Made by a program: the position numbers and the translations under genes. Source: Curvivirga aplysinae (GTDB taxonomy: Bacteria > Pseudomonadota > Alphaproteobacteria > UBA8366 > Aestuariispiraceae). Taken from it: DNA of 53,823 nucleotides. The stretch spans positions 1-53,823 of the forward strand of contig NZ_SMMC01000209.1 of the NCBI RefSeq assembly GCF_009711445.1. Reading direction: 5' to 3'. The notes under the pieces are model-generated. The model searched no databases. It had not been told where the DNA came from and worked only from the letters and a program-made list of their open reading frames with translations. The number at the start of each line of letters is the position of its first letter. Positions within the stretch are counted from its first letter, which is position 1. Below are positions 1 through 53,823 of this stretch, piece by piece.

Positions 1-46
1 ATTTATCTAAATTGATGTTAAACTCACTTTGTTGCTGTGGGATAAA

Positions 47-2326
47 ATGGACGACCCAACATTGAAAAAAAATGATGATGCCGAAAAACCATCAAATGAT
101 GGTGGTTCAAAGGAAATAGTATCGGTAGATACATCGACGCCAGTCGCGAAACCACAGTTTGGTAATGATGGTACTTCAGTTTCATCTGAGCCTAAACGTG
201 AGTATCATCGTCGTAGCTATGAACAAACCAATCGTTTCCGTATCAGTATTAAGCCGAGCTTGGTCATGCTGGCAGTCTTGATTACTTTGGCGACGTCTGC
301 GGCTATTCATTTTCCTTGGATGTATACGGCGACAAGCAATGTTAAAGAGTTAGTTGCCCAACTTAATCAAGAAATTATCAGTGATATTTCAAGTGAAGTA
401 AAAGTTATTTTTGATAATGCAGAACGTGTTCAAGATACCATTGCTGAGTCCATGGAAAATGGGGCAGTCGACGTTAACTTTAAAGGGCGACTTTTAAATT
501 ATTTTTTCCCCTTATTGAAAAATAACCCCGACGTAACCTGGATTAGTTACGGTGTGCCTAATGGGGATTTTTATGGGGTTAATCGAGTGAATTCTCAGAA
601 TTTTCAATCAGTTAGAAGTTATTGGAATGAAGAAGACAGTATAGCTGATCGCCATTATAATAAATATGTCCTACAAGAAGGTCGTTTGTTCCAAACGCAA
701 TCTTCTACAGAACAAAGGAAATATGACGCACGTGAGCGTCCATGGTACCAAAAGGCTATAGAGCTACCAATTGAAAGTTTAGATTCTGTATGGACAGATG
801 TGTATATTTTCTCCACCAGCCGTTTACCGGGAATTAATATCGCACGTCGTGTTGATAAAGAAGGAGAATCTATAGGGGTTGTTAGTATTGCGATTGAATT
901 GGAAAGACTGTCCAATTTTATGCGTCATAAGTTTAAAACAAAACCAGGGACCGCGGCAATATTACGTGGTGATGGCTCAATGGTTGCTTTTGTAGACGCG
1001 AATGAGGTTACCTATCTGGATGAAATAACGAATAAGCCCAAGTTACGCCCAATTAGTGAGTCCTATCATCCGCTTTTAAGTCTCGCCGCCAAAGCTATTG
1101 CGCAAAATTCGGTAGCCCTTGATCAATTAGATGACTACCTGCATTTTGATTTGGAAGATAAAAATCAGGATAAGTATTATGTGACACTTGCACCCGTAGG
1201 GCATCAAGACTGGTCAATAGTTACAATCGTACCGGAAAATGCATTTTTATCATCCATTAAAGAAAATAATAAAAAGCTATTGGTTACGATTTGCTTGTCT
1301 ATCTTTGCCGTTGGTGTTTTTGCTGTCTTGGTTGCACGTCATTTGATTACTAAACCAATCTCCAAGATTATTAAACAAGCAGAGTCCATTGAGAAATTTG
1401 AACTAAACAAAGTTCGTAAAGTCAATTCACCCATTTCCGAATTGGATGATTTATCCAATGCTTTCAATAAAATGTCGCGTGGTCTTGGTGCTTTTAGAAA
1501 ATACCTTCCCTCAGAATTGGTTCAGATTTTGGTGCAAAATGACCAACTCGCGCGCGTTGGTGGTATTAATCGGACGATGACCATTTATTTCTCCGATTTG
1601 GAGAATTTTACGACGATTTCGGAAATTCTAGGCCCTGCTTTGGTTCCGCATTTATCAGAATATCTAGATCAAATGTCTGGTGAAATTCATGCGGAGAATG
1701 GCATCATTGATAAATATATCGGCGACGCAATTATGGCCTTTTGGGGCGCGCCAAATGTGAATGATGACCAGGCCGTTGATGCTTGTCGGGCGGCCCTTCG
1801 TTGCCAACAGTTACTGTCGGCCATGGCGGAAGTTTCCAAAGATCCCAGCCATCCTGTGTTTAAAGCGCGTATTGGGTTGAATACTGGACGTGTGATTGTT
1901 GGTAATATTGGGTCGAACTCACGCATGGATTATACGGTTTTAGGAGACCCTGTGAATTTGGCTGCGCGTTTGGAAAGCCTAAACAAAACCTATGGGACCC
2001 GTATCCTAATTGGATCTACAACCTATGAATTCGCGAAATATGAAGTTGTTGCCCGGAAGATAGATACAGTGAATGTGAAGGGCAAAGATCAAAAAACTCC
2101 AATATATGAATTGTTGGCAATGCGGACGCATAGTGGTGCCATAATGCCTGAATATGATTGGGTTAATACTTATGAAGAAGCGCTGGATCATTATGAGCGT
2201 CAGGAATTTGAGAAATCGATTAAATTGTTTGAAAACGTGATTTCTGAACGTGGAGGTGAAGATGCGCCTTCTTCCTACATGATTGAGCGTTGCAAAGCGC
2301 GCATCGCGGCAATTACCAGCTTATAA
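47..2326 (+). CDS. Membrane-bound class III adenylate/guanylate cyclase with extracytoplasmic sensor domain
   Basis: This 759-aa protein should make cAMP (or cGMP) in response to an extracytoplasmic signal. A charged N-terminal tail precedes membrane segment 1 (about residues 72-94). A roughly 310-residue periplasmic region of Cache type follows, then membrane segment 2 (about 410-434), a HAMP-like linker, and a class III cyclase domain from about residue 500. Seen in the catalytic domain are the metal-binding Asp in YFSDLENF, the second metal Asp in DKYIGDAIMAFWG, and MDYTVLGDPVNLAARLE, which supplies the adenine-contacting and transition-state Asn/Arg positions. A short C-terminal extension resembles a TPR helix pair. 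I prefer the ATG at 47, preceded by GGGA, over an in-frame TTG at 29. The purine specificity cannot be settled by eye. It is monocistronic here. Confidence 0.9.
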   Translation: MDDPTLKKNDDAEKPSNDGGSKEIVSVDTSTPVAKPQFGNDGTSVSSEPKREYHRRSYEQTNRFRISIKPSLVMLAVLITLATSAAIHFPWMYTATSNVKELVAQLNQEIISDISSEVKVIFDNAERVQDTIAESMENGAVDVNFKGRLLNYFFPLLKNNPDVTWISYGVPNGDFYGVNRVNSQNFQSVRSYWNEEDSIADRHYNKYVLQEGRLFQTQSSTEQRKYDARERPWYQKAIELPIESLDSVWTDVYIFSTSRLPGINIARRVDKEGESIGVVSIAIELERLSNFMRHKFKTKPGTAAILRGDGSMVAFVDANEVTYLDEITNKPKLRPISESYHPLLSLAAKAIAQNSVALDQLDDYLHFDLEDKNQDKYYVTLAPVGHQDWSIVTIVPENAFLSSIKENNKKLLVTICLSIFAVGVFAVLVARHLITKPISKIIKQAESIEKFELNKVRKVNSPISELDDLSNAFNKMSRGLGAFRKYLPSELVQILVQNDQLARVGGINRTMTIYFSDLENFTTISEILGPALVPHLSEYLDQMSGEIHAENGIIDKYIGDAIMAFWGAPNVNDDQAVDACRAALRCQQLLSAMAEVSKDPSHPVFKARIGLNTGRVIVGNIGSNSRMDYTVLGDPVNLAARLESLNKTYGTRILIGSTTYEFAKYEVVARKIDTVNVKGKDQKTPIYELLAMRTHSGAIMPEYDWVNTYEEALDHYERQEFEKSIKLFENVISERGGEDAPSSYMIERCKARIAAITSL

Positions 2327-2560
2327 ATTGGCTTTTTTAGGTAGTTTAAGGATTTTCTCACGGTGACTTTCACAAAGGGAATCGTATAATCGTCAGACGG
2401 TCCTCGATTAATTGTTTGTATCACTCCGTGTGAATACCATTGATGAGCAGTAAATCATCAATCAACTCGATCAATAGGAAATTGAAACGTAGAGCTTAGC
2501 CAGACAAAATTTCGCTTTGACTGAGTGGAGGTTGTTTACAGCTTAAGTTTAGCGACAATT

Positions 2561-2598
2561 TTCCGAAGTTTTGTTTAAAGTATTTACTTTGACACTGC
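2561..2598. repeat. 38-bp imperfect direct repeat, left copy
   Basis: This copy starts TTCCGAAGTTTTGTTT and ends CACTGC. It matches 6425-6462 at 32 of 38 positions in the same orientation. It lies in the 294-bp stretch between the cyclase gene and the 3' end of the LysR gene, where I see no gene and no clear terminator. The two copies bracket the LysR-MttB-GcvT block. Its nature is unknown. Confidence 0.7.
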
Positions 2599-2620
2599 TA
2601 TTTCCCTTTATAATCAGGCA

Positions 2621-3487
2621 CTAACCTTGAGTCTTTATCCAGTCAATGAAGGCCATTACATTGGGATCGTTTTGTACTTCTTCAGAATAGACTAAGAAGT
2701 AGCCATAGTCTGACAATTCACAATCACTCAAACGAAACAATTGTCCCGCTTCGATTTCATTTGAAATAAGATCATCATTTAACGCCACACCTTGCCCATC
2801 CAATACGGCTTGAACGCGTACATTTGGGTCAGGAATAATCAACGTGTCATATCGTGTCCCGTGTTGGACACCAACTTTATTATACCAATTTGTCCAAGCT
2901 GAGCTTTTGTCACTGTCACGTAACAATGTGAATTTAGCAAAGGCGCTCTCAAGACCTTCTCGTTGAACTTTCTCATAAGCATCTTTATTCCCGGTAGGCC
3001 AGGCGGGGCAACTAAATAGCTTGGTCACTTCAACATTACGCCATTGTCCATTCCCCCATCGAATGGTGATCTGAATGTCTTTTTCAATCTTGTCAGACAT
3101 ATCAAGAATAGGTTCGATCCGAAGTCTGATATTTGGGTTGGTATTCATAAATTCCATCAAACGTGGCGATAGCCAACGAGAGGCAAAATAGGTGGACATA
3201 CCAATCGTTAGTGCGTTATCGGAAATTTCTTTCAAATGAAAGATCTGGGATTCTATCTGCGCGAAAGAATTTTTCGCTTGCATCAATAGATCTTCCCCTT
3301 TGGGTGTTAGGGTTATCCCACGCACATTTCGTTTAAATAACATAAACCCAAGAGTTTCTTCTAAACGTTTAATTCTATGACTAAGAGCCCCTTTAGTAAG
3401 GTTCATCTTCTCAGCAGCATCAGATATACTGTTGAACTGCGCAATATCTACAAAAGATCTTAAGTCATCAAAATTACGAAAAGCCAT
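2621..3487 (-). CDS. LysR-family transcriptional regulator (GcvA-like)
   Basis: This 288-aa LysR-type regulator has the winged helix-turn-helix at residues 5-65 (FVDIAQFNSISDAAEKMNLT followed by KGALSHRIKRLEETLG), with the typical GITLTPKGEDLL after it. The C-terminal part is a periplasmic-binding-protein-like effector domain. It is divergent from the methyltransferase pair at 3628-6287, which is therefore its most likely target. Two dyads lie in the intergenic region, one directly upstream of its own start, which suggests autoregulation. The effector is unknown; a methylated amine or one-carbon compound would fit the neighbours, but that is inference. Confidence 0.85.
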   Translation of the reverse strand: MAFRNFDDLRSFVDIAQFNSISDAAEKMNLTKGALSHRIKRLEETLGFMLFKRNVRGITLTPKGEDLLMQAKNSFAQIESQIFHLKEISDNALTIGMSTYFASRWLSPRLMEFMNTNPNIRLRIEPILDMSDKIEKDIQITIRWGNGQWRNVEVTKLFSCPAWPTGNKDAYEKVQREGLESAFAKFTLLRDSDKSSAWTNWYNKVGVQHGTRYDTLIIPDPNVRVQAVLDGQGVALNDDLISNEIEAGQLFRLSDCELSDYGYFLVYSEEVQNDPNVMAFIDWIKTQG

Positions 3488-3491
3488 CTAT

Positions 3492-3514
3492 ATCGTTTAA
3501 TTAATTTAAACGAT
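3492..3514. promoter_or_regulatory. Dyad next to the lysR start (probable LysR-regulator site)
   Basis: Perfect 9-bp inverted repeat ATCGTTTAA-N5-TTAAACGAT, beginning 5 bp upstream of the LysR start codon. In this position a bound regulator would cover the ribosome-binding region and promoter of its own gene. The T-N11-A pattern is present but is weak evidence in AT-rich DNA. Confidence 0.55.
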
Positions 3515-3545
3515 GGAGTCAAAATTTTTCGATTTTCATAAAGTA

Positions 3546-3564
3546 AGATATGCCCCACATATCT
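3546..3564. promoter_or_regulatory. Second dyad in the lysR-mttB intergenic region
   Basis: Inverted repeat AGATATG-N5-CATATCT with the LysR-box pattern T-N11-A inside (T at 3549, A at 3561). Its centre lies 52 bp from the centre of the dyad at 3492-3514, about five helical turns. An ATG at 3550 falls inside this dyad, which is one reason to place the methyltransferase start further downstream at 3628. Confidence 0.5.
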
Positions 3565-3627
3565 CATATAAACGCAAATCAACTTGTACATGATGTTCAA
3601 AAGCAAATCATATTAGGTTTCCCTCTC

Positions 3628-5175
3628 ATGACAGAAACGTCACCAAGAATCAAGGTAACAGATCGTCGCAGCAGACGCGGCAATCGTATAAAGTCGGTTG
3701 CGAAGCAAAAGTCACCAATCCTGTCTAAACGATTCATAGCCCCCTACGAACTTTTGTCAGACTCTGTTTTGGAGAGGTTGGAAGAACAGGCTGATTGGCT
3801 TTTGGAAAATGTTGGCATGGAATTCCCAGAGGGAGATGATTATCTCGACATATTTAGGTCGGCTGGTGCAAAAGTTGAAGGAAGACGTGTCAAATTTAGA
3901 GTAGGTCAAGCCCGTCAATTCTGTGAAACCGCACCTACCGTTTTCAAACTTGAAGCACGTAACCCGGTCCATAGTCTTGAACTTGGTGGAAACAATATTG
4001 TTTTGATGCCGGGCTATGGGTCGCCATTCGTCACAAGTCGAGACAGTTCAAGGCGATATGCAACACTGGACGATTTTAAGAATTTTGTGAAGCTGACTTA
4101 TAGTACTCCTTATTTGCATCATTCCGGTGGTACTATTGTCGAGCCCTCAGACATTCCAGTAAACAAGCGTCATCTGGATATGATGTTAGCCCATCTTACC
4201 TTGTCCGATAAACCATTTATGGGATCTGTCACACATCCTGCACGGGCACGTGATTCCATTGAAATGGCGCGCCTTGTATTTGGTCAGGAGTTTATGGAAA
4301 CAAACGCAGTTATGCAGGGGAATATCAATATTAACTCCCCCTTTGTTTTCGACAAGACAATGGCCGATTCTCTGCGCGTTTATGCAGAAGCTAATCAATG
4401 TGTTTGCATTTCGCCGGCCATTTTTGGAGGCGCAATGGGGCCTGTTACACCAGCGGCAATTGCAGCACAGACACTGGCTGAAAGCATCGTCGGCATTGCA
4501 CTTGTCCAACTAATTAACCCCGGATGCCCAGTTGTTATGGGGAGTTTTCATTCTACAATGAATTTACGCACGGGATCCCTGACCTTCGGGACACCTGAAG
4601 CCAATCTGGTCAGTATGGCCTTGGCACAATTGGGGAAAAGGCTGGGTGTTCCCATACGTTCTGGTGGAGGGGAGGTTACTGCTGCGAATACAGCAGATGG
4701 TCAAGCAATGGCAGACAGCACAAGCGCCATGTGGGCCACCTTATTGTCCGGTGCCCATCAGGTGTGGCATGCCGCAGGCTGGTTGGAAGGCGGGCTGACC
4801 ATGTCTTACGAAAAATTCATTCTGGATATTGATAATTGCGGTGCCCTTCTCAGGATGCTGCAAGGTATGTCGGTAACGCCAGATACTCTTTCCAAAGAAA
4901 GTTATGAAGAGATTGGTCCAGGTCAGAATTTCCTTTCAACCCGCCATACCCTCGCCCATTTTGCCGATGCGAACTACGAATCCTTGCTTCCTGACGTTGG
5001 CCCCTACGAATCTTGGAAAGAGGCGGGCAGTTTATCTGCGGATCAAAGGGCGACAAGCGTCTGGAAGAACATGCTGGAAGCTTACGAACCACCTCAACTG
5101 GATTCAGAAATATTGTTGAATCTCAACGACTATGTGGCATCGCGCAAAGAAGAGATGCCTGACGCTTGGTATTAA
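3628..5175 (+). CDS. MttB-family (trimethylamine methyltransferase-like) methyltransferase, non-pyrrolysine type
   Basis: About 515 aa, homologous over its full length to the MttB superfamily. Characterised members move a methyl group from a quaternary or tertiary amine to a corrinoid protein. Seen are an Arg-rich N terminus (DRRSRRGNRIK) usual in the family, conserved blocks such as LMPGYGSPFV, the MGSFHSTMNLRTG/FGTPEANLVSMALAQLGKRLG region, and a C terminus rich in Trp and Tyr. There is no in-frame amber codon, so it is a non-Pyl member like glycine betaine methyltransferase MtgB. The ATG at 3628 has an AGG upstream and gives a family-typical N terminus; an upstream ATG at 3550 lies inside a regulatory dyad. 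A GcvT-like gene follows after 14 bp. No corrinoid-protein gene is nearby. The substrate is unknown; a methylated amine is likely. Confidence 0.82.
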   Translation: MTETSPRIKVTDRRSRRGNRIKSVAKQKSPILSKRFIAPYELLSDSVLERLEEQADWLLENVGMEFPEGDDYLDIFRSAGAKVEGRRVKFRVGQARQFCETAPTVFKLEARNPVHSLELGGNNIVLMPGYGSPFVTSRDSSRRYATLDDFKNFVKLTYSTPYLHHSGGTIVEPSDIPVNKRHLDMMLAHLTLSDKPFMGSVTHPARARDSIEMARLVFGQEFMETNAVMQGNININSPFVFDKTMADSLRVYAEANQCVCISPAIFGGAMGPVTPAAIAAQTLAESIVGIALVQLINPGCPVVMGSFHSTMNLRTGSLTFGTPEANLVSMALAQLGKRLGVPIRSGGGEVTAANTADGQAMADSTSAMWATLLSGAHQVWHAAGWLEGGLTMSYEKFILDIDNCGALLRMLQGMSVTPDTLSKESYEEIGPGQNFLSTRHTLAHFADANYESLLPDVGPYESWKEAGSLSADQRATSVWKNMLEAYEPPQLDSEILLNLNDYVASRKEEMPDAWY

Positions 5176-5189
5176 AAAAGGAGTTTGAT

Positions 5190-6287
5190 ATGACCAAAGA
5201 ACTAAGCCGTATATCTGCATTGGCTTCCCGACATACAGAATTAGGATCCGGCCTGGAAGACTGGAATGGTATGGGCACTGCCTGGAGCTATAACTCAGAT
5301 CCAAATGATGAGCATGATGCCATTCGGGAAAAAGCAGGTATGTTTGATATGTCTCCCCTTAAAAAAATATTTATCCGCGGCAAAGATGCTGCCGAAGTAC
5401 TTGATCATCTGACCACACGGGAGATGAGTAAGATTAATCCTGGTCAGGCGGCCTATTTATGCGTTTTGACTGAAGAAGGAACGCTGGCAGATGATGCGAT
5501 TGTCTCCAATAATGGAGGAGATGAATGGATGATCGTACATGGGTCAGGTGAAACCATGGCACTTTTGGAGCAGTCTGCCACTAATCGAGATGTGAATATT
5601 GCCTTTGACGACGACTTGCATAATGTTTCGGTTCAAGGACCAAAATCACTTGAAATTCTTAATCCGCATTGTGATTTTGACCTACAGGCACTTGCTTATT
5701 TCCATCATCAACCAGGACTGTTATTCGGTCATCCCTGCCGTATTTCACGTACGGGATATTCAGGGGAGCGCGGCTACGAGATATTTGCGCATGGATCCGT
5801 TATTGGGGATATTTGGGATAAACTTGCGGCATCCGGGGTAATGCCTTGTTCTTTTGCGTCCTTAGATAAAGTTCGTATTGAAGCAGGGCTGTTATTCTAT
5901 GGCTATGATATGACAACAGATCATACTCCCTTTGAAGTCGGATTAGGCTTCACAATTAGCAAAAACAAGAAAGGTTTCAGAGGCTGTGAGGCTTTATGGG
6001 CTAAACAAGGCAAAGAGCAAATTCAAAATGTTTGTTTAGACATTAACCTTGATGACATGGCAGTAGGCGGTGAGATTTTGTTTATGGAACAGCGCGAGGT
6101 GGGTGTCGTGAATAGTCCTGCCTATTCGCATCGTCTTCAAAAATCACTTGCTCTAGCGCATGTTCATGCAAGCTTGGCGAAGCCCGGCACTGTTCTGGAA
6201 ATGCGAGGCGATAATATGAGCACTACTGCCACCATCGTGGAAATGCCAATTTATGACCCTGATAAGTCTCGAACGCATGAGGTTTAG
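5190..6287 (+). CDS. GcvT-like aminomethyltransferase family protein (probable folate-dependent methyl acceptor partner)
   Basis: A 365-aa member of the GcvT/aminomethyltransferase family, which binds tetrahydrofolate and takes up one-carbon units. Seen are the family hallmark GMFDMSPLKK near residue 57, the GYSGERGYEIF block, and the DKVRIEAGLLFYGYDM block that ends the folate-binding domain. The ATG at 5190 has a strong AAGGAG ribosome-binding site; an in-frame TTG at 5166 overlaps the previous gene and is less likely. There is no glycine cleavage H- or P-protein gene next to it, so a role in glycine cleavage is doubtful. Pairing with the MttB homologue suggests it collects the removed methyl group on folate, but this is inference. 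Confidence 0.8.
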   Translation: MTKELSRISALASRHTELGSGLEDWNGMGTAWSYNSDPNDEHDAIREKAGMFDMSPLKKIFIRGKDAAEVLDHLTTREMSKINPGQAAYLCVLTEEGTLADDAIVSNNGGDEWMIVHGSGETMALLEQSATNRDVNIAFDDDLHNVSVQGPKSLEILNPHCDFDLQALAYFHHQPGLLFGHPCRISRTGYSGERGYEIFAHGSVIGDIWDKLAASGVMPCSFASLDKVRIEAGLLFYGYDMTTDHTPFEVGLGFTISKNKKGFRGCEALWAKQGKEQIQNVCLDINLDDMAVGGEILFMEQREVGVVNSPAYSHRLQKSLALAHVHASLAKPGTVLEMRGDNMSTTATIVEMPIYDPDKSRTHEV

Positions 6288-6424
6288 CTTTTCAGGTAGA
6301 TCTCTTCGTTAAAACTTGGCTTGAATGACTTTGCTTCAGAACGATAGCATTTAGACGCGGTTTTTATAAAAATTATTAGCGAGTTTCATTATTTGTGGTG
6401 CGCAGTTGAAAATTTGCGCCCATC

Positions 6425-6462
6425 TTCCGAAGTTTTGTTTGAAATATTTACTCGCGCACTGC
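6425..6462. repeat. 38-bp imperfect direct repeat, right copy
   Basis: Same orientation as 2561-2598, with six mismatches (at offsets 17, 20 and 29-32). It lies in the 193-bp gap between the GcvT-like gene and the end of the aryl polyene operon. That gap holds no gene that I can support. Confidence 0.7.
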
Positions 6463-6480
6463 CATGAATACTTATTGACT

Positions 6481-7710
6481 CTAGGAACATTTTCTAAAAA
6501 TCAAAGACGTGTTTATGCCCCCAAACGCAAAATTATTAGACATCATATATTCAGCATCGAAGGTTCTGCCTTCGCTTACTATATAGTCTAAATCAGCACA
6601 TGCGGGATCGACTGTCTTCAAGTTGGTTGTATGTGTGAACCAACCATCATGCATCATCTCAAGACCTAGCCAAGCTTCAAGCGCACCACAAGCACCCAAA
6701 CTATGACCAAAATAGCTTTTTAATGAATGAATAGGCGTTTGACCGCCAATAACTTTCAACGTTGCATGGCTCTCTGCAATATCTCCACGCTCTGTAGCAG
6801 TACCATGCGCGTTGACATAATCAATTGCACTAGCATCCAGTTTCGCATCTTTTAACGCTGTCTGAAGGGCCATCTGCATTGTTTCTTGAGTGGGTTGTGT
6901 TATATGATTTCCATCGGAATTTGTTGCAAAGCCAACAACTTCACCATAAATCGTTGCGCCACGTGCCTTGGCCCGTTCATATTCTTCAAGAATAAGTGAG
7001 CCTGCACCTTCTCCTATAACCAACCCATCTCTATCTTGATCAAAAGGACGGGGGGTCAAGTCAGGTGCATCATTCTTGGTCGATGTGGCATAAAGCGTAT
7101 CAAACACAGCTGCCATAGACGGACAAAGTTCCTCAGCACCGCCAGCAACCATGACATCCTGCAACCCATATTTAATGGATTCATACGCATAGCCGATCCC
7201 TTGGCTTCCAGATGTACAAGCACTTGATGTAGGTATAACACGTCCTGTTAAACCGAAAAAAATACCAATGTTAACCGCAGCCGAATGGCTCATCATTTTA
7301 ACATAGCTAGTTGCGGTCAGATTTTTAATCATGCCGGTATTAATCAACTCAGAAAACGCCGTCATAGGTTGGGTGCTGCCAAAAGAGGAGCCATAGGCCA
7401 CCCCCATACGACCACTGCCAAAGAGATCACTATCTCCGTCCAAACCAGCATGTTTTAGGGCAACCTCAGTCGAATAAACCGCCATACGGGATACAGGCCC
7501 CATAGAGCGCAACTGTTTTCTTGAATAATGCTTATCAACATTAAAATCCAATATCGGGCCAGCCAAACGGGTATTCAGGTCTTTGTAAAAGTCCCATGAA
7601 TCCATTTTTTTTATGCCCGTTCTATTTGCACGGAAGGCTTCTCGAATAGTTGGCCAATCTTTGCCAAGCGATGTCACACCGCTCATACCAGTTACAGCTA
7701 CGCGTCTCAC
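6481..7710 (-). CDS. apeR: Beta-ketoacyl-ACP synthase, FabF-like (ApeR)
   Basis: A 409-aa thiolase-fold condensing enzyme that should extend acyl-ACP intermediates of the aryl polyene by decarboxylative Claisen condensation. The full Cys-His-His set is visible: Cys165 in SSACTSGSQG, His302 in NAHGTATERGD, and Lys331/His336 in KSYFGHSLGACGA. The start is GTG, directly after the stop of the upstream ketoreductase. It is the last gene of the operon, the same place apeR holds in known ape clusters, where it acts as a homodimeric KS beside ApeO:ApeC. Confidence 0.9.
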   Translation of the reverse strand: MRRVAVTGMSGVTSLGKDWPTIREAFRANRTGIKKMDSWDFYKDLNTRLAGPILDFNVDKHYSRKQLRSMGPVSRMAVYSTEVALKHAGLDGDSDLFGSGRMGVAYGSSFGSTQPMTAFSELINTGMIKNLTATSYVKMMSHSAAVNIGIFFGLTGRVIPTSSACTSGSQGIGYAYESIKYGLQDVMVAGGAEELCPSMAAVFDTLYATSTKNDAPDLTPRPFDQDRDGLVIGEGAGSLILEEYERAKARGATIYGEVVGFATNSDGNHITQPTQETMQMALQTALKDAKLDASAIDYVNAHGTATERGDIAESHATLKVIGGQTPIHSLKSYFGHSLGACGALEAWLGLEMMHDGWFTHTTNLKTVDPACADLDYIVSEGRTFDAEYMMSNNFAFGGINTSLIFRKCS

Positions 7711-8445
7711 TTAATACATTCCCCCATTAATTGATAGCACTTGCCGTGTTACATAAGCAGCTTCATCGGAACATAAATAAGACACAGCGCCAGCGACCTC
7801 ATCAGGGGTCCCTAATCTTTGTAATGGGATCGTTTTTTTGATTTGGTCTAAAGGCAAATCATCTATCATTTGTGTTTCAATTAAACCGGGAGCAATAGTG
7901 TTTACAGTGATTTTACGCTTACCCAATTCTACCGCAAGAGATTTCGCTGCCCCGATCAAGCCAGCTTTTGAGGCACTGTAATTTGTCTGTCCCCGATTAC
8001 CTACTTCACCAGAAAGAGAGCTCATGACGACAATACGACCTCCTTTACGAGCAGATACCATCGGCATGACAAGTGGATGCAGAACATTATAAAAACCATC
8101 CAGATTTGTATGGATGACTTGGTCCCAATCAGCAGCAGTCATGGCAGGAAAGGCGGTGTCCTTGGCTATACCTGCATTAAGTATTGCTCCGTAAAATGCG
8201 CCATTTTCTGAAATAAAACTTTCTATTTTCTCTTTGCATTCCATACGGTCAGCAATATCAAATTGTATCAAGCTGCCCTCACGACCCACATTTTGTACTT
8301 GTTGCAAAGTTTGCTGCGCCCCATCCCAGTCGCGACCATAATGAATGACGACATCAAAACCGTCATGGGCCAATCGGGTGGCAATTGCTTGTCCGATTCC
8401 TTTACTCGCGCCGGTCACAAGAATACTACGTCCTGTATTCGTCAT
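7711..8445 (-). CDS. apeQ: 3-oxoacyl-ACP reductase, FabG-like SDR (ApeQ)
   Basis: A 244-aa short-chain dehydrogenase that reduces the 3-oxo group after each condensation, with NADPH. Seen are the nucleotide-binding TGASKGIG at residues 11-18, NAG at 90-92, catalytic Ser142/143, and Tyr156-x3-Lys160 in NYSASKAG. It ends with the family-typical INGGMY. It lies between the dehydratase and the FabF-like synthase, as apeQ does in other aryl polyene operons. Alone it would be called FabG; the context makes ApeQ much more likely than a housekeeping reductase. Confidence 0.9.
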   Translation of the reverse strand: MTNTGRSILVTGASKGIGQAIATRLAHDGFDVVIHYGRDWDGAQQTLQQVQNVGREGSLIQFDIADRMECKEKIESFISENGAFYGAILNAGIAKDTAFPAMTAADWDQVIHTNLDGFYNVLHPLVMPMVSARKGGRIVVMSSLSGEVGNRGQTNYSASKAGLIGAAKSLAVELGKRKITVNTIAPGLIETQMIDDLPLDQIKKTIPLQRLGTPDEVAGAVSYLCSDEAAYVTRQVLSINGGMY

Positions 8446-8446
8446 T

Positions 8447-8908
8447 TCAGGTCATCTCCATAGCGTCAAAATTATCTGGTTGATAAACATTCAGTGTCGC
8501 GTTAGAGACTTTCACCCCTTCACGCATAATGATACATTCGAAAGCTGCCATTTCACCATCGTTATAAAGAACGCTTGCTTCAATCTCAAGGATATCACCA
8601 AGAAGAAAATCACTTTCCGATAGGGTTAATTTTCTCGTCCCCAATAAGAAGCCAATCTTAACGTCCTCCCCCAGATCCAAAGCTAGGACTCCTTTATGAC
8701 AAGCAATGGTTTGTGCCATATATTCCACGGCGATATAGGCCGGTACTGCATCTCCATATAGGAAAGGTGCCTTTTCATTAATGCAGACAACAGACTTAAT
8801 TGAAGTTTCATTATACCCAACAACTTTATCGACTAAGATCATTGGGGCTTCATGGGCCAATAAATCATTAGTTGAATAATGACAGCTTTTTAATTCTAGT
8901 TTACTCAT
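8447..8908 (-). CDS. apeP: 3-hydroxyacyl-ACP dehydratase, hotdog fold (ApeP)
   Basis: A 153-aa hotdog-fold protein that dehydrates 3-hydroxyacyl-ACP to the trans-enoyl form, leaving the double bond that becomes part of the polyene. Seen are His19 in LLAHEAPMILVDKV, the usual FabZ/FabA-like catalytic His position, and VPAYIAVEYMAQTIA on the central helix. It overlaps the upstream KS stop by 4 bp (8905-8908), indicating translational coupling. In characterised clusters ApeP works with the shorter ApeI; the counterpart here is at 18427-18789. Confidence 0.88.
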   Translation of the reverse strand: MSKLELKSCHYSTNDLLAHEAPMILVDKVVGYNETSIKSVVCINEKAPFLYGDAVPAYIAVEYMAQTIACHKGVLALDLGEDVKIGFLLGTRKLTLSESDFLLGDILEIEASVLYNDGEMAAFECIIMREGVKVSNATLNVYQPDNFDAMEMT

Positions 8909-10077
8909 AATGATCCACGCCCCAGAATAACACTCACATTATTGCCACCGAACGCAAATGAGTTACTCATCATATAATTGGATGAAGCTTCAGCCTTCGA
9001 CGACACTAAGCGAATGTCTTTTGCCATTTCCGCAAAATTTTCACCACAATAGTGTTGGGGTAGCTTGTTATGTTGAAACGCCAAATATAAAAAAGCAATT
9101 TCATTAATCCCCGCAGCACCTAGCATATGACCTGTTAATTGCTTGGTAGAACTTACATAAGGTATATTTTCCGAAAAAACAGACCGGATAGCCTTGACTT
9201 CCATCGCATCATTAAGATGTGTACCAGTTCCATGTACGTTGATATAGCAAATATCTTTTACCTTTATATCTGCATCTTTGAGCGCGAATGACATGGCATT
9301 AGCAGCCCCAGTGCCTTCAGGATCAGGTGCACTCACATGATACGCATCACTGGTTTCACCAATACCCAATAATTCGGCACCAACCATTTCTCTTGTCAAA
9401 AGAAAAGCGGCAGCGCCCTCGCCGATATTAATGCCGTCCCTTGTTTCAGATAACGGATGACACAAACCATTTGACAGCGCTTCCAGTGCCTTAAAACCAT
9501 TCAAAGTCAACTGACATAATGTATCAGCGCCCCCTACGATAACTGCATCACAAAGCCCAGTTGCAAGATAACGGCGTGCAGTAGATAAAGCTTTTACACT
9601 TGAGGTGCAGGCAGTTGAAATCGTCAATGCAATGCCATCGAGCCCGTAATAAGCACGCACAAATTCTGAAATTGAACTTGGTTCCTGTTTTTCATATTCA
9701 AAACTTTCGCCAAAACTGCCCAATTTACTTTTAAGCATAATCTGATCTTCATTATCAGAGATACCTGTCGTGCTGCTGCCTAAAACAACCGCAACTCTAT
9801 CTTTCCCATATCGTTTTATCGCCTTTTTGATTTGTGCCTCTATTTGCATAAGAGCCGCCAACATCATACGATTATTACGACTATTAAATCGTTCAAACTC
9901 TTCAGATATCAAAGGAAGAGAGGATGAGACTTCACCGACAATAACAGACTGACCTTTGATCAAATCCATGCGTTCTTGCATCCCTAGCAAAGACGGTTGG
10001 AAAAGATTATATGCCACTTCGGTTGACGTCTTTCCCAAAGGATTGATAATCCCAAGGCAATTCAAGAAATACCCCAT
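8905..10077 (-). CDS. apeO: Beta-ketoacyl-ACP synthase (ApeO), catalytic half of the KS:CLF pair
   Basis: A 390-aa condensing enzyme with the active-site Cys157 in STACTSSVKAL, His282 in NVHGTGTHLNDAME and Lys312/His317 in STKQLTGHMLGAAG. In the aryl polyene type II system ApeO pairs with a catalytically dead partner, ApeC, as a chain-length-factor-like heterodimer; the partner here is at 21972-22712. It sits at the head of the conserved O-P-Q-R block and is followed by the 4-bp overlapping dehydratase gene. Confidence 0.9.
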   Translation of the reverse strand: MGYFLNCLGIINPLGKTSTEVAYNLFQPSLLGMQERMDLIKGQSVIVGEVSSSLPLISEEFERFNSRNNRMMLAALMQIEAQIKKAIKRYGKDRVAVVLGSSTTGISDNEDQIMLKSKLGSFGESFEYEKQEPSSISEFVRAYYGLDGIALTISTACTSSVKALSTARRYLATGLCDAVIVGGADTLCQLTLNGFKALEALSNGLCHPLSETRDGINIGEGAAAFLLTREMVGAELLGIGETSDAYHVSAPDPEGTGAANAMSFALKDADIKVKDICYINVHGTGTHLNDAMEVKAIRSVFSENIPYVSSTKQLTGHMLGAAGINEIAFLYLAFQHNKLPQHYCGENFAEMAKDIRLVSSKAEASSNYMMSNSFAFGGNNVSVILGRGSL

Positions 10078-10078
10078 A

Positions 10079-10639
10079 TTATGCCCCGACCTTTTGAGAA
10101 TGGATGATTAACTTATAGCCAACGTCTTCATTAACTAGGGTAACATTTTGCTGCCACCGGTTATTAGGCGAGTCTTCGGAATGGATGATGACATGTGTCA
10201 TTTCTGATTGATGAATTACACGTTGTCGTCCATCAACTTCAACATGTTGAATTGAATTATCAATATCTTTAAGGCGGTCCACAGGCCAGAAACTATAGAC
10301 CATATCTCTGAAAATATGATGCATAGATATGGTTTTTGGAAAATGTTCATAAGTTTTATAGTCTACACCTTGTTCAGACCAATATGCCTCTGCCAAACGT
10401 TGACCAAATGTATCTAGAATAATCACTTTAATACCAGAATGACGAATGGAAAGTCTGGATTGAAAGACAAAATTCTTTTGCTTAAAACGTCCTTGCAAAA
10501 GCTGGATAACTTCACCTTCAAAGTTAGGTGATTGCCATTGCAATTTAGACGGTATTGTTTCTTTATATTCTAACGCATCAAGCTGGTCGCCTGAACAAGC
10601 ACTAAGCAACAGAAAAAGCCAGATCAGAATTATTCGCAT
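10079..10639 (-). CDS. apeN: ApeN-like outer-membrane lipoprotein
   Basis: A 186-aa lipoprotein with a short hydrophobic signal and a lipobox LLSAC (Cys15). The chosen ATG at 10639 overlaps the stop of the oxidoreductase gene by 10 bp and gives the clean signal MRIILIWLFLLLSAC; an upstream in-frame extension would bury the signal peptide. The body is beta-rich with no catalytic motif, consistent with the DUF3261-type lipoproteins at this place in ape operons. Its presumed role is in moving or anchoring the polyene lipid at the outer membrane; no direct function is known to me. Confidence 0.78.
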   Translation of the reverse strand: MRIILIWLFLLLSACSGDQLDALEYKETIPSKLQWQSPNFEGEVIQLLQGRFKQKNFVFQSRLSIRHSGIKVIILDTFGQRLAEAYWSEQGVDYKTYEHFPKTISMHHIFRDMVYSFWPVDRLKDIDNSIQHVEVDGRQRVIHQSEMTHVIIHSEDSPNNRWQQNVTLVNEDVGYKLIIHSQKVGA

Positions 10640-11865
10640 TGGGCAGCAACCAAATTGATATAATGGGCAGGTCTTCTGACAAATGCATTCTCTTGATCCC
10701 AAGCATAACCTGCCAAAATTGAGGTGATCATACGTTTGATATCATTATCAGTATTTGGGGATTGTTTGATAATGCGTTGAAGTCTGCCATCGTACCACGA
10801 AGAGACGAATTCCCTGAAACAATCCACTCCTACCATGAGTGGTCTTACATATTCCTGAGTCCAATCAATTTTACTTTCTTGTTTTTGTTTAAGATAAGCA
10901 TCTACCGCTAAATCGGCAGATTTCATCGCAATAGTTACACCGGATGAAAAAACAGGATCCAGAAATTCTGCCGCATTCCCTAATAAGGCAAAACGTTCTC
11001 CAGCGAGTTGACGCACATTAGCAGAATAACCGGTGATTTTCGAAACTGACCTGATCTCTTTTGCGTCAGATAAAAGGTTTTTTAATTCCGTCATGCCGGA
11101 AATACCTTGCCATAGGATCTCCGCATTGCTTTGCGAATTATCTGCTGATTTGTCTGTTGGCATAACAATACCAATAGAACTCACATTGTTCGAAAAAGGA
11201 ATCAGCCAGGACCATATATTCGCATCCTTTTCATGCACTGAAATTAGAATTTTATTGCGGTCAAATTCTTTCTTATCTAGTTGATCATGAATATGTGTGA
11301 AAAATGCAGTACGTGACGGAAAATCAGAAGGTTGATCCAGGTTCAACAATCGCGGCAATACCCGTCCATAACCGCTAGCATCCATCACAAAATCGCATTC
11401 AATTTTTTTTGTGTTTTGATGGTGATCTTGGATTTGCAACTCACATCCTGAAGGATCAATATGCGCTGCTATAACCTCACATTGATAATGGATAGAAATA
11501 CCTGCCTTTTCAACGGCATCGGCAAGAATTTTATCAAAATGTTGGCGCTGTACTTGGAAGGTTGTGTCCCAACCATCTGCGGTTTTTTCCGAGAAATCAA
11601 TACTAGCGAAGCCATCTGGAAATTGAAAATTAGCGCCATTTTTATATTGGAAATTCGCTTTCTCAACAACCTCAATCAAACCAGCCCTTTCCAAATATAC
11701 CATCGATTGAGGTAGTAAGCTTTCACCAATCACAAAGCGGGGGAATTGCTGCTTTTCTAATACGATTACATGACATCCCGCATCATATAATCTTTTTGCA
11801 GCTATCGCACCAGCAGGCCCAGCGCCAATCACTACGACATCACATCTTTCCACTATGTCTTGCAC
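10630..11865 (-). CDS. FAD-dependent oxidoreductase of the flavin halogenase/geranylgeranyl reductase type
   Basis: A 411-aa flavoprotein. Seen are the FAD-binding GxGxxG at residues 14-19 (GAGPAG), GESLLPQS at 48-55, Lys75 in FQYKNGANF where halogenases place their catalytic Lys, WSWLIP at 218-223 matching the halogenase signature WxWxIP, and FLDPVFSSG at 301-309 matching FxxPxxSxG. It lies between the exporter (its start is one base from the apeM stop) and apeN, which it overlaps, so it belongs to the operon. It may halogenate the aryl head or oxidise/reduce the polyene. The related CmlS and geranylgeranyl reductase groups share part of these motifs, so halogenation is not proven. Confidence 0.75.
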   Translation of the reverse strand: MQDIVERCDVVVIGAGPAGAIAAKRLYDAGCHVIVLEKQQFPRFVIGESLLPQSMVYLERAGLIEVVEKANFQYKNGANFQFPDGFASIDFSEKTADGWDTTFQVQRQHFDKILADAVEKAGISIHYQCEVIAAHIDPSGCELQIQDHHQNTKKIECDFVMDASGYGRVLPRLLNLDQPSDFPSRTAFFTHIHDQLDKKEFDRNKILISVHEKDANIWSWLIPFSNNVSSIGIVMPTDKSADNSQSNAEILWQGISGMTELKNLLSDAKEIRSVSKITGYSANVRQLAGERFALLGNAAEFLDPVFSSGVTIAMKSADLAVDAYLKQKQESKIDWTQEYVRPLMVGVDCFREFVSSWYDGRLQRIIKQSPNTDNDIKRMITSILAGYAWDQENAFVRRPAHYINLVAAQCE

Positions 11866-14172
11866 TTATATATTCTCCCGTGACGTTCTTGCTAATGGAG
11901 CAAGAACAAAAGCAATTGTCACTCCTATTAAAACTGTTAATCCAAATGTATGAAGCGCATAATGATTACTAAAAACAAGTAATCCAAAAGCTAGTGCTGA
12001 AGAGATGGCAGATAATCCATTTGCATAAATGCTAATTGGATAATGTTCGTCACTGCTTTCAGCAGCAAACAAGGCATAATCCATCCCTAATGCAAATACC
12101 AGTATTAACCCCACTGCCGTAAAGAAAGAAAAACCATGCCCAAAACTCGATAATAATACAGGTGTAAGAAGTATCGCTATAGCTACTGGTAAAACGATAC
12201 GCCAGCTATGTCGCTTTCCATACTTGAAAGCTAAAAGCCATGTAACCAGCAGTAGCGTAATACCTAAAAGGTGAACGATCTTTTCACGATAAAAAGCGAA
12301 ACTTGCAGAGATATCCCCAGCAGGATCAACAAATGTAACATTTGGCATTTCAGATATTCGCATTAAATCTTGAATTTTCCTAATATCCGTTACTCCATCC
12401 AAACGAATGATATGTGCTGCACCAGACGTTGTGGCATCCTGAGTTAATATCTGCTTATTGACTTGCTCTACGAGGCGCTTATCTAAAACATTTTTAGGCG
12501 TAAGTAGCTGCCCTAAACTATCTTGATAAGCGGTTTTCGTTAAAAGTGGGTAGGCAGACCAATCGACATTCTCGAAAGCCTCTTGAATCAGTTGTTGATC
12601 TTCCAACTGTTGTCTTATTGATGGAAAAAATTCAGAAACCATCATATAATTTGTAAGATATCCTCGGTACAGCATATTTTCTAATACTGGTTTAAAGACC
12701 TCTTCGCTTTCCAAAACATCCTGTGTGTTTTGTCCCTCCACGATGAAAAATTGATGACTGGAGTTGGTTGAAAGCAAAGTTTGAATATGCTGTTCCTGCC
12801 TCTGAAGACTTTCAGATAAAGACTGCATCTTTCGAATATCATCATTCACATGTAAATTTGGTATAAACAAGATGAAAGCAATAATGGCGCCGCCTAAAAT
12901 CAAGGCCGGTTTATGCCCTTTTGAATGGCGTTGCCAAAATAAAATCAAGCGGTTAGACAAAATAAATAAAGGACCAGATGGGGATTTAGTTTTCATACGA
13001 TCAAGGTGCGGGATCACATAGCCCACCGTTAAGTAAGATCCAACTAAACCTGTTATCGCAAATAAACCTATTTGCTTTAGGCCAGGAAACGGTAAGAAAA
13101 AGAAGCAAAAGAAACCGACTACAGAACTAAGCATCCCTAAACGCATAGCTTTGTTAACAGCATGATGACGTTCTGTGGTCGTGCCTATATTTTTCACGAA
13201 AATAGTACTGCCATAATGGAAGCAATAATCGACCGTCACTCCTAGAATGGCGACTCCAAATACAAGGGTAAATGCATAAATTTGCTCATGGATAAAAAGA
13301 ACAATCGCAATTCCCGAAACAAGTCCTGTATATATTGCAATTAAGGCATAGAAAATAGGGTAAGCAGAGCGAAAAGAAATCAATACAAGAAACAGAACAC
13401 CAATTAGTGAAATACTGCCCAGTATTGTTGCTTCCCCCTTACCTTGTTCTATACCTTCATATGTATAAAAAATAGCGCCAAGCCTATGCAAATCCAGATC
13501 TATATATTGCGCCTCAAACTGCTCAATCAGCGGTAATAAATTTTGTTGAATTTCAGGGGCAAACGCACTTCCTGATAATTGGAATTCCAACAGTGCATGA
13601 TATTTCCCATCTTTCATTAAAAAGGGAATGCCGTTTTCATTATTCCAATTTTTTTGATCTGCATTTAATTGTTGTAACCATCGTGCCTTCAACAATAGAG
13701 GATCATGGTAAACTGTATTCGCAGATAAAATGGAGAAAGGGTTTATTAATTGCGCCATTGTTTGTTGTAAGACATCGTTAATTTGCCCTGACTTTAACAA
13801 TATCCTCGTCTCTACATCCAGTAAGCCTGAGCGATAAAGTTGCAGATTTTCAAATAAAGTAGATTTATTCAAATTTGAATGAATCTCAGGAGTTTCTTTC
13901 GTCAAACCAGCTTGCTTTAGATTTTCAAGAAGTTTGCTCGTTACAGACAACAAGAATGCTTTTTCTTCATGGGATAGAACCAGCAAAACACGGTTTTGTA
14001 CATCTTCGGCAATTTGTTTTTTTGCTTGTTGTTTCCAACTATTTTGTGGCGCATCAGATGGAAGCAGTTCAAGTAGGTCGCCATTGATAGGTAAACCGCT
14101 GCGACTTTCCCATATAACAAAACTTGATAGTAATGCGAGACAAATTACCCAGATTGAAAACGCAATCCTCAT
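11866..14172 (-). CDS. apeM: RND/MMPL-family exporter (ApeM)
   Basis: A 768-aa inner-membrane protein with the duplicated RND layout: one N-terminal membrane helix, a large periplasmic loop (about residues 35-240), five helices (about 245-400), a second periplasmic loop, then five more C-terminal helices. The helix sequences FGVAILGVTVDYCFHYG and GLILVFALGMDYALFA carry the Asp residues expected in the proton relay of MMPL/HpnN-type lipid exporters. With the LolA-like protein just upstream and lipoproteins in the same operon it probably extracts the aryl polyene lipid from the inner membrane. It overlaps or abuts its neighbours, so it is co-transcribed. Confidence 0.88.
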   Translation of the reverse strand: MRIAFSIWVICLALLSSFVIWESRSGLPINGDLLELLPSDAPQNSWKQQAKKQIAEDVQNRVLLVLSHEEKAFLLSVTSKLLENLKQAGLTKETPEIHSNLNKSTLFENLQLYRSGLLDVETRILLKSGQINDVLQQTMAQLINPFSILSANTVYHDPLLLKARWLQQLNADQKNWNNENGIPFLMKDGKYHALLEFQLSGSAFAPEIQQNLLPLIEQFEAQYIDLDLHRLGAIFYTYEGIEQGKGEATILGSISLIGVLFLVLISFRSAYPIFYALIAIYTGLVSGIAIVLFIHEQIYAFTLVFGVAILGVTVDYCFHYGSTIFVKNIGTTTERHHAVNKAMRLGMLSSVVGFFCFFFLPFPGLKQIGLFAITGLVGSYLTVGYVIPHLDRMKTKSPSGPLFILSNRLILFWQRHSKGHKPALILGGAIIAFILFIPNLHVNDDIRKMQSLSESLQRQEQHIQTLLSTNSSHQFFIVEGQNTQDVLESEEVFKPVLENMLYRGYLTNYMMVSEFFPSIRQQLEDQQLIQEAFENVDWSAYPLLTKTAYQDSLGQLLTPKNVLDKRLVEQVNKQILTQDATTSGAAHIIRLDGVTDIRKIQDLMRISEMPNVTFVDPAGDISASFAFYREKIVHLLGITLLLVTWLLAFKYGKRHSWRIVLPVAIAILLTPVLLSSFGHGFSFFTAVGLILVFALGMDYALFAAESSDEHYPISIYANGLSAISSALAFGLLVFSNHYALHTFGLTVLIGVTIAFVLAPLARTSRENI

Positions 14173-14174
14173 CT

Positions 14175-14750
14175 TTAATTAGGCTCCGGCAGGCTTGGCA
14201 TCTCACTTAACGGTAACAGTTCAATTTCCCCGAATTGTATTTCTTCCCGATCGCCTGTTTTGCGCTTCATATAAACAGAAGACAGCATGTTCTTTTGCCC
14301 GTTGAACCTGATCAGGTCAAAAGGTGTATTCTTCAACTTTTGCGTAGGGAGAGCGAATATCCAACCGGCTTCATTTTCAAGTAATTCTACTTGATATGTT
14401 TTGCTTATTTCTTCCTTAATATCCTGGCTGTCTAAAGTAAGCAGTAATGAACGAATAGATTGTAAAAACGGAAGTTGGCTTATGGGGACTTCCATTGATT
14501 TTTCCTTCGCAACAAATTGTATTATATTTGTTTCCGAAATTAACATCTCCGTCTCAAAGGGGAATGTCACCTGCCAATAGATAATATCTGAGGGATAAAT
14601 ACTTAAATAGCCTTCTGACTTGATAGGCTGATCCATACCCGATAGCCATTTATGTTGTAGAAAAGCAATGCGGCTACCCATTTGATTTGCTTGCGCCAGA
14701 CCGATTGGGACAATCAAAAGAATGGTAAATAAAACAAGAATCAGACGCAT
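14175..14750 (-). CDS. apeL: LolA-like periplasmic carrier (ApeL)
   Basis: A 191-aa exported protein with a signal peptide at residues 1-20 (hydrophobic, ending GLAQA) and an all-beta body that looks like the LolA/LolB outer-membrane lipoprotein carrier fold. There is no lipobox, so it should be soluble in the periplasm. The start overlaps the end of the thioesterase gene by 10 bp. In ape clusters this protein is thought to carry the polyene lipid between the MMPL exporter and the outer membrane. The fold assignment rests on context and general pattern, not on a catalytic motif. Confidence 0.78.
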   Translation of the reverse strand: MRLILVLFTILLIVPIGLAQANQMGSRIAFLQHKWLSGMDQPIKSEGYLSIYPSDIIYWQVTFPFETEMLISETNIIQFVAKEKSMEVPISQLPFLQSIRSLLLTLDSQDIKEEISKTYQVELLENEAGWIFALPTQKLKNTPFDLIRFNGQKNMLSSVYMKRKTGDREEIQFGEIELLPLSEMPSLPEPN

Positions 14751-15154
14751 TGATAAGCTTCCACCAGATTGATCAAAACATCCGGCGAGGCAAGGCGCAT
14801 TTCCTGATCTTCAATACCCACAGCAACCTGCACAGTATAACCTTTATTAATCCGATGGCCTGTCTCTTTATCGGTGATCAAATATTCAATTTTTAAGCGA
14901 CTTTCATACTCAACCAATTTTGCTTCTATGATCACTTCTTGCGCAAAGTGTATTGGTTTAACATATTTCAAGCGCATATCGACAATCGGCCACGCATAGC
15001 CGGACTCATACATCTCGTTATAATTATAGGATATTCTATCAAGTAATGCTGATCGGGCTTGCTCAAAAAAGCGAACATAATTTCCATGCCAAACGATTTG
15101 CATGGGGTCCAAGTCATAAAATTGTGCTTTTATTTCTATAGACGCTGTAATCAT
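14741..15154 (-). CDS. apeK: 4HBT-type acyl-thioesterase (ApeK)
   Basis: A 137-aa hotdog thioesterase. The 4-hydroxybenzoyl-CoA thioesterase signature is clear at residues 12-28: FYDLDPMQIVWHGNYVRFFE, with the catalytic Asp in DLDPMQ. It could release or transfer the finished polyene acyl chain, or edit mis-primed ACPs. The gene lies between the ammonia-lyase and apeL; known ape operons have a thioesterase at the same point. Confidence 0.85.
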   Translation of the reverse strand: MITASIEIKAQFYDLDPMQIVWHGNYVRFFEQARSALLDRISYNYNEMYESGYAWPIVDMRLKYVKPIHFAQEVIIEAKLVEYESRLKIEYLITDKETGHRINKGYTVQVAVGIEDQEMRLASPDVLINLVEAYQCV

Positions 15155-15168
15155 TTAAATATTCTATC

Positions 15169-16713
15169 TCACTTATATAGTTGCCAGTGACGCTTGCGTA
15201 TATCAACAAGCAAGCCACGCAAAACAGCTTCAAGAGGCTTATCTTCGGTAATGAAGTCAATTCGATCTTTCAACTGAGTCTGAAAATTCTGTATCGCAAT
15301 GGTCATTCTGGACATATCCAGTTCTTGATTGCGTTCACGTAAACGCAAGGCCTGACAACAAGCTATCAAATGCCCTGCAATAACCTGTTCTGTTAATTCT
15401 ATGACACGCAAACAATCTCTTGCGGCTATGGTTCCCATACTCACTTTATCTTGGTTATGGCATTCCGTTGATCTGGAAAAGACACTGGCGGGCATGGTGT
15501 TTTTCAATGCCTCAGCCGTCCATGCAGAAACACCAATTTGCACGGCCTTTAAACCATGGTTCAAAGGTGCTCGCTCCCCAATGGCGCCTGATAGGTTCGA
15601 TGGTAACCCATTGTTGAATTTTACGTCCACCAACAAGGCCATTTGTCGGTCCACTAAATCGGCGATATTTGCAATTAGATTTTTCATCCCATCCATGACA
15701 AATCCGATATGTCCTCCATAAAAATGCCCACCATGAAGAATACGTTCGGCTTCACCATCGATGATAGGATTGTCATTGGCACTATTTAATTCTGTTTCAA
15801 TAAATTGCCTGAAGGTTGGTAGCATATCTTCCAGAACACCAATAACATGCGGAGCACAACGGATAGAATATCGATCTTGCAGACGATCCAGTGGTACATC
15901 TTCCATACAATTTGCAATATCTTCTCTAATATAAGCGGCAATTCGATTTTGACCCGGATGCGGTTTAGCAGCAAACAAAACTTCATCAAAATGTTGTGGA
16001 TTGCCTTTCATAGCAAGGCTAGTCATCGCTGTCAGACGTGCAGTCAATTGACATAGATAATCCGCCTGTATATAGGCGAGACAGGCAAGTCCTGTCATGA
16101 CGGCTGTGCCATTCATAATTGCCAAAGCCTCTTTAGGGCGCATGACAAGCGGCGTTACATTCAACTCCTTAAAAACATCCATAGTGGGGCGGCGTTCATC
16201 TTTATAAAGCACCTCACGCTCCCCAATGAGAACCGCTGCTACATAAGATAAAGGCGTCAAATCTCCACTGGCTCCAACGGAACCTTCTTCAGGTATAATT
16301 GGTAAGATATCTTCATTCAACAACGTGGTCAGTAAACGCAATAGATCAAAACTTACCCCTGACACTCCGCGACAAAGAGAGGCGAGGCGAACAGCTAAAA
16401 CAGCACGCGTTTGGTCAGCGGAAAGAATTTTGCCCAACCCACAACCGTGAAAACGTGATAAATGGATAGGAAGTTCATAGGCATTTTCTACTGCAACGCC
16501 ACGTGTTACGGAATCTCCATAACCTGTTGTCACGCCGTAAATAACGCCATCTTCTTGAAGTTTATTATCAAGGAAATCTGCACCTTTTTTGATCTTATCA
16601 ACAAAGGCAGGTGTTTCTGATAGGAATGCTGTTCTTTTTCTTTGTGAGATTGCAAAAACATCTTCGATAGATATTTCGTCTTCACCAAAAATAACAGGTG
16701 CATTATCCAACAT
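15169..16713 (-). CDS. MIO-type aromatic amino acid ammonia-lyase (HAL/PAL/TAL family)
   Basis: About 514 aa, the normal length for the family. It should remove ammonia from an aromatic amino acid to give an aryl acrylate, the likely starter acid for ApeH. Seen are Tyr59 in YGVTTGYG, the MIO-forming Ala148-Ser149-Gly150 in GSVGASGDLTPLS, and the NDNP and FHGG/GHFYGGHIG regions. The selectivity pair aligned with Ser-His in histidine, His-Leu in tyrosine and Phe-Leu in phenylalanine lyases reads Phe88-His89, so the substrate cannot be named. I use the ATG at 16713 (AGAG 6-7 bp upstream); in-frame starts up to 16782 overlap apeJ. It is inserted between apeJ and apeK, which are neighbours in clusters lacking it. 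Confidence 0.88.
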   Translation of the reverse strand: MLDNAPVIFGEDEISIEDVFAISQRKRTAFLSETPAFVDKIKKGADFLDNKLQEDGVIYGVTTGYGDSVTRGVAVENAYELPIHLSRFHGCGLGKILSADQTRAVLAVRLASLCRGVSGVSFDLLRLLTTLLNEDILPIIPEEGSVGASGDLTPLSYVAAVLIGEREVLYKDERRPTMDVFKELNVTPLVMRPKEALAIMNGTAVMTGLACLAYIQADYLCQLTARLTAMTSLAMKGNPQHFDEVLFAAKPHPGQNRIAAYIREDIANCMEDVPLDRLQDRYSIRCAPHVIGVLEDMLPTFRQFIETELNSANDNPIIDGEAERILHGGHFYGGHIGFVMDGMKNLIANIADLVDRQMALLVDVKFNNGLPSNLSGAIGERAPLNHGLKAVQIGVSAWTAEALKNTMPASVFSRSTECHNQDKVSMGTIAARDCLRVIELTEQVIAGHLIACCQALRLRERNQELDMSRMTIAIQNFQTQLKDRIDFITEDKPLEAVLRGLLVDIRKRHWQLYK

Positions 16714-16756
16714 TTTCATTCTCTTTATAACAGAAGCTTCTAAAAATTTGCTCTTC

Positions 16757-18430
16757 TTAACGATGGTTATTCCAGAAGTCAAAGAAGTTAAACCATTGGT
16801 AGGGATAGCGCATACAATATTTCTCTAAAAATGTTGTATATTGTTTTTGATACCCAATGATGGCCTCTTCCTTATTTCTTCGAGGTAAAGTAATTTTCTC
16901 TGCCAATTTATCGAAAACCAAACGGTAACGATCTCCCTCTTCCATACATAACATCATATATGTAGGGGCTTTCAATAACGACGCCAAAATGACTCCACCT
17001 TGTGGGAAATAGGCTTCTTGCCCCAAAAAATCTATCTTTGAGACACGTCTACCTGCATCAACAGGTGTACGATCAGACGCAATAACAATCCATTCGCCTC
17101 TTTGGAGACGCTCTTCCATCTCAATCGCAGTTGCTGGGCCCATTTCGGTCACTTCAATCATATCGATCGCTGCTGCTGGATTATAATATGTCAGCATTCG
17201 ATTAAACTTTATCGCATTCTTTGTATGTGCAAAAACCGTGATCTTTATTTGGTGTATATTCGAGGAAAGCGCCCGTGCAATTTCGATATTGCCAAGATGT
17301 GACGTCAACACCACAATTCCCTGTCCTGATTTAACGACCTCTTGAAAATCAGGATTTTCAGGTAAAATAATGGAGCTTTGGCCGATATCACCGGTCCATA
17401 CCGCCAGTTTATCAAGCGCCGCGCGACCAAAATGCTGGAAATGCCGAAAGCTCTGACGCCAACTTACTTTTCCTGTCTTCCCAAGCGCCCGAAAAACCTT
17501 CTCAAGATATGAAATAGACGCTTTGCGTGGGGCCGATTGGCTCAAAAAGAAGTAAAGTAAAATTGGTTGCAAAATTGCCAAACAGATTGAGCGTCCAAAT
17601 AGTTTATAGGCACCCGCAAGGAAACAAATTCCCCAATACATGCCTCTTTCACCGCGTTCAGACCAATGAAGGTTATCTCCTTTGCCAGACGCAGGCATCA
17701 TTTTTCGCATAAGCAGCACCGGCATTCTAAAGAGCATCTCAAAAAACAATTTCGAATGCATTTTACTGATTCTGATATTATCTTCAAAGGTCTGGAAGTT
17801 AGATGTGTTATCTGCAGGGTAAGTTACTTTGACCGGAACATTTCGAATTTGTATGCCATCCCAGGCAAGTCGGACCATGATTTCAATATCAAAATCCATA
17901 CGTAATCCGATTTGACGACGATTTAACAAATTCGAAACTGGTTCTAGGGGATATACACGAAAGCCACACATGCTATCTTTAATTTGGAAAGATAAGGTTT
18001 CAATCCAAACCCAAATATGGGTAATCCAGCGTCCAATTTTTCGGCTTAAAGGGATTGTATCATCATAAACAGGCACCCCCGTTATCAAATCTCTTGGGTG
18101 CTTTTCAGCAAGCGCAATTAAATCAGGTATGGCTTCAAGGTCATGTTGTCCGTCCGCATCGACTTGCAAGACATGTGTAAAACCCATTTCTTTGGCCAAT
18201 TCAAAGCCATGGATAACCGCCTTACCCTTACCCTGATTCACGTCAAGATGATGCGCATATAGATGATTATCGGGATCATGTAGATTTGCAACAATTGATC
18301 GTGTTGGTTCTGAGCTGCCATCATCAATAATAAGAACGACATGCCCTTCACTTACCAGTTTTTTTGCAAGTGATTCGATAACCCTTGGATGATTATAGCA
18401 GGGAATAACGACACAGAGCCTGAAATTCAT
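16757..18430 (-). CDS. apeJ: Glycosyltransferase family 2 / LPLAT acyltransferase fusion (ApeJ)
   Basis: A 557-aa two-domain protein. Residues 1-240 form a GT2 glycosyltransferase: VVIPCYNHPRVIE at the start, IIDDGSS, and the metal-binding QVDADGQHD, followed by the CGFRVYP block. Residues 290-557 form a lauroyl/myristoyl-acyltransferase-like domain with the HX4E motif SHLGNIE. The fusion would add a sugar and an acyl chain and so turn the aryl polyene into a membrane lipid. The start overlaps the apeI stop by 4 bp. The fused layout is the same as in known ape operons. Confidence 0.9.
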   Translation of the reverse strand: MNFRLCVVIPCYNHPRVIESLAKKLVSEGHVVLIIDDGSSEPTRSIVANLHDPDNHLYAHHLDVNQGKGKAVIHGFELAKEMGFTHVLQVDADGQHDLEAIPDLIALAEKHPRDLITGVPVYDDTIPLSRKIGRWITHIWVWIETLSFQIKDSMCGFRVYPLEPVSNLLNRRQIGLRMDFDIEIMVRLAWDGIQIRNVPVKVTYPADNTSNFQTFEDNIRISKMHSKLFFEMLFRMPVLLMRKMMPASGKGDNLHWSERGERGMYWGICFLAGAYKLFGRSICLAILQPILLYFFLSQSAPRKASISYLEKVFRALGKTGKVSWRQSFRHFQHFGRAALDKLAVWTGDIGQSSIILPENPDFQEVVKSGQGIVVLTSHLGNIEIARALSSNIHQIKITVFAHTKNAIKFNRMLTYYNPAAAIDMIEVTEMGPATAIEMEERLQRGEWIVIASDRTPVDAGRRVSKIDFLGQEAYFPQGGVILASLLKAPTYMMLCMEEGDRYRLVFDKLAEKITLPRRNKEEAIIGYQKQYTTFLEKYCMRYPYQWFNFFDFWNNHR

Positions 18431-18789
18431 TGTGGCCTCAGCTTAATAATACCAGAGGAAAAAACATCGTCTAAAGAACTGTAACGGAAAGCAACGTGGT
18501 TTTTAACAGCCTGATAATCCAGCTTTAATTGAACGGTCATATCGGGCTCTATAAATTTGCGATATTTTAACTGCGATATTTCATGAATGGATGAGTGGAT
18601 TTCAAAATATTGTCGGGTATATCTCACCGCCCAATCCAATTGTGCGACGCCCGGGAGAATCTTTTTTTGAGGGAAATGTCCCTGAAATTGAAATAAACTC
18701 GCCGTGGCGCATATATCCAATGTTAAGATATTCTCGACGCGATCTATTTTAATAATTTCTGGTTCTATATTTGAAGTCTGCCAGTCCAT
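18427..18789 (-). CDS. apeI: ApeI-like hotdog dehydratase
   Basis: A 120-aa hotdog protein related to 3-hydroxyacyl-ACP dehydratases. Seen are FQGHFPQKKILPGVAQLDWAV, with His in the GHFP motif and the central helix after LPG, both typical of FabZ-like proteins. The ATG at 18789 gives a family-sized protein; an in-frame GTG at 18831 would add a poorly conserved 14 residues. It works with ApeP in characterised clusters. It is followed by apeJ with a 4-bp overlap. Confidence 0.85.
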   Translation of the reverse strand: MDWQTSNIEPEIIKIDRVENILTLDICATASLFQFQGHFPQKKILPGVAQLDWAVRYTRQYFEIHSSIHEISQLKYRKFIEPDMTVQLKLDYQAVKNHVAFRYSSLDDVFSSGIIKLRPQ

Positions 18790-18840
18790 GTTCCGCCCAT
18801 TTGAAATACCGCGACAATATAGGGGTTTCACTCATAGCTA

Positions 18841-20145
18841 TCAATCAAACAAATCACGTAACTGTTTTATATTTCTCTTACCCTGACTATTGACGGGAAT
18901 TTCATCAACGAAGCGCCATTTTCTAGGCAAAGTGACCCGTTCAAAACGCCCATTCAAACGTTTTTTCATTTCCAAACCCAATTGATACTTACCCATCTCT
19001 TCCATGACTTTCAAACCATAGGATGTCAAAACTACTATTGCGACCAATGACTGGCGATCATCCTCTAATCTGAGACAGACTGCATCTCTCACAATATCTT
19101 CATCCATGAGCGCATATTCCAGTTCAGGCAAGGAAAGACGCTTGCCTTCTATTTTAATAATACGATCATTACGCCCTTTAAGAATGAACCGACCATCTTG
19201 AAAAATTGAGACGCAATCATTGGTCTGATAGGCCTCGGGTAAAAACGGCGAGTTGATCAAGAGGGCATCGTGATGGGTTGATATCTTAATACCTGAAAAA
19301 GCAGTCCAGGCCGTATCGGTTTCAATCTGTTGACGATATGCAATACCTCCTGTTTCCGTACTGCCATATACTTCGATGGGCAATGCTCCCAATATATCAA
19401 AGGATCGTTGTGCATCTTCATATCTTAACGGTCCACCTGATGAAAATATTCCCTTGATTTTATTTTCTTTAGGCAGGCAAAAGCCTTGAGGATAGCGTGA
19501 CAAATGAGCTGGACTGCTGATTAAGATCGATCTGTCAAAATCATGTATCAATAACTCTTCCCAAAAATGGATTTGTTCGTTGACAAATGAATGACCCGCA
19601 CAGATGGGCCAAAGCAATTTAAAGATCAACCCATAAATATGCTGATGTGAAACGGTTGACAGGACGACGTCGTTTTTCCTTATTTCATACCACTGAGTAT
19701 GCTGACATAAAATCTCAGCATCTAATTGCCAGAACGCTTTTTCGACTGCTTTTGGATTACCCGTTGACCCTGAAGTATAGAAGACGAGTGTTTGTTCGTC
19801 ATAAGAGTACACTTCTTCAATCTCAGGAGTTTGAATTTCGCCATCCACGCAAATTGCAATTCCTTGCAGCAAATAATCTTTTAAAGTTTCGGACGCCCCG
19901 TTTTGAGGCAATAAGATTGTTTTACCTAAACGATATAAGGCAAAAAAATTAACTAGGAACTGGTAGCTATCCTGATGGAACAAGGCAACAGCAGATGATT
20001 TTACATTGGAAAAATTGGTTTGTTGTACATCCACATCTTTCTGAAAGCTGGAAAAATGGCATGCCTTATTTTCAATATATGCAACGACACATTCTGGATG
20101 TTGTTTGTAATTGGCAATATCATTTATTGAAAGAATGGACGTCAT
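18841..20145 (-). CDS. apeH: AMP-dependent aryl-acid:ACP ligase (ApeH)
   Basis: A 434-aa member of the adenylate-forming ANL superfamily, shorter than usual (about 500-550). Seen are the P-loop YTSGSTGNPKAVEK, the A5 motif VYGSTETGGIAYRQ, the GRNDRIIKIEGKRLS hinge, and the C-terminal Lys in NSQGKRNIKQL. It should activate the aryl acid starter as an acyl-AMP and load it on the phosphopantetheine arm of ApeE or ApeF. A starter from the ammonia-lyase in the same operon is the simplest reading. It lies 2 bp after the apeG stop. Confidence 0.87.
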   Translation of the reverse strand: MTSILSINDIANYKQHPECVVAYIENKACHFSSFQKDVDVQQTNFSNVKSSAVALFHQDSYQFLVNFFALYRLGKTILLPQNGASETLKDYLLQGIAICVDGEIQTPEIEEVYSYDEQTLVFYTSGSTGNPKAVEKAFWQLDAEILCQHTQWYEIRKNDVVLSTVSHQHIYGLIFKLLWPICAGHSFVNEQIHFWEELLIHDFDRSILISSPAHLSRYPQGFCLPKENKIKGIFSSGGPLRYEDAQRSFDILGALPIEVYGSTETGGIAYRQQIETDTAWTAFSGIKISTHHDALLINSPFLPEAYQTNDCVSIFQDGRFILKGRNDRIIKIEGKRLSLPELEYALMDEDIVRDAVCLRLEDDRQSLVAIVVLTSYGLKVMEEMGKYQLGLEMKKRLNGRFERVTLPRKWRFVDEIPVNSQGKRNIKQLRDLFD

Positions 20146-20147
20146 TA

Positions 20148-20726
20148 TTAACTACTTTTAGTATGTTTCTTTTTGGCGTAGCGGCGTATAATAAATTCAC
20201 CACAAAATAATAAGCCGATTAAAAGGTAAGATATAAATCCGTTATATAGAGTCCAGATCTCCAAAGAAGAGAAAAAGACTGTATAGACGGAAATCAAGGC
20301 GTTTAGGACAAAAAATCCAGTCCAAATTATAGTAACGTTACGCGTATATCTCACGCCCGCTTCGTTTAGATTTGGTTCTTGCATGCGCGCAAGCCGTTCA
20401 ATCACTGTTGGTGGCTTGATCAGCGAAATTAGAAAAACCCCACCGAGACCGACGCTGACTAAGACCGGATAAAATTTAATCGCCGCAAGTTGATTAATAA
20501 AAAACAGTCCCACAAAACACAGAATAACCGGTGTCAAATAAACTTTAGGGGGGGTGATCGTTGGTTTCAAAAGCAACAAGCGGCACATAATTAAGACAGA
20601 AATTATCCCTACAAAAATTATAGGGGACAATTTCTGGATACCCAAATAAACCAGAAAAGGGTAGGTGATACTGAGCAGCGTCAGTATGATATCTATAAGG
20701 GTTTTATTTTTCTGAGACCAAGGCAC
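20148..20726 (-). CDS. apeG: ApeG-like integral membrane protein
   Basis: A 192-aa hydrophobic protein with about five or six predicted membrane helices (for example ITYPFLVYLGIQKLSPIIFVG, VILCFVGLFFINQLA, VTIIWTGFFVLNALISVYTVFF, FISYLLIGLLFCGEFII). It ends in a basic tail RRYAKKKHTKS. It starts at a GTG inside the preceding ACP gene (23-bp overlap) with no evident ribosome-binding site, so translation is probably coupled. This matches the COG4648-type membrane protein found between ACP and ligase genes in ape operons. No biochemical function is known to me. Confidence 0.78.
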   Translation of the reverse strand: MPWSQKNKTLIDIILTLLSITYPFLVYLGIQKLSPIIFVGIISVLIMCRLLLLKPTITPPKVYLTPVILCFVGLFFINQLAAIKFYPVLVSVGLGGVFLISLIKPPTVIERLARMQEPNLNEAGVRYTRNVTIIWTGFFVLNALISVYTVFFSSLEIWTLYNGFISYLLIGLLFCGEFIIRRYAKKKHTKSS

Positions 20727-20952
20727 TGACTTGATCTACCACATCCGCAACAGTGCGTACGGTTCGAAATTCTTCTGGTGCAATCTTTTTACCTGTCAGG
20801 TCTTGAAGTTTGATCACAAGATCAACGGCATCAATACTGTCAAGATCCAGGTCTTCGTATAAACTAGAATCCAGAATTACATCCTCTTCCGGGACATCAA
20901 ACAATTCGACTAAAAATCCTTTAAGGTGGTCGAGAATTTCTTCACGAGTCAT
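20704..20952 (-). CDS. apeF: Acyl carrier protein (ApeF)
   Basis: An 82-aa acidic carrier protein. The phosphopantetheine attachment Ser is in LDLDSIDAVDLV (about residue 39), with helix II following, as in FabD-type ACPs. It is one of two adjacent ACPs of the aryl polyene pathway, which carry starter and growing chain. It would be modified by the PPTase encoded at 23269-23883. Confidence 0.9.
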   Translation of the reverse strand: MTREEILDHLKGFLVELFDVPEEDVILDSSLYEDLDLDSIDAVDLVIKLQDLTGKKIAPEEFRTVRTVADVVDQVSALVSEK

Positions 20953-20955
20953 TTA

Positions 20956-21216
20956 TTAATCCTTACGATTTTTTGATATAAATTCAGCTAGATTTTTAAC
21001 AGAGGAAAAATAGCTTTTTACATCTGGATCTTGTGCATCAATCTTTGCACCATATTTTTTCTGAACCGCCATACCAAGTTCTAGAGCATCAATAGAATCT
21101 AAGCCCAAACCTTCTACAAATAATGCATCATTCTCATCAATTTCATCAGAAGAAATGTCTTCTAAATCCAAGGATGAAATAATCAGCTCTTTAATTTCTT
21201 CAATTAGCTTATCCAT
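20956..21216 (-). CDS. apeE: Acyl carrier protein (ApeE)
   Basis: An 86-aa acidic carrier protein with the attachment motif LGLDSIDALELG (Ser at about residue 41). It overlaps the end of the acyltransferase gene by 8 bp and precedes apeF by 3 bp. The two ACPs differ clearly in sequence around helix III (KKYGAKIDAQD against QDLTGKKIAPEE), suggesting distinct partners. Confidence 0.9.
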   Translation of the reverse strand: MDKLIEEIKELIISSLDLEDISSDEIDENDALFVEGLGLDSIDALELGMAVQKKYGAKIDAQDPDVKSYFSSVKNLAEFISKNRKD

Positions 21217-21979
21217 CTAATCGACTTTCATTATAATAAGTTTCAATATCTTTGGTGAGATGACGAACTGCTATCGATTTCCGTTCCTGCCGCAGATACG
21301 GTTCTATTTCCCATATTTGATCATAACTGACAACAAAATCCGCACGTCTTGATGGTACTTTATACCATGGCACGCCTTTGGATAGGGTAATAGGGTTACA
21401 TTTAATCTTTAACATGCATAAATCTGCCCGTGCCCCCAAAGCCACATTGGCAAATCCACGCTTAAACTTCAGCTTCTGGTTTGGCTTGCTCCTAGTGCCC
21501 TCTGGAAAAAGAATTACATTCTCCCCACGCTCTAAAATATCCTCACAGGCTCTTAACAATTCTTCGGGATCTTCATTGTTGCGAATATATCCAGCTGCTC
21601 GCACAGGGCCGCCTAAAAACTTATTATCAAACAAAGCTGCTTTCACGACACATTGTGCTTTGTCCATCATGGACATCATGACGACAACATCGATAAGGGT
21701 TGGATGATTGGCAATAATCAATATACCTTTCAATCCTTTTAAAGCCTCATGACCAGACAAATGAAATCTAAACAACCCAAAACCACTCAGCAGGAAAACA
21801 AAGCATCGAAAAGTTCTATGAATTAGCTTTTGGCTTCTTTCATGTCGAAGTGTTGCATCTTTTGTGGTCAAATTTACGACTGGAAAAACCAGAGTTGTCA
21901 GCACAACACCGCCTAGACCGAATAGACAGAAGCAAAGACCAGTCCCCAAAATACGCCAGAGATAATTTAAGTTAGTCAT
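21209..21979 (-). CDS. apeD: 1-acylglycerol-3-phosphate acyltransferase-like protein (ApeD)
   Basis: A 256-aa LPLAT-family acyltransferase. Seen are one or two N-terminal membrane segments, the HX4D catalytic motif in IIANHPTLIDVVV, and the acyl-acceptor block LFPEGTRSKPNQ. It should pass an acyl or polyene chain from ACP to a lipid acceptor. Start and stop overlap both neighbours by 8 bp. Housekeeping PlsC is an alternative by sequence alone, but the operon position favours ApeD. Confidence 0.87.
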   Translation of the reverse strand: MTNLNYLWRILGTGLCFCLFGLGGVVLTTLVFPVVNLTTKDATLRHERSQKLIHRTFRCFVFLLSGFGLFRFHLSGHEALKGLKGILIIANHPTLIDVVVMMSMMDKAQCVVKAALFDNKFLGGPVRAAGYIRNNEDPEELLRACEDILERGENVILFPEGTRSKPNQKLKFKRGFANVALGARADLCMLKIKCNPITLSKGVPWYKVPSRRADFVVSYDQIWEIEPYLRQERKSIAVRHLTKDIETYYNESRLDG

Positions 21980-22712
21980 CCGAATATTTCACAGTCCAAC
22001 TTAAATTACCAACGCGCCAATGCCACTCTTCTGTGGCATTTGAAAGGAATCGAATAAACGATTTCAAACTATTCTTTTTAGTTGGTTCATTATCTGCAGC
22101 TGAAGCGATCATTTGCTTTCCGCCTACCTTAGCCGTTTGCTTTCTTTCAATGAGTAAAGCAATTGCTTGTGTTTCTTTATTTTCTGAAACTTCATAGAAA
22201 TCAGGTAAAGGCGCATCATAATAGACAAGAAGAACTTTATGCTGACAACTTTCGGAAAGTAATGTTACAGCTTCGAGTAACGCAGCTTGAAAACTCTCTG
22301 CACCCGCCGAAATTGCTGTATGTGGCGCTTTATTCTTCTGAAAAATAGAAAAGACACCGGCAATTGCATTGTGGACAGACATGGAAAATTTTGCAGGAGA
22401 GACTAATGCTTCAGCTTCCAATTCCTGAAAAAGGGAGAGCGTGTTGGCCGCGTCACCATGGCGCGAAGAAAAAATAAGATGTATATCGGATGGCAATTGC
22501 TGATCTTTTAACACATTCAAAGCCACACGAAATACCATACGTCCTGTATCCTTTAACCGGCGACGTTGCATCATAGGCATTTCAGTTAGTTGAATTTTTT
22601 CATCACTGGATTTGGGCCCAATATTTTCCAATTGTGCCCAGTTTTCTTCCATATATAAACCAGGTATCCAAGCAGACCAAGCCGCTATGTTAAATTCAAA
22701 ATTTGGCGTCAT
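21972..22712 (-). CDS. apeC: Truncated KS-like protein, chain-length-factor partner (ApeC)
   Basis: A 246-aa protein resembling only the N-terminal half of beta-ketoacyl synthases. The strand and helix that would hold the nucleophile reads TAISAGAESFQAALLEA, with no Cys, and the His-His half is absent. It therefore cannot condense alone. In the characterised aryl polyene system ApeC pairs with ApeO as a KS:CLF-like heterodimer, and the same role fits here. The start ATG at 22712 follows the lipoprotein gene by 15 bp. Confidence 0.85.
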   Translation of the reverse strand: MTPNFEFNIAAWSAWIPGLYMEENWAQLENIGPKSSDEKIQLTEMPMMQRRRLKDTGRMVFRVALNVLKDQQLPSDIHLIFSSRHGDAANTLSLFQELEAEALVSPAKFSMSVHNAIAGVFSIFQKNKAPHTAISAGAESFQAALLEAVTLLSESCQHKVLLVYYDAPLPDFYEVSENKETQAIALLIERKQTAKVGGKQMIASAADNEPTKKNSLKSFIRFLSNATEEWHWRVGNLSWTVKYSDD

Positions 22713-22727
22713 TCCAATAACTTGAAT

Positions 22728-23123
22728 TTAATTCTGTCTAGCTAAACGCGACAAATTTATCCGAATATCATGTTCTAAATTCCGTATCCAGCGATTGTAA
22801 TTTGTATGAATGTTACCATTCTTATATTTAAGGTTTTTACTATCAACATACTCAATACTGAATTCCGTTTCAGTGAATGTAATATCGACCATAGATACAT
22901 GTGTGCGAATATATAACGAAGCAGCAATTTTATTGGACGAACGTTTCTCCATCACCCAACCTCTAACTTCACCCGCCTGCATAATAGCTTCCGCCACATC
23001 ATCCAATGTCACATTGCTGTTAGAGTATGAAAAGGTTTGATTAGTTACGTTATAAACAGGCTTGGTCACGCAACCAGCCAAGATCACACAAAAGAATAAT
23101 GCAGAAAGAAAACGTTTGCTCAT
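22728..23123 (-). CDS. Small lipoprotein at the head of the aryl polyene operon
   Basis: A 131-aa lipoprotein with signal sequence and lipobox LAGC (Cys18). The ATG at 23123 has GGGAAAAA upstream; an in-frame TTG at 23138 would only add five residues. The mature part resembles short beta-rich lipoproteins of unknown function, with a conserved-looking WVMEKRSSNKIAASLYIR stretch. It is the first gene of the minus-strand operon and may correspond to ApeA of other clusters; I am not sure of that name. The 145-bp region upstream is shared with the divergent PPTase gene and should hold the operon promoter, but I could not pick convincing -35/-10 boxes. Confidence 0.72.
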   Translation of the reverse strand: MSKRFLSALFFCVILAGCVTKPVYNVTNQTFSYSNSNVTLDDVAEAIMQAGEVRGWVMEKRSSNKIAASLYIRTHVSMVDITFTETEFSIEYVDSKNLKYKNGNIHTNYNRWIRNLEHDIRINLSRLARQN

Positions 23124-23268
23124 TTCTATTTTTCCCAATTTAATACAGCCAAAAAATACATAGCGTAGATTCTCAAAAAATCGGCTATATTACTAACCAG
23201 AATTTCACTTTCTGCAATCAAAAATAGCCTGTAATTTTTTTCATTTCCCCCACCTGTAACGAATTAAA

Positions 23269-23883
23269 ATGCTCAAACTCTGCCAACTCTCAATTCACTC
23301 TCCGTTTAGCCAGTTTTTGATCAAAGAATATGCAATGGAAGAAGATTTTAAATATGCCTCTCACTTCAAGCGGACGGAAAGGCAACAACAAAGCCTGCTT
23401 GGCGCATGTATGGGAAAAATATTGGCGTCCTCATTTACGGAAACACATCCTCTTGATTGGAAGGTATTAAGAAAAAATCGCAATATCCCAATTTTATCAT
23501 CAGATAAAAAAAATGATCCTATATATCTGAGTATTAGCCATAGTCAGGATCAAGTCCTTGTGGCAGTCAGTACAAAATATAACATAGGTATTGATATAGA
23601 AATAATGAAACCAACCAGAGATATTGGCCGTATCATCGGGATGATCACCCCGCATATTTCCGAAACACTTCCAAAAACAATGGACGAATTATACGTTATC
23701 TGGACACAATTCGAAAGCTACTACAAAGTATCAGGCTATGCTCAGCTTCCAGCTCTTCCTAGACATATCAACAGTCATATCTCTAGCTTAGTTACCAAAA
23801 ACAATCAGATAAGTCACATCTTCTGGGGGAGCAAAAAAGAACATGCCCATATAAGCTTGTGCCTTTCGACTTGTTCTATATAA
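23269..23883 (+). CDS. 4'-phosphopantetheinyl transferase, Sfp type
   Basis: A 204-aa protein that should convert apo-ApeE/ApeF to holo-ACP using CoA. Seen are YLSISHSQD (substrate loop), the Mg-binding GIDIE at residues 107-111, and WTQFESYYK at 145-153. The last block normally reads WxxKExxxK; here the first Lys is Phe while Glu149 and the final Lys are kept. It is divergent from the aryl polyene operon, which argues for a dedicated role. It is shorter than most Sfp enzymes. Confidence 0.83.
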   Translation: MLKLCQLSIHSPFSQFLIKEYAMEEDFKYASHFKRTERQQQSLLGACMGKILASSFTETHPLDWKVLRKNRNIPILSSDKKNDPIYLSISHSQDQVLVAVSTKYNIGIDIEIMKPTRDIGRIIGMITPHISETLPKTMDELYVIWTQFESYYKVSGYAQLPALPRHINSHISSLVTKNNQISHIFWGSKKEHAHISLCLSTCSI

Positions 23884-24099
23884 TTTCGGCTGTTCAGAAC
23901 TAGTATTTCCTGATTATGATCCTGTTATGGATAACGTGGATATTTAATGAAAAAGTTCAAATTTTTAGGCGCTTGAAGATAGTTAAGTCAAGATGACATA
24001 TGCGGAAGTGATATCTTCTTTAAAAATTTTGGTCTTTCCAAGAGAATTTGCAAGGAACAGCTATCTAACCTTTTCGCTTCGTTTAGTCATATACGTTGT

Positions 24100-26190
24100 T
24101 TAACTATTTAGATCGGAGAATGTCTTACCTTCGGCTACAAGTTTTTCGAGTAGGGAAGCGGGTTCCCAGAACCAATTATCTTCATTTTGTAATGCTTTAA
24201 TGTCGTGTAAGATTTTAGCTAGACCCAATTGATCCGCATAATGCATCGGGCCACCTTTCCAGCGTGGAAAACCATAGCCATGAATCAGGGTCAGGTCGAT
24301 ATCAAGGGGGCGATGTGCAATGCCTTCTTCCAAAATTTTACAAGCTTCATTAATCATAGCAAGTAGGTAGCGTTTTGCAATTTCGTCAGTAGAGATATGC
24401 CTTGGTGAAATGCCTCTCTCATTACGTTCTTGATTGATTAATTCAAGGACTTCAGGGTCTTCCACGCCATTTGGATTTAGTTCATCATATAGATAGTATC
24501 CGCGCTTAGTCTTGCGTCCAAAACGACCCATTTCACATAGTTTTTCCATATAGTTAGTGACAAGTTCGCGTGGATCACGGATGGCAGCCCGCCGTTTTCT
24601 TGATGCCCACGCAATGTCAATTCCTGCGAGATCGCTGACCGCATAGGGACCCATGGCAAATCCAAACTTCACAATTGCTTGATCGACTTCATAAGGGCTG
24701 GCACCTGCGATGACGGCCGCATCGGCAGCAAGGCGATAGCGCATCATCAGCCGATTGCCGATAAAGCCATCACAAACACCTGAGCGCACAGCAATTTTTC
24801 CAAGGCGTTTGGCAAAGTCAAAGCAATTGGCTATGATCTTTGCATCAACCTGATCAGGTATGACAATCTCCAATAACTTCATGATATGTGCTGGGGAGAA
24901 GAAATGTAATCCGATAACATTTTGAGGGCGTGTTGTTGTCTGTGCAATTTCATTGAGGTCTAGATAAGATGTGTTTGAAGCCAGAATGCAATGGTCTGGA
25001 CAATAGGATTCAAGTTGTTGGAAGACCGCTTTTTTGGCATCGAAATCTTCAAAAACGGCTTCGATAACTAAATCAGCATTTTTAAAGATTGAGTATTCTG
25101 TTGTGGCGATAAAGCTAGCTTCTATTTCATCATATCTTTTGGCACTTATGCGCCCTCTTTTGACAGCACTTGCCAGCATTTGGAAAACCGTTTGTTTTCC
25201 TTTTTGGGCCGCTTCCTCATCTCTTTCGACCATGCAGGTGTTATATCCTGCCAGAAGACAACTAACGGCAATACCTGCCCCCATGGTGCCACCGCCGACA
25301 ATCCCTATCTGAGAAACTGAACCTGATTTTATATTTGCCAGATCGGGTAGCTTGGCCGCTGCACGCTCTGCAAAGAAAACATGCGTTAGTGCTACTCTTT
25401 GATCGCTTTCTCTGAGGGACATAAATATAGCACGTTCTTCTTTCATGCCATCAGCGAATGAATGGCTAGCAGCCATGTTAAGGGCCTCTAAGCATTTTAA
25501 AGGTGCGATTTGGCCACGGAATTTTTTCTTTAAAGTTTGCTGCCAATTGGATGCAATTTTTGGCTTAAGTGCTTCACAAGTTAAGCTGGAGAGGCGCTTG
25601 ATCGGTGCTTGGTTGTTTAATATTATATGTGCAAAAGCTTTACCTGCTTGCAGTGCATCGGTCTCATCGGAGAGGTCATCAATAAGACCAATTTCCAAAG
25701 ATTCGCTGGCGGACACAGGTTTCCCAAAAGTGGCTATTTCTATAGATTTCTCAATACCGATTAATCGAGGAAGTCGCTGAGTACCGCCCGCACCAGGGAT
25801 AAGGCCCAATGTCACTTCAGGCAGGCCAAGTTTAGCATCTTTTAAGGCGACCCGAAAATGTGCGCCTAAAGCAACTTCAAGGCCACCGCCTAAAACCGAG
25901 CCGGCCAGAGCGGCTATGACAGGTTTCGTGCATTCTTCAATGATTTGAATTGTGTCAGGAAGGCTAGGTTCTTTTGGGGGAAGGTTGAACTCGCGAATGT
26001 CCGCACCGGCGATGAAATGTTTTCCTTGTCCATATAGGATGATTGCTTCGACATCAGTATCTTTTTGGGCTTCTGTGATAGCGTTAACTAAACTTTCTCG
26101 TATGGTTTGTGAAAGTGCATTGACTGGCGGATTGGAGATTTCAATAAATGCAAGATTATCTTCCATTGTGAGCGATACAGAGCCCGTCAT
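24100..26190 (-). CDS. FadJ/FadB-like enoyl-CoA hydratase / 3-hydroxyacyl-CoA dehydrogenase
   Basis: A 696-aa trifunctional-type beta-oxidation protein. Residues 1-200 form a crotonase domain (AGADIREF; EVTLGLIPGAGGTQRLPR with both Glu positions). An NAD-binding domain starts near 291 (GIVGGGTMGAGIA), followed by LHFFSPAHIMKLLEIV with the catalytic His and a C-terminal dehydrogenase domain repeated once. It hydrates enoyl-CoAs and oxidises 3-hydroxyacyl-CoAs. It has a GAAAGG ribosome-binding site and lies downstream of the formamidase-like gene on the same strand, so it likely serves the dearomatised product of the anthranilate pathway encoded divergently. Confidence 0.9.
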   Translation of the reverse strand: MTGSVSLTMEDNLAFIEISNPPVNALSQTIRESLVNAITEAQKDTDVEAIILYGQGKHFIAGADIREFNLPPKEPSLPDTIQIIEECTKPVIAALAGSVLGGGLEVALGAHFRVALKDAKLGLPEVTLGLIPGAGGTQRLPRLIGIEKSIEIATFGKPVSASESLEIGLIDDLSDETDALQAGKAFAHIILNNQAPIKRLSSLTCEALKPKIASNWQQTLKKKFRGQIAPLKCLEALNMAASHSFADGMKEERAIFMSLRESDQRVALTHVFFAERAAAKLPDLANIKSGSVSQIGIVGGGTMGAGIAVSCLLAGYNTCMVERDEEAAQKGKQTVFQMLASAVKRGRISAKRYDEIEASFIATTEYSIFKNADLVIEAVFEDFDAKKAVFQQLESYCPDHCILASNTSYLDLNEIAQTTTRPQNVIGLHFFSPAHIMKLLEIVIPDQVDAKIIANCFDFAKRLGKIAVRSGVCDGFIGNRLMMRYRLAADAAVIAGASPYEVDQAIVKFGFAMGPYAVSDLAGIDIAWASRKRRAAIRDPRELVTNYMEKLCEMGRFGRKTKRGYYLYDELNPNGVEDPEVLELINQERNERGISPRHISTDEIAKRYLLAMINEACKILEEGIAHRPLDIDLTLIHGYGFPRWKGGPMHYADQLGLAKILHDIKALQNEDNWFWEPASLLEKLVAEGKTFSDLNS

Positions 26191-26221
26191 GAATTTGCCT
26201 TTCTAAAATAATATGCTGAGT

Positions 26222-27049
26222 TTAACGGTGATCCAATAACGCATTTACGAATGGGCTATCAGAATCCTTAAGACCATTAATGACTGAAAAATGGTGATAT
26301 GTGGACTCAACAACAAGTCTGGCGTTTGTGGCAGTTTTCCCCCATGCCTCAGAAATCAATGCTGATTGGCGTATAAATTCTGGTCTTTCTTTGCCTCCGA
26401 CCCAAGCAATAACTTCCGCTTTACCTATCGGTTTATGGAGTGCGGAACTTTCGCTTATGCAAGAATCTTCATCTAAGCCAAGAATGTCATTCATCGCATG
26501 TAAACGAAGTGGTCTTAAATCATGGAGGCCGCTAATTGATATAACACGTTGAATACGTTCGATCAGATGAGTAGGAAGATCTATATCATCACAGATCATT
26601 CTTGTAGCCAGATGTCCACCGGCAGAATGGCCTGCTAGAAAGATGGGTCCCTCAATTAAATCAGCTGTGGTTTCAAGAGCTCGACAGATTTGTTGGGTGA
26701 TGTGGGGTAAAGTTGCATCAGGTGCCAAGGTGTAGCTCGGCATTGCAACTGCATATCCTCTATCTACAGGGCCTTTTGCTAGGAAAGACCAATAGGATTT
26801 GTCGAAAGCTTTCCAGTAGCCGCCATGAATGAACATGACCAACCCTTTTGGGGCGTCTTCGGGGAGAAAAATATCTAGTTTTTCACGTTCTGCCTGACCA
26901 TAAGAAATATCAAGTTTACCATTTGCACATGATTGACGAAAAGCGTCGGATTGTTGCGACCAACTATCCGGATATTTATGGGCATTCTCTATATAACTGC
27001 CATTTTCAAATGCGTCTTGCCAGTCGATGCCTGATGTCTGATTGCTCAT
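26222..27049 (-). CDS. Alpha/beta hydrolase, kynurenine formamidase (arylformamidase)-like
   Basis: A 275-aa alpha/beta hydrolase. Seen are the oxyanion motif HGGYW at residues 75-79, typical of the AFMID-type kynurenine formamidases, the nucleophile Ser142 in AGHSAGGH, and a C-terminal His in STYHHFSVINGL. This group hydrolyses N-formylkynurenine to kynurenine and formate, an early step from tryptophan to anthranilate. The neighbouring anthraniloyl-CoA genes fit that role. No tryptophan 2,3-dioxygenase or kynureninase is in the window, so other amide or ester substrates remain possible. Confidence 0.78.
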   Translation of the reverse strand: MSNQTSGIDWQDAFENGSYIENAHKYPDSWSQQSDAFRQSCANGKLDISYGQAEREKLDIFLPEDAPKGLVMFIHGGYWKAFDKSYWSFLAKGPVDRGYAVAMPSYTLAPDATLPHITQQICRALETTADLIEGPIFLAGHSAGGHLATRMICDDIDLPTHLIERIQRVISISGLHDLRPLRLHAMNDILGLDEDSCISESSALHKPIGKAEVIAWVGGKERPEFIRQSALISEAWGKTATNARLVVESTYHHFSVINGLKDSDSPFVNALLDHR

Positions 27050-27091
27050 TTGATCCTCCTGAAGAAGTGAAAATATGTAGCAAGAGAGCCG

Positions 27092-27129
27092 ATTTATTTC
27101 AAGCTTAAAATTTTAAGCTTGAAATAAAT
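27092..27129. promoter_or_regulatory. Perfect 38-bp palindrome in the divergent promoter region (probable MarR operator)
   Basis: Two 19-bp arms, without spacer or mismatch, centred between 27110 and 27111. Each arm contains TTTCAAGCTTAAAA or its complement, itself a near-palindrome around AAGCTT, so two regulator sites 14 bp apart can be read. The outer TTGAAA of each arm can serve as the -35 box of the outward promoter. A MarR-family regulator is encoded in the rightward operon and is the best candidate ligand. Confidence 0.75.
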
Positions 27130-27146
27130 TTTGGATGCCATATAGT
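27119..27146 (+). promoter_or_regulatory. Sigma-70-type promoter of the anthranilate operon
   Basis: TTGAAA (27119-27124), 16-bp spacer, TATAGT (27141-27146), each one base off consensus. The -35 box is within the right arm of the palindrome, so a protein bound there would block RNA polymerase. Transcription would begin about 40 bp before the ATG at 27193. Confidence 0.6.
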
Positions 27147-27192
27147 TTTGGGCAATTGAACGAATTTTCTTCAGGCAGGGAGAGCTTTTGCA

Positions 27193-29487
27193 ATGAAGAT
27201 CTTATGTATGGGCGGCGGCCCGGCGGGTTTGTATTTCGCGATCAGTATGAAGTTGCGTGATCCGTCACATGAAGTGACGGTTTTAGAGCGTAATAAGGCG
27301 AATGATACTTTTGGGTGGGGAGTCGTTTTATCCGATGATGCGCTTGAGCGTATGGAGAAGAATGATCTGAAAAGTACAGAAACGATCCGTGATCATTTTG
27401 CTTACTGGGATGATATCGCAGTAGAGCATAATGGTGTTCGCACTGTCTCGGGAGGGCACGGTTTTGCGGGAATTGGCCGCCGCCAAATGTTGGTAGATCT
27501 TCAAGCAAGAGCAGCAGAGCTTGGTGTTGATATGCAGTTTGAGACTGAGTTTAAAGCAGCAGAAGAATATCGCAAAGATTATGATCTTGTCGTGGCAAGT
27601 GACGGGATTAATTCCTTGGTTCGTAGAGAATATGAACAACAATTCCAGCCAGATATTGATATGCGTGAATGTAAATTCATCTGGTTAGGCACGCATCAAA
27701 AATTTGATGATGCATTTACATTTATCTTTGAACAAACAGAGCATGGCTGGATGTGGGCGCATGTTTATCAGTTTGATGATAATACAGCGACTTTTATTGT
27801 GGAATGTCAGCAAGCTACATGGGATGCATGGGGCTTTGAAGATATGACGAAAGAAGAAACCGTTGAGACATGTCGCAAAGTATTCGAGAAATATCTAAGT
27901 GGGCACGAATTGATGTCCAATGCAGCCCATTTAAGAGGGTCAGCTGTCTGGATGAATTTCCCAAGAGTTATTTGTGGTAAATGGTATCATGAAAATGTGG
28001 TGTTAATGGGGGATGCTGCTGCGACAGGTCATTTCTCTATTGGGTCGGGGTCTCGTTTGGCATTTGATAGTGCGATTGCGTTGGCAGATTATCTTCATAG
28101 CGAACCGGATATGGAGCAGGCTTTTGAACGTTATCAAGAAGAACGTCGACTGGAAGTTTTACGCCTTCAATCTGCTGCGCGCAATTCACTAGAATGGTTT
28201 GAGCAGGTAGAGCGCTATCTTAATCTGGATCCTGTGCAGTTTAACTATTCTTTATTGACCCGTTCGCAACGGATTAGTCATGAAAATTTACGCCTTCGCG
28301 ATCCAGCATGGGTGGAGACAGCGGAACGTTGGTTCCAAACTAAGTCAGGAATGGCGGAGGATGCACCTGTGCGTCCGCCAATGTTTGCACCTTATAAATT
28401 GCGTGAAATGGAATTGGATAATCGGATCGTTGTCTCCCCTATGGCACAATATAAGGCTGTTGATGGATGCCCGGCGGATTGGCATTTAGCACATTATGGG
28501 GAGCGTGCTAAAGGTGGCGCTGGTTTGGTTTATACAGAAATGACCTGTGTTAGTGCGGAGGGTCGAATTACACCGGGATGTCCTGGGTTATATGCCTCAG
28601 AACATGAGCTTGGCTGGAAGCGTATTGTTGATTTCATCCATCAAGAAACGTCAGCAAAAATTTGTTGTCAGATTGGACATTCCGGTCGTAAAGGTTCGAC
28701 CCAAGTTGGCTGGGAAACTATGGATGCGCCTTTGGAAAACGGTAATTGGGAGGTTATATCCGCCTCTGCAATTCCATGGTCATCAAAAAATACGATGCCA
28801 CGCGAAATGACGCGAGAAGACATGGATGACGTGCGCGATCAATTTGTGGCTTCTGCAGAGATGGCCGATCGTGCAGGTTTTGATATGATAGAACTACATG
28901 CGGCACATGGATATTTGATTTCGTCCTTTATCTCACCAACATCCAATCAACGTTCTGATGAATATGGTGGAACGCTTGACAATCGTATGCGTTATCCTCT
29001 GGAAGTATTTCAGGCGATGCGTGCGATTTGGCCAGAGGATAAGCCAATGTCGGTCAGAATTTCTGCCAATGATTGGGTGGGCGAAGAGGGGGTTACTCCT
29101 GAGGACGCGGTGGAAATTGCCCGTTTATTTGCGAAGGCGGGTGCAGATATTATTGATGTGTCTGCGGGTCAGACTTCAACAGATGCAAAGCCTGTCTATG
29201 GGCGGATGTTCCAAACCCCATTTTCTGATCGTATCCGTAATGAGGCGGGCATTAAAACCATGGCTGTCGGGAATATCTATGAAGCAGATCATGTGAATTC
29301 GATCTTAATGGCGGGACGTGCAGATTTAGTGGCCGTGGGGCGTCCGCATTTATCCGATCCCTATTGGACGTTGCATGAGGCAACTCGTATTGGTGATCGT
29401 CATGCTATATGGCCTTTGCCCTATGAGGCAGGGCGGGATCAGGCTTGGCGATTGGCAGACCGTGAGGCGGAGATTATTCGAGTATGA
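27193..29487 (+). CDS. Bifunctional 2-aminobenzoyl-CoA monooxygenase/reductase
   Basis: A 764-aa fused flavoprotein. Residues 1-390 form an FAD monooxygenase of the salicylyl-CoA 5-hydroxylase type (GGGPAG at 7-12; [29 protein letters not shown]). From about residue 397 it continues as an Old Yellow Enzyme-type FMN reductase ([39 protein letters not shown]). This is the domain order and length of the enzyme from aerobic anthranilate degradation that hydroxylates and then reduces 2-aminobenzoyl-CoA to a non-aromatic CoA ester. A salicylyl-CoA-type substrate is the alternative, but the ligase and RidA genes in the operon favour an amino substrate. It has an AGGGAGAG ribosome-binding site. Confidence 0.9.
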
Positions 29488-30239
29488 GGCTGTCCGATCA
29501 AAACCTATCTGGTAAAAATGTTTTAATCACTGGCGGTGGCAGTGGTGTCGGCGCTGCTTTGGCTGTTGCTTTCGTAAATGCGGGAGCCACTGTGGTGATT
29601 GCAGGCCGCCGTCTTGAGGTATTGGAAAAAACAGCGGTTTATTCTTCGGCAATTACACCAATAGTCGCAGATGTGACGAATGAAAGTTCCGTTGCCGATT
29701 TATTTAAAACTGCAGGTCAACAAGATGTGGTTGTTGCAAATGCGGGTGCAGCAGAAACAGCACCTTTTGGAAAGGTAAGTCTAGACTCCTGGGATAGAAT
29801 GATTGCTGTTAATCTAACAGGTGTTTTCTTAACATTGCAGGCTGGCCTCAACCAGATGAACGGCTGGGGGCGCTTAATCAGTGTTGCCTCAACGGCAGGT
29901 TTGAAAGGATATCCATATGTTTCGGCTTATACAGCTGCAAAACATGGTGTTGTAGGTCTTACAAAATCCCTAGCACTTGAAGTTGCGAATAAGGAGATTA
30001 CGGCCAATGCTTTATGCCCGGGGTTTTTGGATACGGAAATGACGGAAAAATCCGTTGAGAATATTGTTGAGAAAACAGGTATGACCTCTGAACAAGCAAA
30101 ATTGAAATTGGCAGAACATAATCCGCAACAACGCCTTATCCGTCCCGAAGAAGTCGCAGCAACCGCTCTTTGGCTTTGTGGGGCTGGTTCTGAAAGCATT
30201 AATGGACAGGCGATCTCTATATCCGGCGGTGAAGTATGA
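29484..30239 (+). CDS. SDR-family 3-hydroxyacyl-CoA dehydrogenase-like oxidoreductase
   Basis: A 251-aa short-chain dehydrogenase with TGGGSGVG near residue 16, NAGAAE, catalytic Ser in SVASTAG and Tyr-x3-Lys in YTAAKHG. It ends with the family-typical ISISGGEV. It overlaps the monooxygenase/reductase by 4 bp and the MarR gene by 4 bp, so it belongs to the operon. It probably oxidises a hydroxyacyl-CoA or reduces the ring ketone formed after dearomatisation; which one cannot be told from sequence. Confidence 0.85.
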
Positions 30240-30715
30240 TGGGGGAAATGACACTGAGCCTACGCCGCCTGAGAGCATGGTTACGCCTTTTACGTTTGGT
30301 GCGTGGGTTAGAAAACCAATTACGAGAATTTTTGCGCGTGGATTATAACACGACTTTGCCTCGATTTGATGTGGCGGCTGCACTTTATCGTCATGACGGA
30401 CCATTAAAGATGAGTGATCTGAGTAAGCAGTTGCTGGTTTCAAATGGCAATGCAACCTCAGTTGTGGATCGTCTGGAAAAAGAAGGTAAAGCAAAACGGG
30501 TTCCTCTTAAAGAAGATAAGCGTGTTGTTTTGGTTGAGTTGACAACAGAGGGGCGTGAATGGTTTAGCGAAATTGCCAAGTCACATGAAAAACAAGTGAA
30601 TAAAATATTTTCAGGGTTAACGGATCAAGATTTGGATCAGTTACGAGACCTTATCAGAATTGTAGAAATAACCAATCGTATCACGGAAAGTGTGAATGAT
30701 GAAAAAAATGCATGA
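30236..30715 (+). CDS. MarR-family transcriptional regulator
   Basis: A 159-aa winged-helix protein. Seen are [20 protein letters not shown] (helix-turn-helix) and [26 protein letters not shown] (the wing with the conserved DxR-type Arg). MarR proteins of aromatic-CoA operons usually repress and are released by the pathway's CoA thioester. It overlaps both neighbours and so is made with the operon it probably controls, giving negative feedback at the 38-bp palindrome upstream of 27193. Confidence 0.87.
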
Positions 30716-31511
30716 TTTAAAACCTCAATATTTTCAATGGGAATGGCAGGACCGGGTTGCGACAATTCGTTTGAATCGTCCCGATCGGAAAAACCCATTG
30801 ACCTTTGAAAGTTATGCAGAACTTCGCGATACCTTCCGAGCGATGGTTTATGCAGAAGATGTTGATGTGGTTGTATTTACTTCGAATGGGGGTAATTTTT
30901 GTTCCGGTGGCGATGTGCATGACATCATTGGCCCGCTTACCAAGATGGATATGAAAGGACTATTGGCTTTCACGCGTATGACAGGTGATTTGGTTAAAGC
31001 CATGATCAATTGTAGCAAGCCGATTATTGCAGCAGTAGATGGGGTGGCTGTTGGGGCCGGCGCGATTGTCGCAATGGCTTCTGATATCCGTCTGGCGACA
31101 CCGGAAGCAAAATGCGCGTTTTTGTTTACCCGTGTTGGGCTTGCAGGATGTGATATGGGGGCATGTGCCATGTTGCCGCGTATTATTGGGCAGGGGCGTG
31201 CAGCAGAACTATTGTATCTGGGGCGAAGTATGAGCGCGGAAGAAGGGCATTCATGGGGCTTCTGGAATGCGCTTCATTCTGCAGATGATATTGAAAATGA
31301 GGCACAAAAAATGGCGGCACGATTAGCGGCAGGTCCGGTCTTTGCGCATGGCATTACTAAAACGCAACTAAATCAAGAATGGAATATGGGGCTGGACCAA
31401 GCCATTGAAGCAGAAGCACAGGCGCAAGCTATCTGTATGCAAACACAGGATTTTGAACGTGCTTATAATGCGTTTGTTGCAAAAGAAAAACCAGTGTTTG
31501 AGGGGAACTGA
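30696..31511 (+). CDS. Enoyl-CoA hydratase/isomerase (crotonase family)
   Basis: A 271-aa crotonase. Seen are the oxyanion-hole segments FCSGGDVHD and [15 protein letters not shown], and the second catalytic region [21 protein letters not shown]. The usual Glu pair is not obvious (the position after the second loop reads CDMG), so it could be a hydratase, isomerase or C-C hydrolase of the family; ring-opening crotonases exist in aromatic-CoA pathways. GGAAAG precedes the ATG at 30696, and the gene overlaps marR by 20 bp. Confidence 0.85.
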
Positions 31512-32674
31512 TGGCAGATAAAAGTTTTCTAGACTGGCCGTTTTTTGAGCCAAAGCATAGACAATTATCAGAGGCTTTAGAAGTCTGGGCTGCGCATAAT
31601 CTTGTTGATGTTGATCATGGTGATACAGATGCGACCTGCAAGAGGCTGGTTCAGATGTTGGGGGCGGAGGGTTTCTTAAAACATTCAGCTATTGATCCAA
31701 AAACAGGATCCGGTTTGGATGTTCGCAGTCTTTGTTTAATTCGGGAAACTCTTGCTCGTTATGATGGACTTGCCGATTTTTCTTTCGCGATGCAAGGTTT
31801 AGGGACTGGTGCGATATCGCTTTTTGGAACTGATGAACAGAAAAATCATTGGTTACCTCTTACTCGATCCGGCGAAGTAATTTCAGCTTTTGCGCTGACT
31901 GAACCTCAATCCGGATCAGATGTGGCTAACTCTACAATGACGGCGACACGCGATGGGGATAATTATATCCTTAATGGTGAGAAGACATGGATATCAAATG
32001 GTGGTATCGCGGATATGTATACTTTATTTGCCCGCACCGGTGACGCACCGGGCGCGCGCGGTTTATCCGCTTTTGTAATTCCTGCTGACATTTCGGGTTT
32101 AACGATTGAAGAAAGATTAGAAACTATTGCCCCGCATCCTTTAGCGAGATTGAAATTTAATGATTGTCGAATTCCAGCTTCATCAATGTTAGGCGATGCT
32201 GGACAAGGCTTCAAAATTGCTATGTCGGTCTTGGATGTGTTTCGTTCTACCGTGGCTGCCGCGGCTTTAGGATTTGCAAGACGTGCTTTGGATGAAGCGT
32301 TGGAAAGAGTTTCATCGCGTCAAGTGCAGGGAGCTCCCTTGTTCGATTTGCAAATGGTGCAAGGACATATTGCTGATATGGCGATGGATGTGGATGCGGC
32401 AGCTCTTTTGGTTTATCGCGCCGCGTGGATAAAGGATATGGGGGCATCGCGCATCACACGCGAAGCGGCGATGGCAAAATTGTTTGCTACAGATCAAGCG
32501 CAGCAAATTATTGATAAGGCCGTACAATTACATGGGGGAGATGGTGTGAAGTCAGGAGAAACCGTTGAAAGGCTATATCGTGATATTCGTGCCTTGCGTA
32601 TTTATGAAGGCGCATCTGATGTTCAACGCATTATTATCGCCCGACAAACAATGACTGATTTTATGGGAGGATAA
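31511..32674 (+). CDS. Acyl-CoA dehydrogenase
   Basis: A 387-aa flavoprotein of the acyl-CoA dehydrogenase family. Seen are [15 protein letters not shown] (FAD/substrate loop), [14 protein letters not shown], and the C-terminal [34 protein letters not shown]. The segment YEGASDVQ carries the Glu usual in short-chain dehydrogenases. It would oxidise a saturated ring or open-chain CoA ester of the pathway to the 2,3-enoyl-CoA. It shares one base with the crotonase stop. Confidence 0.9.
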
Positions 32675-32676
32675 AG

Positions 32677-34299
32677 ATGTTAGGCCCTACCACTCATATT
32701 GATACATTCACCCGTGATGGTCTACCGCCTATGGATCAATGGCCTGATTTCTTGTTGGATGGGTTCGAGTATCCTGATCATATCAATGTTGGCGTTGAGT
32801 TAACCGATGTCATGGTGGAGAAGGGATTCGGTGATCATATCGCCCTGATTGGAAATGGTCGAAAGCGCACGTATAAGGAGCTTTCAGATTGGACCAATAG
32901 GCTCGCGGGTGCGTTGGCGGAAGATTTCGGTGTAAGGCCTGGAAATCGTGTTTTGATACGTTCTGCCAATAATCCAGCAATGGTGGCATGTTGGTTGGCG
33001 GTCATGAAAGTTGGTGCAGTAGCGGTTAACACAATGCCCATGCTACGTGCAGATGAGTTAGGCAAAATCGTTGATAAGGCTAGGATTACTCATGCATTAT
33101 GCGATACACGTTTAATGGATGAAATGGTAAGTTGTGCAGATAAAAGTGATTTTCTTCAAACGCTGGTAAGTTTTGATGGCACATCCAACCATGAAGGAGA
33201 GCTGGATCGCATGGCATTGCAAAAGGCTGTTACTTTCGATGCTGTGCCAACAGGGCGGGATGATGTTGCACTTTTGGGTTTTACTTCAGGTACAACAGGA
33301 GAGCCTAAGGCGACGATGCATTTCCATCGTGACTTACTGATTATAGCAGATGGATATGCGAAGGATGTTCTGGGCGTCACTTCGGATGACGTATTTGTTG
33401 GATCCCCGCCTTTGGCATTTACTTTTGGCCTTGGTGGATTAGCTATTTTCCCATTAAGGTTTGGGGCCACCGCCACGCTTCTTGAAAATGCATCTCCCCC
33501 CAATCTAATTGAAATTATTCAAGAATATAAAGCAACTGTATGCTTTACGGCACCAACAGCTTATCGTGTGATGTTGCAAGCGATGGAAGAAGGTGCAGAT
33601 TTATCCAGCTTACGAGCAGCTGTTTCTGCAGGTGAAACATTGCCAGCTCCCATTTATGAAGAATGGCAGGCAAAAACAGGGAAGCCAATGTTGGACGGCA
33701 TTGGGGCGACTGAGATGTTACATATCTTTTTGAGTAACCGTTTTGATGATCATCAGCCAGCTTGCACGGGAAAGCCTGTGAACGGATATGAGGCAAAAAT
33801 TATTGATGATGAGGGTAACGAGATTACCGATGGATCAGTTGGTCGATTGGCAGTTCGTGGACCAACGGGATGTCGATATCTTTATGATGAAAGACAGTCA
33901 AAATATATCAAGGATGGATGGAATATCACAGGGGACAGTTTCTCTCGTGATGAAAATGGTTATTTTCATTTTGCTGCACGTAACGACGATATGATTGTTT
34001 CTTCAGGCTATAATATTTCTGGGCCGGAGGTTGAAGCAGCTTTGTTGTCTCATGAAGCTGTAGATGAATGTGCGGTTATTGGTACGCCGAGTGAGGAAAG
34101 AGGAATGATTGTGCAAGCTCATATTGTTTTAAATGATGGATTTAAAGCGTCTGAAGGGCTGACTAAATCTCTACAAGATCATGTGAAGGCGACAATTGCA
34201 CCTTATAAATATCCACGTTCTGTTTGTTATCGTGATCAATTGCCGAAAACACCAACAGGGAAGATACAGCGTTTTTCCTTACGGCAAGAAACTAACTAG
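32677..34299 (+). CDS. abmG: 2-aminobenzoate-CoA ligase
   Basis: A 540-aa aryl-CoA ligase of the benzoate/aminobenzoate subgroup. Seen are the P-loop GFTSGTTGEPKATMHFHRD, DGIGATEMLHIF, the hinge region FAARNDDMIVSSGYNISG, and the C-terminal catalytic Lys in PTGKIQRFSL. The phrase GEPKATMHFHRD is typical of benzoate- and aminobenzoate-CoA ligases rather than fatty acid ligases. It would activate anthranilate to 2-aminobenzoyl-CoA, the substrate of the fused enzyme at 27193. GGGAGG lies upstream of the ATG. The exact aryl acid is inferred from context. Confidence 0.87.
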   Translation: MLGPTTHIDTFTRDGLPPMDQWPDFLLDGFEYPDHINVGVELTDVMVEKGFGDHIALIGNGRKRTYKELSDWTNRLAGALAEDFGVRPGNRVLIRSANNPAMVACWLAVMKVGAVAVNTMPMLRADELGKIVDKARITHALCDTRLMDEMVSCADKSDFLQTLVSFDGTSNHEGELDRMALQKAVTFDAVPTGRDDVALLGFTSGTTGEPKATMHFHRDLLIIADGYAKDVLGVTSDDVFVGSPPLAFTFGLGGLAIFPLRFGATATLLENASPPNLIEIIQEYKATVCFTAPTAYRVMLQAMEEGADLSSLRAAVSAGETLPAPIYEEWQAKTGKPMLDGIGATEMLHIFLSNRFDDHQPACTGKPVNGYEAKIIDDEGNEITDGSVGRLAVRGPTGCRYLYDERQSKYIKDGWNITGDSFSRDENGYFHFAARNDDMIVSSGYNISGPEVEAALLSHEAVDECAVIGTPSEERGMIVQAHIVLNDGFKASEGLTKSLQDHVKATIAPYKYPRSVCYRDQLPKTPTGKIQRFSLRQETN

Positions 34300-34395
34300 T
34301 TTAGGGATACAGATTCTAAAGGTTCGACATTCCAACGATTGAACTATACATAAAATTGATGTCAGAAACTAAATAAATTCTTCAGGGAGAAACCT

Positions 34396-35532
34396 ATGAA
34401 ATTAAAACATATTTTAATGGCGGCTTGTGCTGCGATGATTAGCACCAGTGTTCAGGCAGAAGATTTAAAAGTCGGCATGATTACAACACTTTCTGGCGGT
34501 GGAGCCGGATTAGGTATTGATGTACGTGATGGCTTTATGCTGGCGATTGAGCAATCTGGTCGTAATGATATTGAAGTGGTTATTGAAGATGACCAACGTA
34601 AACCAGATGTGGCGGTTCAACTTGCGGACAAGATGATTCAGTCTGAGAAAGTGGATGTGTTGACAGGCATTATCTGGTCAAACCTTGCTATGGCAGTTGT
34701 GCCGGCAGCGGTGGCACAGGATAAGTTCTATCTATCCCCAAATGCAGGGCCTTCCCCGTTAGCTGGTAAAGCATGCCATAAAAACTATTTCAATGTGGCT
34801 TGGCAGAATGACAATTTGCATGAGGCAGCGGGTGCGCATGCAAATGCAGCAGGCCATAAAAAAAGCTTTATTCTGGCGCCGAATTATCCGGCAGGTAAAG
34901 ATGCCCTGACAGGGTTTAAACGTTTTTATTCAGGTGACCTTGCTGGTGAGGTTTATACCAAGTTAGGCCAAACTGATTATGCCAGTGAAATCGCACAGAT
35001 CCGCGCGTCAGGTGCAGATAGTGTCTTTTTCTTTTTACCCGGTGGTATGGGGATTTCTTTCTTAAAACAATTTGCTGATAGTGGTGTTGATGTGCCTGTG
35101 GTTGGGCCGGCATTCAGTTTTGACCAAGGTATTTTACAAGCTGTGGGCGAAGCTGCACTTGGTGTGAAAAATACATCGCAATGGTCAAAAGACATTGATA
35201 ATCCAACGAATGCGGCTTTTGTAGAAAGTTTTAAGGCCAAATATGGTCGTTTACCTTCTCTATACGCAAGTCAGGGATTTGATACGGCAAAACTTCTTAT
35301 TTCTGCGATGGATAAAGCAAAAGTTACGGATCAAGATGCTTTCCGTGCTGCCTTGAAAGAAGCGGATTTTGCATCGACACGCGGTGATTTCTCATTTGGA
35401 TCGAACCACCATCCAATTCAGGATATTTATGTTCGTGAGGTGATCAAAGAAGGTGATGTTTACACCAATCGTATTGTATCTGTTGGACTAGAGAACCACG
35501 CAGATGCATATGCATCCCAATGTAATCTATAA
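34396..35532 (+). CDS. ABC transporter periplasmic substrate-binding protein (LivK-like)
   Basis: A 378-aa exported protein with a signal peptide at residues 1-21 (ending SVQAED) and a type I periplasmic-binding fold (KVGMITTLSGGGAGLGIDVRDGF at the start of the mature part). It belongs to the branched-chain amino acid/aromatic acid group. With the permease and ATPase genes behind it, it should capture anthranilate or a related aromatic compound. It has a GGGAG ribosome-binding site and a 96-bp upstream gap that could hold an internal promoter, though none is clear. Confidence 0.9.
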   Translation: MKLKHILMAACAAMISTSVQAEDLKVGMITTLSGGGAGLGIDVRDGFMLAIEQSGRNDIEVVIEDDQRKPDVAVQLADKMIQSEKVDVLTGIIWSNLAMAVVPAAVAQDKFYLSPNAGPSPLAGKACHKNYFNVAWQNDNLHEAAGAHANAAGHKKSFILAPNYPAGKDALTGFKRFYSGDLAGEVYTKLGQTDYASEIAQIRASGADSVFFFLPGGMGISFLKQFADSGVDVPVVGPAFSFDQGILQAVGEAALGVKNTSQWSKDIDNPTNAAFVESFKAKYGRLPSLYASQGFDTAKLLISAMDKAKVTDQDAFRAALKEADFASTRGDFSFGSNHHPIQDIYVREVIKEGDVYTNRIVSVGLENHADAYASQCNL

Positions 35533-35541
35533 AAAAGAAAC

Positions 35542-35572
35542 GCCCATCTTGCTTATGAAAAGCAGGGTGGGC
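35542..35572 (+). promoter_or_regulatory. Stem-loop between binding-protein and permease genes
   Basis: A 13-bp stem (GCCCATCTTGCTT at 35542-35554 against 35560-35572, with two G-U pairs in RNA) and a 5-nt loop. No U-run follows, so it is more likely an mRNA-processing or stabilising hairpin that raises binding-protein yield than a full terminator. Confidence 0.7.
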
Positions 35573-35590
35573 AAATTTAAAGGGAAATCA

Positions 35591-36508
35591 ATGTCTGCTA
35601 TTCTTTTCATTGAACAGATGCTTAATGGCTTACAGTTCGGTGTTATGCTTTTTTTGATGGCGGCCGGTCTAACCTTGGTCTTTGGCGTGATGGGGTTAAT
35701 TAATCTTGCTCATGGATCACTTTATATGATCGGGGCTTTTGCCGCTGCCGCAGTTGCAGCGGCCACAAATTCATTTTTATTCGCCCTTGCAGCGAGCCTT
35801 GCAGTTGCAGCGATCGCCGGAGTTCTGATTGAGGCTACGATTATTAGGAGGCTTTATAAACGAGATCACTTGGATCAAGTTTTAGCAACCTTTGCATTGA
35901 TTTTGATTTTTTCTGAAGGAACACGCTGGATATTTGGATCCTTTCCTTTGTTCCTAGATCGTCCTGATTATTTAGCAGGTACAGTCGCATTGCCATTTGG
36001 TATTGAATATTCCTTGTATCGATTAACCTTGATTGGTGTCGGGCTTGCCATTGCTGTGGGCTTATATCTAGTGATTATGAAAACCCGAATTGGTATCCGT
36101 ATTCGTGCAGGCGAAAATGATCGCGAGATGATAGGTGCGCTTGGGGTGGATATATCTATGCTCTATACATTGGTATTTGCACTGGGTGCTGCTTTAGCGG
36201 GTCTTGCTGGGGCGTTAATCGGTGCGATTCAATCTGTTCAAGTTGGGATGGGGGAGCCTGTGTTGATCTTGGCCTTTGTTGTGATTGTGATAGGCGGTAT
36301 TGGGTCGATAAAGGGCGCGTTGATTGGGGCAATACTTGTGGGCTTAACAGATACATTAGGGCGATTTTTACTGCCTCAATTCTTTAGTCTATTTCTCGAA
36401 AATTCCACTGCGACCTCTGTAGGTGCTTCGTTAGCATCCATGTCTATTTATATTCTGATGGCGGCTGTTTTACTCATTCGTCCTAAAGGTCTGTTTGGCG
36501 GGGCGTAA
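35591..36508 (+). CDS. Branched-chain amino acid-type ABC permease (LivH-like)
   Basis: A 305-aa integral membrane permease with about eight helices and the LivH hallmark LTLVFGVMGLINLAHGSLYMIGAF. The start is the ATG at 35591 with AAAGGGAAA upstream; in-frame starts from 35504 would overlap the binding-protein gene and add an unrelated tail. It is one of the two permeases of the importer. Confidence 0.92.
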   Translation: MSAILFIEQMLNGLQFGVMLFLMAAGLTLVFGVMGLINLAHGSLYMIGAFAAAAVAAATNSFLFALAASLAVAAIAGVLIEATIIRRLYKRDHLDQVLATFALILIFSEGTRWIFGSFPLFLDRPDYLAGTVALPFGIEYSLYRLTLIGVGLAIAVGLYLVIMKTRIGIRIRAGENDREMIGALGVDISMLYTLVFALGAALAGLAGALIGAIQSVQVGMGEPVLILAFVVIVIGGIGSIKGALIGAILVGLTDTLGRFLLPQFFSLFLENSTATSVGASLASMSIYILMAAVLLIRPKGLFGGA

Positions 36509-36510
36509 TT

Positions 36511-37494
36511 ATGAAAAAAGAAATGTATTTAAATATCGGCTTAATGGCCTTGATGTTGGTGGTGCCATTGGTCGCGTGGGTTTCTGATGAACCCTTTTGG
36601 ATTACACTTGCGACCCGGGCGGTTATTTTCGCAATTGCTGGTATTGGATTGAATTTTGCTCTTGGTTTCGGTGGCTTGGTGAGTTTTGGCCATGCTGCTT
36701 TCTTTGGTCTTGGTGGGTATGCGATGGGTATACTGGCCTATCATGCACAAACATATACACCCGTTTTTGAATGGCCTTTCCTTCTAGAGGGCTCCAAATC
36801 CATGTTGTTAATATGGCTTGTTGCAATCGTTGTAAGTGCATTAGCTGCCTTGGCGATTGGTGCGCTCAGTCTGCGCACCACCGGGGTGTATTTTATTATG
36901 ATTACCCTCGCTTTTGGGCAGATGTTTTATTATTTTTCAATCTCTTGGTCGACCTATGGCGGGGAAGATGGATTGCCGATCTATGTGCGCAACGAGTTTC
37001 CCGGTTTAAACACGATGGATCCGATCCAGTATTTTGCGATATGTTATGTTGTGTTGACCCTGATTTTGATATTGGTTCATCGGATGTCCCAATCCTCATT
37101 TGGTATGATGTTGCAAGCTGCACGACAAAATGAAAAACGGGTGCAAGCTGTTGGACAAACGCCATATTCGCTTTACCTTGTTGCTTTTACTATTTCTGGT
37201 GCGATCACAGGCTTGGCCGGCGCATTATTTGCTGACTTAAATCGATTTGTAAGTCCAACTATGTTCAGTTGGCATGTGTCTGGTGAGATAATGATTTTTG
37301 TTATCCTTGGCGGTGTGGGGCGTGTCTTTGGCCCACTTGCCGGGGCCGCATTATATATTCTGCTTGAACATACCTTAGGTGGTTTAAGTGAATATTGGCA
37401 TATCTATCTTGGTGCGCTTTTACTTGGTGTTGTGTTGTTCACGCGTGGTGGGATTTATGGCCTTTTTGCAGGGCGGGAGGTCGCCCATGACTAA
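36511..37494 (+). CDS. Branched-chain amino acid-type ABC permease (LivM-like)
   Basis: A 327-aa integral membrane permease with the LivM hallmark IAGIGLNFALGFGGLVSFGHAAFFGLGGYAMG and the C-terminal GGVGRVFGPLAGAALY. It follows LivH by 2 bp and overlaps the next ATPase gene by 8 bp. It forms the channel heterodimer with the upstream permease. Confidence 0.92.
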   Translation: MKKEMYLNIGLMALMLVVPLVAWVSDEPFWITLATRAVIFAIAGIGLNFALGFGGLVSFGHAAFFGLGGYAMGILAYHAQTYTPVFEWPFLLEGSKSMLLIWLVAIVVSALAALAIGALSLRTTGVYFIMITLAFGQMFYYFSISWSTYGGEDGLPIYVRNEFPGLNTMDPIQYFAICYVVLTLILILVHRMSQSSFGMMLQAARQNEKRVQAVGQTPYSLYLVAFTISGAITGLAGALFADLNRFVSPTMFSWHVSGEIMIFVILGGVGRVFGPLAGAALYILLEHTLGGLSEYWHIYLGALLLGVVLFTRGGIYGLFAGREVAHD

Positions 37495-38245
37495 TAATCC
37501 AATTTTGGCAGTGCGCAGCTTAACGAAAAGCTTTGGCGGATTGGTTGCCAGCAAGAATATCAATATCGATCTATATGCAGGTGAAATACATGCCTTAATT
37601 GGGCCGAACGGGGCCGGTAAATCAACCTTGATCCAGCAAATTACAGGTGGTCTTACGTCTGATGAAGGGGAGGTGTATTTTGATGGTCAAGAGATTAGCA
37701 GTTTGAATACTGCCGCACGCACGCGCCTTGGCATGGGACGCACATTTCAAATTTCGTCGCTGGCGATGGAATATACTGTTCTTCAGAATGTTGTCTTGGG
37801 AGCTATAGGATTTCGGGGAAAGGTTTTCGATTTCTTTAATAACGCGATGAAAGACAGGGAATTAATTAATCGTGCTGAAACGGCGTTGGTTCAGGTGGGG
37901 CTTGAAGATTTTCGAACCTATCGTACATCCGATCTTTCACATGGGCAGCGTCGACAATTGGAAGTCGCGGTTGCCTTGACGCTGTCCCCGAAAGCTTTCT
38001 TAATGGATGAGCCGATGGCGGGCTTGGGGGCTGAAGGCTCTAAACGCCTCACCGGATTTCTTGATGAATTGCGTAAACAGGCACCGATTTTACTTATTGA
38101 ACATGATATGGATGCCGTTTTCTCCCTAGCCGATCGAATTAGTGTATTGGTTTATGGTGAAATCATCGCGACAGGAAGTGTGGATGAAATACGTCAAAAC
38201 CCGCAAGTTCGCAGCGCCTATCTAGGAGAGGAAGATACATTATGA
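37487..38245 (+). CDS. ABC transporter ATP-binding protein (LivG-like)
   Basis: A 252-aa ATPase with Walker A GPNGAGKST, signature LSHGQRRQLEVA, Walker B AFLMDEPMAGLG and the switch His in LLIEHDMD. I start at the ATG at 37487, behind GGGAGG; a longer in-frame reading from 37388 would run into the permease gene. It powers the importer together with the LivF-like ATPase. Confidence 0.92.
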   Translation: MTNNPILAVRSLTKSFGGLVASKNINIDLYAGEIHALIGPNGAGKSTLIQQITGGLTSDEGEVYFDGQEISSLNTAARTRLGMGRTFQISSLAMEYTVLQNVVLGAIGFRGKVFDFFNNAMKDRELINRAETALVQVGLEDFRTYRTSDLSHGQRRQLEVAVALTLSPKAFLMDEPMAGLGAEGSKRLTGFLDELRKQAPILLIEHDMDAVFSLADRISVLVYGEIIATGSVDEIRQNPQVRSAYLGEEDTL

Positions 38246-38931
38246 GTCTTCTGAAACTTTCAAATATTTCAGCATTTTATAATCACTCACAAGCCTTGTT
38301 TGATGTACATTTGTCTGTGGAAGAAGGAGAAGTTCTTGCGTTGATGGGGCGCAACGGCATGGGTAAATCTACCACGATAAAAGTCATATGTGGATTATTG
38401 AGTAATCGTGGAGGTGTGCTGCAGTTTGGCGAAGATAATATTGTCGGAATGCCGGCTCATAAAATCGCCAGAAAAGGAGTTGGCTTAGTACCTGAAGGGC
38501 GTCGTTGTTTTGCTGACTTGACTGTTTTTGAGAATTTGATCGCAGCTGCACGTTCAGGTGAGTGGGACTTTGAAGCCGTGACTAAGTTATTTCCAAGGCT
38601 TGCGGAACGAAAAGACCAAGCTGCAGGAACACTTTCTGGCGGGGAACAACAAATGTTAGCCATTGGGCGTGCGCTAATGACAAATCCTAAGTTATTGTTA
38701 TTAGATGAGGCAACAGAAGGTCTTGCCCCAGTTGTCCGGCAGGAAATTTGGTCGGCAATTGCCAAATTAAAATCGGAAACCGCAATGGCAATCATTGTTG
38801 TAGATAAATCTCTTAAGGAGCTTTCATTGGTTGCCGATAAAGCAGTAATTCTAGAAAAGGGTGTTTCCGTCTGGAGTGGGGATTATGGTAGTTTAACCTC
38901 TGATATTACGGATAAATATTTAGGAATTTAA
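38242..38931 (+). CDS. ABC transporter ATP-binding protein (LivF-like)
   Basis: A 229-aa ATPase with Walker A GRNGMGKST, signature LSGGEQQMLAIGRAL and Walker B LLLLDEATEGLAP. The usual switch His is replaced: the position after IIVVD reads KS (IIVVDKSLKEL), as in some aromatic-acid LivF homologues. It overlaps livG by 4 bp. Confidence 0.92.
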   Translation: MSLLKLSNISAFYNHSQALFDVHLSVEEGEVLALMGRNGMGKSTTIKVICGLLSNRGGVLQFGEDNIVGMPAHKIARKGVGLVPEGRRCFADLTVFENLIAAARSGEWDFEAVTKLFPRLAERKDQAAGTLSGGEQQMLAIGRALMTNPKLLLLDEATEGLAPVVRQEIWSAIAKLKSETAMAIIVVDKSLKELSLVADKAVILEKGVSVWSGDYGSLTSDITDKYLGI

Positions 38932-38934
38932 CCC

Positions 38935-39351
38935 ATGTCTTTTACGTATCCGCAGAAAGTATTGTTCAAACATTGTGATCCGGCAGGGATCGTTTTTTAT
39001 CCGCGGTATTTTGAGATGATAAATGATTGTGTCGAGACGTTTTTTGACGAAGTCCTTGTTGCACCTTTTTCAGAGATTCACCCTGATTCAGGTGTTCCTA
39101 CAGCAGAAATTTCAACACGTTTCTTGGCGCCTAGTCGATTAGGAGATGATCTGAAATTGACGTTAGAAGTGATAAAAATTGGGGGGAGTTCCATGAGATT
39201 AAGTATAAGGGCTTCCTGCGACCAAGAAGTCAGGTTCGAAGCAAGTTCAACCTTGGTTTTTGTGAATGAAAAAGGCAAACCTCAAAAATGGCCAGAAACA
39301 ATTAGAGCGAAAATTCATCTATTTATGGAGGATGGCGAAAATGAAGAATAA
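38935..39351 (+). CDS. 4-hydroxybenzoyl-CoA thioesterase-like protein
   Basis: A 138-aa hotdog thioesterase with the 4HBT signature FKHCDPAGIVFYPRYFEMIND, including the catalytic Asp in CDPAG. Similar genes occur in benzoyl-CoA and aminobenzoyl-CoA operons, where they are thought to recover CoA from dead-end esters. It overlaps the RidA gene by 11 bp. Confidence 0.88.
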   Translation: MSFTYPQKVLFKHCDPAGIVFYPRYFEMINDCVETFFDEVLVAPFSEIHPDSGVPTAEISTRFLAPSRLGDDLKLTLEVIKIGGSSMRLSIRASCDQEVRFEASSTLVFVNEKGKPQKWPETIRAKIHLFMEDGENEE

Positions 39352-39736
39352 AATTATTCAACCGGATAACTGGGCGCCTGCAAAAGGGTATGCGAATGGT
39401 GTCCTGACCCCAGATGGTGAACTTTATGTTGGTGGGCAAATTGGTTGGGATGAAAATCAGGTTTTTCAATCTCATGATTTTATTGGTCAGATGGAACAAA
39501 CCCTTTGCAACATTATGGCTGTTGTAGAAAAGGCTGGAGGCGCCGCGGAAGATATTGTTCGATTAACTTGGTATGTGACGGATAAGAAAGAATATCTCGC
39601 GCGCCAACGTGAAGTTGGAGAAACCTATCGTCGCGTGCTTGGACGCAATTTTCCTGCCATGACAATGGTCGTGGTTGCAGGTTTGGTTGAAGATGAAGCT
39701 CTATTGGAAATAGAAGCAACAGCGAAAATCCAGTAA
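39341..39736 (+). CDS. RidA/YjgF/YER057c-family protein
   Basis: A 131-aa RidA-family protein (GYANGVLTPDGELYVGGQIGWDE; QTLCNIMAVVEKAGG; FPAMTMVVVAGLVEDEALLEIEATA). Family members hydrolyse enamines and imines to ketones with release of ammonia; the usual catalytic Arg region reads GRNFPAMT. In this operon it could remove the amino nitrogen from a ring enamine after dearomatisation of 2-aminobenzoyl-CoA. The ATG at 39341 follows GGAGG; upstream in-frame starts lie within the thioesterase gene. Confidence 0.85.
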   Translation: MKNKIIQPDNWAPAKGYANGVLTPDGELYVGGQIGWDENQVFQSHDFIGQMEQTLCNIMAVVEKAGGAAEDIVRLTWYVTDKKEYLARQREVGETYRRVLGRNFPAMTMVVVAGLVEDEALLEIEATAKIQ

Positions 39737-39764
39737 TATCAAGTTGTATGGTTAGGATGCGAAG

Positions 39765-40970
39765 ATGACGGCTTTACGTGACGTATGGATATGCGATTAC
39801 ATTCGAACACCTTTTGGTCGATTTGGAGGGGGATTAGCATCTATACGTACCGATGATCTAGGGGCATTTCCAGTTAAGGCGCTGATAGAACGAAATTCGA
39901 AGTTGGATACCAACCAAATTGATGAAGTGATATACGGATGCGCTAATCAGGCGGGTGAAGATAATCGGAATGTAGCACGCATGGTTGCGTTATTAGCTGG
40001 CCTACCTGAAACAGTTCCGGGGACAACGATCAATCGGTTATGTGGTTCCGGTATGGATGCGATAGGGCAGGCGGCACGTGCCATAAAATGTGGTGAAGCA
40101 AGTCTTATTATTGCTGGTGGGGTTGAGTCTATGAGCCGCGCGCCTTTCGTGATGCCAAAGGCAGAAAGTGCGTATTCACGTCAAAGTGAAATTTATGATA
40201 CCACAATCGGTTGGCGATTTGTGAATAAGAAAATACAGGGTTTATTCGGGACAGATAGCATGCCTGAAACGGCAGAGAATGTCGCCGAAGAATTTAACAT
40301 TTCACGTGTGGATCAAGATGCATTTGCAACTCGATCCCAACAAAGAGCTGCAAGCGCAACAGCTTGGTTGAAAGATGAAATACTGCCAATCACTCTTCCT
40401 CAAAAAAGAGGCGGCCCTCTTATTGTGGATATGGATGAGCATCCACGCGCCAATACTACTTTGGAAAAACTCGCTAAACTTCCAACGCCATTTCGTGATG
40501 ATGGTAGCGTAACAGCAGGTAATTCGTCTGGTGTGAATGATGGGGCAGCTGCGGTCATCTTGGCAACCAAAGAAGCTGCACTAACGAACGGGCTAAAGCC
40601 GATTGCCAAGATCACTGGGATGGCAACAGTGGGGATCGCGCCTCGCATTATGGGTTTCGGCCCTTCACCTGCGACTAAAAAACTTATGAAACAACTTAAT
40701 CTTAAAATTGATGATTTTGATATAATTGAGTTGAACGAGGCTTTTGCAGCTCAAGTTTTGGCTGTAACACGTGATCTTGGTCTTGAAGATGATGCAAGCC
40801 ATGTAAATCCTAATGGTGGGGCAATTGCTTTAGGTCATCCGCTTGGGGCTTCTGGCGCGCGACTTGTGGGAACTGCGTCTCGTATGTTGTCTGATGGTAA
40901 GGGCAAACGTGCTTTATGTACAATGTGTATTGGTGTAGGGCAGGGTATAGCACTTTCTCTAGAAGTTTGA
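39765..40970 (+). CDS. Acetyl-CoA acyltransferase, 3-oxoadipyl-CoA thiolase-like
   Basis: A 401-aa thiolase. The N terminus (VWICDYIRTPFGRFGGGLASIRTDDL) resembles PcaF/PaaJ-type 3-oxoadipyl-CoA thiolases. The nucleophile is Cys93 in NRLCGSGMDA, with GHPLGASGARL and CIGVGQGIAL supplying the His and second Cys. It would perform the last cleavage to acetyl-CoA and a shorter dicarboxylyl-CoA. It is the last gene of the rightward operon; only 14 bp separate it from the convergent AraC gene. Confidence 0.9.
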   Translation: MTALRDVWICDYIRTPFGRFGGGLASIRTDDLGAFPVKALIERNSKLDTNQIDEVIYGCANQAGEDNRNVARMVALLAGLPETVPGTTINRLCGSGMDAIGQAARAIKCGEASLIIAGGVESMSRAPFVMPKAESAYSRQSEIYDTTIGWRFVNKKIQGLFGTDSMPETAENVAEEFNISRVDQDAFATRSQQRAASATAWLKDEILPITLPQKRGGPLIVDMDEHPRANTTLEKLAKLPTPFRDDGSVTAGNSSGVNDGAAAVILATKEAALTNGLKPIAKITGMATVGIAPRIMGFGPSPATKKLMKQLNLKIDDFDIIELNEAFAAQVLAVTRDLGLEDDASHVNPNGGAIALGHPLGASGARLVGTASRMLSDGKGKRALCTMCIGVGQGIALSLEV

Positions 40971-40984
40971 AGTTATGTCGTTAG

Positions 40985-42007
40985 TTATGAAACCTTTTCG
41001 CGATATTGTTCCGGTGTAGTTTTATATTTTTTGGTAAATGCACGATAAAAACTTGGGGGATGCTCGTATCCCGTTAAATATGCAATTTCGTTAATGGATA
41101 ATTTGGTGCCTAATAGATATTGTCTGGCAAGAGTCATTCGGGCTTTATAAAGAACATTGCGGAAGGTTGTATCGCATCTGGTCAACCGACGTCTAAATGT
41201 ATGCTCGGGCATTCCAAAATATTCAGCTGTTTCTTTTATATTTGCATATGCCACATTTGCTGATTGTAACAAATACAGGCGCACGTCATCCACCAGATTA
41301 TTTGCTTGCTGCATTAAAGGTAATGTAGCTAAGCTTTGCTCAAAGCAAAGTTTTGAAACAGCGCTGTTACTAGAGGAAAATGCTTTTTCATTAAATTCTA
41401 TCGGGAAGGAATAAAGAGTATTTGGTTGATTAAAAAGAATCTGCCCGGGAAAAATTTCAGTATATATGTGGCTATAGGCAGGTTCTGGAAAGCTAAGATG
41501 GATTTTAATGTCAGGACAGCTCTTAATCTGTGGTAACCGTTGACAGGTCCATTTCCATGTACTGGTTAGCCATTCTTCAAAAAGCGCAATAGTTTGAAAA
41601 TCATCAAGTGGGGAATTGCCCAGAGAAATTTCAACATGACCTTTGAATACATGTCTTTCTGTTTTAATCAAATGAGGTACAAGTGCCGATGAAAGTTCCC
41701 AAGAGCGTTCTAAATTAGCCGTGCTGACTAGCGCATATCCGACTAATCCCAGATCGAAAATATCATAACTATCTCCAAGCCTTAAGAAGAAACCTCGATC
41801 CCAGCAAGATGGGGCGATCAGCTGTAAGGTGCGATAATAAAGTTCGATCGTTACTTTTTGTTTTTCTGAATCGATATCCTCCCTATTCAACCCAAAAGAT
41901 GCTAGTTGCTCATTGAGTGCTATGTCCGGGCAAAGATCATCCCAGCAGGAAAATAAGCGCTGGAAAAACTTAAGAGCCATATTTTGATTTTGGTTCAAAT
42001 CAACCAC
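40985..42007 (-). CDS. AraC-family regulator with OruR/ArgR-type N-terminal domain
   Basis: A 340-aa regulator. The N-terminal 200 residues look like the arabinose-binding-like domain of the OruR/MmsR group. The C-terminal 100 hold two helix-turn-helices (IKETAEYFGMPEHTFRRRL and INEIAYLTGYEHPPSFYRAF), ending with KYKTTPEQYR. It is divergent from the amidohydrolase operon at 42232-46531. Two 21-bp tandem repeats lie in the shared upstream region, making that operon the most probable target. Confidence 0.88.
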   Translation of the reverse strand: MVDLNQNQNMALKFFQRLFSCWDDLCPDIALNEQLASFGLNREDIDSEKQKVTIELYYRTLQLIAPSCWDRGFFLRLGDSYDIFDLGLVGYALVSTANLERSWELSSALVPHLIKTERHVFKGHVEISLGNSPLDDFQTIALFEEWLTSTWKWTCQRLPQIKSCPDIKIHLSFPEPAYSHIYTEIFPGQILFNQPNTLYSFPIEFNEKAFSSSNSAVSKLCFEQSLATLPLMQQANNLVDDVRLYLLQSANVAYANIKETAEYFGMPEHTFRRRLTRCDTTFRNVLYKARMTLARQYLLGTKLSINEIAYLTGYEHPPSFYRAFTKKYKTTPEQYREKVS

Positions 42008-42041
42008 GATTGAAATCCTCTATCACAACCACAGAAAGCAG

Positions 42042-42083
42042 TTTGTTATTAAAAGCTATTAATTTGTTATATAATGCTATTGA
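42042..42083. promoter_or_regulatory. Tandem 21-bp repeats with a -10 box, probable AraC-family operator
   Basis: Two direct copies (42042-42062 and 42063-42083) share TTTGTTAT...GCTATT at 17 of 21 positions. The 21-bp period is two helical turns, as expected for an AraC-family dimer. A perfect TATAAT lies at 42070-42075 in the second copy without a good -35 box, the pattern of an activator-dependent promoter. It would leave a leader of about 150 nt before 42232. Confidence 0.6.
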
Positions 42084-42231
42084 GAAGCGCAAGGCGGTAT
42101 TTTAAGATTATAGGACGTGTGAAGAGGTATCTATCACCAACAATTTCTTAAATTCCCAAATGTTAAATTATCGCAGAAGAAGATTCGTATATTTAAGATT
42201 GGTTGCGTTCTTTGAATGGCAGGTATCACTT

Positions 42232-43962
42232 ATGAAGAATATGCAGAACTTTTCATCCACAAATTGTCATCCTACGATGACAACGGCAGAGATACTTTTA
42301 AAGAACGGAAAAATATATACTGTGAATTCAGACCAGCCTTGGTGTGAAGCGGTGGCAATTTCATCCGGTATCTTCATTGGTACAGGGACGTATGAAGAAT
42401 TAGAATCTCTTATTGATGAAAATACGCATATTATTGATCTTCAAGGTCAATTTGTGATGCCGGGCCTTTATGATATGCATACCCATCCGGATTTGGCTTT
42501 GGCCCCGGGATATGCAGGATATCTTGATATTGCAAAGGAAGACCCGACACCATCGGAAGTGAAAGATGCCATATTGCAATATGCATCGGAAAACGAAGAA
42601 AGATGGATTTATGGTCAGTATTTTGTGAAATATACTTTTAAACGTGAAGGTATTATTCCGGATCGATATTGGCTGGACAGTTTTATCAAAGACCGCCCTG
42701 TGGCAATTCATGATCGATCTTGGGGCTGTATCTTGGCAAATAGCATGGCTTTGGAGCTTGCCAATATCACCAAAGACACAAGAGATCCGGGAAATGGCTA
42801 TATCGAACGAGATCCGTTGAGTGGAGAGCCAACAGGTATCTTAGTGGATGGTGCTTATTCACTCATTTATAAGGCGATGCCGCCAACGCCTTCTCATGCG
42901 TTGGAACGCGCTTATCGAGATGGTTTGAATTATCAGGCAAGTCGCGGCGTTGTGGGTACTAAATACGTACATGTATGTGAACATCGTCTTGATGCTTTAA
43001 AAGCGATTGATGAAGCAGGGCAAATGTCTGCCCGTGTTGAGGCAGCCATCAGTTGGCAAGACGATATTTTCCCTGTGAAACGCCGATGGGAACTTCTAGC
43101 CGGGGAAAGGCATTATTACCGAAGCAGTCGTTTGAATGCCAATGCGGTGAAGTTCCATTTTGATGGTACTCATGAATCCCGTTCATCTTATTTATCAACC
43201 GCTTGGCCGGGTGAAAATAAATGGCGTGGTGGCCTAAACCTAACTCCGGAACATATTACGGATATGCTAGTCGATTTGGATCGACGGGGCATTCGGGTGA
43301 TTGCACATTGTACAGGGGATGGGGCGTCGGACTTGTTTTTAGACGCCGTGGCAGAGGCACGTCGGGTTAACGGGCCAAATGGCGTGCGTCATCAATGTGC
43401 ACATTCAACGAACTTACTTGATGAGAATTTACCAAGATTTGCTGCATTGAATGTAACAGCTGAATTTTCACCGGTGGGTTGGTATCCATCGTCTTTTGCC
43501 AAAGCGCGCCAATCCGTTGGAGAAGAGCGTTGGCCGCGGATGTATAATTTCAAAGGTGTTTTAGATGCAGGCGGGATTGCGGTGATGGGAACTGATTGGC
43601 CCGTTTCTCATATCAATCCATGGGTCGGATTTGAAGCCATGATCACAAGGCAGAACCCTCTTATTGATAGTGACGAAGTCTTTAGTGGCGTTGCTGTTTC
43701 TATTGAAGAAGCTATTCGCATCATGACGTTGAATGGTGCTTACGCCATGGGAGTAGAGGAAAAAGCTGGTTCTATTGAAGTTGGAAAATCGGCTGATCTG
43801 ATCGTTTTGGAACATAATCCATTTGAAATTGAGATACGTGGAAAACTTCATCAAACTCAAGTTCAGCTGACTATGCTGCAAGGTCAATGTACTTGGGATG
43901 AGATAGAGGTATTTACAGGTTCCGCAAATGAAGCCGTTTGGAAAGAGCGACCAAACTTTTAG
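42232..43962 (+). CDS. YtcJ-type metal-dependent amidohydrolase
   Basis: A 576-aa amidohydrolase-superfamily enzyme. Seen are the metal motif HxH (His83, His85 in DMHTHPDLA), VIAHCTGDGA and RHQCAHST in the barrel, the catalytic Asp in MGTDWPVS, and the flanking beta-sandwich (KNGKIYTVNSDQPW at the start; GKSADLIVLEHNP at the end). YtcJ relatives hydrolyse exocyclic amides or imines; the substrate is unknown. I start at the ATG at 42232, with GCAGG 8 bp upstream; an ATG at 42277 lacks a ribosome-binding site and one at 42160 gives an unlikely basic tail. Confidence 0.85.
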   Translation: MKNMQNFSSTNCHPTMTTAEILLKNGKIYTVNSDQPWCEAVAISSGIFIGTGTYEELESLIDENTHIIDLQGQFVMPGLYDMHTHPDLALAPGYAGYLDIAKEDPTPSEVKDAILQYASENEERWIYGQYFVKYTFKREGIIPDRYWLDSFIKDRPVAIHDRSWGCILANSMALELANITKDTRDPGNGYIERDPLSGEPTGILVDGAYSLIYKAMPPTPSHALERAYRDGLNYQASRGVVGTKYVHVCEHRLDALKAIDEAGQMSARVEAAISWQDDIFPVKRRWELLAGERHYYRSSRLNANAVKFHFDGTHESRSSYLSTAWPGENKWRGGLNLTPEHITDMLVDLDRRGIRVIAHCTGDGASDLFLDAVAEARRVNGPNGVRHQCAHSTNLLDENLPRFAALNVTAEFSPVGWYPSSFAKARQSVGEERWPRMYNFKGVLDAGGIAVMGTDWPVSHINPWVGFEAMITRQNPLIDSDEVFSGVAVSIEEAIRIMTLNGAYAMGVEEKAGSIEVGKSADLIVLEHNPFEIEIRGKLHQTQVQLTMLQGQCTWDEIEVFTGSANEAVWKERPNF

Positions 43963-44000
43963 CACTAGGCTATGTTTGACAGGATAAGACTGGAAAGAAT

Positions 44001-44954
44001 ATGAAAGTAACCCCAGTACCAGTTTGTGTGATTAGTGGTTTTTTAGGCGCAGGTAAAACCACATTGCTGAACAATATATTGAATGGTGATCATGGCTTAA
44101 ACATCACGGTTTTAGTCAATGATTTTGGGGCAATTGATATTGATAGTCAGCTTCTGGCAAAGCAAGAAGGGAACACGATCAGCCTTAAAAATGGCTGCAT
44201 CTGCTGTAGTTTACAAAATGATCTGGTGTTTGAACTTCAGGCACTCCTATCTAATCCTGATGGTCCACCTGAATATATTGTGATTGAGGCAAGTGGGGTG
44301 TCCGATCCATCTAAGATTATCAGTGCATTGAAATACCCCCAAATACGTGATGTGTTTCAGATTGATTCAGTTGTTACATTAATTGATGTGCAAACCATTC
44401 AAGATTTGGAAGGGGATGTGAAACATCTTGCAATGTCTCAACTGGATACTGCTGATATTATTGTCATGAATAAGGTTGCGGATGTTTCAAAGGCTGATCT
44501 TCAACGTATACATGACGACTGGCTTTACCCATCTGCGCGCGTGATTGAAACGAATTATTCCGACGTTCCGTTGGATATTCTGTTTTCCCTTTCAGGTCGG
44601 AGCAAAGCATTGATGGATTCCTCAAACCTTAAACATGAACATTCCCATAAGGGGTTGTTTCATACGTGGCATTGGAAAAGTGATCAGCAAATAGATGTAA
44701 CAAAGCTTCGCAGTGCCATCATGAAGCTTCCCAAAGATATTTACCGTGCAAAAGGTGTTTTCTTTTCAGATGCATATCCAGATGAAAGGGTGGTGTTACA
44801 GGTGGTCGGGGCGCGACAGGAATGGTCCAAGGATCAATATCAAAACCAAGATCGGCAAAGTCAATTGGTCATGATTTCAATGAAAAAAGAAGTCGATATG
44901 TCGGCCATTCAAGAACAGTTGGATGATTGTGTTCTGGGAAGTATCGCAAAATGA
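44001..44954 (+). CDS. CobW/COG0523-family GTPase, putative metallochaperone
   Basis: A 317-aa GTPase of the G3E family. Seen are the P-loop GFLGAGKT at residues 13-20, the metal-binding CICC at 66-69, the EASGVSDP switch and the NKVAD guanine-specificity motif. COG0523 proteins insert metal ions (Zn, Co or Fe) into partner enzymes. It lies between two probable metallohydrolases and overlaps the second by 4 bp, so metal supply to one or both is the natural inference. No Zur box was identified. Confidence 0.9.
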   Translation: MKVTPVPVCVISGFLGAGKTTLLNNILNGDHGLNITVLVNDFGAIDIDSQLLAKQEGNTISLKNGCICCSLQNDLVFELQALLSNPDGPPEYIVIEASGVSDPSKIISALKYPQIRDVFQIDSVVTLIDVQTIQDLEGDVKHLAMSQLDTADIIVMNKVADVSKADLQRIHDDWLYPSARVIETNYSDVPLDILFSLSGRSKALMDSSNLKHEHSHKGLFHTWHWKSDQQIDVTKLRSAIMKLPKDIYRAKGVFFSDAYPDERVVLQVVGARQEWSKDQYQNQDRQSQLVMISMKKEVDMSAIQEQLDDCVLGSIAK

Positions 44955-46531
44955 AGAATATAAAAAATGAAATCTTGGCATGGGTTGACGATAACGCATC
45001 AGATTTATCGAATTGGCATCAAACTATCTTCAATTATGGGGAAACAGCGTGGCGTGAATATAAGTCCTGCGCTTGGTATGTGAACCGTTTAAGAGAAGAA
45101 GGTTTTGAAGTTGAAGAAGGCAGTGGTGGCATGCCGACTGCATTTTGTGCGATTTGGGGAAATGGAGATGGCCCCACAATCGGCAGCTACGCAGAATATG
45201 ATGCTGTACCCGGGAATTGCCAAGCTGCAGATACTGTGCAACGAGCGAGAGATAATTTAAGTGAACATGCAGGCGGTCATACGGACCCTCATTCAGCGCT
45301 GGGTATTAGTAGTCTTGGTGGTTTGTTAGCGGCCAAAAAAATGATGGAACAGCATAATATTCCGGGTACTTTGAAATATTTTGGTGAACCTGCTGAAAAG
45401 GTGCGTGGTTCCAAACCAATTCATGCGGCCAATGGTTATTATGATGATTTGGATGCAGCAATCAGTTTCCATCCATTTTATATGTTGCCTTTATCCAATA
45501 CGACACGATGGAATACCCATTGTGGCGCGGCCTATGCCATGATTTATACTTTTGAATGTAAAGAGCCGGAAGCCTGGTTATCGCAAAGTGATGAGGCGGC
45601 TTCTCCAATTGCGGCTTCTCATACATCTGCACGGGCACCGGGCGCAAATGATGCGCTGATGCAGATGTATAGTACCTCCAAACTCTTAAAAGAATCTATG
45701 GTGGCTGCAGGTACGGGATGGTCCATGAATGAATGCATCTTAACAGCAGGACAGGCAACAGCAGATAATCTGCCAGCACAAATTGCCCAAATTCAATATA
45801 TTATGCGGGTACCTGATCTTGAAATGGCGGAAACGGTTACACGCGTGTTGGATCAAAATGCGGCGGCAGCGGCTCAAATTTCACATTGTAGTTGGAAAAA
45901 AGATTGGGTTTGTAAATCCCGGCCCGGCCTTCCTAATCATGTGATGGCACAATTAACTTATGATAATCTGGAATTTGTAGGTGCCCCAAAGTTTAATGAA
46001 GGAAAAGCAGCTGTAAAGAAAGCGCAGGAAATCCAACGTAATCTTGGCTTGGATGAAATGGATGCCCCATTCATGACGGAATGTGAAGAATTGATTTCGC
46101 CACAAGACGCTGAGCGTGAATTAAGAAAGCAATTACCTGAATGGCAAAAGAATTTCACTTCAGATGACTATACGGAATATTGCTGGCATGCCCCAACGGT
46201 GCGGTTATATATCGCGCGTCCAACCTTGAAAACGCCTGATAACGGAAAGAAATATCCTGCTTGGGTAATGAATGCACTGGGCGGGATTCCTGAAACGATA
46301 GACCCGATGATTTTATGTGCCAGTAAGACAATTGGAAACACAATCATTGATCTGTTAACCAAACCAGAGGTTTTGGCAAAAGCGAAAGAAGAGTTTGAGG
46401 AACGCACAGGTGGTATTGGCGGTGAAAATTGGATTGCACCGCAATGTGACTATCCGTCGCCTCATAATTTCCGTTGGCCGGAATATATTGAGACAGAACG
46501 TGGTCTTGAATGGTGGATACCTAAAAATTAG
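44951..46531 (+). CDS. M20-family amidohydrolase, AbgB (aminobenzoyl-glutamate utilisation B)-like
   Basis: A 526-aa M20 metallohydrolase related to AbgB, which hydrolyses p-aminobenzoyl-glutamate. Seen are EYDAVPG at residues 82-88 with the bridging Asp and GHTDPHSALG at 109-118, where AbgB has GHGCGHNLLG: both His are kept. The block that normally reads EE (catalytic base plus metal ligand) here reads GEPAEKVRGSK, so the ligand Glu is Lys150. The C terminus ends in aromatic-rich ERGLEWWIPKN. The ATG overlaps the GTPase stop. The substrate is unknown; an aminobenzoyl or acyl-amino compound is a reasonable guess. Confidence 0.83.
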   Translation: MKNIKNEILAWVDDNASDLSNWHQTIFNYGETAWREYKSCAWYVNRLREEGFEVEEGSGGMPTAFCAIWGNGDGPTIGSYAEYDAVPGNCQAADTVQRARDNLSEHAGGHTDPHSALGISSLGGLLAAKKMMEQHNIPGTLKYFGEPAEKVRGSKPIHAANGYYDDLDAAISFHPFYMLPLSNTTRWNTHCGAAYAMIYTFECKEPEAWLSQSDEAASPIAASHTSARAPGANDALMQMYSTSKLLKESMVAAGTGWSMNECILTAGQATADNLPAQIAQIQYIMRVPDLEMAETVTRVLDQNAAAAAQISHCSWKKDWVCKSRPGLPNHVMAQLTYDNLEFVGAPKFNEGKAAVKKAQEIQRNLGLDEMDAPFMTECEELISPQDAERELRKQLPEWQKNFTSDDYTEYCWHAPTVRLYIARPTLKTPDNGKKYPAWVMNALGGIPETIDPMILCASKTIGNTIIDLLTKPEVLAKAKEEFEERTGGIGGENWIAPQCDYPSPHNFRWPEYIETERGLEWWIPKN

Positions 46532-46560
46532 TCGAGTTTGAATAGTAAAACTTTAAACAT

Positions 46561-47163
46561 TTATTTGAATTGTTGAAGCCCGGCGATATAGTTGGTGACT
46601 AATGAGTTGCTCAATTCTATCGCGGGGTCTTTTGTCATGATTTTTAGCTTATCGGCTGTTGCCAAAGAACAGATGCCGTGAAGAGAGCTCCATAACACGC
46701 GCGCCGCCTTTTTAATTTCTTCTTCAGATATAGTTGTTTTTAGAGGGGCGAGGGCCGCCTCAACAATATTTAAAAGTAGGTCAATTTTCTTGTTATACCA
46801 ATCAGGTAAGGTCTCACCTTTGGGTAGGCTATGTTCAAAAAGTGCATTCCACAAATTTAGATTTTGAAACGTGAAGTCTATATAGCTATGCGATAATTTT
46901 TTGATATCGCTTTCCACATTTCCACTAAACACAATTGTGGTCAGATTATTGTGAAGTGCATCAAGCGTGGTGGCATTTAAGTGAATGATTAAGTCATCTA
47001 CATTGTTAAAAAGATTGTATATGGTTCCCACGGCATAGCCCATTTTTGTTGCCACTTTTCGAACAGTAAGAGCTTTTGTTCCTTCTTCGATAATCAGACT
47101 GCGTGCTGCTTGAATCGCCATCTGCAATAATTCTTCGCGGCTATGGTCATATCTTCGCGCCAT
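46561..47163 (-). CDS. TetR-family transcriptional regulator
   Basis: A 200-aa repressor. The helix-turn-helix is at residues 33-52 (LTVRKVATKMGYAVGTIYNLF), typical of TetR proteins. The ligand domain contains a WHG-like ALWSSLHGICSL segment, as in TetR_C_33/WHG regulators. It is divergent from the lipid-remodelling operon at 47308-52672, with three likely operators between. Ligand unknown; an acyl chain is plausible from context. Confidence 0.9.
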   Translation of the reverse strand: MARRYDHSREELLQMAIQAARSLIIEEGTKALTVRKVATKMGYAVGTIYNLFNNVDDLIIHLNATTLDALHNNLTTIVFSGNVESDIKKLSHSYIDFTFQNLNLWNALFEHSLPKGETLPDWYNKKIDLLLNIVEAALAPLKTTISEEEIKKAARVLWSSLHGICSLATADKLKIMTKDPAIELSNSLVTNYIAGLQQFK

Positions 47164-47232
47164 GATTTAATCCTAAACTTATCATTGTATTCCTAGAAAA
47201 ATAGCGGGGATGGCCCTTAAAATCAAATTAAT

Positions 47233-47245
47233 TGAACAATGATCA
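47233..47245. promoter_or_regulatory. TetR operator copy 1
   Basis: TGAAC-AAT-GATCA, one mismatch from the dyad TGAAC-N3-GTTCA. It is preceded by AATT, as copy 2 is. Confidence 0.6.
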
Positions 47246-47253
47246 TTGACAAT

Positions 47254-47266
47254 TGAACATCGTTCA
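47254..47266. promoter_or_regulatory. TetR operator copy 2
   Basis: TGAAC-ATC-GTTCA, a perfect dyad. Its centre is 21 bp from copy 1, two helical turns, so both can be occupied on one face of the DNA. Confidence 0.65.
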
Positions 47267-47278
47267 TATAACTCTAAA

Positions 47279-47291
47279 TGAGCGGTGTTCA
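47279..47291. promoter_or_regulatory. TetR operator copy 3
   Basis: TGAGC-GGT-GTTCA, one mismatch from the dyad. It lies 17 bp before the ATG of the small membrane protein gene, where binding would block transcription start or elongation. Confidence 0.5.
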
Positions 47292-47307
47292 ATTAAGGAG
47301 ATTGGTT

Positions 47308-47520
47308 ATGACTTATGAAACTCAAAACTTGAATATGAAACAGTTGATCAAAATTGTTGTGGTTGCTTTGACTGCACTATCTGTATCAGGCTTCCTGATT
47401 GGGCATATGATTGGCACAATCTGGGCGATCAATATTAGTGGAATGGAGCAAGCGCTATTTAGTTTTGTTGAATTGTTTGAAGCAGAAACGATACAACAAC
47501 TTGCTTTGGCTAGTGATTAA
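47308..47520 (+). CDS. Small membrane protein of unknown function
   Basis: A 70-aa protein with one strong hydrophobic stretch (about residues 15-42, LIKIVVVALTALSVSGFLIGHMI) and an acidic C terminus. The ATG at 47308 has a strong AAGGAG. It is the first gene after the triple TetR operator and precedes the hydrolase gene by 10 bp. I do not recognise a family. It may modulate or anchor the lipid enzymes of the operon. Confidence 0.75.
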   Translation: MTYETQNLNMKQLIKIVVVALTALSVSGFLIGHMIGTIWAINISGMEQALFSFVELFEAETIQQLALASD

Positions 47521-47530
47521 GGGGAAGGAT

Positions 47531-48439
47531 ATGCGCCTTAATAAGCAAAGAAGATTTCTTGGTGGATTGGCAGTGATTATTATTTGTATGACATCTGTCA
47601 TTGCGGGCGCAAAGGAAAGTTTATTTGTTCCGACGCTTGGAGGAAAGCAAATTTGGTCTGATGTCCAGATTCAAAATGACTGGCGCCTTCAAGAAAACGT
47701 TTTAACAGGTCATCACCGTCTTTTGGATGAAAATGATAGGCGTGTCACTTGGGGAAGTTTGCAAGAATGCCAACAGGTTCTGGCTAAATCTTTTGATAAA
47801 GACGAAGTGTCACATTTGGTGATTTTTGTACATGGTATTTTACGTTCTGCAGGATCATTTGCATTTCTGGAAAAACAATTGCGTCAAGCAGGCTATAAAA
47901 CAACTGCCATTAGCTATGCTAGTACGCGTCTGACCATTGAAGAACATGCAGAAAATTTAAACATTCTTCTGGATCAACTTGGAAATGTAGAAAAAGTCTC
48001 CTTTGTGTCCCATTCCATGGGTGGTTTGGTTCTGAGGCAAGCTTTAGGAACACGGGACTTAGATGAGGACGTGTTTGAAATAGGGAACGTGGTTATGATC
48101 GCCCCGCCTAATCAAGGCTCACAAATTGCTGATGAGCTGAAGGGGAATTTATTTTACCAATTAGTATATGGTGTTTCAGGGCAGCAATTGACATCAGATA
48201 CTGCATCCAATTTTCCGTTGTTAACCATGCCTGTCGGTATCATTGCAGGAGTCTCTTCAAGCGATGAGGGTTATAATCTTTTTGTAAAAGGTAATGATGA
48301 CATGGTAGTTTCATTGGAAGAAGCACATCTAGAAGGGGTAGATGACTTTCTTCTGATCAACGGACTGCATTCCACATTATTATATCAAGAAGCGACGGCT
48401 TCAGCTGTAAAGCAATTCTTGAAAAATACGAAATTTTAG
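47531..48439 (+). CDS. Alpha/beta hydrolase, lipase/PGAP1-like, exported
   Basis: A 302-aa hydrolase with an N-terminal signal peptide or anchor (residues 8-27). Seen are VIFVHGILRSAGSF (oxyanion region), the nucleophile in VSHSMGGLV, and APPNQGSQIAD, typical of triacylglycerol-lipase and PGAP1-like enzymes; a His near NGLHSTLL probably completes the triad. The ATG at 47531 has GGGGAAGGA upstream; a longer in-frame reading overlaps the small membrane protein gene. It may release acyl chains from envelope lipids, feeding the acyltransferase fusion downstream. Confidence 0.83.
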   Translation: MRLNKQRRFLGGLAVIIICMTSVIAGAKESLFVPTLGGKQIWSDVQIQNDWRLQENVLTGHHRLLDENDRRVTWGSLQECQQVLAKSFDKDEVSHLVIFVHGILRSAGSFAFLEKQLRQAGYKTTAISYASTRLTIEEHAENLNILLDQLGNVEKVSFVSHSMGGLVLRQALGTRDLDEDVFEIGNVVMIAPPNQGSQIADELKGNLFYQLVYGVSGQQLTSDTASNFPLLTMPVGIIAGVSSSDEGYNLFVKGNDDMVVSLEEAHLEGVDDFLLINGLHSTLLYQEATASAVKQFLKNTKF

Positions 48440-48478
48440 AAACAGGCCGAGGGTATATCTGGTCTTTGGAGATAAAAA

Positions 48479-51400
48479 ATGGGTGATGGCAATTTCAATA
48501 TTCTGGGTAGTAAGAGGTTTTTACCTCTGTTTTTGACCCAGTTTTTAGGGGCAATGAATGATAATGTTTTCAAGAATGCTCTGGTGATTTTGATTGTTTA
48601 TAAACTGGCAGACCAAGCCGGACTAGATGGTCAGTTGATGATCACTGTGGCTGCTGGGATTTTTATTCTGCCGTTTTTCTTATTTTCCGCTTTGGCCGGG
48701 CAAATTGCAGATAAGTTTGAAAAATCACGGCTCATTTCATTTATCAAATTTGCCGAGATACTGATCATGATATCCGGTGCATATGGAATCTTTTCAGGAC
48801 AGCCATATTTTCTACTATTTGTACTATTTTTAATGGGATTACAGTCAACTTTCTTTGGACCTGTGAAATATTCTATTTTGCCGGATCATTTGAAAGAAGA
48901 CGAGTTGCTTGGCGGTAATGCCTTAATTGAGGCGGGTACTTTTCTTGCGATTTTGATAGGTACGATCTTCGGTGGGTTATACATTTTAGGCGAAAACGGC
49001 GCCTCGGTCATTTCTGTTGCGATTGTTGGCTTCGCTATTCTTGGATGGTTGACCAGTTTACCTATTCCAAAAACCAATATTGCGGATCCTGATTTAAAAA
49101 TTAACCTCAATTTCCTAGGACAATCCTTCAAAACGATCGCGCTTGCACATGAAAGAAAAGATGTTTTTTTATCTATTATGGGGATTTCCTGGTTTTGGCT
49201 TGTTGGTGCAACATTCTTGGCGCAATTTCCTAACCTTGCCAAAGGATATTTAGGCGCAAATGAAGAAGTTGTGACTCTATTCTTGGCAGTTTTTTCGATT
49301 GGAATCGCTATTGGGTCCATGATTTGTCACAAGCTATTAAAAGGCGAAATTTCAGCACAATATGTCCCGCTTGGTGCTGTTGGAATGTCAATCTTCATTG
49401 TGGATCTTTATTTCGCAGTTAGTGGATACCAACCGAGTATTGGACCAGATTTTATTGGTGCCTATGAGTTTATTGGCACTCTCGCCGCCATTCGTATCAT
49501 TGCAGATTTGGTTGCGATTGCAACTTGTGCAGGACTGTTTATCGTGCCGCTCTATGCGATTATGCAAAATAGAAGTTCTGAACAACAAAGATCCCGTATT
49601 GTTGCAGCCAATAACATTTTGAACGCAGCATTTATGGTGGTGGGTGCCTTGGCAGCGACTGTGATGTTGGCTGTTGATCTATCTGTCATCGATGTATTCT
49701 TAATTGTGGGATTACTAAATGCCGTTGTGGCCGTTTATGTATGTGGCTTATTGCCCGATGCTATTGTGAAGATGACTCTGAAAGCGGTTTTAAAGTTATG
49801 CTTTAAAGTAGAAGTTAAAGGGTTAGATCACTATAAATCCCTTGATGAAAAGGCGGTAATTGTTGTTAATCATGTCTCTTTCCTAGATGCCGTACTATTA
49901 GCGGTTTTCTTACCGCGTAAGCCTACTTTTGCTGTCGATAGTCATGTGGCTAAAAGCTGGTGGATTCAGCCTTTCTTGAAGATTGTGGATGCCTATCCAA
50001 TGGATCCGACAAACCCGATGGCAATTAAATCCTTGATTAAGGCGGTAGATGAGGGGCGGCATTGTGTGATTTTCCCTGAAGGGCGTATTACCACTACTGG
50101 CGCATTGATGAAGATTTATGAAGGGCCCGGATTGATTGCGGATAAGGCAAACACACCCATGGTGCCAATCCGGATTGATGGTGCACAATATACAATTTTC
50201 TCACGTCTTAAAGGCACTGTGCGTCGTCGTCTCTTCCCGAAAATCACAATTACGATTCAGGAGCCTCGTAATTTTGAGATTCCGGCCGATATTTTTGGGC
50301 GCGAACGCCGTCAAATGGCTAGTCAGAAATTATATGATGTAATGACCAATCTGATTTTCGAGACACAGAATGACCAACAGACGCTTTTTGAAGCTTTGTT
50401 AGACACAAAGGCCATTCATGGTGCCTCTAGTTTGGCGGCTGAGGATATTGAACGTAAACCCTTATCCTATAAGAAACTTGTTTTAGGAAGTTTAGTTTTA
50501 GGACGGAAACTTAAGTCTTTCCTCTCAAAAGGTGAAATTACAGGTGTGCTGTTACCAAATAGTGTTGGCGCCTCTGTGGTTTTCTTTGCCTTGCAAGCCT
50601 TTGGTAATGTGCCGGCTATGTTGAATTTCTCTACAGGTTCTGCAAATTTAGTGTCTGCTTGCCAAACAGGTAAGATTAAGAAGGTTTTGACTTCTAGAAG
50701 GTTTATTGAACTGGGTAAGCTGGAAGATTTAGTCGATGCAATTTCTGAACATACAGAATTGGTATATTTGGAAGATATAAAACAGAAGATTAACTTCCTA
50801 GACAAAATTGTTGGTTTACTATCCCTTCCATTTGCAGGTGAAATTCATAAGGCTAAAGAGATTTCTTCGGAAGATCCGGCTGTTGTCTTATTCACATCTG
50901 GTTCGGAAGGCGTGCCGAAAGGAGTGGTTCTGAGCCATCAAAACTTACTGTCTAATAGATTTCAGTTAGCTGCATGTGTGGATTTTAATCCAAAGGACAT
51001 TGTATTTAATGCCTTGCCAATTTTCCATTCATTTGGATTAACGGGCGGGATGTTGTTACCTATTCTGTCTGGTATCAAAACGTTCTTATATCCTTCTCCA
51101 TTACATTATCGGATTGTACCTGCGCTTGTATATGATAGTAATGCGACGATTATGTTTGGTACGGATACTTTCTTGACCGGATATGCTAAAGTTGCACATC
51201 CATATGATTTCTATGCCGTGAGATATGTTTTTGCAGGGGCAGAAAAAGTCAAAGATGAAACGCGTAGAATTTGGTCTGAGAAATTCGGCTTACGTATCCT
51301 TGAAGGCTATGGTGCAACAGAAACCTCACCTGTTCTTTCTACGAATACCGCCATGCATTTCAAGGCCGGAACTGTTGGTCGTTTAATGCCGGGATTGAAG

Positions 51401-51901
51401 GCAGAGCTGGAACCAGTACCGGGTATTGAGGAAGGTGGAAAGCTGATCGTTTCAGGCCCAAATGTGATGAAAGGATATATGTTTGCTGATAAACCGGGTG
51501 AAATCCTGCCACCTTTGAATGGGCGATATGATACAGGTGACATTGTAGATATTGATGCTGAAGGTTTTGTAACCATTAAAGGACGCGCTAAGCGATTTGC
51601 CAAGATTGCAGGCGAAATGGTCTCATTGGGTGCCGTGGAAACCTTTATTGCCAAAAACTGGCCTGATCAAATGCATGCTATAGTTACAATACCTGATCCC
51701 AAGAAAGGGGAAGCTTTAGTCTTGGTGACAGAAAATGCCGAACTTGAAAGAAAAGCTTTATCAGAAGCAGCCAAATTAGAAGGTATGGTAGAATTAATGA
51801 TCCCGAAACAAATTCTGACAGTTGATCAGTTGCCAGTATTAGGTACGGGCAAGACGGATTATGTGAGCATTCAAAAGCTGGTTGACCAAGAATTAAGTTA
51901 A
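48479..51901 (+). CDS. LplT-Aas-type fusion: MFS lysophospholipid flippase / acyltransferase / acyl-ACP synthetase
   Basis: A 1140-aa three-part protein. Residues 1-420 form a 12-helix MFS transporter like LplT (FLTQFLGAMNDNVFKNAL). From about 435 to 625 is an LPLAT acyltransferase with NHVSFLD (about 463) and FPEGRITTTG. From about 650 to the end is an AMP-dependent acyl-ACP synthetase with LFTSGSEGVPKG (about 804), GYGATETSPVLS and a C-terminal GTGKTDY. In enterobacteria LplT and Aas are separate and together import lysophospholipids and re-acylate them. Such fusions are known in alphaproteobacteria. GGAGAT precedes the ATG. Confidence 0.92.
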   Translation: MGDGNFNILGSKRFLPLFLTQFLGAMNDNVFKNALVILIVYKLADQAGLDGQLMITVAAGIFILPFFLFSALAGQIADKFEKSRLISFIKFAEILIMISGAYGIFSGQPYFLLFVLFLMGLQSTFFGPVKYSILPDHLKEDELLGGNALIEAGTFLAILIGTIFGGLYILGENGASVISVAIVGFAILGWLTSLPIPKTNIADPDLKINLNFLGQSFKTIALAHERKDVFLSIMGISWFWLVGATFLAQFPNLAKGYLGANEEVVTLFLAVFSIGIAIGSMICHKLLKGEISAQYVPLGAVGMSIFIVDLYFAVSGYQPSIGPDFIGAYEFIGTLAAIRIIADLVAIATCAGLFIVPLYAIMQNRSSEQQRSRIVAANNILNAAFMVVGALAATVMLAVDLSVIDVFLIVGLLNAVVAVYVCGLLPDAIVKMTLKAVLKLCFKVEVKGLDHYKSLDEKAVIVVNHVSFLDAVLLAVFLPRKPTFAVDSHVAKSWWIQPFLKIVDAYPMDPTNPMAIKSLIKAVDEGRHCVIFPEGRITTTGALMKIYEGPGLIADKANTPMVPIRIDGAQYTIFSRLKGTVRRRLFPKITITIQEPRNFEIPADIFGRERRQMASQKLYDVMTNLIFETQNDQQTLFEALLDTKAIHGASSLAAEDIERKPLSYKKLVLGSLVLGRKLKSFLSKGEITGVLLPNSVGASVVFFALQAFGNVPAMLNFSTGSANLVSACQTGKIKKVLTSRRFIELGKLEDLVDAISEHTELVYLEDIKQKINFLDKIVGLLSLPFAGEIHKAKEISSEDPAVVLFTSGSEGVPKGVVLSHQNLLSNRFQLAACVDFNPKDIVFNALPIFHSFGLTGGMLLPILSGIKTFLYPSPLHYRIVPALVYDSNATIMFGTDTFLTGYAKVAHPYDFYAVRYVFAGAEKVKDETRRIWSEKFGLRILEGYGATETSPVLSTNTAMHFKAGTVGRLMPGLKAELEPVPGIEEGGKLIVSGPNVMKGYMFADKPGEILPPLNGRYDTGDIVDIDAEGFVTIKGRAKRFAKIAGEMVSLGAVETFIAKNWPDQMHAIVTIPDPKKGEALVLVTENAELERKALSEAAKLEGMVELMIPKQILTVDQLPVLGTGKTDYVSIQKLVDQELS

Positions 51902-51910
51902 GTGAACGTG

Positions 51911-52672
51911 ATGTTTAAAAAGGAAGTTATACTTATATTCTGGATACCATTGCTTTTCTTTATTTCACTCAAAGCGATGACCTATCCCATTGCACAAGAT
52001 ATCTCGTATCATAACTTTGCGGATCAAAGGAATATGTTGGGCATTGATCATTTTTTGAATGTCTTAAGTAATATCTTCTTCTTGATAATCGGGGTGTTGG
52101 GGAGTTTTAAATCCCTGCAAATGGAGGGTGAATATATAAAATATAGGCTTGTAGCCCTGATATTTTTTATTGGTGTTGGATTGGTTGCGTTAGGGTCGGG
52201 ATATTATCATCTTGACCCTAACAATATGACTTTAGTCTGGGACCGTCTGCCTATGACTATCGCATTTATGGCGTTTTTCTCAATGGTGGTTATTGATCGG
52301 ATTGATGCCCGAATAGGTCAGAAAGTTGTTCTGCCAATTTCTCTCCTACTTGGAGCGCTAAGTATTTTGTATTGGGTCATCACCGAAAATATGGGCGTTG
52401 GAGACTTGCGCGCCTATGCCTTTATACAATTCTTTCCGGTTATTCTCATTGGATTGATTTGCTGGATGTATCGTCAGGCAAAGATCATGAAAGTTAGTAT
52501 GCTTAGCTATGTTTTCTTATGGTATGCAATTGCAAAAATTCTGGAACATTTCGATTTGCAATTTTATCAACTGACTTTCGGGCTCGTTAGTGGGCATAGT
52601 CTGAAACATGTTGCAGCAGCCATCGCAACTTGGATTGTCTATCGGTCGATACGACACGTATTTCCACAATAA
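51911..52672 (+). CDS. Ceramidase-like (CREST family) integral membrane hydrolase
   Basis: About 253 aa with seven predicted membrane helices. Seen are HFLNVLSNIFFLIIGVLG, GSGYYHLDPNNMTLVWDRLPMT (Ser, His and Asp of the metal-hydrolase core) and SGHSLKHVAAA with the paired His near the C terminus, all typical of alkaline ceramidase and CREST proteins. It lies 9 bp after the fusion gene, so it is co-transcribed. A GTG at 51902 is an alternative start adding three residues. The natural substrate in bacteria is uncertain; ceramide or another amide lipid is likely. Confidence 0.83.
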   Translation: MFKKEVILIFWIPLLFFISLKAMTYPIAQDISYHNFADQRNMLGIDHFLNVLSNIFFLIIGVLGSFKSLQMEGEYIKYRLVALIFFIGVGLVALGSGYYHLDPNNMTLVWDRLPMTIAFMAFFSMVVIDRIDARIGQKVVLPISLLLGALSILYWVITENMGVGDLRAYAFIQFFPVILIGLICWMYRQAKIMKVSMLSYVFLWYAIAKILEHFDLQFYQLTFGLVSGHSLKHVAAAIATWIVYRSIRHVFPQ

Positions 52673-52822
52673 AATAGAGGTATCAGTAAAGCTATGTCTA
52701 AATGATACAAGTCGTTTGTTGATTTGAAATTCGGGATTTCAACGTGTTATTTGCATAGACATTATACTAGTGTCAGCCAAAATTTGTGATACTAATAATT
52801 ACTATTAATAAGTTGCACCAAA

Positions 52823-53797
52823 TTAGTTTCTTACTTCATAGGGTTCAATGGCAAAGCGAAGTGCGTCATAAAAGGCAGGGGCATTGGCAATTGCATGTTC
52901 CAAACCGCCATAAATTTTAAACTCAACATCAATTCTCCCCTCTGTGGAAAAAAGCATATCTTGTAATTCATTTACATTACTGACCATGCGATTTTCTTTG
53001 AGCCATTTTCTCCGGAAATCTGCATTTTTGCTATATTTCTCAGACCAACCTGTAAGTTCTTCTTCTTCACCTCCGACTGTTAGTCTTAAAGGTACTTTAG
53101 AGTTTGTAGATGCAAGGGTGTTATGAAAGTCAATAATGTCATTGATGATCTGACGTTTGTTGAACCATAGAGATGGGCTTGCAGCTGCGAAACGTTCAAA
53201 ATGTTCTGTCTTACTATGAAGCGCATGTAAGGTAAGTAGACCGCCTAAAGAATGGCCATATAGAGTTTCTGCTGATGTATCGACATTATATCGACTTTCA
53301 ACGAAGGGTTTGATGTCTTGGATTAGGATATCAAGGAAGTCGTCACCGCCACCTATATTCGACCACTTTTTACCATTTGGACGTTTGGGTAAATCATAGT
53401 GATCTGCGTAAGGTGTAAGATCTTTTAGACGTCTCTCGAATGCTTTTTTAAGATCACCATATCCGATCGATACCACGATTGGTGGCTTTAGATCGGACCG
53501 TCTAGCCATTCTAGAGACCAGAGAGGTTAAAGTCGTCATCATCCCGAGCGATAAATCTGCATCAAATGCATAAACGACAGGATAAGTCCTAGACGTATCG
53601 TAACTTTCCGGCCTTATGATATAAAGCTTTAATGGTATGTCCAGTTGATCAGGATGAATTTCATATTCATTCACATGTTTAAGATATATTTTTGTGCTGT
53701 TGGCATTGTTATCAGCATATGCATGATTTGGTCCGAATGTTATGATTATGCATAGAGTTATTAATCCCCAAATGTGCAATTTTAATGGGTTTTTCAT
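52823..53797 (-). CDS. Exported esterase (PF00756, BesA/IroE/Fes-like)
   Basis: A 324-aa secreted alpha/beta hydrolase with a signal peptide (residues 1-28, ending HAYADNN). Seen are the oxyanion region YPVVYAFDADLSL, the nucleophile Ser183 in LYGHSLGGL, and the catalytic His in YGGLEHAIANAPAFY. The family includes siderophore (ferri-enterobactin/bacillibactin) esterases and other periplasmic esterases. No siderophore genes are in the window, so the substrate is open. It converges with the ceramidase gene; the 150 bp between them hold no clear terminator. Confidence 0.85.
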   Translation of the reverse strand: MKNPLKLHIWGLITLCIIITFGPNHAYADNNANSTKIYLKHVNEYEIHPDQLDIPLKLYIIRPESYDTSRTYPVVYAFDADLSLGMMTTLTSLVSRMARRSDLKPPIVVSIGYGDLKKAFERRLKDLTPYADHYDLPKRPNGKKWSNIGGGDDFLDILIQDIKPFVESRYNVDTSAETLYGHSLGGLLTLHALHSKTEHFERFAAASPSLWFNKRQIINDIIDFHNTLASTNSKVPLRLTVGGEEEELTGWSEKYSKNADFRRKWLKENRMVSNVNELQDMLFSTEGRIDVEFKIYGGLEHAIANAPAFYDALRFAIEPYEVRN

Positions 53798-53823
53798 ATT
53801 CGCATATTCTCTTTATTGAAATT

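Follow-up and report, generated by a model that had tools for sequence, protein, structure and literature searches.

A LysR-MttB-GcvT gene module of marine bacteria that probably demethylates a putative algal betaine

Two described systems come closest to the locus considered here. The first is MtgBCD, which in Ruegeria pomeroyi and Phaeobacter is shared by methionine synthesis and betaine demethylation, as set out in a paper published in 2025 (PMC12478193). The second is DmmD, which is thought to conjugate formaldehyde to tetrahydrofolate (THF) (PMC5520151).

The present analysis concerns a 53,823-nucleotide stretch of DNA from Curvivirga aplysinae (contig NZ_SMMC01000209.1, hereafter the window), in which genes for an MttB-superfamily methyltransferase and a GcvT-like protein are preceded by a divergent gene for a LysR-family regulator. 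The trio is apparently a conserved and undescribed operon of known family members, and no description of a LysR-MttB-GcvT module was found in the literature. The reading that is modestly favoured is a LysR-controlled N-demethylation module, in which MttB would act through a shared MtgC and MtgD and the GcvT-like protein would capture a later C1 unit. Such a module of marine bacteria would probably remove methyl groups from a putative algal betaine.

Layout and conservation of the locus

An earlier note on this DNA had described a non-pyrrolysine MttB homologue with a GcvT-like protein encoded 14 bp downstream, and both Pfam and the absence of an in-frame TAG confirm that description, to which the overlooked divergent LysR gene at 2621-3487 is now added. 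The features of the locus are the following.

2621-3487, minus strand: gene for a LysR-family regulator (HTH_1 and LysR_substrate), divergent, the third gene of the module
3488-3627, no strand assigned: intergenic stretch, presumed from position alone to hold the operator and promoters
3628-5175, plus strand: non-pyrrolysine MttB-superfamily methyltransferase (515 aa; PF06253, E = 4.3e-196)
3628-3729, plus strand: MttB N-terminus, a basic arginine-rich tail with a net charge of +9 to +11 that possibly docks the acidic MtgC
4660-4689, plus strand: MttB loop SGGGEVTAAN, with an insertion and a Lys-to-Asn change by alignment to M. barkeri MttB
5177-5183, plus strand: ribosome-binding site aaaggag of the GcvT-like gene, read from the sequence
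5190-6287, plus strand: stand-alone GcvT-like folate protein (365 aa; PF01571, E = 6e-65, and PF08669)

The MttB frame is open from 3550 to 5175 (541 aa), making 3550 an alternative upstream start; the ATG at 3628 is favoured because the orthologues are mostly 516-536 aa long. The gap between the MttB stop and the GcvT-like start contains an AGGAG ribosome site. The earlier statement that no corrinoid gene lies beside the pair holds, as neither a corrinoid gene nor an MtgA/MtgD-type gene adjoins it in a listing of the window ORFs, part of which were scanned, and no oxygenase gene was seen next to the pair in the window. The flanking genes on both sides look unrelated, being an adenylate-cyclase-like protein and an apparent aryl-polyene cluster. 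The latter (6481-20726), likely of the aryl-polyene biosynthetic type, encodes ketosynthases, a reductase, a dehydratase, an MMPL-like exporter, an aromatic amino acid lyase and a glycosyltransferase/acyltransferase fusion. A further stretch of the window (26222-40970) is a possible 2-aminobenzoyl-CoA type catabolic cluster, with a 764-aa FAD/FMN oxidoreductase fusion, an AMP-ligase, hydratases, a thiolase and a branched-chain-type ABC transporter.

A scan of contigs across genomes, with the GcvT-like protein as query, recovered one distant locus and 39 close loci (60-73% identity), the latter hosted by Roseobacteraceae, Hyphomicrobiales, Rhodospirillales and two gammaproteobacterial MAGs. Culturable hosts of the module include Ruegeria atlantica and a Leisingera strain. 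The pairing pointed out in the earlier note recurs, with MttB directly adjoining the GcvT-like gene in 36 of the 39 loci and the MttB orthologues being 50-70% identical to the window protein. LysR is likewise present in 36 loci (44-55% identity), and all three genes occur together in 34; in two divergent loci (L060 and L064) the order is LysR-GcvT-MttB. When flanking ORFs of the 39 loci were clustered, no other gene recurred in more than three loci, apart from a five-member cluster made up of frames antisense to the GcvT gene. Fixed extra partners, such as a transporter or an FAD oxidase, were dropped as candidates, none recurring in these flanks. In a Rhodobacteraceae sample the counts were at least 5/296 and at least 6/296, with the best four to six candidates per genome being scored. 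The adjacency of MttB and GcvT is far beyond chance.

Distances among the MttB proteins correlate with those among the GcvT-like proteins (r = 0.94, or 0.86 without three divergent loci), and none of 2000 permutations reached r = 0.86. LysR distances correlate to a similar degree, so the correlation reflects co-inheritance and not physical interaction. The MttB tree also has the same deep split as the GcvT tree, and thus the pair has been co-inherited.

Tight conserved pairing and congruent trees are what would be expected if, as the earlier note had it, MttB and the GcvT-like protein were directly coupled as one methyl-transfer system to THF, either corrinoid-free or with the GcvT-like protein taking the methyl group from methyl-MtgC in place of MtgD. 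Such coupling is nevertheless quite unlikely, in part because each gene occurs without the other. In the case of two genomes (G482 and G524; loci L092 and L093), MttB and LysR are intact and the GcvT-like protein is truncated to roughly its N-terminal 89-123 residues, a natural uncoupling of the two genes. Conversely, locus L046 retains LysR and GcvT with no MttB adjoining, and in L058 (Pontibaca salina, 2461-7089) LysR and the GcvT-like gene flank a DmdA-like protein and an unassigned 314-aa protein that replace MttB; the best MttBs elsewhere in these two genomes are 51% and 47% identical, respectively. Since each protein thus occurs without an intact partner, the two are not absolutely interdependent. 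A further genome (G432) has stops within MttB and a shifted GcvT. Separate loss of the two genes in some genomes is also consistent with the GcvT-like protein serving a general formaldehyde/methylene-THF balance and being only co-regulated with MttB, as is the proposal that DmmD limits formaldehyde toxicity (PMC5520151). Co-inheritance, together with the strict adjacency seen in 36 of the 39 loci, suggests a tighter link, however, and a general role of this kind is improbable.

Relationships of the MttB and GcvT-like proteins

The window MttB matches PF06253 (MTTB) at 652 bits, against a cut-off of 25, over model positions 5-500 of 500. Pyrrolysine TMA methyltransferase MttB (TIGR02369) was rejected as an identity at 225.9 bits against a cut-off of 525, and the protein is classed as non-pyrrolysine because the frame has no TAG. 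The nearest solved structure is 4yyc of S. meliloti, and in a tree that lacks a proven aerobic MtgB the window clade stands apart from the branch of 4yyc and the paralogue on contig C184 (support 99/96).

A one-residue insertion and Asn in place of Lys mark the loop that aligns with pyrrolysine 334 to Lys338 of M. barkeri MttB, both in the window protein and in 33 of 36 orthologues; the three divergent orthologues retain the Lys and lack the insertion. The Lys is kept in most MttB paralogues, but the change to Asn is not unique to the window clade, as the paralogues on contigs C7 and C147 also have Asn. Given the insertion and the lost Lys, the chemistry of MttB could differ, and the unusual loop is a further point for direct coupling. 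The specific proposal that altered-loop MttBs pass the methyl group to GcvT-bound THF, directly or through methyl-MtgC and bypassing MtgD, is very unlikely; if true, it would represent a folate-coupled quaternary-amine demethylase, with a GcvT fold replacing the usual pterin-binding barrel. The predicted structures are of moderate quality (pLDDT 79 and 72 for the two proteins) and weakest at the MttB active site, and for this reason no pocket was interpreted.

For the GcvT-like protein, the best solved relative by sequence is the folate domain of TMAO demethylase (Tdm). A tree of 43 sequences places it outside the branch of glycine-cleavage T-proteins, an identity also rejected by score (TIGR00528, 203.2 bits against 235.85). 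The order of branching inward is TMAO demethylase, DmmD-type, flavoprotein/Etf-linked and finally the MttB-linked clade (100/100), the window protein being sister to the DmmD-type clade and not within it. Members of the DmmD-type branch cluster with mgs-like, Rieske-like and reductase genes, which is the dmmDABC layout as recognised from sequences and weak family matches, whereas neighbours in the flavoprotein/Etf-linked branch are Old-Yellow-Enzyme flavoproteins, Fe-S/EtfB fusions and EtfA. The nearest affinity of the protein is with the clade of DmmD and the TMAO-demethylase folate domain, both of which act beside N-demethylases that release formaldehyde. This family also adjoins other N-demethylases in genomes without MttB or without a corrinoid protein. 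For instance, homologues 41-54% identical occur in three genomes where MttB was looked for and not found (G055, G285 and G306), and a search for a B12-binding_2 protein in G055 and G116 found none. That GcvT relatives adjoin unrelated demethylases argues against direct coupling to MttB.

Asp102 of the folate site (codon 5493-5495) is invariant in 28 of 28 sequences and aligns with Asp552 of dimethylglycine oxidase. The THF-binding Arg of E. coli GcvT (R223) is apparently Leu here, likewise in TMAO demethylase, and folate binding is on that account not certain.

The predicted fold of the GcvT-like protein matches those of DmdA and LigM, enzymes that transfer methyl groups directly to THF, and this likeness is a point for direct coupling. 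The GcvT fold shared with DmdA also speaks for the protein being itself a DmdA-like methyltransferase, which would demethylate a sulfonium or quaternary amine with direct transfer to THF, in parallel to MttB; so does the DmdA-like protein that stands at the place of MttB between the same LysR and GcvT in L058. This is unlikely, as the match to DMSP demethylase DmdA (NF009133) is rejected by score (134.9 bits, the cut-off being 410), the protein retains the Asp found in methylene-transferring members, and a tree that contains no function-proven DmdA groups the protein with TMAO demethylase and the DmmD type.

A corrinoid protein elsewhere in the genome

The only B12-binding_2 protein of the genome is an MtgC-type protein of 231 aa on contig C166 and, this being the sole match, no classical MetH was found. 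It matches MtgC models with scores below their cut-offs. Its neighbours are a PF13769 protein and DUF1638, the latter giving the layout of a split methionine synthase. An MtgD-type pterin methyltransferase candidate lies on contig C48, beside genes that resemble homocysteine methyltransferase (PF02574) and MetF (the latter identified by eye). This MtgC/MtgD gene set has its counterpart in the methionine synthase and glycine betaine demethylase that are shared in Ruegeria pomeroyi and Phaeobacter (PMC12478193). Each of the 40 genomes that encode the GcvT-like protein, the window's own included, has an unlinked MtgC orthologue, as against 75 of 385 genomes in a class-wide sample; MtgC is common in these lineages, so the co-occurrence is partly ancestry.

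The presence of both MtgC and MtgD weighs against direct coupling and rules out a corrinoid-free system as the leading reading. Of the free or unlinked corrinoid suggested in the earlier note, the unlinked form is borne out by MtgC on C166 and the corrinoid-free form is not. The distinct demethylation route from MttB to the GcvT-like protein likewise gives way, as the corrinoid and methyltransferase genes that the note had named as evidence against it are largely found elsewhere in the genome. Direct MttB-to-GcvT transfer is unlikely, and the 'missing' corrinoid protein would be a shared one.

Use of this MtgC by the window MttB is suggested by matching charged tails. An arginine-rich N-terminal tail is found in 42 of 44 MttB rows (net +3 to +12; the remaining two are partial), as compared with a mean charge of +0.7 (SD 2.9) over the N-terminal 32 residues of 43 ORFs from the window. 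The MtgC proteins have an acidic N-terminal extension, mostly of -8 to -12 where fully read, and the C-terminal tail of MtgD is arginine-rich in 12 of 12 sequences (these tails occur at all MttB loci, window 3628-3729 among them, and at L096:2896-3852 and L001:1081-1776). Curated MtgC models begin at residue 18 of the C166 protein, the pyrrolysine MttB model begins at residue 67 of the window MttB, and residue 4 of D. hafniense MtgB (9yce) aligns with its residue 64; the tails of MttB, MtgD and MtgC are apparently absent from anaerobic homologues. They may dock the MttBs and MtgD onto the shared MtgC by an electrostatic code, a possible way for one corrinoid protein to serve nine or more demethylases. 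The basic tail is present in the window MttB, as in its paralogues, and absent from the GcvT-like protein, a further argument against direct coupling.

Nine MttB genes are encoded in the genome, including one that is split across two frames. Those on C7, C147 and C212 (L071, L072 and L074) are directly followed by DMGDH-like FAD-GcvT fusions, the one on C7 being itself split in two frames. The paralogue on C206 (L070:4580-9435) lies beside an Old-Yellow-Enzyme flavoprotein and a member of the mandelate-racemase/enolase family, so that the locus resembles a betaine epimerase with a second demethylase, as in a proline-betaine-like pathway. The FAD-GcvT and Old-Yellow-Enzyme neighbours are putative second-step demethylases, and their presence speaks for the favoured reading. 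The paralogue on C123 (L073:10677-12229), in two frames through a frameshift or assembly error, adjoins an enolase-family gene.

Proposed pathway and comparison with known systems

In the favoured N-demethylation module, the substrate would be a small quaternary amine, a putative betaine. MttB would take one of its methyl groups and pass this to the shared MtgC encoded on another contig, from which MtgD would move it to THF to give methyl-THF. The resulting tertiary amine would lose a further methyl group through an unlinked oxidative demethylase and, in the manner proposed for DmmD, the GcvT-like protein would capture the C1 unit, either formaldehyde or iminium, in the form of 5,10-methylene-THF. 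We infer the class of substrate, what the GcvT-like protein does and the order in which these steps occur. In particular, the oxidative second step is proposed from the kinship of the GcvT-like protein, since no oxidative demethylase is linked to the pair as a recurrent gene in the 39 loci. The trio may thus represent a compact, apparently undescribed module that joins a shared-corrinoid demethylation network of marine bacteria recognised only in 2025, and the gene pair is a concrete lead for a new betaine substrate.

The non-pyrrolysine fold of D. hafniense MtgB (2qne, 9yce) is matched over the whole domain, but that protein, from an anaerobe with its own corrinoid protein, lacks the basic tail of the window MttB. 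Tdm is the nearest solved structure to the GcvT-like protein, with the same apparent Leu at the THF-binding position; its C-terminal GcvT domain is fused to a metal-dependent demethylase domain, whereas the window protein is free-standing. DmmD is also a stand-alone GcvT-like protein beside an N-demethylase, and relatives in dmmDABC layouts are 41-44% identical to the window protein. The partner of DmmD is a formaldehyde-releasing oxygenase, in contrast to the methyl-transferring MttB of the window (PMC5520151), and the dmmABC linkage is absent at the window pair, with no recurrent oxygenase in the 39 loci. In comparison with MtgBCD of R. pomeroyi, the window MttB lies off the C184/4yyc branch, in a tree that lacks a proven aerobic MtgB, and has an altered loop, and its LysR and GcvT-like partners are not described in the accessible portion of that paper (PMC12478193). 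What the two systems have in common is an MttB-family protein together with the gene set for an unlinked MtgC and MtgD, which are shared with methionine synthesis in R. pomeroyi and putatively so here.
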